Source of the DNA: Spirochaetales bacterium
Lineage (GTDB): Bacteria; Spirochaetota; Spirochaetia; DSM-2461
Direction of reading: 5' to 3'
Assembly (NCBI GenBank): GCA_028532905.1
Contig: JAQQAM010000113.1
Span: 1-36,760, forward strand
DNA length: 36,760 nucleotides
The position numbers were made by a program, and so were the translations under genes. How positions within the stretch are numbered: position 1 is the stretch's first letter; every line of letters begins with the position of its first letter. Positions 1-36,760 of this stretch are shown here, piece by piece. Below the pieces are notes generated by a model. It ran no database searches and had not been told where the DNA came from. It saw nothing but the letters and a program-made list of their open reading frames with translations.

Positions 1-880
1 AGATATCCAGGGCATCCACTCCCAGGTCTTCCAGGGCTTTGTCTATTCTCACACCCAGCTCTACTGTGATTCCCGGCCGGTCACTCCCCGCCGGACGGAA
101 CTCATCCACAGTCAGGCGGACAAGAACAGGATAATCCCGGCCGCAGGCTTCTCTAACGCCCTGAATGATCTCCTTCAGAAAACGGAGCCTGTTGTCAAAG
201 CTGCCGCCGTATTCATCCTCTCTTCTGTTGGTATAGGGGCTGAGAAACTGCTGAATCAGATAGCCGTGGGCGGCATGAAGCTCCACCGCATCAAAACCCG
301 CCTTCCGGGCCCGAACCGCTCCTTTCACAAAGTCATCCACCAGAGACCGGATTTCACTGGTTTTAAAAGCCCGGGTTTTCTGCTTTACATGAGCGCAGGG
401 TACAGCCGACGGTGCGGCCACAGGAGGCGCCCAGGTATGATCTTCCAGCCAGGCAAAACTCTTCACCACCGGAGAAAATATTTTTTTGAATCCCGGAACC
501 CGGGAAAAGACTTCCACCATGGGCCAGATCCCGATGAGGGCGGAATAATTCTGCCGTCCGGGATGGTGAAGCTGAAGGGCAATCTTTCCTCCTTCGGCAT
601 GAATACGACCGGTCATTTTTTTGAAGGCCTTGATGGAGGAGTCATGGACCAGAGAAAGCTGGCGGGGGGCTGCCGCACCGTGGATATTGTTCACCCGGCA
701 GATTCCCGTACAGATCAGACCGACCCCTCCTCTGACTCTCTGTAGATAGTAATCGGTCAGAAGGTCTGTGGGCCGGCCGTCAAATCCGGCCATTCCCGTT
801 TCCATGGATGTCATAACAAATCTGTTTTTCAGGGTCAGAGTCCCGATCTGAAAGGGCGTAAAAAGAATATCCTGGTTCAT
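1..880 (-). CDS. Old Yellow Enzyme family NADH:flavin oxidoreductase, C-terminus cut by window edge
   Basis: About 293 N-terminal residues are present and the frame is open to base 1. The protein begins MNQDILFTPFQIGTLTLKNR, the usual opening of OYE and 2,4-dienoyl-CoA reductase-like FMN barrels, and later carries the family segment AVELHAAHGYLIQQFLSP with the active-site His pair. The ATG at 880 follows a clear GGAGG. Family knowledge: an FMN TIM barrel that reduces activated C=C bonds with NAD(P)H. The C-terminal Fe-S/FAD part of the longer subfamily would lie outside the window, so subfamily and substrate are open. It is downstream of the transketolase/aminotransferase operon in the same direction but separated from it by a terminator-like hairpin, so it may be transcribed on its own. 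Confidence 0.88.
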   Translation of the reverse strand, partial: MNQDILFTPFQIGTLTLKNRFVMTSMETGMAGFDGRPTDLLTDYYLQRVRGGVGLICTGICRVNNIHGAAAPRQLSLVHDSSIKAFKKMTGRIHAEGGKIALQLHHPGRQNYSALIGIWPMVEVFSRVPGFKKIFSPVVKSFAWLEDHTWAPPVAAPSAVPCAHVKQKTRAFKTSEIRSLVDDFVKGAVRARKAGFDAVELHAAHGYLIQQFLSPYTNRREDEYGGSFDNRLRFLKEIIQGVREACGRDYPVLVRLTVDEFRPAGSDRPGITVELGVRIDKALEDLGVDALDI

Positions 881-933
881 AAGCCTCCGGAAGAGGCCTG
901 AAACGACCCCTTTATTTAATTTCTGGTATTTGT

Positions 934-939
934 ATTATA
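934..939 (-). promoter_or_regulatory. possible -10 element for the OYE gene
   Basis: A perfect TATAAT on the minus strand lies just after the terminator hairpin and about 54 bases before the OYE start. No convincing -35 box is seen 16-18 bases upstream, so this is tentative. Confidence 0.3.
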
Positions 940-943
940 AGTG

Positions 944-965
944 AAAACTGCCCCGGCGGGGGCAG
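944..965 (-). terminator. intrinsic terminator after the VOC gene
   Basis: On the minus strand CTGCCCC and GGGGCAG form a 7-bp GC-rich stem with a 4-base loop, followed directly by TTTT. It lies 39 bases past the stop of the VOC gene and marks the likely end of the main operon transcript. Confidence 0.7.
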
Positions 966-1004
966 AATATTTCAGGTGGGTCCTGAATCGTCAGAAAACC
1001 CTTT

Positions 1005-1547
1005 TCAGGCAGACTCACCGGCCGGTACAGGCACTTCATTATAGTAGGACTTGAACGGTCCGATTCTCATAATAAAACCCGCCAGCCGGGTCAGGCGCCT
1101 GAGGAGAAAATAGTTGAACTTCAGATCAATCAGCTCGATCAGATTACCGTCGGGATCTCTGAAGAAGAACCATTCGTTTCCATCGGTTTTCTGGGGAGGA
1201 CAAAGGATCTCCACATCATCCCTGGCCGAGAGTTTTTCATGCCATTTCCTGATATTTTTAGCATCCAGTGTAAAGTGGGTCACCCCTGGAGCATTCCATC
1301 TGTGAGAAGGGGCCTCTGTTCTGGAGAACTCGAAGATTTCAATCACTCCGCCTTTGGGGCAGAGCAGAAATCCGAGGCGCACAGAACAGTCTTCCAGCTG
1401 ATACAGCTCTTTTTTGACTTCCAGCTCCTCCTTGCTCATCTCGGTGACATTGACCAGGGGCATTTTAAAAACCTCCCAGTACCACCGGGCTGTTTTTTCA
1501 AGGCTGCGGACGGTTATCCCCGCATGGCTTAATGACTTGATTCTCAT
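1005..1547 (-). CDS. VOC (glyoxalase/bleomycin-resistance fold) family protein
   Basis: 180 residues from the ATG at 1547, which follows AGGATGG; a TTG at 1577 would add ten residues but lies inside a hairpin. Two beta-alpha-beta-beta-beta modules are visible: SHAGITV near residue 7 and GVTHFTL near 88, with RDPDGNLIELID near 130. His8, Glu70, His91 and Glu138 sit where VOC metal ligands normally lie. Known family roles include glyoxalase I, extradiol dioxygenase and epimerase, and the sequence does not say which applies. A C-terminal tail of about 40 residues (YFLLRRLTRLAGFIMRIG) is basic and hydrophobic, which is unusual for a soluble VOC enzyme and might touch a membrane. It is the last gene before the terminator, 70 bases after the second SCP2-like gene. 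Confidence 0.82.
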   Translation of the reverse strand: MRIKSLSHAGITVRSLEKTARWYWEVFKMPLVNVTEMSKEELEVKKELYQLEDCSVRLGFLLCPKGGVIEIFEFSRTEAPSHRWNAPGVTHFTLDAKNIRKWHEKLSARDDVEILCPPQKTDGNEWFFFRDPDGNLIELIDLKFNYFLLRRLTRLAGFIMRIGPFKSYYNEVPVPAGESA

Positions 1548-1564
1548 AGTATTTCCATCCTGTA

Positions 1565-1583
1565 GAGGCTTTTTCAAAGCCTC
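1565..1583. repeat. short perfect hairpin between SCP2-like gene and VOC gene
   Basis: GAGGCTTT and AAAGCCTC form an 8-bp stem with a 3-base TTC loop. On the plus strand a T-run follows after four bases, so it resembles a plus-strand terminator, yet no plus-strand gene leads into it. On the minus strand it lies in the spacer and contains the TTG alternative start of the VOC gene. Confidence 0.5.
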
Positions 1584-1617
1584 AATGATTTTTTTTAAGA
1601 AACTCAGACTCCCTGTT

Positions 1618-2436
1618 TCAGCCGGGCTGAATCAGGGCTCCGATCATCAGCATATGATCCCCCAGCTGGGAACCGTACTCGGGAGCTCCTTCCATAATAA
1701 TCTTTCCCTTCACTGTGGACTCGATCATATCGTCTATACTCAGAAGGATTCCCAGAGCACTGGGTACGGTGTCGAATTTCATGGTAAAGAAGGGCATGCT
1801 CCGTCTGTAGACACCCCGGGATGCCTTGCTTTTACCGGCTTTAATCCGGATGTAGGCAGCCAGATCCTCATCTTCCCCCACACGCCAGGCATAGACCCGG
1901 TCCGGGCTCTTTTCGGTCCACTTTTTAATTTTGGGATGGCCCAGTTTATTGAGAGTACTGATTCCGGTGGACAGGAGATTGAACATGCACTTCACCAGGA
2001 GATTCTGATCCTCTTCACTTTTGGGAGGTTTTGTAGAGCCAAGCAGTCCGCCCATGGTGATCAGGGCCTGCATAAAGGGGAGAAACATTCCCTTCCCTTT
2101 AAACACACCTTTCATCGCCGGAAAGGGGATCTGTTTCCCCTTGAAAAAGTTGTTCAGGTGTTTTCTGCTTTTAAAAACCAGCTCCACATCGGGCTTCTCT
2201 TCACTGAGCCCTCTCTTCACACTCCAGCTGCCCTCTTCAATCAGAAAATGGGTTCCGTCATCCCCTTCATCGAAAGGACCCGCCATACAGCGGATCTGAC
2301 AGATACCGTTTTTTCCTTTCCATCCCTTCTGAAGGGAAGCCTTTCCCTCCACAACGGTTTTGAGAACGGGGAGAACCGCATTCAGAAAAATCTTATTGGC
2401 ATAATACTCATCGCTTTGTCTGTAGTCTTCACTCAT
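1618..2436 (-). CDS. SCP2-like (sterol carrier protein 2 fold) protein, second copy
   Basis: 272 residues with no signal peptide or membrane segment. Two SCP2-type modules can be read: one around PDVELVFKSRKHLNNFFKGK (about residues 81-100), the other near the C-terminus with a hydrophobic strand, a serine-rich turn and KGKIIMEG. It shares this layout, and the pattern of a basic FKGK/LKGF loop before a FLPFM or GPFMK helix, with the protein at 5629-6384. The family fold binds lipids or other hydrophobic ligands in a cavity; the ligand here is unknown. It starts 3 bases after the transketolase C-subunit stop, so it is co-transcribed. Assignment to SCP2 rests on motif pattern alone and is moderate. 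Confidence 0.62.
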   Translation of the reverse strand: MSEDYRQSDEYYANKIFLNAVLPVLKTVVEGKASLQKGWKGKNGICQIRCMAGPFDEGDDGTHFLIEEGSWSVKRGLSEEKPDVELVFKSRKHLNNFFKGKQIPFPAMKGVFKGKGMFLPFMQALITMGGLLGSTKPPKSEEDQNLLVKCMFNLLSTGISTLNKLGHPKIKKWTEKSPDRVYAWRVGEDEDLAAYIRIKAGKSKASRGVYRRSMPFFTMKFDTVPSALGILLSIDDMIESTVKGKIIMEGAPEYGSQLGDHMLMIGALIQPG

Positions 2437-2439
2437 GGC

Positions 2440-3447
2440 TTAAATCTCATCATCCCAGTCATCGTCTTCCTCGAAATCCGCACCCATCAGTTCCCGGGCA
2501 GATGCGAGAATGCCGTTCACGTCGTAACCGTAATGGGACATCAGGTCTTCATGGAGACCGATAATACTGAAGGTATCGGGAACGCCCAGACGCTTGAAGG
2601 CACAGGCTTTTCCGCTTTCCGCCATGACCTCGGCAACAGCCGATCCCAGGCCGCCGATCACATTGTGGTCTTCCACGGTGATGATTCTTCTGGTGTCGTG
2701 CACCGCCTTGAGAATGGCTTCCCGGTCAATGGGCTTGATGGTATGCATATTCAGAACCCTGGCTTTCACACCATCCACAGATTCCAGAACTTTCGCTGCC
2801 TCCCGGGCCGACCAGACGGCACTGCCGCAGGCAATGATGGTCAGGTCTGTCCCTTCATGCATCTGGACAGCCTTGCCCAGCTCATAGCCGTACTCGGTAT
2901 TATCATACACCTTCTGGTCAAAACCTCTGTTGATTCTGATATAGACAGGTCCGGGAGTCTCATAGGCCGCCTGTACGGCATTGGCCGTTTCCATGCCGTC
3001 TGCAGGAATGATGACCTTGCAGTTAGCCATGGAGCGCATAATGCTGATGTCTTCTGTACAGTGATGGGTTGTTCCGGCCTGCCCGAAAGAGAGGCCGCCG
3101 TGGGTGGCAATCATCTTCACATTAAGGTTTTGATAGCAGATATCCGTATGGACCTGATCCAGAGCCCGCATGGTCATAAACACCGCAAAGGTTGAAACAA
3201 AGGGAACCATTCCGTTCAGAGCCATTCCCGCTGCAGCTCCCAGCAGATTCTGCTCGGCAATGCCCACATTGATCAGACGTTCGGGATATTTTTCTCCCAG
3301 AACACCGATCTTGGTGGATTTGGCCAGGTCAGCGGTCAGCCCCACAACCTCTGGATGCTCTTCTGCCAGATCACAGAGAGTTTTCCCGTAGAGTTCGGCT
3401 GTGGAAAGTTTTGCCGTATCCAGTATTGTATAATTCAATCCGCCCAT
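2440..3447 (-). CDS. transketolase, C-terminal subunit (pyrimidine-binding and C domains)
   Basis: 335 residues, the usual size for the C half of split transketolases. GIAEQN (residues 62-67) contains the conserved glutamate (Glu65) that activates thiamine diphosphate. FAVFMTMRALDQV, HGGLSFGQAGTTHHCTED and INRGF follow, as in the Pyr domain of transketolase and DXS-like enzymes. The C-terminal domain carries VEDHNVIGGLGSAVAE. The start follows GGAGGTG. It lies two bases after the N-subunit stop, so the two make one enzyme. Family role: reversible transfer of a two-carbon ketol unit between a ketose and an aldehyde. The tail is unusually acidic (FEEDDDWDDEI). No other pentose phosphate gene is nearby, suggesting a dedicated rather than housekeeping role. 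Confidence 0.92.
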   Translation of the reverse strand: MGGLNYTILDTAKLSTAELYGKTLCDLAEEHPEVVGLTADLAKSTKIGVLGEKYPERLINVGIAEQNLLGAAAGMALNGMVPFVSTFAVFMTMRALDQVHTDICYQNLNVKMIATHGGLSFGQAGTTHHCTEDISIMRSMANCKVIIPADGMETANAVQAAYETPGPVYIRINRGFDQKVYDNTEYGYELGKAVQMHEGTDLTIIACGSAVWSAREAAKVLESVDGVKARVLNMHTIKPIDREAILKAVHDTRRIITVEDHNVIGGLGSAVAEVMAESGKACAFKRLGVPDTFSIIGLHEDLMSHYGYDVNGILASARELMGADFEEDDDWDDEI

Positions 3448-3449
3448 TC

Positions 3450-4310
3450 TTACACCTCCGCCCCTATTCTCTGATCATGGTATTCATCGATTTCCCGCAT
3501 GCACTGTTCCTGCTTTTCACCGTCAAAACCGGCATAGTGATAGCGGTAATCATCGGTGATATGGGCCACGCCGCAGCCTTTCTTGGTCTGCATAATAATC
3601 ACAGAAGGTTTATCCTCTGAATCCATAGCGGTTTCCAGAGCGTCGGAGAGCTGATTCAGATCATTTCCGTCCTTCACATTGATCACTCTGAACCCGAAGG
3701 CTTCCCATTTTTTATCCAATGGTTCCAGGCCCATCACTTCTTCGGTCCGGCCGTCCATCATGCAGTTGTTCCGGTCGATGATGGGAATGACGCTGGTCAG
3801 CTTATAATGGGCAATGGCCATGGCGGCTTCCCAGTTGGAACCTTCATTGCTCTCCCCGTCTCCGATAAGGCAGAAGGTTCTGAAGTTCTGTTTCTTCAGC
3901 CGGGCAGACATGGCCAGTCCGAAAGCCAGGGGCAGTCCGTGTCCCAGAGAACCGGAGGATGCATCCAGTCCGGGAACCTTGTTTTTATCCAGATGCATTC
4001 CCAGCTGGCTGTGGGTATGGTTGAAGGTCTCCAGCCACTCCATGGGAAAAAAGCCCTTGTCCGCCAGAACAGGGGCGAATCCCACACCAATGTGGCCCTT
4101 GCTCAGGATAAACCGGTCCCGGTCTTCCCACTCGGGATTGGCCACATCGATATTCATATATTTGTGATACAGAAGGGTCAGCATATCAATGGCGGACAGA
4201 GAGCCCCCCACATGACCGCTGCCGGCCCAGACAACCGTATTGATAATCAGTTTTCTGAGGTCCCTGGCTTTCTGTTCCAGCCTCAGATACTCTTCTTTCT
4301 GCAATGGCAT
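3450..4310 (-). CDS. transketolase, N-terminal subunit (thiamine diphosphate-binding)
   Basis: 286 residues, typical for the N half of split transketolase. SGHVGGSLSA (31-40), SKGH (70-73), GSLGHGLP (120-127) and the thiamine diphosphate/Mg motif GDGESNEG with a downstream NN pair (150-182) are all present. The start follows AGGAGAGATA. The product should pair with the adjacent C subunit to form the alpha2beta2 active site. It is 21 bases downstream of the aminotransferase. Split transketolases are common in anaerobes and are also recruited to specialised pathways such as aminosugar or sulfosugar metabolism; which applies cannot be told from sequence. Confidence 0.92.
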   Translation of the reverse strand: MPLQKEEYLRLEQKARDLRKLIINTVVWAGSGHVGGSLSAIDMLTLLYHKYMNIDVANPEWEDRDRFILSKGHIGVGFAPVLADKGFFPMEWLETFNHTHSQLGMHLDKNKVPGLDASSGSLGHGLPLAFGLAMSARLKKQNFRTFCLIGDGESNEGSNWEAAMAIAHYKLTSVIPIIDRNNCMMDGRTEEVMGLEPLDKKWEAFGFRVINVKDGNDLNQLSDALETAMDSEDKPSVIIMQTKKGCGVAHITDDYRYHYAGFDGEKQEQCMREIDEYHDQRIGAEV

Positions 4311-4331
4311 ATTATCTCTCCTGTTTGAGTA

Positions 4332-5615
4332 CTATTTATTCAACCTTCCCGGGTTATTGCGGGCGACCACGGAAAAAGCTTCCGCCGCTACAGTGATGGT
4401 TTCACTGATATCATCATCCGTCAGAGAACAGTTGATGAAATGATTGTGGTGACTGGTGAAAAACACTCCCCTTCTGGCACACTCGGCGGTAAACTCCTGC
4501 TGCATCATCAGAGAATCATCGTTTGTCAGCCTCATATAGAACATGGAGGGCACTCCGGTCACTTTCAGATCCAGATCTGCAGCGGCTGCGGCTTTTACCA
4601 GTCCGTCTGTCAGTTTCTTCCCTTTCTCTATCATCAGATTGGCTCCGTCCAGACGCTTGAGCTCATTGATACAGGCGATTCCTGCAGCCATGGGGGCGGC
4701 ACTGGACCAGTAGCTTCCCGTGTAGAACACTTTGGAGGCTGCATCCTTCAGGGAGTCTGCACCTACAACTGCCGAGATGGGATAACCGTTGGCCAGAGCC
4801 TTGCAGTAACAGGTCAGGTCCGGTTTGAAACCGAAATATTTTGCCGATCCGGCAAGGTCCAGGCGGAAACCGCAGCGCACATCATCAATAATGAGGACAA
4901 TACCGTTCTCATCACAGATTTTGCGGATTTTCTGCCAGTACCCTTCTTCGGGAAGGGCATTGTCGGCAAAGACTCTGTGGTCATAGGGGGTGGCCATAAA
5001 GGCGGCAATTCTTCCGGGGTACTGTTTCACCAGCCTTTCCACGGCGGCTGCATCATTCCAGGGTACGATCAGGTTATTGGCCACATCCCCTTCAGTAATA
5101 CCCGCATGGGTAATGGGCTGGGTCCAGGGGGCAACACCATGGTATCCTCCCTGTACAGTGATAACCTTGTCCCGGCCGGTTGCCGCATGGGCGATCATTC
5201 TGGCAAAACTTGTGGCGTCTCCACCGTTTTTCATAAAAAACGCCCAGTCGGCGGCCTCGATGGTATCCACCAGGAGCTCTGCGAACTCTACCTGCTTTCG
5301 GCCGGGGAGGGCCATACAGTTGCCCTTGTCATACTGCTCTCTGGCAGCCTGATCCACGGTGTCGTTGTTGTATCCCAGAACATTGGGACCGTAGGCGCAC
5401 ATGTAATCGATGAATCTGTTGCCGTCCAGATCCCAGAAATAGGAGTCCTTTACCTTCTCTGCATACAGGGGAAAGGCGCTTGTGGGGATAAACTGGGACT
5501 GTACAGGTCCCAGATGACCGGGAATTCCGGTGGGTATCACTTTCAGGGCTCTCTGAAAGAGCTCATTGGATTTTGTATAGCTGTTGAGAGCCTTTGCTTC
5601 TTTTGTTTCTGTCAT
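4332..5615 (-). CDS. class III PLP-dependent aminotransferase, glutamate-1-semialdehyde aminomutase-like
   Basis: 427 residues, normal for the family. The N-terminal part (FWDLDGNRFIDYMCAYGPNVLGY, about 60-82) and the PLP-phosphate/ring segments (NGGDATSFARM at 130; GGYHG at 156) are conserved. Asp244 in IIDDVRCGFR binds the PLP nitrogen, and Lys272 in CYCKALANGYPISA is the Schiff-base lysine. Canonical members read NSGTEA and DEV; here they are NGGDAT and DDV, so it is a divergent branch and not HemL, which would sit with haem genes. Family role: transfer or shift of an amino group on an aldehyde or ketone substrate. Position next to the transketolase subunits suggests they act on consecutive intermediates. 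Confidence 0.88.
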   Translation of the reverse strand: MTETKEAKALNSYTKSNELFQRALKVIPTGIPGHLGPVQSQFIPTSAFPLYAEKVKDSYFWDLDGNRFIDYMCAYGPNVLGYNNDTVDQAAREQYDKGNCMALPGRKQVEFAELLVDTIEAADWAFFMKNGGDATSFARMIAHAATGRDKVITVQGGYHGVAPWTQPITHAGITEGDVANNLIVPWNDAAAVERLVKQYPGRIAAFMATPYDHRVFADNALPEEGYWQKIRKICDENGIVLIIDDVRCGFRLDLAGSAKYFGFKPDLTCYCKALANGYPISAVVGADSLKDAASKVFYTGSYWSSAAPMAAGIACINELKRLDGANLMIEKGKKLTDGLVKAAAAADLDLKVTGVPSMFYMRLTNDDSLMMQQEFTAECARRGVFFTSHHNHFINCSLTDDDISETITVAAEAFSVVARNNPGRLNK

Positions 5616-5628
5616 TGTCTGCTCCTTA

Positions 5629-6384
5629 TCAGGCGAGGTACAGGGGAATCATATCCAGCAGGGGATTCATATTATCCAGCATAGGGATGAATCCGCGCAT
5701 GGACATCTCCCCGTTGCCGAGACCGGTGAATGTATCCAGTTTGCCGTTTAGAACTTTGTGGGCCGATTCCAGGCTGCTGAAGGAGAGTATGGCCCGGGGG
5801 TCCTCATGATGGCCTTTCACACAGCTGAGAACTCCCTTGTTCACATGAAGCTGTACGCCGATGCCCTCTTCCACCCGTACCTGCAGAACGCCATCGGGCA
5901 TATGAGACGCACTGAGTTTACCCTTCCTGTCATGGTTTCCGATTTCCGCCAAAGCAAAAAAAGCTGTATAGGCTGTCATTTCAGTATTGATCCTGAAGTA
6001 TTCCGGATCATCCAGCAGGACACCTTCGGGGCGCAGATAATAATTCAGTTTGTCCGCCAGTTTCATGAAAGGACCGGTGAGAAATCCGATTTTAGTGAAT
6101 CCCTTCAAAGGAATGGGATTCCCCGAGCCGTCGATCATTTTATTGAAATGCTCGGGTGAGGTGAAATACAGAAGGATGGTGCTCTTGTGCTTCCCTTCTT
6201 TCATCTGAACCTTCCCATCCCGGAAACTCAGATTCCCTCTGGGTCCGTCTTTTACATTGAACTGAATGGAGAGGTTTGTATCTTTAATCAGCTCAGCACA
6301 TTCACTGTCATGCTCGGCCAGATATTCAATGCCTCTGAGAACAGCAAACAGATTGCATCGGGCCAGTACGTTTGAATCAGCCAC
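5629..6384 (-). CDS. SCP2-like (sterol carrier protein 2 fold) protein, first copy and operon leader
   Basis: 251 residues from a GTG at 6384 placed five bases after GGAGG; an upstream TTG at 6402 would be in frame but lies before that ribosome site. Two SCP2-like modules: STILLYFTSPEHFNKMIDG with a FLTGPFMKLADKL helix (about 70-115), and a clearer C-terminal one, AILSFSSLESAHKVLNGKLD followed by LGNGEMSMRG and a leucine/methionine-rich end. No export signal. It looks paralogous to the protein at 1618-2436. Such folds carry or present hydrophobic ligands. It is the first gene of the operon, 13 bases ahead of the aminotransferase, downstream of a promoter and a 12-bp palindrome likely bound by the divergent TetR protein. 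Confidence 0.66.
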   Translation of the reverse strand: MADSNVLARCNLFAVLRGIEYLAEHDSECAELIKDTNLSIQFNVKDGPRGNLSFRDGKVQMKEGKHKSTILLYFTSPEHFNKMIDGSGNPIPLKGFTKIGFLTGPFMKLADKLNYYLRPEGVLLDDPEYFRINTEMTAYTAFFALAEIGNHDRKGKLSASHMPDGVLQVRVEEGIGVQLHVNKGVLSCVKGHHEDPRAILSFSSLESAHKVLNGKLDTFTGLGNGEMSMRGFIPMLDNMNPLLDMIPLYLA

Positions 6385-6410
6385 TTTTTCCTCCTGTAAC
6401 AAAAAAGAAT

Positions 6411-6422
6411 GCGAGCGCTCGC
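6411..6422. promoter_or_regulatory. probable TetR operator (12-bp perfect palindrome)
   Basis: GCGAGCGCTCGC is a perfect GC-rich palindrome in an AT-rich stretch. It sits just downstream of the predicted start of the leftward transcript and upstream of the first gene's ribosome site, where a bound repressor would block transcription. Confidence 0.55.
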
Positions 6423-6431
6423 TCTCATTTC

Positions 6432-6459
6432 ATGATACAATGGATCCTTCAGATTGCAA
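6432..6459 (-). promoter_or_regulatory. sigma70-like promoter of the transketolase/aminotransferase operon
   Basis: On the minus strand TTGCAA (6454-6459) and TATCAT (6432-6437) are 16 bases apart. Transcription would begin near 6425, giving a leader of about 40 bases that contains the 12-bp palindrome. Confidence 0.5.
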
Positions 6460-6495
6460 GAGCTTTCTGCAATTAACCGCAAGGACTTGCGAAAT

Positions 6496-6523
6496 ACCTG
6501 TGAATTTGCAAGAATTCACAGGT
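6496..6523. promoter_or_regulatory. inverted repeat upstream of tetR, possible second operator
   Basis: ACCTGTGAATT and AATTCACAGGT are perfect 11-base arms around a 6-base spacer. It lies 40 bases before the tetR start and overlaps a plausible plus-strand promoter (TTGCGA, 17 bases, AAGAAT), which fits autoregulation. A TTGCAAGA element inside it also occurs at 6454-6461. Confidence 0.5.
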
Positions 6524-6562
6524 AAGAAACAGAATTTTCCCACAGAATTGTAAGGAACAGTA

Positions 6563-7240
6563 ATGAAAAAAAGCGGTGAAACCGGTTTAAACGAGCATTT
6601 TCACAAAAAAACCTTTGAAAATATACCGGCAGAGAAACGGGAGAGAATCCTGAATATTGCCATAACCGAGTTTGCCTCCAAGGGATATAACGCCGCCAGC
6701 ATCAATACAATAGCCAGAAATGCGGGAATCAGTATCGGGGGAATGTACCGGTACTTTGAATCCAAGGAAGCCCTGATTATGACCGTTCTGGACAGGGGAT
6801 ATGTGCTTCTGGAAAAAGCCCTGAAAGAAATAGTCGAAATGGAGGGAGACATTCTGACACGCATTGAGGCCATGCTCCGCACCAGTATGGCCTATGCCCG
6901 GGAATACAGAGAGATAAATCAGATCTACCTGGATGTTTCCACCGAAGGCCTGAGCTCCCTGGCAGGCAGGATCTCCCTGAAAATGGAGGGGATAACATCC
7001 GAGCTTTACAGAAAATCCCTGGAGGAAGCCAAAGCCGAGGGTATCGTCCGAGGCGAGGTTCATCCCGGGATTCTGGCCTTCTGCCTGGACAACCTTGTCA
7101 TGATGGTCCAGTTCTCCTGTGCCAGCGCCTATTACCGGGAGCGTTTGAAAATCTATGCCGGTGAAGATGTAGCCGATGACGACGACGCCCTGATTGAAGG
7201 GATAATGGATTTTGTTAAATACGGCCTGCTGAAAATCTAA
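6563..7240 (+). CDS. TetR/AcrR family transcriptional regulator
   Basis: 225 residues. The N-terminal domain has the family pattern: RERILNIAITEFASKGYNAASINTIARNAGISIGGMYRYFESKEAL covers about residues 26-72 and contains the helix-turn-helix. The C-terminal ligand and dimer domain is not assignable to an inducer. AAGGAA precedes the ATG. It is divergent from the leftward operon with two palindromes in the 178-base gap, so it most likely represses that operon and itself in response to a small, perhaps lipophilic, molecule (inference). Its 3' end lies five bases from the convergent nucleoside hydrolase. Confidence 0.92.
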   Translation: MKKSGETGLNEHFHKKTFENIPAEKRERILNIAITEFASKGYNAASINTIARNAGISIGGMYRYFESKEALIMTVLDRGYVLLEKALKEIVEMEGDILTRIEAMLRTSMAYAREYREINQIYLDVSTEGLSSLAGRISLKMEGITSELYRKSLEEAKAEGIVRGEVHPGILAFCLDNLVMMVQFSCASAYYRERLKIYAGEDVADDDDALIEGIMDFVKYGLLKI

Positions 7241-7245
7241 AAGCC

Positions 7246-8172
7246 TCAGCTGCAGACCAATTCGATCCTGCTCATAAAAAACCGGAGAAACTCATCCCTG
7301 TGCAACTCAAGAGACACATGAACATTTCTGTCCATACCTTCCCCATCCAGAATCATCACCTGCCCTCTTCTCTCATCCTGTCCTGTGTGAACTCCCAGAG
7401 CGAAAGCCTTTTTCCCAGTCAAATCAGGCTTTATCACTCCGGCAACCGCCAGAGGATCGTGAAGAAGAATCCCCTGTATCCCCTTGCTCCTGTAAAACGA
7501 ACTGTAGCAGGCAATCATAGCAGAAAGAGCCTGTGATGCCTTACCTGACCAGGCGCTGATTCTATCCATTTCCTGATCGTCCAGCAGAGCTTGCGTTGTG
7601 ACATCCAGACCGTACATATGAATCTCGATTCCGGAACGGAGAACCCGGTCGGCGGCCTCAGGATCAGCATAGAAATTAAACTCCGCCCAGGGTGTAACAT
7701 TGCCGCGCGCCAGGGAACCGCCCATCAGGGTCAGCCTGGGAATCAGGGAAAGGGAGTCGGGGTATTGTTCAAGAAGCCGGGCAATATTGGTCAACGGGCC
7801 CAGGGCGATCAGTTCCAGACGGCCGTCGGCCTCTTTCAGAGCCTGATACATAAAATCCACTGCATTCAGATCAGACAGGGGAGCACCCGGAGGAAGATCA
7901 ATATCTCCCAGGCCGTTATTGCCATGAACAGCAGAAGCGGTATGAGCTTTACCTGTCAGAGGACCAGCCGCCCCTGCAGCCACGGGTACATCCACTCCTG
8001 CCAGAGCACAGAGGGCAGCAGCATTCCGGGCTGTATGTTCCACCCCCACATTGCCGGCAACAGTGGTAATTCCTGTCAGTTCCAGCTCATCCGATGCAAA
8101 GGCAAGCATCAGAGCCAAGGCATCATCTATTCCCGGGTCACAGTCGATCAGTATTTTTGCGGCATCTTTCAT
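7246..8172 (-). CDS. inosine-uridine preferring nucleoside hydrolase (IunH/RihA-C family)
   Basis: 308 residues, standard for the family. The calcium-binding signature DCDPGIDDA is at 10-18, with GNVGVEHTARNA, HGNNGLGD, ALGPLTNIA and LMGGSL following, and the C-terminal HDPLAV supplies the last metal Asp and active-site His. Family role: cleavage of ribonucleosides to base and ribose in the cytoplasm. Nucleobase preference cannot be read. The ATG at 8172 has only a weak AGGT in front of it. It is 68 bases downstream of the ferredoxin-ATPase gene with no obvious terminator between, so read-through is possible. Confidence 0.93.
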   Translation of the reverse strand: MKDAAKILIDCDPGIDDALALMLAFASDELELTGITTVAGNVGVEHTARNAAALCALAGVDVPVAAGAAGPLTGKAHTASAVHGNNGLGDIDLPPGAPLSDLNAVDFMYQALKEADGRLELIALGPLTNIARLLEQYPDSLSLIPRLTLMGGSLARGNVTPWAEFNFYADPEAADRVLRSGIEIHMYGLDVTTQALLDDQEMDRISAWSGKASQALSAMIACYSSFYRSKGIQGILLHDPLAVAGVIKPDLTGKKAFALGVHTGQDERRGQVMILDGEGMDRNVHVSLELHRDEFLRFFMSRIELVCS

Positions 8173-8240
8173 ACAGACCTATTATACAGGAAATGCCGCA
8201 CATGAGAATCACGGCCGGACAGGGATGTATGATGAGTCTG

Positions 8241-9098
8241 TCAGATTGTCTCCAGAGCCTTCTTCCAGCCCAGGTTTTCAAAAAAATCCGCCTCCGCAAC
8301 AGATGGGATTTCCCTGTTCGAGAGGGACTGAACAATTTTTTTATTGAATGGTATTTTCATAAGAACAGGAACCCCGTTCTCAGCGGCAAAATCCTCAATA
8401 TCCCGGCAGACGTCTTCGGAGAGGTCGGCTTTATTAATGATGATAAAGACTGCGGGATTGAAGCGGAGCACCATGGAATACACCCGTTTCAGATCATAGA
8501 GACCGGAGAGGGTCGGTTCTGTGACAATACACACTGAATCAGCACCGGTCACAGAAGAAATAACGGCACAGCCTATTCCAGGAGGGCCGTCTATGAGGAT
8601 TCCGGTTCTGCCTGTGGCTTCTGCCAGTTCTCTTGCGGCACCGCGGACTCTGGAAACAAGACGGCCGGATGTCTCCTCACCGGGAATCAGACTGGCATGA
8701 ACCAGAGGGCCGTAGATTGTTTCTGACTCATAGACCTTTCCGACAACCGCATCTTCCAGAGTCATGGCATTTTCGGGGCACACATGGACACAGACAGCGC
8801 ATCCTTCACAGGAAGGGGCATGCACTGAAAAGTCCCCTTTAATGGCACCAAAACGGCAGGAAGCCAGACATTGACCGCAGCCGCTGCACAAAGAGCTATT
8901 ATGAACGGCTCTTTGCAGCCCGCTGAACTCTTCCTCTTCTACTGTTTCTCCCTCAAGGAGTATGGAGAGATTGGGAGCATCCACATCGCAGTCGGCAAAA
9001 ACGGCATTGTCCATAAAGGGGACAAGAGAGGCTGTGAAGGATGTTTTTCCTGTCCCTCCCTTTCCTGAAATAACAACTGTTTCTTTTATTTTATTCAT
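8241..9098 (-). CDS. MinD/Mrp-type P-loop ATPase with inserted two-cluster ferredoxin domain (first of pair)
   Basis: 285 residues. Deviant Walker A SGKGGTGKTS (11-20), then CSGCGQCLASC (71-81) and CEGCAVCVHVC (97-107), two 4Fe-4S ferredoxin motifs, then the switch region DGPPGIG and a NKAD guanine-type motif. This is the layout of the ATPase pair in the ORP (orange protein) clusters of anaerobes, related to Mrp/NBP35 cluster carriers. Likely role: ATP-driven assembly or transfer of a metal-sulfur cluster together with the neighbouring NifX-type proteins (family inference). Its ATG overlaps the stop of the upstream paralogue by one base. Confidence 0.88.
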   Translation of the reverse strand: MNKIKETVVISGKGGTGKTSFTASLVPFMDNAVFADCDVDAPNLSILLEGETVEEEEFSGLQRAVHNSSLCSGCGQCLASCRFGAIKGDFSVHAPSCEGCAVCVHVCPENAMTLEDAVVGKVYESETIYGPLVHASLIPGEETSGRLVSRVRGAARELAEATGRTGILIDGPPGIGCAVISSVTGADSVCIVTEPTLSGLYDLKRVYSMVLRFNPAVFIIINKADLSEDVCRDIEDFAAENGVPVLMKIPFNKKIVQSLSNREIPSVAEADFFENLGWKKALETI

Positions 9099-9952
9099 CA
9101 GACTGCCACTCCCGGCATTCCGGCTTTCCGCTTCATGCCATCCATTATTTTTCTGTATTCCTTCTGCAGTTGTGGTGAGACAGAGTCAAGCATGACCCCG
9201 GTAGCGTATGCACCGGCCAGCTCCAGACTGAAGGGGATCTCTCCCAGAATGTCTATCGATTCATCCCGGCAGTAGTCATAGACACCCCGGTCTCCCATAC
9301 CCGCCTTGTTGATTACCACGGCAAAGGGGAGTTTCATGGTTCTCAGCATCTCTACAGTCCGTTTCATATCACTCAGGGCAAAGGGAGTGGGTTCTGTTAC
9401 AATGACGGCCAGATCGCAACCTTCAACGGCAGCCACTGTGGTACAGGAGGTACCGGGGGGACTGTCAATGATCTGCAATGCCTCAGTTCTGTCCATGGTT
9501 CTGATTCTGTCGATCAGGGGAACCCCGGAAAACTCTCCCACATCCATTTTGCCAGAGATAATGGGACTGCCGAAGCGTGTTATCCCCCTACTCACATAAC
9601 CGATAATCCTCTCCCTGTAGCGGATGGCATCAGACGGACAGACAAGTGCGCAGCCGCCGCAGCCATGGCAGATCTCCTTCATGGAAATGGTCAAAGCTTT
9701 GCCGGCAATAAGGGCATTGAAGCGGCAGAAGGCGGCGCAGTTCCGGCAGTGGGTGCATTTATCATTGTCAATTTCCGGATAGATTACAGATACGGGAATC
9801 CGGTCATTCCACTCAGGATTCAGGAACAGATCACCGTTGGGCTCCTCCACATCCATATCCACATATAGAGCGTCAGGAAACAGTGCCGCCAGATGGGTGG
9901 AGACAGTGGTTTTACCTGTCCCCCCCTTGCCGCTGAGAATTGCTGCTTTCAT
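9098..9952 (-). CDS. MinD/Mrp-type P-loop ATPase with inserted two-cluster ferredoxin domain (second of pair)
   Basis: 284 residues, paralogue of its downstream neighbour. SGKGGTGKTT (7-16) is the deviant Walker A; VDMDVEEPN follows. Ferredoxin motifs use Cys66, 69, 72, 76 and Cys95, 98, 101, 105. DSPPGTSC and the VINKAG motif complete the ATPase. In both copies the ferredoxin insert comes between the first strand and the switch region. The two may form a heterodimer. It starts six bases after the NifX-like gene stop, so it belongs to the five-gene transcript read leftward from 11118. Confidence 0.88.
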   Translation of the reverse strand: MKAAILSGKGGTGKTTVSTHLAALFPDALYVDMDVEEPNGDLFLNPEWNDRIPVSVIYPEIDNDKCTHCRNCAAFCRFNALIAGKALTISMKEICHGCGGCALVCPSDAIRYRERIIGYVSRGITRFGSPIISGKMDVGEFSGVPLIDRIRTMDRTEALQIIDSPPGTSCTTVAAVEGCDLAVIVTEPTPFALSDMKRTVEMLRTMKLPFAVVINKAGMGDRGVYDYCRDESIDILGEIPFSLELAGAYATGVMLDSVSPQLQKEYRKIMDGMKRKAGMPGVAV

Positions 9953-9958
9953 ACGGCA

Positions 9959-10324
9959 TCAGGCCCTGTGCATTCCGGCAACCGAAGCCTTCTGCTGCTC
10001 TTCCAGCCGATGGTTTTCCCATGCCTTAATGGCCTTATCAGGAAGAGTTATACTTCCCTGCCTGAAAACGGAGATGTTCATGGCCTGAAGAGCATCCATG
10101 GCCTGAGGGCCCACATCCGGAGCAATCAGGACTCCGGTTCCGAAATTGACCAGAATCTGCACAGCCTGGGCTCCGGCACCTCCGGAGGCATCCTTTGCAC
10201 TGTTGCTGACTGTTTTAAATGTTCTTTGATCCGTGTCAAAGAAAAGAAAATGAGAACAGCGGCCGAAGCGGCTGTCCAGTTCCGCCTGATCATCGAAACC
10301 AGTACTGCAGAGAGCGACAATCAT
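9959..10324 (-). CDS. NifX/NifB-C family (dinitrogenase iron-molybdenum cofactor binding fold) protein
   Basis: 121 residues. The small ribonuclease-H-like fold is recognisable: MIVALCSTGFDDQAELDSRFGRCSHFLFFD, GGAGAQAVQILVNFGTGVLIAPDVGPQA and a final helix. DSRFGRC matches the family signature around the cofactor-binding site. Related proteins bind Mo-, Fe- or Cu/Mo-sulfur clusters (NifX, ORP). No nif genes are in the window, so a nitrogenase role is not supported. It overlaps the DUF5320 gene by four bases (ATGA). Confidence 0.85.
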   Translation of the reverse strand: MIVALCSTGFDDQAELDSRFGRCSHFLFFDTDQRTFKTVSNSAKDASGGAGAQAVQILVNFGTGVLIAPDVGPQAMDALQAMNISVFRQGSITLPDKAIKAWENHRLEEQQKASVAGMHRA

Positions 10325-10692
10325 GCTCTGTCTCCCTTGAGAGTCCGTAATTCTGATTCCAGGGATTCTATCCGGTTCAGCAGGGTGTCTACTGAAAAGT
10401 CCCCTCCGGCAGCCCGGCCTCTTCCGTATCTCTGACCCGAAGCGTATCCCTGACCCACTGCGCGGCCCTGACCTCTACCGAGACCCTGTCCGGCACCGCA
10501 GCCCCTGCCACGCCCCCGGCCCTGTCCGGCACCGCGTCCATTTCCGTTTCCGTTTCTATTGCCGTGTCCGAATCCACCACCGAAACCGCCACCTGCAAAT
10601 GCTGTCTCTGACAGAGAGTCTCTCTTACAATTCCCCTGTCCGCGGCCTGTAAGTGGCCCCTTGTTTTCCGGTCCCATTCCATTTCTGTTCAT
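10321..10692 (-). CDS. DUF5320-type Gly/Arg-rich small protein
   Basis: 123 residues from the ATG at 10692, which follows AAGGAAG. The N-terminal signature MNRNGMGPENKGPLTGRG followed by QGNC is typical of DUF5320 proteins found beside NifX-like and ferredoxin-ATPase genes. The middle (about 40-95) is low-complexity, built of GRG, GQG and GNGNG units, with one further Cys in RGCGAGQ. The end is a short coiled-coil-like helix (LLNRIESLESELRTLKGD). Function unknown; the context suggests a metal-cluster or scaffold role. Confidence 0.8.
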   Translation of the reverse strand: MNRNGMGPENKGPLTGRGQGNCKRDSLSETAFAGGGFGGGFGHGNRNGNGNGRGAGQGRGRGRGCGAGQGLGRGQGRAVGQGYASGQRYGRGRAAGGDFSVDTLLNRIESLESELRTLKGDRA

Positions 10693-10728
10693 GGTTTTCT
10701 TCCTTATCTTAAAAATCTTATTTGACAG

Positions 10729-10751
10729 CAAAGGCCGTCATACAGCCTTTG
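10729..10751 (-). repeat. intercistronic hairpin between NifX-like and DUF5320 genes
   Basis: CAAAGGC and GCCTTTG form a 7-bp stem with a 9-base loop in the 75-base gap. There is no T-run, so it is more likely an RNA-processing or stability element than a terminator. Confidence 0.4.
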
Positions 10752-10767
10752 TGATCCCTGCAGCGGT

Positions 10768-11118
10768 TTAATGGTGGTGGTCACAGACAGAGCCGGTTGA
10801 CTCCAGATTTCCTTCCATATAAACCTTCAGACACTCTTCAATGGTCCCCCGGGCTCCCAGGATGACTTCGATATCATTATCCTTGAAGATCTGAACAGCC
10901 ATGCCGCCCATACCTCCGGTCACAATAGCGGTAGCCCCCTGTTTTTTAACAAACTCGGGAATCACTCCCGGTGCATGGGGAGGGGGAACGATGTAATCTG
11001 TGGTTTCGACTTTACCGTCTTTCACCACAGCAAAGGCAAACTCCTTCGCATGTCCGAAATGCTCCTCTACATTAATTCTGTCGTTAGTGGGAAAGGCCAC
11101 TTTCATAACTGCTGACAT
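10768..11118 (-). CDS. NifX/NifB-C family protein with C-terminal CDHHH, first gene of the ORP-like operon
   Basis: 116 residues. MKVAFPTNDRINVEEHFGHAKEFAF is the characteristic N-terminus with the EHFGHA cofactor-site motif, and GATAIVTGGMGGMAVQIF matches the second half of the fold. It ends in CDHHH, a likely metal-binding tail. The ATG at 11118 follows GGAGG by six bases; an inner ATG at 11106 is less well placed. It directly follows the strong inverted repeat at 11136-11168, so it is first in the regulated transcript. Confidence 0.87.
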   Translation of the reverse strand: MSAVMKVAFPTNDRINVEEHFGHAKEFAFAVVKDGKVETTDYIVPPPHAPGVIPEFVKKQGATAIVTGGMGGMAVQIFKDNDIEVILGARGTIEECLKVYMEGNLESTGSVCDHHH

Positions 11119-11135
11119 ACAATACCTCCATAATT

Positions 11136-11168
11136 ATTGTGCATATGCCCAATGAGCATATGCACAAT
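11136..11168. promoter_or_regulatory. 33-base inverted repeat, probable operator of the DUF134 regulator
   Basis: ATTGTGCATATG and CATATGCACAAT are perfect 12-base arms around a 9-base spacer. Each arm also contributes to a self-complementary GCATATGC (11141-11148 and 11156-11163), 15 bases apart, so two dimers could bind side by side. It lies 17 bases before the NifX-like start and 95 before the DUF134 start. Confidence 0.65.
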
Positions 11169-11263
11169 ATACACCCACACAATCGTAAAAGCAAGATCAG
11201 AAAGAGAGAATTTAAAAGAGTTGTTAACTTTTTAGAGGGATTAGACTATTATGAAGATCATAT

Positions 11264-11560
11264 ATGCCCAGACCATACAAAAACAGAAAGTGCAGAAATC
11301 TCGATGCCCGGCGCAATTTCAAGCCATCGGGTATACCTTCAAGGGAACTGGAGACTGTAGAACTTAATCTGGATGAATTTGAAGCCGTCAGACTTTGTGA
11401 CTATGACGGACTGAACCAGATTGAAGCGGCCGAATCCATGGAAGTCTCCAGAGCCACCGTGCAGAGACTGCTCCAGTCCGGGAGAAAGAAAATTGTTGAT
11501 GTTCTGCTGAATACAAAGGAGCTTCTGATTCACCAGAATCAGGACGATTCTAACGGGTAA
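11264..11560 (+). CDS. DUF134 family HTH regulator
   Basis: 98 residues, the usual size. It opens MPRPYKNRKCRN and contains FKPSGIPSRELETVELNLDEFEAVRL followed by DYDGLNQIEAAESMEVSRATVQRLL, a sigma-factor-like helix-turn-helix at about residues 48-72. DUF134 genes habitually flank ORP/NifX clusters, as here. No strong ribosome site is seen, and the leader is about 100 bases. Probable role: control of the divergent metal-cluster operon via the palindrome at 11136-11168. The 3' end overlaps the convergent oxidoreductase gene by 11 bases. Confidence 0.87.
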   Translation: MPRPYKNRKCRNLDARRNFKPSGIPSRELETVELNLDEFEAVRLCDYDGLNQIEAAESMEVSRATVQRLLQSGRKKIVDVLLNTKELLIHQNQDDSNG

Positions 11561-12530
11561 AGCTGTCCAGTATCCGCATACATTGGATGCCTTCATCCAG
11601 GGAACAGGGATTTTCACCCTTCCCCCTGAAATAGTCCACTGCGGAGACGATCATGGGCATCTGAATATTTTCAGGATTATTGAAGTTCAGAACCTCTTCC
11701 CTCCCTTTCACTGACAGGATCAGACGCTCACCGAAAAAAGAGAAGCTGAGCTTACCCAGGGAGCCGAAGATTTCACAGCTGTCCAGGCTGTTGGCCTCAT
11801 GATCAATACTGAAGTGCCAGAGCCCCTGAAAAGGGATTCCCGATTGAAAAAGAATGGTACCGGCCACGTAATCATCTGCCGGGGTGGCGCCTGAACGGTT
11901 AAAGGAGTGACCTTCGGCCTGTGCAGCCGTTCCAAAGAAATGGAGCATCAGATCAATCTGATGCGGAGCAATGTCTGTAAACAGTCCGCCCCCGGAAACA
12001 GCCGGGTTCTCTCGCCAGTTGTCATCAGTAACCGTCAGAATAGATGCCTCACGCCTCTGAAAAACACGGATCTGAACAAAGCGGATATCTCCCAGAGTTC
12101 CTGAATCGAGAATCTGTTTTACAGTTCTGAAGGATTCCAGCTGCCGTCTGTAATGGGCGACAACCAGCTTCTTACCGGATTGTTCAAGAACAGGCCTGAT
12201 TGTCTCCGCTTCGGCAGCGGTTCGGCAGACCGGTTTCTCAAGGTATACATTCTTCCCGGCCTTCAGGGCTTTGACAGCCAGCTCACAATGGGAGGACGGC
12301 GGAGTGGCAATATAAACTGCATTGATGTCCTCTCTTGCCAGTAGTTCATCGGCAGAGCTGTACCAGGAGGGAACACCATGCCTACGGGCAAAATCCTCCG
12401 CCCGGTCCGGACTGCGCCTCATAACGGCAAGAAGTTCTGAATGATCCGCCTTGTTGAAAGCGGGGCCGCTTTTCTTTTCGGCCACATCTCCGGCTCCGAT
12501 AATACCCCATGTTACTTTGTCTGCACTCAT
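11550..12530 (-). CDS. Gfo/Idh/MocA family NAD(P)-dependent oxidoreductase
   Basis: 326 residues. The Rossmann fold starts with TWGIIGAGDVAEKKSGPAF (about 8-25). YLEKPVCRT near residue 96 is the family EKP motif with the catalytic-site Lys. GGGLFTDIAPHQIDLMLHFFG near 180 carries the conserved DI..H pattern of the C-terminal sheet. Members oxidise or reduce sugars, inositols and related polyols; the substrate is not predictable. It is a single-gene unit, convergent with DUF134 and divergent from the Mn exporter. Confidence 0.9.
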   Translation of the reverse strand: MSADKVTWGIIGAGDVAEKKSGPAFNKADHSELLAVMRRSPDRAEDFARRHGVPSWYSSADELLAREDINAVYIATPPSSHCELAVKALKAGKNVYLEKPVCRTAAEAETIRPVLEQSGKKLVVAHYRRQLESFRTVKQILDSGTLGDIRFVQIRVFQRREASILTVTDDNWRENPAVSGGGLFTDIAPHQIDLMLHFFGTAAQAEGHSFNRSGATPADDYVAGTILFQSGIPFQGLWHFSIDHEANSLDSCEIFGSLGKLSFSFFGERLILSVKGREEVLNFNNPENIQMPMIVSAVDYFRGKGENPCSLDEGIQCMRILDSFTR

Positions 12531-12570
12531 ATTCCCAGTATAAATGCTTTTACCCGGTTCTTCATCCCGT

Positions 12571-12598
12571 TTAACAAATACCTGAACTCCAGTATGAT
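12571..12598 (+). promoter_or_regulatory. candidate promoter of the Mn exporter gene
   Basis: TTAACA and TATGAT are separated by 16 bases and lie about 60 bases upstream of the TTG start. No manganese riboswitch (yybP-ykoY) pattern was recognised in the leader. Confidence 0.4.
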
Positions 12599-12660
12599 AT
12601 TTACCCGGGATCTTCCTTTATTGAAGCAGAAGGAAGAACCTGACATAAAGGAAACTGGTT

Positions 12661-13233
12661 TTGAATCTATTAACACTCATAATAACAGCGGCAGCCCTGT
12701 CGGCAGATGCCTTTGCCGCATCCCTGAGCTGCGGCTGCACCATGAATAATTTCCGTTACAGACACTCATTTCTTACGGCTGCGTTTTTTGGAGGGTTTCA
12801 GGCTCTCATGCCCCTGATGGGCTGGCTGGGGGCCTCCCTGTTCCGGGAGTCCTGGCTGTTTCACAACGGACACTGGATCTCCTTCATTCTTCTGAGTCTG
12901 ATCGGAGGAAAGATGATCTGGGAGGGGCTCCATCCTGATGAAGAGTGCCCTGACCCGGAAGATGTTTTTAAAATAGGGAACCTGCTGCTTCTGGCAGTAG
13001 CCACCAGCATAGATGCTCTGGCGGTGGGAATGAGTCTGGCCTTCCTGGGCTCATCCATTCTTCTGGAAGCCTGTATCATCGGAATTATAACCTTTGGTGT
13101 TTCCTGGTTCGGCGTCTTTGCGGGACACAGGCTCAGTCATCTGTTCGGAGAACGGATGGAAGAGATCGGAGGAACCGTACTGATTCTGATCGGAATCAGA
13201 ATCATACTGGGGCATTACGGCATTTTCGGCTGA
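12661..13233 (+). CDS. mntP: MntP-type manganese efflux pump
   Basis: 190 residues; E. coli MntP has 188. Six hydrophobic segments are evident. The two-fold repeat typical of the family is visible: ALSADAFAASLSCG near residue 12 and ATSIDALAVGMSLAF near 114, with the key membrane aspartates in each. The start is a TTG with AAGGAAA upstream. Family role: export of Mn2+ across the inner membrane. It overlaps the convergent CLC gene by 19 bases. The distantly related YtaF proteins are a less likely alternative. Confidence 0.85.
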   Translation: MNLLTLIITAAALSADAFAASLSCGCTMNNFRYRHSFLTAAFFGGFQALMPLMGWLGASLFRESWLFHNGHWISFILLSLIGGKMIWEGLHPDEECPDPEDVFKIGNLLLLAVATSIDALAVGMSLAFLGSSILLEACIIGIITFGVSWFGVFAGHRLSHLFGERMEEIGGTVLILIGIRIILGHYGIFG

Positions 13234-14567
13234 TCTTCCAGTTTCTCTTCCCGTTCTTCCAGAGCCAGATCGTAGAGGGTATGGTTCTGGTTCACCATAT
13301 AGCCCACCACAGCGGCCAGACCCGCCGGAAGACTGTAATACAAACCGAAGAGCTCAATGACTATAATGGCAGCGGCAATAGGGGTGTTCATAATACTGGC
13401 AAAATAACCGGCAAACCCTGCTGCCAGGAGGGCAAAGTATTCGGGGGATTCGGGAACAATGCCAAAGAGGTCGGCAAAAGCGGCTCCCATCATCATTCCC
13501 ATCATAACAGCCGGTCCTGTAAATCCGGCACTCATCCCGGAACCCACTGTAAAAATATTCCCCAGCCCTTTGACCTGAATAAGGATAAAGATCACAACAA
13601 AGAGGGGCAGAGACTCGGGAAGAATCCCTCTGAGGATATCCGGATTGTAATGCATTAAGGCAGACTGAACAGGAAAGCCCTTCCCCAGAAGGTTCAGATT
13701 GACCAGCACAAGAGCCGAGGAGACTCCCGAGCCGATGAGCAGATAGGATGTCTGCCTTACAGGAGAGAGGAGCTGATCTCTCTGAAACAAGCGGGACACG
13801 CCGGAATAAACCAGAATAAAAGCCTTCCCTGCAAACCCGGCGCAGACAGTCACCACCAGGATCTCCAGAAGGAGGATCACTTCCATATGAACCTGACTGG
13901 CATGGATCATCAGAACCGGTTCGAAGCCCAGGTGTTTTGCCAGATAGACAGAGATGGAGCTGGCCAGTATGGCCGGAAACAGCTGCCTGTAGCGCATATT
14001 GGTCTTCAGAATAATCTCTACCGCAAAAATCCCCGCACCGATGGGGCTGTGAATCAGCGCCGCCACAGCCGCTGCCATTCCGCAGATGGGAAACAGGGGC
14101 TGCAGAGCCGGATCAATCAGCCTTCGGCCTGTAAAACGTTCTGTAAGGCGGCCCGCAGCGGACATAAAACCGGCACTCATACGTCCGACAGGCCCGACAA
14201 ACCCACCGTTTCCATAGGTCCCCAGGGTAATCAGAGCGGCCATTGACTTGAAAACAGTTTCCCGGACCGGAAGACGGCCACCCCTTTTTCTGACCCCTTC
14301 CAGGTAGGAGGGAATACCTTCACCCATGGATGAAGGAACAATGGCATAGATAATCAGACCTGTCGGAAGGGCTCCTGCCAGAGGCCAGAGCCAGAGAGGC
14401 ACCCTTTTCACAGAGGCCAGGGCGGAAGTCATTCCATGAAATAGGTAGAGGAAGCCCTGAACCGTAAAATTGCCGATAAAAGCAGAGACTACGGCAATAA
14501 GGGACCAGACCAAAAGATTCCGGAAAGAGCTGTTTTTCTTTATGAGTGAAGAAAATGAAAGAGACAT
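13215..14567 (-). CDS. CLC family chloride channel without gating and proton glutamates
   Basis: 450 residues with about ten or more membrane helices, the size of bacterial CLCs. The selectivity motifs are altered: GSGIP is GEGIP (about residue 80), GREGP appears as GPVGR within GNGGFVGPVGRMSAG, and GxFxP is GFTGP near 350. The external gating Glu (E148 of E. coli ClcA) is therefore Val, and the internal proton Glu (E203), read from PIGAGIFAVEIILKT, is Ile. Family knowledge: exchange with H+ needs both, so a passive anion channel is more likely (inference). No C-terminal CBS domains. The neighbouring genes do not explain its role. Confidence 0.86.
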   Translation of the reverse strand: MSLSFSSLIKKNSSFRNLLVWSLIAVVSAFIGNFTVQGFLYLFHGMTSALASVKRVPLWLWPLAGALPTGLIIYAIVPSSMGEGIPSYLEGVRKRGGRLPVRETVFKSMAALITLGTYGNGGFVGPVGRMSAGFMSAAGRLTERFTGRRLIDPALQPLFPICGMAAAVAALIHSPIGAGIFAVEIILKTNMRYRQLFPAILASSISVYLAKHLGFEPVLMIHASQVHMEVILLLEILVVTVCAGFAGKAFILVYSGVSRLFQRDQLLSPVRQTSYLLIGSGVSSALVLVNLNLLGKGFPVQSALMHYNPDILRGILPESLPLFVVIFILIQVKGLGNIFTVGSGMSAGFTGPAVMMGMMMGAAFADLFGIVPESPEYFALLAAGFAGYFASIMNTPIAAAIIVIELFGLYYSLPAGLAAVVGYMVNQNHTLYDLALEEREEKLEDQPKMP

Positions 14568-14604
14568 ATATGTCCCCGATTATCGGCAGAAAGACGGATA
14601 AAAT

Positions 14605-15756
14605 TCAGAGAGAAAGGCTGCTTTGCAGAAACTCCCAGCCCTTGTCTCCCGGACTTTCAACATCGGGAAGGCCGAACATCTTCTCCAGATAAAAACCGCA
14701 GGCTCCGTTGGCTACTGTGAAATCCCCTCTGGATGAAAACTCAATCTGACAGCGCACCTCCCCCTCATAGGGCCAGGACTCCTGAATGCACTCCATTAGG
14801 ATCCGTCTGACATCCTCACTATAATCCTGAAGAACACCCCCCACAACAATCCGGCTCAGGTTGAGGGTGTTCACCAGAAAGGCGGTGTTCCGTCCGATTT
14901 CCAGGATTGTTTTCATGACCTGATTCTGTTCCTTCCAGTTTCTTCCCAGCTCTTCAGGAGATTGGGAAAACTGTCCGGGCTGGCCGGCCGCTTTGAGAAC
15001 CGAGGTAAATTCACCCGCAGAATAGTCCTTTCCGTAATGAACCTGTCCCCTTAAAACCAGCCCCATTCCCACAGACAGACTGGGATGGCCTGTATTGCGG
15101 AGGTTCTGATCTCTGAATTCAGACAGAAGGAACAGGCTGTTCTCTTCCCTGTCAGAAAGCTGACCGGCAAGGTCTCCCCAGCAGCAGCAGTTGGCATCAT
15201 TCTCCACCAGAACAGGTACACCGGCAATCTTCGTAGCAGCCTCGGAAAAGGGAAAGGGGGTCTTTATTCCAAAGGACATGGAGTGCCGGATAATCCCCTC
15301 ATGGGCATTCACAACACCCGAGATTCCCAGGGCAATCCCCTTCACGCCGTATTCATCAATAAAGGGCTGCAGTTCCTCTATACTGTGGCGGAACTGATCC
15401 AGGAGGGAGTATTCCGATTCTTTGAGTCTGTTGGCTCTGGTAAAAACAACTTCCCCTCTGGCATTGCAGATCACGGCTCTGTAGAACTCCGTTTGAATCT
15501 CCATACCCATGATGTAACAGAAATCCTGCCGGATTCCCAAAGCCACGGGGCGCCGTCCCCCCAGGGGAGAGGAATCCCCTTCCCTGATCTCCTCTGCAAT
15601 TCCCCCATCCAGGAGAATCTGCACATTCTTTGTGACTGTGGATTTATTCAGGCCCAGATCGCGGCACATATCCGCCCGGGAACAGCCCCGGTTCAGCCAT
15701 ATACTGCGGAGAACCCGGGACATATTAATGTTGTTAATCTGATTCTGTGTTGCCAT
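14605..15756 (-). CDS. ROK family transcriptional regulator
   Basis: 383 residues. An N-terminal winged helix (SRADMCRDLGLNKSTVTKNVQILLDGGI, about 26-53) precedes a sugar-kinase-like ROK domain with GIALGISGVV and VLVENDANCCCWGD. The usual zinc-binding CxCGxxGCxE motif is not found, so it is a divergent ROK protein. It is divergent from the cellobiose phosphorylase gene with a 25-base palindrome and its own strong promoter in between, and probably represses that gene until a sugar ligand binds (inference). Confidence 0.9.
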   Translation of the reverse strand: MATQNQINNINMSRVLRSIWLNRGCSRADMCRDLGLNKSTVTKNVQILLDGGIAEEIREGDSSPLGGRRPVALGIRQDFCYIMGMEIQTEFYRAVICNARGEVVFTRANRLKESEYSLLDQFRHSIEELQPFIDEYGVKGIALGISGVVNAHEGIIRHSMSFGIKTPFPFSEAATKIAGVPVLVENDANCCCWGDLAGQLSDREENSLFLLSEFRDQNLRNTGHPSLSVGMGLVLRGQVHYGKDYSAGEFTSVLKAAGQPGQFSQSPEELGRNWKEQNQVMKTILEIGRNTAFLVNTLNLSRIVVGGVLQDYSEDVRRILMECIQESWPYEGEVRCQIEFSSRGDFTVANGACGFYLEKMFGLPDVESPGDKGWEFLQSSLSL

Positions 15757-15770
15757 AATTCTGTCCTTTG

Positions 15771-15799
15771 ATTGTAAGAGCAGGGGGAAGGACTGTCAA
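15771..15799 (-). promoter_or_regulatory. strong sigma70-like promoter of the ROK gene
   Basis: On the minus strand TTGACA (15794-15799) and TACAAT (15771-15776) are exactly 17 bases apart, with transcription starting near 15764, a few bases ahead of the ribosome site. Confidence 0.75.
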
Positions 15800-15815
15800 T
15801 TTACTCTGATCTTTC

Positions 15816-15844
15816 TTGACTTTTCAGAAGAACCATGCAAAAAT
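15816..15844 (+). promoter_or_regulatory. possible promoter of the cellobiose phosphorylase gene
   Basis: TTGACT (15816-15821) is followed after 17 bases by AAAAAT (15839-15844), a weak -10. The start point would fall at the beginning of the palindrome at 15848, a normal place for a repressor site. Confidence 0.4.
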
Positions 15845-15847
15845 CAG

Positions 15848-15872
15848 AGTATGTTTGAGACTCAAACATACT
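15848..15872. promoter_or_regulatory. 25-base perfect palindrome, probable ROK operator
   Basis: AGTATGTTTGAG and CTCAAACATACT are 12-base arms around a single A. It lies 76 bases before the phosphorylase start codon and 92 bases before the ROK start codon. Confidence 0.7.
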
Positions 15873-15947
15873 AATAAAATAAGGTATCCGGGGGACTATG
15901 TCACTGTTTCTTCTCCACCAACCCCGGAAAAACAAGGAGATCTCCAA

Positions 15948-18398
15948 GTGAAATACGGATTTTTTGATGATCATAACAAAGAGTATGTGATCAATGAGGC
16001 GGCCACGCCCTATCCCTGGATCAACTACCTGGGAAGTCAGAACTTTTTTTCCCTCATTTCCAATACAGCCGGAGGCTACAGCTTCTACAGAGATGCCCGT
16101 CTGAGAAGACTGACCCGCTACCGCTACAACAATGTGCCTGTAGACACAGGGGGACGCTATTTCTACATCAATGACGGAGAAACCGTCTGGAATCCCGGTT
16201 GGAAACCCTGCAAGACTGAACTGGACAGCTATGAGTGCCGTCACGGTCTGGGTTACTCCCGGATCAAAGGGGCTAAAAACGGCCTGGAAGCAGAAACAAC
16301 CTTCCTGGTTCCCCTGGACAGCGAGAAAGGCGAAAGCAATCTGGAAATGCAGAAAGTTGTCATCCGGAACACCGGGGATTCTGACAAGTCATTCCAGCTC
16401 TACTCCTTTATGGAGTTCTGTCTGTGGAATGCCTGGGACGATCAGACCAACTTCCAGAGAAACTTCAGTACCGGAGAGGTGGAAGTTCACGGACCGGCAA
16501 TCTACCATAAGACCGAATACAGAGAAAGAAGAGATCATTACGCCTGGTACTGTGCCAGCGAGACTCCCCAGGGATTCGATACGGACAGAGAAACCTTCAC
16601 CGGGCTGTACAACAGCTATGAGGCTCCCCAGCAGGTTATGAACGGCAGAAGCGGCGATTCCATAGCTTCCGGCTGGTCCCCTGTGGCCTCCCACCGTTTT
16701 GATATCACCCTGAAAGCCGGGGAAGAGAAGGCTTTTGTCTTCCTCCTGGGATACACGGAAGTCGATCCGGCAGAAAAATGGGAAGCTCCCGGAAAAATCA
16801 ACAGAAAACCCGCCGAAGCCGAACAGGCCCGCTACGGTACTGTGGAAGCCTTCGACAAGGCTCTGGCCGAACTGAAAATCCACTGGGAAGAGCTTCTGTC
16901 CCGGTTTACCGTCTCCACACCTGATGAAAAGGTGAACAGAATGGTGAATATCTGGAACCAGTACCAGTGTACAGTCACCTATAATATGGCCCGTTCCGCC
17001 TCCTACTTCGAGTCGGGAATCGGCAGAGGAATCGGATTCAGAGACACCAGCCAGGACATGCTGGGCTGTGTTCACCAGTTCCCCGAAAGAGTCAAAACCA
17101 GACTCCTGGATGTGGCCTCCACACAGTTCTCCGACGGCAGCGCCTATCATCAGTTTCAGCCCCTCACCAAGAAGGGGAATGCCGATGTGGGAGGAGATTT
17201 CAACGACGATCCCCTGTGGCTCATTATGGGCATCAGCCGTTATATCAAAGAGACCGGAGATTTCTCCATTCTGGATGAAAAGGTTGCCTTTGACGACATT
17301 CCCGATGTACCCGAAACCATTGCCACCCATCTGGAGCGCTCCTTCAGTTTCACCCAGAACAATCTGGGCCCCCACGGACTGCCCCTGATCGGCCGGGCCG
17401 ACTGGAACGACTGCCTGAACCTGAACTGTTTCTCCGAAAATCCCGATGACTCTTTCCAGACCACCACCAACCGGAAGGGCGACACAGCCGAGTCTCTGAT
17501 GATTGCCGGTATGTTCTCCTACATCGGTAAGGAATATGCCGAACTCCTTGATATGACAGGAAAGAAGGAAGCTGCCGCCGAAGCCAGAGCCGCCGTTGAA
17601 AAAATGGATAAGGCCGTTGCGGAAGCCGGCTGGGACGGAGAGTGGTATCTGAGAGCCTACGATGCCCTGGGAGACAAGATCGGAAGCAAAGAGTGTACCG
17701 ACGGCCAGATCTTTATCGAAAGCCAGGGATTCTGTTCCATGGCCCGGATCGGTGAAGACAAGGGCTGGCCCCGGAAGGCTCTGGATTCTGTGGAAGCCAA
17801 GCTGGCCACAGATCACGGCATCATGATCCTCCAGCCTGCCTATAAAGAGTACCACCTGGAACTGGGAGAAGTGTCCTCCTATCCCCCCGGATACAAGGAA
17901 AATGCCGGTATTTTCTGCCACAACAACCCCTGGGTTATGATCGGGGAAGCCATGGAAGGAAACGGAGACAAGGTATTCGACTACTACAGCCGAATCTGTC
18001 CCGCCTTCCGGGAGGAGATCAGCGATGTTCACAGAACAGAACCCTATGTCTACTCCCAGATGATAGCCGGAAGGGACGCCGTCAACCACGGAGAAGCCAA
18101 GAACTCCTGGCTCACGGGAACCGCCAGCTGGAACTTTGTGGTTGTCAGCCAGTGGATTCTGGGAATCCGTCCCCAACTGGGCGGCCTGGAAATTGATCCC
18201 TGTATCCCCACTGACTGGCCCGAGTTCAGAGCCGTCAGAACCTTCCGGGACAACACATATAATATCATTGTACGGAATCCCGAAGGTCTGAGCACCGGTG
18301 TTAAATCAGTATCAGTCAACGGAGAAGAGATTGACGGAACCATCCTGCCCCTGAAAGACGAAAAGGCAGAATGGGACGTCATCGTCACCATGGGCTGA
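15948..18398 (+). CDS. GH94 cellobiose phosphorylase
   Basis: 816 residues from the GTG at 15948, which follows AAGGAGA; the frame is open upstream to 15816 but that part lacks family similarity and spans the operator. The protein starts [18 protein letters not shown], as in cellobiose phosphorylases, and has their length (about 810-820; cellodextrin phosphorylases are longer). The (alpha/alpha)6 domain carries [13 protein letters not shown] and [15 protein letters not shown]; Asp485 in ADWND is the probable general acid. Reaction: cellobiose + phosphate to alpha-glucose 1-phosphate + glucose, in the cytoplasm with no signal peptide. A related beta-glucoside phosphorylase specificity is possible. 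No transporter gene adjoins it. Confidence 0.9.
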
Positions 18399-18400
18399 GA

Positions 18401-18868
18401 TCAGAAATGACTGCGGAGGTCTGCCATTTCCAGCGCGCTGGCGGCGGCCTCCCAGCCCTTGTTCCCCGCCTTGCTGCCGGCTCGCTCCAGGGCCTGCTCC
18501 AGGGTATCGCATGTGAGGACACCGAAGCTCACAGGAACGGCGGATTCCAGTGAAACGGAGGCCACCCCCTTGGAGACTTCGGCGCTCACATAATCAAAAT
18601 GGGGGGTCCCCCCCCGGATCACGGCCCCCAGACAGATCACCCCGTCGGGTTTTTCCGCAGCAGCCCAGCTGGCGGCCAGGGGTATCTCAAAAGCTCCCGG
18701 TACCCGGACAGTTCTGATATCCTTCTCCTCCACGCCATGCCGGACCAGGCAGTCCTTTGCCCCCTCCTCCAGCCGGGATGTAATGATGTCGTTGAAACGG
18801 CTCACCACCAGGGTAAAGCTGTATCCCTCTCCTTTCAGTTTACCTTCGCGAATTGTATTGTTACTCAT
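18401..18868 (-). CDS. ribH: 6,7-dimethyl-8-ribityllumazine synthase
   Basis: 155 residues, standard length. [40 protein letters not shown] (with the catalytic His) and [17 protein letters not shown] are the classic signature stretches. It condenses 5-amino-6-ribitylaminouracil with dihydroxybutanone phosphate. It is the last gene of the riboflavin operon, 109 bases after ribBA, with a terminator-like hairpin in that gap. Its stop lies two bases from the stop of the convergent phosphorylase gene. Confidence 0.97.
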
Positions 18869-18912
18869 CTTTTTCTCCTGATACGGGCCTTAAGCCCTAT
18901 ATTATTTTCTGT

Positions 18913-18937
18913 AAAAATGAGGCCCCTGAATGGGCCT
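18913..18937 (-). terminator. terminator-like hairpin between ribBA and ribH
   Basis: On the minus strand AGGCCC and GGGCCT form a 6-bp stem with a 6-base loop followed by CATTTTT. It may partly terminate before ribH. A smaller GGGC/GCCC stem lies between it and the ribH ribosome site. Confidence 0.5.
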
Positions 18938-18977
18938 TGAGCCTTGCAGAACCCTCGCAGTGCCCGCCAGAGTTTGC

Positions 18978-20192
18978 TCAGGCAGACAGGTGCCCCATGC
19001 GCAGCTGTTTTGTTTCCATGTATTTTCTGTTGTGATCTCCGGCTTTTGAAAGAAGTGCTATTCTGTGGACTCTGATCCCGGCCTCTTCCATCTGGGCGAT
19101 CTTGTCCGGATTATTGGTCATCAGCCTGATTTCCCTGATCCCTTTCCGTTTCAGATACGCCGCAGCCTCACCATAGTCCCGGTCATCTGCGGGATAGCCC
19201 AGATGGAGATTGGCATCCAGAGTATCCATCCCCTCCTCCTGAAGCCGGTAGGTTTTCATCTTGGCCCGGAGGCCGATTCCCCGTCCCTCCTGTCTGAGAT
19301 AGATCAGGTAGCCCTGTCCTTCCGCACTGATCTGCTTAAGAGCTTCCTCCAGCTGGGAACCGCAGTCGCAGCGCCGGGAGCCGAAAAGATCCCCTGTAAG
19401 GCATTCGGAGTGGATACGCACCAGAGGAGCCCGTGAAGAGCCATCTTCAGGAAAGGTTTCTTCCTGAATATCCGAACCGGAGTAACCGGGAAAAAGGGAA
19501 AAGTGATCATGGGTACTATCACTGCTCAGAAACTCCATCCGGAAATCTCCCATTTCCATGGGTAGAGTGACCGGTTCCTCTGCCTGAGCCGCCTCATGAT
19601 TCACCAGATCCTGAACCGACAGAACACCCATATTCCACTCGGCTGCCAGTTCATCAATGCGCCGGCCTCTGACCATCCCGCCGTCATCATCCATCATTTC
19701 ACAGATAACAGAGACCGCCGGCACACCGGCCTGCCGCATCAGATAGAGGGAGCCTTCCGTATGCCCCTGGCGTACAGCCAGTCCTCCGGGCGCTTCGAGG
19801 ATGGGAAACATATGTCCGGGCCGGGCAAACTCTTCGGGTCTGGAGTCCGCAGCCGCCAGCCGCTTGAGGGTTACGGATCTGTCATAGGCAGAAATACCGG
19901 TGGTACAGTTTTCAATGACATCCACAGGAGTCATAAAACGTGTTCCGTGAATGGCCTCCGGCCCTCCGGAGACAGGAAGCAGTTCCAGTCCGGCCTGATC
20001 CGCATGAGTCTGATCCATGGCACAGCAGATCAGTCCTTTGGCCCGGCTGGCCATAAAATTGACCATATCCGGCCCCGCATGGACGGCAGCGCCCACCAGA
20101 TCGCCTTCATTCTCTCTGTCCTCATGATCGGTTACGATTACCATTCCTCCCTCTGCGATTATCTTTGCCGCTTCTTCGACTGTTACTTTCAT
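18978..20192 (-). CDS. ribBA: bifunctional dihydroxybutanone-phosphate synthase / GTP cyclohydrolase II
   Basis: 404 residues from the ATG at 20192, chosen because it gives an ATGA overlap with the ribE stop and follows GGGGG; an ATG at 20204 is less well placed. The N-half is RibB (DHEDRENEGD at 22-31; acid-rich active site). The C-half is RibA with HSECLTGDLFGSRRCDCG, whose three Cys bind zinc, and RQEGRGIGL. It supplies both precursors of riboflavin from ribulose 5-phosphate and GTP. No catalytic residue appears lost. Confidence 0.96.
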   Translation of the reverse strand: MKVTVEEAAKIIAEGGMVIVTDHEDRENEGDLVGAAVHAGPDMVNFMASRAKGLICCAMDQTHADQAGLELLPVSGGPEAIHGTRFMTPVDVIENCTTGISAYDRSVTLKRLAAADSRPEEFARPGHMFPILEAPGGLAVRQGHTEGSLYLMRQAGVPAVSVICEMMDDDGGMVRGRRIDELAAEWNMGVLSVQDLVNHEAAQAEEPVTLPMEMGDFRMEFLSSDSTHDHFSLFPGYSGSDIQEETFPEDGSSRAPLVRIHSECLTGDLFGSRRCDCGSQLEEALKQISAEGQGYLIYLRQEGRGIGLRAKMKTYRLQEEGMDTLDANLHLGYPADDRDYGEAAAYLKRKGIREIRLMTNNPDKIAQMEEAGIRVHRIALLSKAGDHNRKYMETKQLRMGHLSA

Positions 20193-20836
20193 ACATACCC
20201 CCATTGCAGCAGCTGCTGCTCTGTTATTGTTGATTTTTGTTTTGAGAATTCCCCGGCTCCCCTGGCGGGCCGGTTTCTGAGGAGAAGATCCCCCTCTACA
20301 TTGACTTTTTCACCCCTGTGCAGACTCCCCAGCAGGCTGGTCCTCAGAGTCTCCCCGATGAGCTGGATGGAAAAGCTGTGTTCCTCCAGAGTTGCCACCG
20401 TCAGACTGACACCGTCCAGAGCCACAGAGCCCTCCCGGCAAATTTCAGTTCTGAGGGATTCAGGCAGTTCCATTGTCAGGGATCTGCCCCTGCCGGCAGG
20501 CCGGTTTTCCATGACAGAGGCCATGGCACTCACATGCCCCTGAACCAGATGACCGTCCAGAGGATCAGAGAGGGTCAGAGCCGGCTCCAGATGAACCTTC
20601 TGTCCCGGACGGCAGAACTGCAAAGTACTTTTTTTCAATGTGGCATAGTGGCATTCTGCAGAAAAAAGGCGTCCGTCAGCTCCCGGCAGAACCGTCAGAC
20701 AGACTCCCTGTACCGCAATGGATGCCCCGGCACGGGGAGCCCGGGCAAAATCATGGGCCAGTGTCAGAACTCTGGATTCCCTGCCCTCCCGGACCGAGCG
20801 GATCACACCCAGATGACGAATCAGACCTGTAAACAT
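20189..20836 (-). CDS. ribE: riboflavin synthase alpha chain
   Basis: 215 residues. It begins MFTGLIRHLG and has two lumazine-binding repeats; the second starts at GHLVQGHVSAMASV, with DGVSLTVA matching the earlier VQGVCLTVL. It dismutates two lumazines to riboflavin. It overlaps ribD by 16 bases and ribBA by four, so translation is probably coupled. The C-terminal tail (STITEQQLLQWGYV) matches the usual family end. Confidence 0.96.
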   Translation of the reverse strand: MFTGLIRHLGVIRSVREGRESRVLTLAHDFARAPRAGASIAVQGVCLTVLPGADGRLFSAECHYATLKKSTLQFCRPGQKVHLEPALTLSDPLDGHLVQGHVSAMASVMENRPAGRGRSLTMELPESLRTEICREGSVALDGVSLTVATLEEHSFSIQLIGETLRTSLLGSLHRGEKVNVEGDLLLRNRPARGAGEFSKQKSTITEQQLLQWGYV

Positions 20837-21792
20837 CCGACAGCCTCCCTGTATCCGTTGATCTCGGTATCCCGGCCGCAGAGACGGGACTCCTGATCCT
20901 GCAGAACCACTTTCTGATTCATGTTTCCGATTCCCAGATCACCGCAGAAAGGAATCCCCCGGCCCAGAAAGTCGGGAGACTGAAAAACCGTCAGCCGGTC
21001 CCAGAGACCGCTTCTGAAAAAGGCATTGAATATTCCGCTCCCCCCTTCCACAAGGAGCCTGTGGATTCCCCGGGAACGCATCTGTTCCAATTGATTCTTG
21101 AGAGGGCCTTCCCGGTGGGATAAAATAATCTTCTCAGGCTGATGCCCCTCCTGCTCCCGGCCGGCATCATCCCGCACAGTCAGGGAGGGATTGTCCGCCT
21201 CCCATGTGCCCCGCCCCACAGCCACAGCATCCGATTCTCTTCTAAAAGACATAACCCGGCGTCTGGATTCAGGACAGCTGATCCATTTCGAAGAGCCGTC
21301 TAAGGCGGCAATAAAACCGTCCATTGTCAGAGCGGCCTTGAGATGGACATAGGGTCGTTTCTGCTGGATCAGAACCTCATAGATTCTGTTCAGACTCCCG
21401 GCATCCTCTTCCATAATTCCGGTTTCTACACTGATGCCGGCTTTCTGCAGTGCAGAAATGCCCCTGCCCCTGACCAGGGGATTCGGATCGGCCCGGGCAA
21501 TGACAACACGGCGGATTCCGGCGGAAATGATTTTCTCTGTGCAGGGACCGTTGTGCTTGGTTCGGCTGGTAAAACTGCAGGGCTCCAGGGTGACATACAT
21601 TTCAGCTCCCGCCGGATCATGCCCCTTCAGTCTACAGTCCATCAGGGCATTTTCCTCGGCATGCCTGCCGCCGTACTCCTGGTGAAATCCCTCACCCAGG
21701 ACTTCACCGTCCCGGACAAGCAGGGCGCCCACCATCGGATTGGGCAGAACTGAGGTCTGCGCCTGTTCCGATAAGTACAGAGCCCGTTTCAT
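20821..21792 (-). CDS. ribD: bifunctional diaminohydroxyphosphoribosylaminopyrimidine deaminase / reductase
   Basis: At least 323 residues. The deaminase half has HAEENAL (44-50) and PC-x11-C zinc ligands (Cys72 and Cys84), and PNPMVGA near 17. The reductase half has ALTMDGFIA and LLVEGGSGIFNAFF. The first ATG is 21792, but family N-termini usually carry a D/E-x-F/Y-M stretch before RAL, and here the codons upstream encode LYKQDEQF in frame. A CTG at 21816 lies about seven bases after AAGGGAGA, so translation may begin there. It is first in the operon, under FMN riboswitch control. Confidence 0.94.
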   Translation of the reverse strand: MKRALYLSEQAQTSVLPNPMVGALLVRDGEVLGEGFHQEYGGRHAEENALMDCRLKGHDPAGAEMYVTLEPCSFTSRTKHNGPCTEKIISAGIRRVVIARADPNPLVRGRGISALQKAGISVETGIMEEDAGSLNRIYEVLIQQKRPYVHLKAALTMDGFIAALDGSSKWISCPESRRRVMSFRRESDAVAVGRGTWEADNPSLTVRDDAGREQEGHQPEKIILSHREGPLKNQLEQMRSRGIHRLLVEGGSGIFNAFFRSGLWDRLTVFQSPDFLGRGIPFCGDLGIGNMNQKVVLQDQESRLCGRDTEINGYREAVGCLQV

Positions 21793-21941
21793 AAACTGTT
21801 CGTCTTGTTTGTACAGAGCAACTCTCCCTTATCGGGGCTCTGTTTAAAGGAGTGCAAGGAGGAGATCTTTTCATTCTGACCGGAGGTTCCGGATCAGCCG
21901 GCGGCTGCCGGTTCAGTCACCGGGCAGCGGACCTCAGAAAT

Positions 21942-21975
21942 AAAAAAAGCCCCGGACAGATAAACTGACCGGGGC
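21942..21975 (-). terminator. intrinsic terminator of the FMN riboswitch
   Basis: On the minus strand GCCCCGG and CCGGGGC form a 7-bp stem with a 13-base loop, followed by seven T. It lies 22 bases after the aptamer, the normal expression platform for transcription attenuation. A further GC-rich stem (21904-21928) follows on the way to ribD. Confidence 0.85.
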
Positions 21976-21997
21976 ATGGCAATCCACTCTTACGACA

Positions 21998-22121
21998 TCT
22001 TCTCACATCCGGACTATACCGTCGGCACTGGAATCTCACCAGTTCAATCAGTTTTATCTGACTCGCGGGCTTTCACCGCCGGTAGGGAATTGTCTGCAAC
22101 AGACTCACCCTGCCCCGAAGA
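21998..22121 (-). promoter_or_regulatory. FMN riboswitch (RFN element)
   Basis: The minus strand reads the conserved blocks in order: GGGGCAGGGTGA, then ATTCCCTACCGGCGGTGA, AAGCCCGCGAG, GGTGAGATTCCAGTGCCGAC and GGTATAGTCCGGATG. The closing P1 stem is TCTTC with GAAGA at the two ends. FMN binding should favour the adjacent terminator and turn off ribD-ribE-ribBA-ribH. The 390 bases between ribD and the gene at 22184 are fully explained by promoter, aptamer, terminator and leader. Confidence 0.95.
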
Positions 22122-22136
22122 TTTAATTTTAAGGAG

Positions 22137-22165
22137 AATATAGTCAGGACAGTTTTTTTTGTCAA
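22137..22165 (-). promoter_or_regulatory. sigma70-like promoter of the riboflavin operon
   Basis: On the minus strand TTGACA (22160-22165) and TATATT (22137-22142) are exactly 17 bases apart. The start point near 22130 is about nine bases before the aptamer. Confidence 0.8.
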
Positions 22166-22183
22166 GAGAGTCCTGTCAAAGTA

Positions 22184-22915
22184 TCAAAGTTCGTCCAGAA
22201 GCCCCTGAAGGGCCGCCTTCACTCCGGAAAACTCAATGCCCTGTTCCATACAGTAATCCCGTACTGTCATATTCCGGGGGCCCATGGGAATGCCGCCCAG
22301 GGCTTCAATAACCTGCTCTTCAGAGAGACCGGCATCCAGAACCTCTGAAAAGAGGGTTTTTCCCTTGATTTCCAATTCTTCCTCAGCGTCATGATCTTCT
22401 TCTGTTCCGGCTGTTTCCTCAGGGTGAACAGACTCAAGGGAAACGACGGCTTCCTGCAATGTTTCCAGTACCTCCGCACTTAAACCGGCATCCTTTTTGA
22501 GGATATTGTAGGCCGGCCGGGGCAGCGCCGTATCCTCACCGGGCACAAAGGGTCTATTCAGATACAGGGCGACAAAATAGCGCATACTGTCGGTTCCCAC
22601 TTCCTTTCCGTCAATCATCCCGTAGCTCTCTTCAAACTCCTTGACCTGTACAGTGGCAGGGGATTCATGAGAGCTGAGACCGAAGGCGGCAGCCAGGGTC
22701 TCTACAGGAATTTCAAAGGCATTCTCAATATCCTGAAGAGAGTAGGAACCCCGGATATCACCGGGATCATATTCTCCGGCGGCGTCACCTGTTGTGAGCT
22801 TGACAGGGATTTTTGAACTTTCTGTCTGCCAGTACCCTGATAACATAGTAAACCCTATGCCTATAACAAATAAGAGGGGAAGAACAAGGGCTGCCCCTTT
22901 TGCTGTGATTCTCAT
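22184..22915 (-). CDS. membrane-anchored protein of unknown function, partner of NapH-like protein
   Basis: 243 residues. Residues 7-27 form a signal anchor (AALVLPLLFVIGIGFTMLSG), placing the rest outside the membrane. I do not recognise the family. Three similar helical units of about 25 residues can be seen: 56-80 (GSYSLQDIENAFEIPVETLA...), 185-209 (GKTLFSEVLDAGLSEEQVIE...) and 214-241 (RNMTVRDYCMEQGIEFSGVK...). Each has an acidic helix, a G/E-I/L turn and a V-x-x-A-(L/F) helix. An acidic linker (162-184) separates the first from the others. It overlaps the NapH-like gene by four bases, so the two surely work together, probably as a periplasmic part of a redox system (inference). Confidence 0.7.
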   Translation of the reverse strand: MRITAKGAALVLPLLFVIGIGFTMLSGYWQTESSKIPVKLTTGDAAGEYDPGDIRGSYSLQDIENAFEIPVETLAAAFGLSSHESPATVQVKEFEESYGMIDGKEVGTDSMRYFVALYLNRPFVPGEDTALPRPAYNILKKDAGLSAEVLETLQEAVVSLESVHPEETAGTEEDHDAEEELEIKGKTLFSEVLDAGLSEEQVIEALGGIPMGPRNMTVRDYCMEQGIEFSGVKAALQGLLDEL

Positions 22916-23745
22916 TGGGACACCTCCTTAAATGTACCGGTACGGAACTCCAGGGTTCCCGGAACCGGACAGACACCGTCATCCGATGTGCACTGATAAC
23001 AGCTGATGCACTGATGATTCCGGACCTTGTCCGAAGTGGAAACAGGGATATTCATGGGACAGGATTTGTCACATTTCCGGCAGCTGATACAGGTCCTGGT
23101 ATTTCTCTTTAAAGGGATGATCCGGAACAGATTTGTCAGCCCCAGAACCGCTCCATAAGGACAGAAATACTTACAGAAGGGACGCTCCACAAACAGGGAC
23201 AGTAGGATCACAGCTCCCAGCATGATCAGGCCGGTAAGAGCAACCTCTCCTGTCCAGAACTGAAACAGGGCATAATAGGGGTCTACATCGGCAAAAATCA
23301 GCTGACCCGAACGGGCTGTCATAAAAAGAACCCACCCCAGAACAACATAACGGAAAAAGCGGAGATACCGGTCAAAGCTGTAGGGTATAAACCGGTTGAA
23401 TCTCTTTTTGAATATTTTCCGTCCGATCCGGCTGATCCCCTCCTGAAAGGTCCCGAAGGGACAGACCCAGCCGCAGAACAGGGGTCCCAGAAACAAAGCC
23501 GCTGCAAAGACGATAACCATGAGAACCATACTGGATTCATGTACTTTTTTGACAAACGTTCCTGCCGTCAGCAGGTTGTAAATACTGACCACTCCGCCGA
23601 AAGGACAGACCGCATGGAGTGACGCTTCGGCAATCAGGGGAATCCCCCGTCCTGATTCGGCAAGTGTGTGATTGACGGCAATCAGAGCAATCAACAGGAA
23701 AAAGAGGATCTGAATGATGACCCTCAGTTTCGGTTTTCTTTTCAT
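22912..23745 (-). CDS. NapH/NosR/CcoG-like membrane polyferredoxin
   Basis: 277 residues from the ATG at 23745, which follows GGGAGA; an ATG at 23778 lacks a ribosome site. About four membrane helices. CGWVCPFG (91-98) and CKYFCPYGA (191-199) are the paired CxxxCP motifs of NapH and NosR, and an extra CPFGG at 47 is typical. Two 4Fe-4S motifs follow: CISCRKCDKSCP (219-230) and CISCYQC with a displaced CP (246-260). Known relatives pass electrons between quinol or flavin and periplasmic reductases. No nap, nos or cco genes are nearby, so the acceptor is unknown. Confidence 0.88.
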   Translation of the reverse strand: MKRKPKLRVIIQILFFLLIALIAVNHTLAESGRGIPLIAEASLHAVCPFGGVVSIYNLLTAGTFVKKVHESSMVLMVIVFAAALFLGPLFCGWVCPFGTFQEGISRIGRKIFKKRFNRFIPYSFDRYLRFFRYVVLGWVLFMTARSGQLIFADVDPYYALFQFWTGEVALTGLIMLGAVILLSLFVERPFCKYFCPYGAVLGLTNLFRIIPLKRNTRTCISCRKCDKSCPMNIPVSTSDKVRNHQCISCYQCTSDDGVCPVPGTLEFRTGTFKEVSQ

Positions 23746-23803
23746 AATGTTCTCCCAGGCTTCCGGATTTAATGACATTCATCACATCAAAAGTTAATTC
23801 ATG

Positions 23804-23820
23804 TTCCATTATATATGGAA
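23804..23820. repeat. small inverted repeat in divergent promoter region
   Basis: TTCCAT and ATGGAA flank TATAT, and a related ATGGAATATGAA follows some 30 bases later. The 161-base AT-rich gap between the NapH-like and ThuA-like genes must hold both promoters; no clear -35/-10 pair could be chosen. Confidence 0.3.
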
Positions 23821-23906
23821 AATTAAAATTGAAGTATGAAATAAATATAAATGGAATATGAATAAAAGATTTGAGTTCATCTGCTTCCATAAGATAGAAT
23901 AGGAGT

Positions 23907-24530
23907 ATGAAGAAAAAATATGTCATGATCGTGGCCTCGGGCTTCCTCAGACCCGATTTCAGAATACTCTATAAAATCAAAAGCTCCATCAGCAGAACCT
24001 GGGCGGGACCGGCCCGTATTTTCTGGAGCAGCAAGGGATTGGAACGGCTGAACACCAGGCGTCATTCGGTGGTTATACTCCTGTTCAATTCCCAGAGTAT
24101 CACAGGTCATGAGATGGACCGGCTCCGTAAGTTCATACATGCCGGAGGAGGAGCGATCTTCCTGAACAGGGCTGTCTCTTCACAGAAAGAATCCAATATT
24201 TTCAGTGATATCATAGGGGCCCGTTACAATCAGGACAGGGAGTTAAGCGAATTCCGCTTTATCCCCCGGGACAACGATTTTCTCGATAAGACAAAAGAGA
24301 CCCGGGTGAATGAAACCTTCTGCGAGTTCACTTTGCAGAATGAAGCAGTACTCTGCAGTGAAGCCGTTCATTCGGAAGGCAGTACCCTTCCTTCCTCCTG
24401 GGTCAAAACCTTCGGAAAAGGGCGGGTGTTCTGTTTTCTTCCCGGAGGTCGCTTGTCCACCTACAGGAATCCTGATATCTGGGATCATTTGAGAAGCGGG
24501 TTTAACTGGGTGAGTGAAAGAAAATCATAA
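23907..24530 (+). CDS. ThuA-like (class I glutamine-amidotransferase fold) protein
   Basis: 207 residues, no signal peptide. The pattern of the family is visible: HSVVILLFNSQSITGHEMDRLRKFIHAGGG, with a nucleophile-elbow-like GGGAIFLNRA, and the end WVKTFGKGRVFCFLPGGRL then YRNPDIWDHLRSGFNWV, which matches the ThuA C-terminus (YGKGRVFY..LGH...RNP...L..GI.W). The classical catalytic Cys-His-Glu is not evident. Relatives act in sugar utilisation, but biochemistry is scarce. It is divergent from the NapH-like operon. AGGAG precedes the ATG by a few bases. Confidence 0.72.
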   Translation: MKKKYVMIVASGFLRPDFRILYKIKSSISRTWAGPARIFWSSKGLERLNTRRHSVVILLFNSQSITGHEMDRLRKFIHAGGGAIFLNRAVSSQKESNIFSDIIGARYNQDRELSEFRFIPRDNDFLDKTKETRVNETFCEFTLQNEAVLCSEAVHSEGSTLPSSWVKTFGKGRVFCFLPGGRLSTYRNPDIWDHLRSGFNWVSERKS

Positions 24531-24536
24531 AGATCC

Positions 24537-24568
24537 AGAGAGAGCCATCCAACTGGAAAGCTCTCTCT
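24537..24568. terminator. hairpin between convergent ThuA-like and dctM genes
   Basis: AGAGAGAGC and GCTCTCTCT form a 9-bp stem with a 14-base loop in the gap between two gene ends. No T-run follows in either direction, so it may be a weak bidirectional terminator or a 3'-end stabiliser. Confidence 0.4.
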
Positions 24569-24602
24569 GAAAACTAACATATCACACTCGGAAACAGGAG
24601 AA

Positions 24603-25904
24603 TCAGAATCCGAAAGATGCCAGGGCTTTATCAGGGACAAGGAACATACTGATGGGTTCGATAAAGGTAATCATAAGCAGCACCACAATCAGTACAACCA
24701 CATAGGGAATAACCGCTTTAACAAGATCTTCAAACTTGATACCGGCTATATTACAGGCCACATACAGATTTGAACCTACTGGCGGCGTAATCATACCGAT
24801 TCCCATGTTTACAATGAAGATAATTCCCACAAGGTAGGGATTAACACCAACCTGCATCATAATGGGCAGGAGAATGGGAGTCAGAAGAGCGATAGCCGCA
24901 GAGGACTGCATAAAAAATCCGGCAATAATAACAATCACATTAAATAGAAGGAGAATAATGTACTTGTTGGTTGTTATGGACAGCAGAGTGTTGGCAATTT
25001 CCTGGGGAATCTGCTCTCTGGTCAGAACAAAGCTGAAAGTTTTTACAGTAGCCATAATCAGCATGATTACAGAGGCGGATACGGCAGAGTCGGTGATGAC
25101 TCCGGGAAGATCCCTGAAGCTCAAATCCTTGTAGATAAACAATCCTACAATCAGACCGTAAACGGCTGCGACTGCACCGGCCTCAGTGGGAGTAAAGATT
25201 CCGGAATAGATACCGCCCAGAATGATAACAGGCATAATAAGAGCCCACATGCTGTCTACCAGAATACCCATAAACTCTTTACCGGTTACTTTGATAACGA
25301 CTTTGGGAATGTTGTTCTTTTTGGAGTAGATATAGGCAACACTCATCATGGAAAGGCCCATCAGGATTCCGGGACCCACTCCGGCCAGGAACAATGTACT
25401 GACCGATGTACCGGCCAGAACACTGAAGGTTACCATGGGGATACTGGGAGGAATTACCTGCCCGACTGTACCGGCCGCAGCAACAGTAGCAGCGGTAAAA
25501 GATTTTTTGTATCCGTTCTTCTCCATCTCGGGAACCATAACACCGCCAATGGCAGCTGTTGTGGCAGGACAGGAGCCGGAAATAGCAGCAAAAATCATGG
25601 AAGATCCAACTGAAACCATCGCCAGACCGCCTGTGAAGCGGCTGAAGAAAAGGTTCACAAACTGAATCAGCTTTTTGGACAGACCGCCGGCGGTCATAAG
25701 GTTACCGGCCAGAATGAAAAAAGGAATTGCCATAAGTGGAAAGGAGTTAATTCCTCCGAACATGGTCTGGGCTACAATAACCAGAGGCGTATTCATCCCC
25801 AAAACCATAGCCAGAACTGCAGCAAATCCCAGACTTACACCGATGGGCACACTTAATGCCATCAGAAAAAAGAAACTGAAAAACAGTATAAATGTCGTAC
25901 TCAT
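24603..25904 (-). CDS. TRAP transporter large permease subunit (DctM family)
   Basis: 433 residues with about 12-13 membrane helices, the normal size. Family stretches include PFFILAGNLM, SGSCPATTAAIGGVMVPEM and VIPPSIPMVTF. DctM forms the Na+-coupled elevator that moves the substrate delivered by the periplasmic DctP protein. It is the last gene of the tartrate operon, 43 bases after dctQ. AAGGA lies about 12 bases before the ATG, rather far. Confidence 0.95.
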   Translation of the reverse strand: MSTTFILFFSFFFLMALSVPIGVSLGFAAVLAMVLGMNTPLVIVAQTMFGGINSFPLMAIPFFILAGNLMTAGGLSKKLIQFVNLFFSRFTGGLAMVSVGSSMIFAAISGSCPATTAAIGGVMVPEMEKNGYKKSFTAATVAAAGTVGQVIPPSIPMVTFSVLAGTSVSTLFLAGVGPGILMGLSMMSVAYIYSKKNNIPKVVIKVTGKEFMGILVDSMWALIMPVIILGGIYSGIFTPTEAGAVAAVYGLIVGLFIYKDLSFRDLPGVITDSAVSASVIMLIMATVKTFSFVLTREQIPQEIANTLLSITTNKYIILLLFNVIVIIAGFFMQSSAAIALLTPILLPIMMQVGVNPYLVGIIFIVNMGIGMITPPVGSNLYVACNIAGIKFEDLVKAVIPYVVVLIVVLLMITFIEPISMFLVPDKALASFGF

Positions 25905-25947
25905 TTATCTAAATATCCTTTATGTTCTTAAAACGATAATTATCAAC

Positions 25948-26427
25948 TTATTTCTTTTCTGAGAAAGCAGTTGCCGCCTGCAGAAAATACCAGAATGCCA
26001 TAAAAAAGGAACCAATAATCATAATGGAATAAACAAAGGCCATTGGGAGTTCCAGAGCCGGTGATGTCTGGGTCATCAGCTTCGGCAGAAACATGGTGGT
26101 GGAATACACAATAATAGAGAAGAACAGCCCGGAAATCAGGTTGGCAATTAGATCAAGGATATTGCTGCCTATGCCGGGAAGTGCATTTTTTATGGCGCCA
26201 ACACCGATATGCTTGCCTCTTCTGGCTCCGATATAACCAGCCAGGAATGTCATCCAGATAAACATGAAGACCGAGAGCTCTTCTGTCCAGGCAAGGGGGG
26301 AATTGAATACATAACGGAACAGAACCTGCAGAAAAATAAACAGAGTCATCCCGCCAAGGGAAATAACTGTCAGCGCTATGAAAATGATATCGATTTTTTT
26401 AAGGATGGCCTCAATCTTCTGATACAT
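25948..26427 (-). CDS. TRAP transporter small permease subunit (DctQ family)
   Basis: 159 residues with four membrane helices. FRYVFNSPLAWTEELSVFMFIWMTFLAG followed by RRGKHIG is the typical DctQ central motif. It stabilises DctM. The ATG follows AGGAGG. It is separated from dctP by 73 bases that hold a hairpin. Confidence 0.94.
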   Translation of the reverse strand: MYQKIEAILKKIDIIFIALTVISLGGMTLFIFLQVLFRYVFNSPLAWTEELSVFMFIWMTFLAGYIGARRGKHIGVGAIKNALPGIGSNILDLIANLISGLFFSIIVYSTTMFLPKLMTQTSPALELPMAFVYSIMIIGSFFMAFWYFLQAATAFSEKK

Positions 26428-26453
26428 CCAAAAACCTCCTGTCTTAAGAATAA

Positions 26454-26475
26454 AGAGACGGCCGAAACCGCCTCT
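26454..26475 (-). terminator. intercistronic hairpin after dctP
   Basis: On the minus strand AGAGGCGG and CCGTCTCT make an 8-bp stem with one G-U pair and a 6-base loop, followed by TTTATTC. It could partly terminate transcription or protect the dctP end, giving more binding protein than permease. Confidence 0.5.
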
Positions 26476-26500
26476 TCAGTCAATAATTTAATTATATTAC

Positions 26501-27484
26501 TTATCTGTTTTTATTTATCAAATCCAGAAGCTCTTTATACTGAGGAAAAGCTTCATAAACAGGGGCACAAGCCGCCTGGAATGCAGACAGATCTTCAACG
26601 ATATTCAGAGTAACACCTTCTGAGTTCTTTACTGTTTCCATATTGGTGGCATCCAGATCCTTGGAAACCAGGCGCTGGTGGTCACCGGCGGCTTTTCCGG
26701 CCTTCAGAATAGCATCCTGAAGCTCAGGAGAGAAAGAGTTGAACTTGTCCAGACTCATGATAAGAGGCTCGAAGGTATAGATGTGCTTGGTTACAGAGTA
26801 GTAGGCACATACTTCAGTGAACTTGTTTTTGATATTGTTGGAGTCAGAGTTTTCCGCAGCATCAACAGTTCCCAGCTGGAGGGCCGAGAATACTTCGGAT
26901 ACAGCCATGGGTGTGGGGATGGCACCGAGAGTCTGGAATGTTGTCAGGAATACTTTGCTTTCAGGAGTTCTGATTTTCAGACCGGCCAGATCGGCAGGTT
27001 TAGCAACAGGACCTCTTGTGCTTGTGATGCTTCTAAAACCGTTATCCCACCATCCGATGATTTTGAAACCTTTCTTTTCGGCAATTTCATTGAGCTTGGC
27101 ACCGGCAGCACCATCGATAATTTTGAAAGCCTCATCTTTATCTGAGAACATAAAAGGAAGGTCCAGAACACCGACTTCGGGTACGAAGTTGGAGAAGGCC
27201 ATTGTAGATTCCAGAGCAATATCCAGAGTTCCGGCCTGAACATATTCAATAGCCTTGGAACCGGAAGCAATCTGAGAAGCTGGGAACACATCCACTGTGA
27301 TCTGACCGGCACTATACTCTTCCAGAAGCTCGGCAAAACGCTCAGCACCCGCATGATAAGGGTGATCGGTAGCACCAACATGGTTCAATGACAGATTCAC
27401 TGCCTTGCCATCTGTCTGTCCTTCGGCAAAAGCGAAAACAGCAACACTTGCCAGAAGCAGAACCAACATCATTTTCTTTAACAT
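26501..27484 (-). CDS. TRAP transporter substrate-binding protein (DctP family)
   Basis: 327 residues from the ATG at 27484, which follows GGAGG; an upstream frame opening to 27526 overlaps ttdB. A cleavable signal peptide is clear (MLKKMMLVLLLASVAVFAFA, cut near AEG). FAELLEEYSAGQITVDVFPASQ, LDIALES and GLKIRTPES then VFLTTFQTLGA are DctP hallmarks, and the conserved Arg in LKIRTP normally binds a substrate carboxylate. With tartrate dehydratase upstream, tartrate or a similar dicarboxylate is the likely ligand (inference). Confidence 0.94.
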   Translation of the reverse strand: MLKKMMLVLLLASVAVFAFAEGQTDGKAVNLSLNHVGATDHPYHAGAERFAELLEEYSAGQITVDVFPASQIASGSKAIEYVQAGTLDIALESTMAFSNFVPEVGVLDLPFMFSDKDEAFKIIDGAAGAKLNEIAEKKGFKIIGWWDNGFRSITSTRGPVAKPADLAGLKIRTPESKVFLTTFQTLGAIPTPMAVSEVFSALQLGTVDAAENSDSNNIKNKFTEVCAYYSVTKHIYTFEPLIMSLDKFNSFSPELQDAILKAGKAAGDHQRLVSKDLDATNMETVKNSEGVTLNIVEDLSAFQAACAPVYEAFPQYKELLDLINKNR

Positions 27485-27500
27485 AAATTCCTCCGTTTTA

Positions 27501-27518
27501 AGGTATACAAAGATACCT
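27501..27518 (-). repeat. small hairpin between ttdB and dctP
   Basis: AGGTAT and ATACCT flank a 6-base loop, with TTAAAA following on the minus strand. It lies between the ttdB stop and the dctP ribosome site and may act in RNA processing or as a weak attenuator. Confidence 0.35.
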
Positions 27519-27522
27519 GAAA

Positions 27523-28131
27523 TCACTTAATAAATTTAACTTTTTTGATAATTTCTTCGTACTGCTCGTCTTTTCTTTTGTTGAACAGCACCTTGTTCTT
27601 TTCAAAAAGATTTTCACCGTGGGTATCGATGGAGACAACCAGAGGTCCGAATTCCTTAATTCGGCAGAGCCAGAGGGTCTCGGGCATTCCCAGGTCCATC
27701 CATTCGGCTCTTTCAATCTCTTCCACCTCGGTAGCGGCCAGAACCGCATTTCCTGCAGGGAATACACAGTGAATGGCCTTGTGCTCGACACAACCGTCCA
27801 CAGTATCCTGACCCATACCGCCTTTTCCGACGATCACTTTAACGCCTGTCTGTTCGATGAAATCCTTCTCGAACTTTTCCATTCTCATACTGGTGGTGGG
27901 TCCAACAGAAACCATTTCGTATTTGTCATCAGCCACTTTTCGGACGATGGGGCCGGCATGGAAAATAGCGCCGCCTTTCACATCAACGGGGAGCTCTCTT
28001 CCGTACTCAATCAGACGACGGTGTGCCACATCCCGGCAGGTCACTATATGACCGTTCAGATAAATCACATCACCTGCGTGAATATCTTTCAGATCTTCAT
28101 CTGATACAGGGGTTGTTAAGACCTTTTTCAC
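27523..28131 (-). CDS. ttdB: L(+)-tartrate dehydratase beta subunit
   Basis: 202 residues from a GTG at 28131, which follows GGAGG and overlaps the ttdA stop by four bases; the frame is open further upstream but into ttdA. From memory E. coli TtdB has 201 residues and matches throughout: [44 protein letters not shown] and [13 protein letters not shown]. It forms the enzyme with TtdA. Class I fumarase beta is the alternative, but the close match to TtdB favours tartrate. Confidence 0.9.
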
Positions 28132-29027
28132 AGTTCGGCCTCCTTGTGGGAAGTAATGGTGTAGGACAGATCGGAGTGGAACACAATATTTCCTCTTCTG
28201 TGTGACCAGCATCCTGTATTAACGGCAACACCGATGGTAGAGGGATGACGGGCGGCATTTTCGATATGAACACCCATAACAGAGTTCTCACCGGAAAATC
28301 CCTGGGGTCCCAGACCGATGGCATTGATGCCTCTTTCCAGTTCCAGTTCCATCATGGCGGCCTTCTCGTTGGGATTCCGGCTGCCGATTTTTCTCATCAG
28401 GGCTTTTTTGGACAGCATGGCAGCAGTCTCAACAGATGTGGCAACTCCCACACCGACAAGGAGCGGAGGACAGGCATTGAGTCCGTAGGAAGTCATCTGA
28501 TCCAGTACGAACTTTGTAACAGCCTCATACCCTGCACCGGGCATAAGAACCATTGCCTTACCGGGGAGGGTACAACCGCCTCCGGCCATATAGATATCCA
28601 CATCCAGCTCATCGCTGTTGGGAACAATTTCAAAATCGATTGAGGGAGTTCTGTATCCCACATTGGTTCCTGTGTTGTACTCGTCAAAAGTCTGAACCGA
28701 GTTGTGGCGCAGAGGAGCCATCTCTGTGGCCAAAAGTACGCCCTCTTCAAAGATTTTGGAAAGCTCATCAATCAGGGGGAATTTGGTCCCTACCCTGGCA
28801 AAGAACTGGATAACGCCCGTGTCCTGGCAGCAGGGTCTGTCAAGTTCTTTCGCCAATTCCTGGTTCTTGAACATTGTTTCGTAGGTCAGTTTTGCCATGG
28901 GGCTTGTCTCGGCATCTGAAAGCTCTTTGAGCTTTGCCTGAACATCATCGGGAAGGATTTTCCCGAAGTACTTTATGAATTTTGCAACAGTTTCAGTCAT
29001 ATTCTGAATCTGATCGTTTTTATCCAT
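28128..29027 (-). CDS. ttdA: L(+)-tartrate dehydratase alpha subunit (4Fe-4S)
   Basis: 299 residues; E. coli TtdA has about 303. The ATG at 29027 follows [19 protein letters not shown] (62-71), [20 protein letters not shown] (near 186) and [10 protein letters not shown] (near 272) supply the three cluster Cys. [16 protein letters not shown] and [19 protein letters not shown] follow TtdA more closely than fumarase. Reaction: L(+)-tartrate to oxaloacetate + water with an oxygen-sensitive 4Fe-4S cluster. It is first in ttdA-ttdB-dctP-dctQ-dctM. Promiscuity towards related hydroxy-dicarboxylates is possible. Confidence 0.9.
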
Positions 29028-29087
29028 CAAGCCTCTCCTTTACAGTTTTATTTGTCTTGGTGTTATATATAACTATAAATATTTAAT

Positions 29088-29097
29088 AATGTATCCA
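29088..29097. promoter_or_regulatory. candidate GntR operator at the ttdA promoter
   Basis: AATGTATCCA (TGGATACATT on the minus strand) is found here next to the -10 box and again at 30435-30444 before the first GntR gene. With the next two bases it reads AATG-TATC-CATT, a short dyad. Confidence 0.45.
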
Positions 29098-29125
29098 TTT
29101 AAACATGACTGTTTTACCCTGTCAA
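29097..29125 (-). promoter_or_regulatory. sigma70-like promoter of the tartrate operon
   Basis: On the minus strand TTGACA (29120-29125) and TTAAAT (29097-29102) are 17 bases apart, giving an AT-rich leader of about 65 bases to ttdA. Confidence 0.65.
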
Positions 29126-29159
29126 TAAAAAAATGAACTTATTTTTCAGAGTGCTTTTT

Positions 29160-29813
29160 TCAGGAGTTTGATTCCAGGTTGGTGAGCATATCGTTCATAC
29201 TCCGGCTGATATGCCGGTGCATCATATTCCGGGCTCCGTCTACATCGCCGCTTTCGATCAAAGTCAGAAGAGCTCTGTGTTCTCTACTGGATTTTCTGGC
29301 ATAGTTTTCAAGAGTTTCCATATACTGCATGGACAGTCCGTTCCACATGACAGAGAGCATATTCTTCATTCTCATATTCCCGGAAGCCGTCCAGATAGCC
29401 ACATGGAAGGCCTGATTGAGATTGTTATAGACTTCCAGTTCACCGTTTTCCACAGCTTCTTCCGACTGCTCTACAATTTTTCTTATTTCAGAAAGATCCT
29501 TCTTCTCTTTACAGACAATGGCCACAGTTTCGCTTTCCAGGGCCGCCCTGATCTGAAAATGTTCTCTTACAGTCTGGGGAGTTATTCCCAGAATGGTCGC
29601 TCCTTTATTCAGAGATAATTTGATAAGACCTTCATTCTCCAACATCTGAAAGGCTTCCCTTACGGGTGTTCTTGAAACACCCAGAGAACTGGCAATACTG
29701 TCCAGGGTGATTTGAGTTCCCTCTTTCAGTTCCTTGGAGATAATGGCTTTTCTTAAGGATGAAGCTACCCGTTCCCGGGCTGGCAGAAGTTTTATTGGCT
29801 GTAAATTAAACAT
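29160..29813 (-). CDS. GntR family regulator (FCD/FadR type), tartrate operon
   Basis: 217 residues. The winged helix has LDSIASSLGVSRTPVREAFQMLENEGLIKL (about 42-71). The C-terminal FCD domain has FHVAIWTASGNMRM and EHRALLTLIESGDVDGARNMMHRHI, with the metal-binding His and Asp pattern. FCD regulators bind organic acids. It ends 132 bases before ttdA, in the same direction, 12 bases after the other GntR gene. It likely senses tartrate or a product and controls ttdA-dctM (inference). Confidence 0.92.
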   Translation of the reverse strand: MFNLQPIKLLPARERVASSLRKAIISKELKEGTQITLDSIASSLGVSRTPVREAFQMLENEGLIKLSLNKGATILGITPQTVREHFQIRAALESETVAIVCKEKKDLSEIRKIVEQSEEAVENGELEVYNNLNQAFHVAIWTASGNMRMKNMLSVMWNGLSMQYMETLENYARKSSREHRALLTLIESGDVDGARNMMHRHISRSMNDMLTNLESNS

Positions 29814-29825
29814 ATGATCTTCTCT

Positions 29826-30407
29826 TTATATAAATTCTAAATAATAAGATTCAAGGGATGATGCAGTTTTATCCCCTTCCCCCTTCTGAAGATTGATTAC
29901 CAGCTGATGAAGAGAGTCAAAGGCCACAGCCCTATCCCCTCTTCTGGTTTTAATCAGAACTTTCAATGTCGGTAAAATTATTTTCCGGTACATCTGATTA
30001 TAGAATCTGTCTTCAGAAGCTTGAAACAGGAGGTCATGAAAAGCAAGTTCATCCTGAGGATTTCCTGACTTTTCAAAGGAGTTCAGAAGGTCGGCCATCC
30101 GGCTAAGCTGTTCCCCTGTTTCCGGGACACGTGCCGCCGCCTCAGATTCCAGCATCACAAAAAAGCGGATTCTGGATTGAAGCACTTCATGCCCTGATCC
30201 GATCACACGAGTATGACGATTATCAAGGCGTTCCATATATCCTTCAAAGGTCAGTTTAGACAGAGCTTCCCTGATGGGCATCCGGGAAACTCCCAGCTGC
30301 TCGGCGATCCAGGTTTGCGTCAGTTTGGTATTATCAGGGATCTCGCCTGTGAGAATTTTCTCTCTCAGTAAATCGGTAACCAGATCACCTGCCGTACTGT
30401 TGCTCAC
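29826..30407 (-). CDS. second GntR family regulator (FCD type)
   Basis: 193 residues from a GTG at 30407 preceded by GGAGAGGAGA; an upstream ATG at 30458 adds residues unlike the family. The HTH is KLTQTWIAEQLGVSRMPIREALSKLTFEGY, and the FCD part has LAFHDLLFQASEDRFYNQMY. The FCD domain is shorter at the end than its neighbour. Having two adjacent GntR genes suggests either heterodimers or separate signals. Confidence 0.9.
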   Translation of the reverse strand: MSNSTAGDLVTDLLREKILTGEIPDNTKLTQTWIAEQLGVSRMPIREALSKLTFEGYMERLDNRHTRVIGSGHEVLQSRIRFFVMLESEAAARVPETGEQLSRMADLLNSFEKSGNPQDELAFHDLLFQASEDRFYNQMYRKIILPTLKVLIKTRRGDRAVAFDSLHQLVINLQKGEGDKTASSLESYYLEFI

Positions 30408-30434
30408 GTCTCCTCTCCTTCCTGAATCATAAAA

Positions 30435-30444
30435 AATGTATCCA
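30435..30444. promoter_or_regulatory. second copy of the AATGTATCCA motif, upstream of the first GntR gene
   Basis: The same ten bases as at 29088-29097, 28 bases ahead of the GTG start, suggesting that one of the GntR proteins also controls its own operon. Confidence 0.4.
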
Positions 30445-30614
30445 ATATAAAGTATCACTGCCTGATTAATGTTTCAAGTATTTATTATAGTTGAGACTTT
30501 TCCGGTAACCATAATCCTGTTTCGTTTACAGGATCTTAGCTGCCTGCCTCTCCAGATTTGACATTTCAGACTAACCTGTCATAATCCATAATAACATTTA
30601 AGAAAAGGACAATA

Positions 30615-31367
30615 ATGATGCCCGATTTTTTCAATCCCAACGAACATGCCGACATCATCATTCCTATGTACGGCTCCCTTCATATGCTGACTCTGGTAAT
30701 TCTTCTGGCCTTTATCCCCCTGCTGATTCTGCTGCGGGAACCTTTAAAGGGTCTTTGTGCTTCCCAGAAGACTCTGAACCGGATCATGGTAGGCTATTTG
30801 GCCTTCGATCTGTTCTATTGGGTCATGATCTGGCATTTTCAATATATGCCCCTGTATGAACGTTTTCCTTTTCACCTTTGTGCGTCTTTGTCTCTGCTGC
30901 TGCCTGTATCGGTACTGCTGAAGCGGTATGACATTATCCGCTTCTTTACCCCCTGGGGGCTGGCTGCCGGATTTATCGCCTTTGTGAATCCCGGTTATGT
31001 GAGAGACCTGCCCTGGAGCTTTGCCTTTATCCATTACCTGGTAAGGCATTACTTCATCTTCATCCTGCCTCTGGCTTTATATATAGGAAAAGGTTACTCC
31101 CTGAATTACAGGCTGTTCCGTAGGTCAATGACGGCACTGGCCCTCTATGCCTCATTTATATTCTGTGTAAACTGGGCTACCGGTTCCAACTACTTCCATT
31201 TGGGAAAGTACAATCCTCTGGCCATTCCTTTTCTGCCGGACAGCCTGACCGCCTGGCCACTGGTGCTGCCCACATTTATTACGGTGGGTGTGGTGCTGAT
31301 TCATGTGATTTATCTTATTATTGCCCTGAGTGAAAAGAGATTCAGAAAAACGGGAGAACACTCATAA
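30615..31367 (+). CDS. YwaF-like integral membrane protein
   Basis: 250 residues with about seven membrane helices. FPFHLCASLSLLLPV (near 85-99) and NYFHLGKYNP (near 194) are hallmarks of the YwaF/TIGR02206 family, which is distantly related to eukaryotic TMEM164. Function is not established. It is a single gene between the GntR operon and a convergent lipoprotein gene, with AAGGAC before the ATG. The 208 bases upstream hold no other gene that I can support. Confidence 0.8.
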   Translation: MMPDFFNPNEHADIIIPMYGSLHMLTLVILLAFIPLLILLREPLKGLCASQKTLNRIMVGYLAFDLFYWVMIWHFQYMPLYERFPFHLCASLSLLLPVSVLLKRYDIIRFFTPWGLAAGFIAFVNPGYVRDLPWSFAFIHYLVRHYFIFILPLALYIGKGYSLNYRLFRRSMTALALYASFIFCVNWATGSNYFHLGKYNPLAIPFLPDSLTAWPLVLPTFITVGVVLIHVIYLIIALSEKRFRKTGEHS

Positions 31368-31387
31368 CCCGGGCACTCGAGAGAGTG

Positions 31388-32359
31388 CTAATCCATTGTT
31401 ATGATATACAAAAAATCGTTGTAGGAAAAATGGAACTGTCTCTCCCAGGCCTCTGAAATGACACCCTTGTCCTTGGCATAAAGGATATACTTTTCCAGGA
31501 TTCCCGCCAGAATCAGATTATCTTTCTGCACAAGCCAGTGGGACCAGGATAAGGATTGACCCACTGGAAATGCAATTTCCAAACCGGAGTAGTGTTTCAT
31601 CTCAAAGAGGCTGGAAATCCCTCCGATGGCAACGGCATCCACCTCATTCCGGAAGAGGGCTGCCGGTAATTCATCAACGCTTTCGATAACCATAGTATCC
31701 ACCGGGATTTCGTTACGCTCCAGAGCTTCCACAAGGTATCTGGAAGGATTCGCCTGAGGATGGATACCTAAGTTCTTACCTTTCAGGTCTTCCAGTGAAC
31801 TCACACCGCTGTATGATCTGGTGATCACAACATCCCGGTCCGGAAAGGTGGGGACAAACTGAGCAAGCGGATCTCTCCAGTCCTTCCAGCTGAATCCGTC
31901 TATGAGAATCAGAGAATTCTGAAAGGAATCGGGGATATAGGCCGGAGACTCCCCTGAAACCAGAGACTGTTGAATGGCGTCGTCGGGCACTCTGCCATCA
32001 TGGGCGAAATACAGTGAGAAAGTATCGACCAGTTCCACATCAAGATCAACACCGATCAATTCTGCAAAAGAACTGATCAGTTCGTAATCCAGACCGCCGT
32101 GCAGTCCTTCTCCGTATTTATCCGGTTCATAAACCGACTCCCTGATCCTTGTAGTTATTTTCAGAATTCCTTCGGATCTCAGCTGGTCGATATATTCCTG
32201 TTCCTTCTGATTCCAATACAGGGGATGGGCTTGAGATGTATGGACCGCCTCGTCCACTAGAGGGAGTGCAATATCCTGTACTTCCTCAGGGGGAGCGGAT
32301 TTCCGGCAGCCGGTCAGTAAGCTGATCAACAGTAATAGAAGAAGAACCCTTTTCATCAT
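31388..32359 (-). CDS. solute-binding lipoprotein of the amino-acid type (SBP family 3)
   Basis: 323 residues. The signal ends in the lipobox LLTGC, so it should be lipid-anchored at Cys18. After a linker, LRSEGILKITTRI opens the binding domain; GGLDYELISSFAELIGVDLDVELV and LEDLKGKNLGIHPQANPSRYLVEAL are typical of PBPb/SBP3 folds. No permease or ATPase is adjacent, so it may be an orphan binding protein or relate to the MltF group, though no lytic transglycosylase domain is present. Confidence 0.82.
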   Translation of the reverse strand: MMKRVLLLLLLISLLTGCRKSAPPEEVQDIALPLVDEAVHTSQAHPLYWNQKEQEYIDQLRSEGILKITTRIRESVYEPDKYGEGLHGGLDYELISSFAELIGVDLDVELVDTFSLYFAHDGRVPDDAIQQSLVSGESPAYIPDSFQNSLILIDGFSWKDWRDPLAQFVPTFPDRDVVITRSYSGVSSLEDLKGKNLGIHPQANPSRYLVEALERNEIPVDTMVIESVDELPAALFRNEVDAVAIGGISSLFEMKHYSGLEIAFPVGQSLSWSHWLVQKDNLILAGILEKYILYAKDKGVISEAWERQFHFSYNDFLYIITMD

Positions 32360-32450
32360 ATTCCAATTATGCGGATATAAAGGTTTTTTGACAAATGATC
32401 AGGAATAGAATACAGCAAAATCATCTTCCCGGAAGATTCAAAATTTAAAA

Positions 32451-32747
32451 TCAACTGAGAAGGTATTGTCTCAGTTCCCGTTCTGCCCGCATGATATGGA
32501 CAATGAATACCCTATTGTCTGAATATCTATAGAACAGACGGATCGGAGTAATGACAAGCTCTCTGTACAGCCTGCTGTCTGTCTCAGGCGGAAAGCGACC
32601 GGATTCCGGGAAGTCTTTCAGATGACTCACCCTTTGCATAACACTACTTATCATCCTTCCTGCCGCCTTTTTATTGACAACAGCAATATAATCGGCAATA
32701 TCCTCCAGCTCTCTAAGGGCTGACTCCGTCCAGACTATTTCAGCCAC
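32451..32747 (-). CDS. RelE/ParE family toxin
   Basis: 98 residues. ALRELEDIADYIAVVNKKAAGRMI then VSHLKDFPESGRFPPE, RELVITPIRLFYRYSDNRVFIVHIMRAERE fits the ParE/RelE fold, closer to ParE (a gyrase poison) by the ESGR and long helical N-terminus. It overlaps the antitoxin gene by 13 bases, the usual antitoxin-first order. Confidence 0.88.
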   Translation of the reverse strand: MAEIVWTESALRELEDIADYIAVVNKKAAGRMISSVMQRVSHLKDFPESGRFPPETDSRLYRELVITPIRLFYRYSDNRVFIVHIMRAERELRQYLLS

Positions 32748-32992
32748 TTTTCAAGTCTCGATACTGCAGCATCTTCACTGAGAGTATTGCCTTCCAGGAT
32801 ATCCCGTTCTCCTTTGGCAATACCTTCCAGAATCCGGATTCTTTTCTCCTGAAGTTCATAGGATGCAGCATCCACAAGATAAGCGGAGGGCTTACCATGT
32901 TCAGTTATAAGGACGGGTTCCCTGGTCTCGTGAAGTTCAGAAAGAATTTTTGTTGCCTGCCTTTTTAAGGTGGTTACAAGTTCTGTTTTCAT
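32735..32992 (-). CDS. Phd/YefM family antitoxin
   Basis: 85 residues. LKRQATKILSELHETREPVLITEHGKPSAYLVDAASYE is the family DNA-binding fold; the C-terminal half is acidic and neutralises the toxin. The ATG at 32992 directly abuts a 26-base palindrome and no Shine-Dalgarno is seen, so the message may be leaderless. Confidence 0.88.
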   Translation of the reverse strand: MKTELVTTLKRQATKILSELHETREPVLITEHGKPSAYLVDAASYELQEKRIRILEGIAKGERDILEGNTLSEDAAVSRLEKWLK

Positions 32993-33018
32993 AAAAGTAA
33001 TACTAAAGTATCACTTTT
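32993..33018. promoter_or_regulatory. 26-base palindromic operator of the toxin-antitoxin pair
   Basis: AAAAGTAATACT and AGTATCACTTTT are 12-base arms with one mismatch, around AA. It covers the -10 box and the whole space before the antitoxin ATG, as expected for autoregulation by the Phd-type protein. Confidence 0.7.
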
Positions 33019-33028
33019 ATTTTTTCAA
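33000..33028 (-). promoter_or_regulatory. promoter of the toxin-antitoxin pair
   Basis: On the minus strand TTGAAA (33023-33028) and TAGTAT (33000-33005) are 17 bases apart. Seven bases separate the -10 box from the ATG, so transcription would start at or next to the start codon. Confidence 0.6.
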
Positions 33029-33130
33029 CAATACGATGATATTCAGCTGATGCTTCTTCATTGTGCCCGTGAGGAAGCGTCGAAACGAAAAATCAACCTG
33101 TAAGCTTTGAAAGGACTGGACTGTCAGATT

Positions 33131-34609
33131 CTATAGAATCTCGCCGGTAGCATAACCCAGAATTTCTTCACTGTTGGTTTTCCCACTCTCCAGATTACAG
33201 ACAATCCGGCCGTCCGAGAGAACCAGAACCCGGTCGCACATTCCCAGGATCTCCTCAATATCCGATGAGATAAACAGAATACCCGCCCCTTTTCGGATCA
33301 GATCATTCATGGAATTGTACAGGTCGATGCGGGAGGGAATGTCCAGAGACCTGGTTGGTTCATCCAGAATAAAAACCTTGGAGCGTTTCATGATCCATTT
33401 GGCCAGAGCCACTTTCTGCTGACTGCCTCTGGTATACTCCCGGATGGATTTTTCTGTTGTATAGGAATCGATGCGGAGCTTCCGGATATAGTCCAGAACA
33501 ACCTGATTCAGTATAGTCGTATTGATGGACAAAAGCTGTTTAAACCGCTTGAGAGACGTGAGGGACAGATTCTTGGAGACATCCAGACAGCCCACCAGAG
33601 AATCGGTAAACCGGTCCTCCGGAATCAGAGCAATACCGGCATCAATGGCATCGGCAGGAGACTGGATATTCCGTTCCCGGCCGTTTACAGAAAGGTATCC
33701 CCCCTCGGTATCATGAACCCCGAACAGGCAGTGAGCCAGATAGGTTCTCCCGGAACCGGCCAACCCCGTAATTCCGATAATTTCCCCCTTTCTGAGTCTG
33801 ATATTGATATCCTCCAGAATGGGCGGCGCCTGAAGATGGGTTACCTCCAGAAGTGTTTTCCCCAAAGGTACCCGCAATCGGGGATAAGGATTAGTAAGGA
33901 CAGTACCCGACATAAGCCGGATAATCTCATCATCACTGGAACGGGCCAGGTCAAGAGTTCCCGCCAGCTCCCCCTTCCTGAGAACCGAAACTCTGTCGCC
34001 GAACTCCCGTATTTCATTCAGGTTATGAGACACATAAAAGATTCCCGCTTTTTTTTCCCTGATTTTCTCCATTATTCTGTGAAGGATTCTCATATCATGT
34101 TCCGTCAGCGAGGAAGAAGGCTCATCCAGAATAACAATGGGGGCATCAGAAACAAAAGCCCGGCAGAATCCGATGATCTGTCTCTGTGCCCATCCCAGCT
34201 GATCCACCCGGTCATCAATGGAAAAGGGAAGATCAAACTCCTGTATCAGATCGGCGCAAAGTTTATTCAATTTGTTATGATCAATGATTTTCAGAAGACG
34301 GTTTGAATAGGGCATCCGGTTATAGAATATATTCTCAGCCACTGACAGGTTCTGCAGAATATTGGCATTCTGCCTGATATAAACAACCGAATCCCTGAGC
34401 TGCTCAAACCTCGATGTCTCCCCCATCAGATACACAGTTCCCTGTTCAGCCGGAACATCTCCGCTAATCAGCTGCATCAGACAGGATTTCCCGGATCCGT
34501 TCTCGCCCATTATGATATGGATCTCACCTTTTCGGAGTTCAAGATTAATATTATGTAAATGAAAACCGTCTGTTAGACTTGTACTGACTCCAAAAAGCTG
34601 CAGAAGCAT
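33131..34609 (-). CDS. RbsA/MglA-like two-domain sugar ABC ATPase with altered motifs
   Basis: 492 residues, the usual two-domain size. Domain 1 has Walker A GENGSGKS (35-42), Walker B VILDEPSSSL and the switch His FYVSHN. Domain 2 has GLAGSGRT, VFILDEPTRSLD and SSDIEEI. The signature loops are off-pattern: LGWAQRQ in domain 1, and YTRGSQQK in place of LSGGNQQK in domain 2, and the usual TRGID is TRSLD. It begins three bases after the DeoR gene; no permease accompanies it here. The adjoining permease operon already has its own ATPase. It may serve as an alternative ATPase or a sensor (inference). Confidence 0.88.
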   Translation of the reverse strand: MLLQLFGVSTSLTDGFHLHNINLELRKGEIHIIMGENGSGKSCLMQLISGDVPAEQGTVYLMGETSRFEQLRDSVVYIRQNANILQNLSVAENIFYNRMPYSNRLLKIIDHNKLNKLCADLIQEFDLPFSIDDRVDQLGWAQRQIIGFCRAFVSDAPIVILDEPSSSLTEHDMRILHRIMEKIREKKAGIFYVSHNLNEIREFGDRVSVLRKGELAGTLDLARSSDDEIIRLMSGTVLTNPYPRLRVPLGKTLLEVTHLQAPPILEDINIRLRKGEIIGITGLAGSGRTYLAHCLFGVHDTEGGYLSVNGRERNIQSPADAIDAGIALIPEDRFTDSLVGCLDVSKNLSLTSLKRFKQLLSINTTILNQVVLDYIRKLRIDSYTTEKSIREYTRGSQQKVALAKWIMKRSKVFILDEPTRSLDIPSRIDLYNSMNDLIRKGAGILFISSDIEEILGMCDRVLVLSDGRIVCNLESGKTNSEEILGYATGEIL

Positions 34610-34612
34610 TGC

Positions 34613-35395
34613 TTATACATGTCCTTCATACACTTGCAGTGATGTGAAAAGGGGGATGCCCTTCTCAAATACCATATCCTTGAAGCGGTCCTCCAGATCG
34701 GAATTGGTCACAATCCGGGATGCCAGATCCAGTTTTCCTACAGGAAAAAATCCGGTTTCTCCAAAACGATCGGAGGAACAGAGACAGACCGCTTCTCTGG
34801 AGATATTCAAAGATTCCTGAATCAGCCGGGCTTTTTCAATACTGGAAACAGTGAAACCATGCTCTTCATCAACACCGTCCACTTCAAAAAACGTTTTGGC
34901 TACAAAAAAGTTCTTCAGGCTGTTCACCGTATAGTTTCCGTATACACAGCGGTCCTGGGTATCCATATCCCCCCCCAGAAGAATGGTTTTAATCTGAGGA
35001 AAGGCTGTAAGCTCCAGGGCGATTAAAAGGTCATTCGTCAGAATAGTCAGGTTTCTTTTCTCTCCCAGAGAACGGGCCAGTTGAAGAATAGTGGGCCCCT
35101 GAGTGAGCATGATGACATCGTTATCGTCAACGAAGTGAGCTGCGATCTGTCCAATCTCCAGGCGCTCTTCCTGCAGCGGGTCCCATTCTCTGTGGAAGGA
35201 GGAATCATCAGGTTCATCGGCAAGGACAGCACCGCCATGAATCCTTTTCAGAAACCCTTCATGTTCCAGTTTTTCAAGATCCCGGCGTATGGTGACTTCA
35301 GTGACATCCAGAATATCGCTTAGAACAGCCACTTCGGCTTTCTGATTCTCCAGGAGGTATTTTTTTATTATTTTAATTCTTTCCAGTGCAAACAT
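34613..35395 (-). CDS. DeoR family sugar-responsive regulator
   Basis: 260 residues. VAVLSDILDVTEVTIRRDLEKLEHEGFLKRIHGGAVL (about 22-58) is the DeoR winged helix with the signature end. The C-terminal part is the phosphosugar-sensing domain with ITILTNDLLIALEL-like and DRFGETGFFPVGKLD stretches. GGAGG precedes the ATG. It sits after the terminator of the permease operon, in the same direction, so it is likely its regulator. Confidence 0.93.
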   Translation of the reverse strand: MFALERIKIIKKYLLENQKAEVAVLSDILDVTEVTIRRDLEKLEHEGFLKRIHGGAVLADEPDDSSFHREWDPLQEERLEIGQIAAHFVDDNDVIMLTQGPTILQLARSLGEKRNLTILTNDLLIALELTAFPQIKTILLGGDMDTQDRCVYGNYTVNSLKNFFVAKTFFEVDGVDEEHGFTVSSIEKARLIQESLNISREAVCLCSSDRFGETGFFPVGKLDLASRIVTNSDLEDRFKDMVFEKGIPLFTSLQVYEGHV

Positions 35396-35433
35396 AGCTG
35401 TCCCTCCATAGTACAGGATATATCAGGAAAGAG

Positions 35434-35476
35434 TAAAGAAAATCCCTGTCTCCGGAAAACTTCCTGAAACAGGGAT
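35434..35476 (-). terminator. intrinsic terminator of the sugar permease operon
   Basis: On the minus strand ATCCCTGT and ACAGGGAT (35469-35476 and 35442-35449) close a long hairpin with an inner GGAA/TTCC stem, followed by TTTTCTTT. It ends the transcript before the DeoR gene. Confidence 0.8.
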
Positions 35477-35513
35477 GAAGGAGTTGCGGAGGATACCGCT
35501 TATATGAAGAAAA

Positions 35514-36683
35514 CTACTTTGATTTTGTTTTGGTATACACATCGAAGGCAACGGCAAAAAGGAGAACCAGTCCCTTGATGGTCTGCTGCCAGTCGATACT
35601 GATTCCCATAATGGACATACCGTTATTCAGTACACCCATGATCAGACCGCCGATAATGGCTCCCACAATGGTTCCCACTCCGCCGGTAGCTGAAGCTCCC
35701 CCGATAAAACAGGAAGCAATGGCGTCCAGTTCAAACAGGTTCCCCGCCTTGGGGGTTGCCGCATTTAACCGGCCGGCAAAGATAATTCCTGCCAGGGCAG
35801 CCAGGATACTCATATTCACATAAACCCCGAAGAGAACCCGGTTGGTCTTAACACCCGACAGCTTGGCAGCTTTTTCATTACCGCCGAAGGCATAGATATG
35901 GCGTCCGGCAATGGTTTTATTCGTCATAAAGGAGTAAGCCAGGATCAGGACAATCAGCAGAACCAGAACATTGGGAATTCCTTTGTATCGGGCCAGCCAG
36001 TAGGTAAACAAATTGATCACAGACATAAGGACTGCCACTTTAAGGGCAAATACAGGCATTGATGAGACGGAAAAATCATACTTCTGTTTTCCTCTTCTGC
36101 TCCGGAGCTCTGTAAAGAGGTAAAAAAGAGAGGCGAGTACACCGATCAGAATGGTTGTAATGTGCAGACCTTCTCCATTTCCGAAGAAGTCGGGTATAAA
36201 CCCGGAGGCAATTTTCTGATAGGAAACAGGAAAGGGTGCCAGTGTACGCCCTTTAAGGATAACCATGGTCAATCCGCGGAACACAAGCATCCCCGAAAGA
36301 GTGACGATAAATGCGGGAATCCGGACATAGGCGATCCAGTACCCCTGCCAGGCTCCCACAAAAGCACCGATAACCAGTGACATAGCAATAGCCGGGACAA
36401 CAGGCATATTGAAGGTGATAATAAAAGTAGCGGATACCGCGCCGACAAAGGCGGCTGTAGAACCGACAGAAAGGTCGATATTTCCGCCGGTCAATATACA
36501 TAGAAGCATACCTATGGCCAGAACCAGAATATAACTGTTCTGAAGAACAAGGTTAGTAACATTCAGTGGTTTTAACAGAATTCCTTCTGTCAGAATCTGA
36601 AACAGGATCATAATAGAGACCAGCGCCACTACCATGGCATACTGTCTCATATGAGTCTTAATTGTATGGAGGATATTGTCCAT
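35514..36683 (-). CDS. multiple-monosaccharide ABC transporter permease (MmsB/GguB/XylH type)
   Basis: 389 residues with about ten or more membrane helices. The N-terminal LVLAIGMLLCILTGGNIDLSVGS, the loop IPAFIVTLSGMLVFRGL and the EAA-like GGNEKAAKLSGVKT (near 270) are typical of the RbsC superfamily; the long middle insert and the SIDWQQTIKGLVLLFAVAFDVYTK end point to the MmsB/GguB/XylH branch (RbsC is shorter). The ATG overlaps the upstream ATPase stop by one base. The sugar is not predictable; xylose, arabinose or galactose are family substrates. Confidence 0.93.
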   Translation of the reverse strand: MDNILHTIKTHMRQYAMVVALVSIMILFQILTEGILLKPLNVTNLVLQNSYILVLAIGMLLCILTGGNIDLSVGSTAAFVGAVSATFIITFNMPVVPAIAMSLVIGAFVGAWQGYWIAYVRIPAFIVTLSGMLVFRGLTMVILKGRTLAPFPVSYQKIASGFIPDFFGNGEGLHITTILIGVLASLFYLFTELRSRRGKQKYDFSVSSMPVFALKVAVLMSVINLFTYWLARYKGIPNVLVLLIVLILAYSFMTNKTIAGRHIYAFGGNEKAAKLSGVKTNRVLFGVYVNMSILAALAGIIFAGRLNAATPKAGNLFELDAIASCFIGGASATGGVGTIVGAIIGGLIMGVLNNGMSIMGISIDWQQTIKGLVLLFAVAFDVYTKTKSK

Positions 36684-36760
36684 TACGCGCTCTCCCTTTT
36701 ATTCTGCATAATGCATTTCATAATACTTTCCTGGGAGGCTTCGCTTTTACCCAGCTCCCC
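36683..36760 (-). CDS. sugar ABC transporter ATPase, C-terminal 25 residues only
   Basis: A frame open to the window end reads GELGKSEASQESIMKCIMQN and then KRESA before a TAA that overlaps the permease ATG (TAATG). This is the normal tail of MmsA/GguA ATPases (GEL...ASQE.IM..IM). The rest lies beyond the window, so nothing more can be said of its motifs. Confidence 0.75.
   Translation of the reverse strand, partial: GELGKSEASQESIMKCIMQNKRESA

Follow-up and report, generated by a model that had tools for sequence, protein, structure and literature searches.

Closest described systems

Sphingoid bases come from the host, the diet and Bacteroidota, and they affect the gut barrier and immunity. 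One known route converts them to long-chain aldehydes through sphingosine-1-phosphate (S1P) lyase; it needs a kinase and a lyase, and the two-carbon unit leaves as phosphoethanolamine. We know of no split transketolase or SCP2 proteins in the fumonisin cluster. FumI-type enzymes, of which FumI from Sphingopyxis sp. MTA144 has been solved (PDB 6HBS and 6HBV), turn hydrolysed fumonisin, a sphinganine-like amine, into its 2-keto form (PMC9858248). The split transketolase of Carboxydothermus hydrogenoformans (PDB 6YAJ and 6YAK) takes bulky aldehydes (PMC7661550). D469 is paired with R91 in transketolase (PMC5073344), and in the E. coli enzyme D469A and D469T increase activity on propionaldehyde only, while D469Y inverts facial selectivity, an effect not seen there with D469A (PMC3657141). 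SCP2 carriers of solved structure include the human MFE-2 SCP-2L domain (1IKT) and mosquito SCP-2 (1PZ4).

Organization of the operon

The window, by which we mean the whole 36,760-nucleotide stretch analysed (contig JAQQAM010000113.1 of a Spirochaetales bacterium), carries six genes on the minus strand separated by gaps of 2-70 bases. The first of them, SCPa (5629-6384, GTG start), encodes an SCP2-fold carrier and is followed by a FumI-like class III (PLP) aminotransferase (4332-5615), the N-terminal ThDP-binding half of a split transketolase (TKN, 3450-4310; PF00456, 145.6 bits), its Pyr plus C-terminal half (TKC, 2440-3447; PF02779/PF02780), a second tandem SCP2-fold carrier (SCPb, 1618-2436) and a glyoxalase-fold VOC protein (1005-1547; PF00903, 59.4 bits). 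A TetR-family regulator (6563-7240, plus strand; PF00440, 49.6 bits) is divergent, and an OYE-family NADH:flavin oxidoreductase gene (2-880, minus strand) follows VOC, as the earlier note had described; the OYE frame begins at 880 and is truncated by the contig end, window base 1 being contig base 1. Pfam cut-offs are passed for transketolase, class III aminotransferase, SCP2 (SCPa only), glyoxalase/VOC and TetR. The OYE gene had been counted as part of the operon, but a terminator-like hairpin on the minus strand (948-965; seven pairs, six of them G-C, then a T run) stands between VOC and OYE, and OYE may therefore be a transcription unit of its own in this contig.

A promoter and palindromes had also been claimed for the operon head, and of these the palindrome at 6403-6430 stands: it is an inverted repeat, unstranded, with the core GAGCGAGCGCTCGC at 6411-6424, and we regard it as a putative TetR operator. 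It lies just past the -10 box of a sigma-70-like promoter on the minus strand (TTGCAA-16-TATCAT, 6432-6459), for which the number of 9/12 matches in the consensus scan is at chance level and the sole support is its place next to the operator. A second unstranded inverted repeat (6495-6524), close to where TetR begins and with perfect arms of 12 bases, is a candidate element, known from the repeat itself.

Conservation and distribution

All 66 loci of Spirochaetota and Clostridia that could be compared have SCPa–aminotransferase–TKN–TKC–SCPb in this order and on one strand, and the protein distances among block members are correlated (r 0.85-0.98, against a null maximum of 0.27). This five-gene block, hereafter the module, is thus a real conserved operon across two phyla and is well supported, so the possibility that the set is not kept together in relatives can be set aside. 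The joint gene set proposed earlier nevertheless shrinks to this core, since three of its members, VOC, OYE and the divergent TetR, are lineage-specific additions. VOC adjoins the block in many Spirochaetota loci, and none was seen beside it in the Clostridia loci examined. The window OYE is 61-65% identical to the OYE genes (685-693 aa, PF00724) that follow the module in L039 and L040, and TetR homologues lie close to the module in several families (44-66% identity).

The distribution is patchy. The module was not found in the sampled genus and family relatives of the window's organism, and the aminotransferase occurs in 7 of 197 genomes in the order of Eubacterium coprostanoligenes, a species which itself bears the module (strain ATCC 51222, locus L102). 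Published links between E. coprostanoligenes abundance and sphingolipids are correlational, and we do not take them as evidence. Some loci carry a Zn-ADH variant that keeps TKN-TKC-SCPb without the FumI-like enzyme, in some cases with an SDR (L136-L138, L142). Among the draft genomes with only SCPa and the aminotransferase no module-type transketolase was seen in 11 of 16. Clostridial flanks are, by eye, mostly housekeeping genes (glyA, trpS, pyk, thyA, infC, murB) and are uninformative for function, with the exception of PntAB, which flanks the module in six loci (L057, L058, L061-L063, L070).

Aminotransferase and SCP2-fold carriers

In a phmmer comparison with solved structures, the aminotransferase is closer to FumI (6HBS, E = 2.4e-92) than to GSAM (4.2e-54) or to the remaining class III enzymes with solved structures, and FumI is its closest solved relative over nearly the whole length. 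The two share YMCAYGPN, KNGxDAT, DDVRxGFR, ANGY and TGS(Y/F)WxSA, and the motifs of the module enzyme are conserved among its relatives; no NCBIfam equivalog cut-off was reached. FumI has a sphingoid-like amine as substrate, and by homology we propose that the module enzyme is a sphingoid-base:pyruvate aminotransferase.

SCPa matches Pfam SCP2 at 24.5 bits (cut-off 21.3), and SCP2 folds are among the best structural matches to its AlphaFold model (pLDDT 92.7). SCPb itself has no Pfam match; however, 16 of its 42 relatives match SCP2, its profile matches SCPa (E = 1.7e-20), and its model (pLDDT 94.3) resembles the SCP2 fold with Z 12 over 114 residues, so that SCPb is predicted to be an SCP2-fold protein by profile and model, as SCPa is by Pfam. 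Two tandem SCP2 proteins are present in all complete blocks. They share their fold with 1IKT and 1PZ4 but have two domains per chain and lie beside carbohydrate-type enzyme genes, and a C16 fatty acid is present in one of the solved relatives of the module SCP2 folds.

SCP2 folds accept many lipids, and the substrate of FumI is itself a polyketide toxin (PMC9858248). The module might accordingly act on some other hydrophobic amine, such as an amino-polyketide, a capnine-like sulfonolipid or another long-chain amino alcohol, and the Zn-ADH variant points to possible non-amino substrates for the transketolase core as well. We consider this unlikely, though worth keeping in mind, since so wide an occurrence across anaerobes of two phyla is more to be expected for a common lipid than for a rare toxin. 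A hopanoid or aminohopanoid (HpnO) route was rejected: squalene-hopene cyclase over the cut-off is missing in 43 of 44 module genomes, the single occurrence is partial, and the window's own genome has none.

Split transketolase

The closest solved relative of both transketolase halves is the C. hydrogenoformans enzyme, with which they share the two-chain architecture and the catalytic residues. In E. coli numbering, H26, H66, H100, D155, N185 and H261 are kept in 76 of 76 module TKN proteins and the catalytic E411 and H473 in 73 of 73 TKC proteins. Three acceptor residues have changed: R91 is N in all 76 TKN (where G262 is also Y), D469 is A in all 73 TKC, and R358 is A in 69 and S in 4, whereas the E. 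coli control gives R, R and D at R91, R358 and D469, and the C. hydrogenoformans enzyme keeps GEDG (D469) and TRE (R358). The module enzymes therefore have the ThDP-binding and catalytic residues of a split transketolase and lack the acceptor set R91, R358 and D469. The acceptor pocket is predicted to be without the sugar-hydroxyl pair D469/R91 and without one phosphate contact, R358. The natural D469A is the laboratory substitution that favours an aliphatic aldehyde only (PMC3657141), but the E. coli variants were engineered and concern short aldehydes, while the module enzyme is natural and carries linked changes at R91, R358, G262 and L466.

The possibility that this is the only, and hence a housekeeping, transketolase is ruled out by about eight other transketolases in the same genome, several of split type. 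Split sugar transketolases are common, and S385, H461 and R520 are retained in the module enzymes; one could thus picture a sugar or aminosugar pathway of the ordinary kind that has its own split transketolase, a GSAM-like aminotransferase and incidental SCP2 proteins. We find this very improbable, given the tandem SCP2 proteins of each complete block, the affinity of the aminotransferase to FumI, and the replacement of D469, R91 and R358 in every module enzyme that is accompanied by the aminotransferase, when R358 is kept in all six TKC paralogues of the window's own genome and in 4 of 13 variants without the aminotransferase. The amino-sugar link entertained in the earlier note is not supported; the transketolase and aminotransferase residues favour a long-chain, non-sugar substrate.

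Regulation and genomic context

We propose that TetR is a dedicated repressor of the operon. The core is a single-copy sequence in the 5 Mb genome, and no operator-type site was found elsewhere in it. Related palindromes occupy the same place in ten other loci (L039, L040, L123, L127, L128, L131, L132, L134, L135, L140). The regulator scores 42.9 bits against the FadR-type TetR of Bacillus fatty acid metabolism (NF053878), below the 200-bit cut-off. In relatives, operator-type sites numbered 17, versus 2 with reversed-pattern controls, and they precede alanine dehydrogenase in G007, a thiolase/beta-propeller pair in four genomes and PntAB transhydrogenase in G122, G117 and G143; in two further relatives (G309, G245) the counts were not or little above control. 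Moreover, in G317 alanine dehydrogenase lies upstream of SCPa at a distance of 33 bases, and ALDH, AOR, acyl-CoA dehydrogenase and 3-hydroxyacyl-CoA dehydrogenase genes occur near the module in other genomes. The link from alanine dehydrogenase to a pyruvate-using aminotransferase is an indirect one.

A proposed route for sphingoid lipids

The gene block has good support, and the residue pattern, the kinship with FumI, the operator sequences and the neighbouring genes are observations; what we infer is the chemistry, substrate and direction of the pathway. At roughly even confidence, we read the operon as a TetR-switched breakdown of sphingoid-type lipids (long-chain 2-amino-1,3-diols, e.g. 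sphinganine) that does without S1P lyase. The SCP2 proteins would hold the lipid chain while the aminotransferase hands the amine on to pyruvate, so that alanine and a 1,3-dihydroxy-2-ketone result; the split transketolase would then cleave C2-C3, a long-chain aldehyde being set free and a small aldose taking up the two-carbon ketol. Depending on the lineage, aldehyde dehydrogenase or AOR would oxidise the aldehyde, beta-oxidation would consume the acid and alanine dehydrogenase would regenerate pyruvate; OYE could reduce the 2-enal expected from sphingosine. The net outcome would equal that of the S1P lyase route, but the amine would be removed first and the C2 unit transferred as a ketol, with neither kinase nor lyase. 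Several points speak against this reading. Because ordinary transketolases make 3S ketols and natural sphinganine would give a 3R ketone, the facial selectivity of the module enzyme must differ; S385, H461 and R520 are retained; and the 11 draft genomes mentioned above have SCPa and the aminotransferase with no module-type transketolase seen.

Both the transketolase and the aminotransferase step could in principle run backwards, a counterpoint to breakdown. In the building direction, a long-chain aldehyde would receive a C2 ketol from the transketolase and the aminotransferase would aminate the resulting ketone, yielding a sphinganine-like base without serine palmitoyltransferase (SPT), and a transketolase-transaminase pair is indeed a laboratory route to aminodiols. 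The phytosphingosine reported from Flavonifractor plautii in one paper (PMC11914097) would count in its favour if that species carries the module, and none of 22 module-bearing Clostridia has an alpha-oxoamine synthase above 24 bits, hence no canonical SPT; most module Spirochaetota have relatives of that enzyme, among which KBL and SPT are not separable. We nevertheless hold synthesis to be improbable: alanine dehydrogenase and thiolase stand behind the same operator type, the module has ALDH, AOR and beta-oxidation genes as neighbours, the distribution is patchy, and neither an acyltransferase nor a gene for making ceramide was seen next to the module. Breakdown is favoured because of these context and regulon genes, acyl-CoA dehydrogenase included, together with the patchy distribution. 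The earlier note's idea of a dedicated pathway under TetR control that acts on an aminated hydrophobic compound is supported, while its direction, "making or modifying", is not.

That note knew of no named pathway with this gene set, and we found none in the open PMC articles searched; a description may exist in subscription papers or on bioRxiv. Somewhat short of even confidence, we suggest that the module represents an undescribed pathway in which a transketolase works on membrane lipids, deamination and ketol transfer dismantling (or, reversed, building) sphingoid bases in anaerobes, gut E. coprostanoligenes included, with S1P lyase dispensable and, in Clostridia, SPT as well. If the operon does break sphingoid bases down, it would name genes by which otherwise unremarkable gut Clostridia and anaerobic spirochaetes control them without the enzymes commonly searched for, S1P lyase and SPT, and would offer a transketolase adapted by nature to long-chain aldehydes, a goal of biocatalysis engineering. 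The combination of a FumI-like aminotransferase, a GQAG-type TKC and tandem SCP2 proteins could serve as a genetic marker.

Against breakdown, no ceramidase was found in the window's own genome, and most module-bearing Clostridia lack both ceramidase and acyl-CoA dehydrogenase. In favour of it, ceramidase is commoner among module genomes (8 of 20) than among the other genomes (28 of 373; P = 1.3e-4), but by genus the association reaches only P = 0.057.

A five-gene module with patchy distribution

The window opens its contig in a draft genome of 4.98 Mb and carries six consecutive minus-strand genes spaced 2 to 70 bases apart: SCPa, AT, TKN, TKC, SCPb and VOC. SCPa and SCPb are tandem SCP2-fold proteins, AT is a class III FumI-like aminotransferase, and TKN and TKC are the N-terminal half and the Pyr plus C-terminal half of a split transketolase. 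An OYE gene, truncated by the contig end, follows VOC on the same strand, and a TetR gene is divergent from the operon, confirming the TetR-linked gene set described in the earlier note. VOC and OYE are parted by a terminator-like hairpin here, whereas they almost abut in another locus (L040).

Relatives of AT were sought in contigs that represent one genome per species; this yielded 80 loci in Spirochaetota and Clostridia, and tblastn with all window proteins found SCPa-AT-TKN-TKC-SCPb in most of them. The same block was found again in Spirochaetota genomes reached via SCPb (one locus of that set, L119, is apparently the same genome region as L041). Every locus in which none of the five genes is incomplete (66/66) has the same order and strand, with successive median intergenic gaps of 2, 55, 3 and 22 bases. 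Pairwise distances are correlated between the five proteins (0.85-0.98), whereas permutation gave 0.27 at most. Since mostly housekeeping genes flank the block in Clostridia, the five genes form a module that stands alone; VOC and a TetR of the window's type recur among Spirochaetota loci only. Of 393 Spirochaetota genomes, 32 carry SCPb; it was not found in those sampled from the window genome's own genus and family. AT is present in 7 of 197 genomes from the order of E. coprostanoligenes. The distribution is patchy and the module is an accessory function.

Residues, folds and a proposed lipid cleavage

The solved structure that AT matches best is FumI (6HBS, E=2.4e-92, residues 14-420), followed by GSAM (E=4e-54). 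In alignments, the motifs YMCAYGPN, KNGxDAT, DDVRxGFR and TGS(Y/F)WxSA are shared by AT and FumI and absent from GSAM, and they are largely conserved over the AT set. FumI-type enzymes convert hydrolysed fumonisin, a sphinganine-like amine, to its 2-keto form (PMC9858248). An hhalign comparison (E=1.7e-20) shows SCPa and SCPb to be homologues, and both are predicted as tandem SCP2 folds (pLDDT 92.7 and 94.3). The SCPb model superposes on human SCP-2L with a Z-score near 12 and an rmsd of 2.8 for 113-114 residues; the carriers also match in fold the SCP2-like domain of the alkylsulfatase SdsA1 and a mosquito SCP-2 whose structure contains a C16 fatty acid. They probably bind a long-chain ligand.

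By E. coli TktA numbering, which was checked, residues H26, H66, H100, D155, N185, H261, E411 and H473 do not vary across the module's 76 TKN and 73 TKC. In 76/76 TKN, N replaces R91 and Y replaces G262; in 73/73 TKC, A replaces D469 and F replaces L466. R358 is replaced by A in 69 TKC and by S in 4, and is retained in all six TKC paralogues of the window's own genome. A salt bridge joins D469 to R91 in the E. coli enzyme (PMC5073344), and the module transketolase has therefore lost the pair together. The E. coli variants D469A and D469T show higher activity with propionaldehyde only, not with glycolaldehyde (PMC3657141). The residue pattern is consistent with an active transketolase that would take an aldehyde partner lacking an alpha-hydroxyl; S385, H461 and R520 are retained and may serve a small phosphorylated partner. 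The own genome holds at least six other split transketolases and one full-length transketolase (L001-L007), an unusual expansion.

We propose that an SCP2 protein would bind a sphingoid base and AT would transfer its amine to pyruvate, yielding a 1,3-dihydroxy-2-ketone; the transketolase would cut this at C2-C3, passing the ketol to an aldose and freeing a long-chain aldehyde, which would then be oxidised. The gene facts, the residues and the operator sequences are shown, whereas every chemical step is inferred. The cleavage faces a stereochemical problem, as ordinary transketolase products are 3S ketols and sphinganine would yield 3R.

Some loci (L136-L138, L142) pair TKN-TKC-SCPb with Zn-ADH, and some of them also with SDR, and have no FumI-like AT, an arrangement pointing to a substrate other than an amine for this transketolase core. 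In L144, L146 and L149, TKN-TKC-SCPb lies beside aldehyde ferredoxin oxidoreductase (AOR); L144 and L149 additionally have another class III aminotransferase and a TetR, and lack the FumI-like AT. Because TKN-TKC-SCPb recurs with Zn-ADH/SDR or with AOR and another aminotransferase, the transketolase-SCPb pair looks like a lipid-cleaving core fed by various front ends. SCPa-AT without an adjacent transketolase occurs at 16 loci, and five of those genomes bear a module-type TKC elsewhere.

Operator sites, neighbouring genes and direction

A palindrome (6403-6430) lies directly downstream of the -10 box. Its core has a single copy in the own genome and a single location in each of two relatives, in every case at this operon; TetR thus looks like a dedicated switch that would bind the palindrome. 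Other families bear GAGTAAGTACTCACT-type palindromes at the equivalent position. A search of ten module genomes for the GAGTAAGTACTCACT-type gave 17 sites, versus 2 with the reversed pattern. Some of the 17 lie at module promoters; others precede an alanine dehydrogenase (in genome G007; NCBIfam equivalog, 527 bits, cut-off 392), precede the PntAB transhydrogenase in three genomes, or lie between a divergent thiolase and a beta-propeller-like gene in four (L244, L246, L247, L249). An Omp85-family gene comes after the latter where read.

In another genome (G317), SCPa is preceded on its own strand, at a distance of 33 bases, by an alanine dehydrogenase, which therefore probably opens the operon. 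PntAB adjoins the module in Clostridia (L057, L058, L061-L063, L070). Near module genes are also found aldehyde dehydrogenase (L119, L142), tungsten-type aldehyde oxidoreductase (L144, L146, L149, L039), acyl-CoA and 3-hydroxyacyl-CoA dehydrogenases (L134) and an AMP-forming ligase (L131). The regulon and neighbours fit a flow from aldehyde to acid and from amine via alanine to pyruvate. The dedicated hydrophobic-amine pathway of the earlier note is upheld, whereas its direction, making or modifying such a compound, is probably wrong, since the alanine and aldehyde-oxidising genes fit breakdown. Neutral ceramidase is found in 8 of 20 Spirochaetota genomes with the AT module and in 28 of the other 373; p is 1.3e-4 when genomes are counted and 0.057 when genera are. 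All component families are already known, and no description of the gene combination or of the proposed chemistry was found in the open PMC literature. The operon is best read as catabolic, and there is a fair chance that the pathway itself is categorically new. A lipoprotein-like sulfatase adjoins the module in L121 (11001-12572) and L122 (4982-6568), and its substrate is possibly a sulfated lipid.

Elsewhere in the window, an FMN riboswitch (RF00050, 105.8 bits, 21993-22126, minus strand) lies upstream of a stretch (18401-21792) that looks like a set of riboflavin genes. The region 8241-11560 encodes two MinD/ParA-like ATPases with ferredoxin-type cysteines, two NifX-like small proteins, a glycine-rich protein and a regulator-like small ORF, a cluster that we take, by eye, to be of the iron-sulfur carrier type common in anaerobes.
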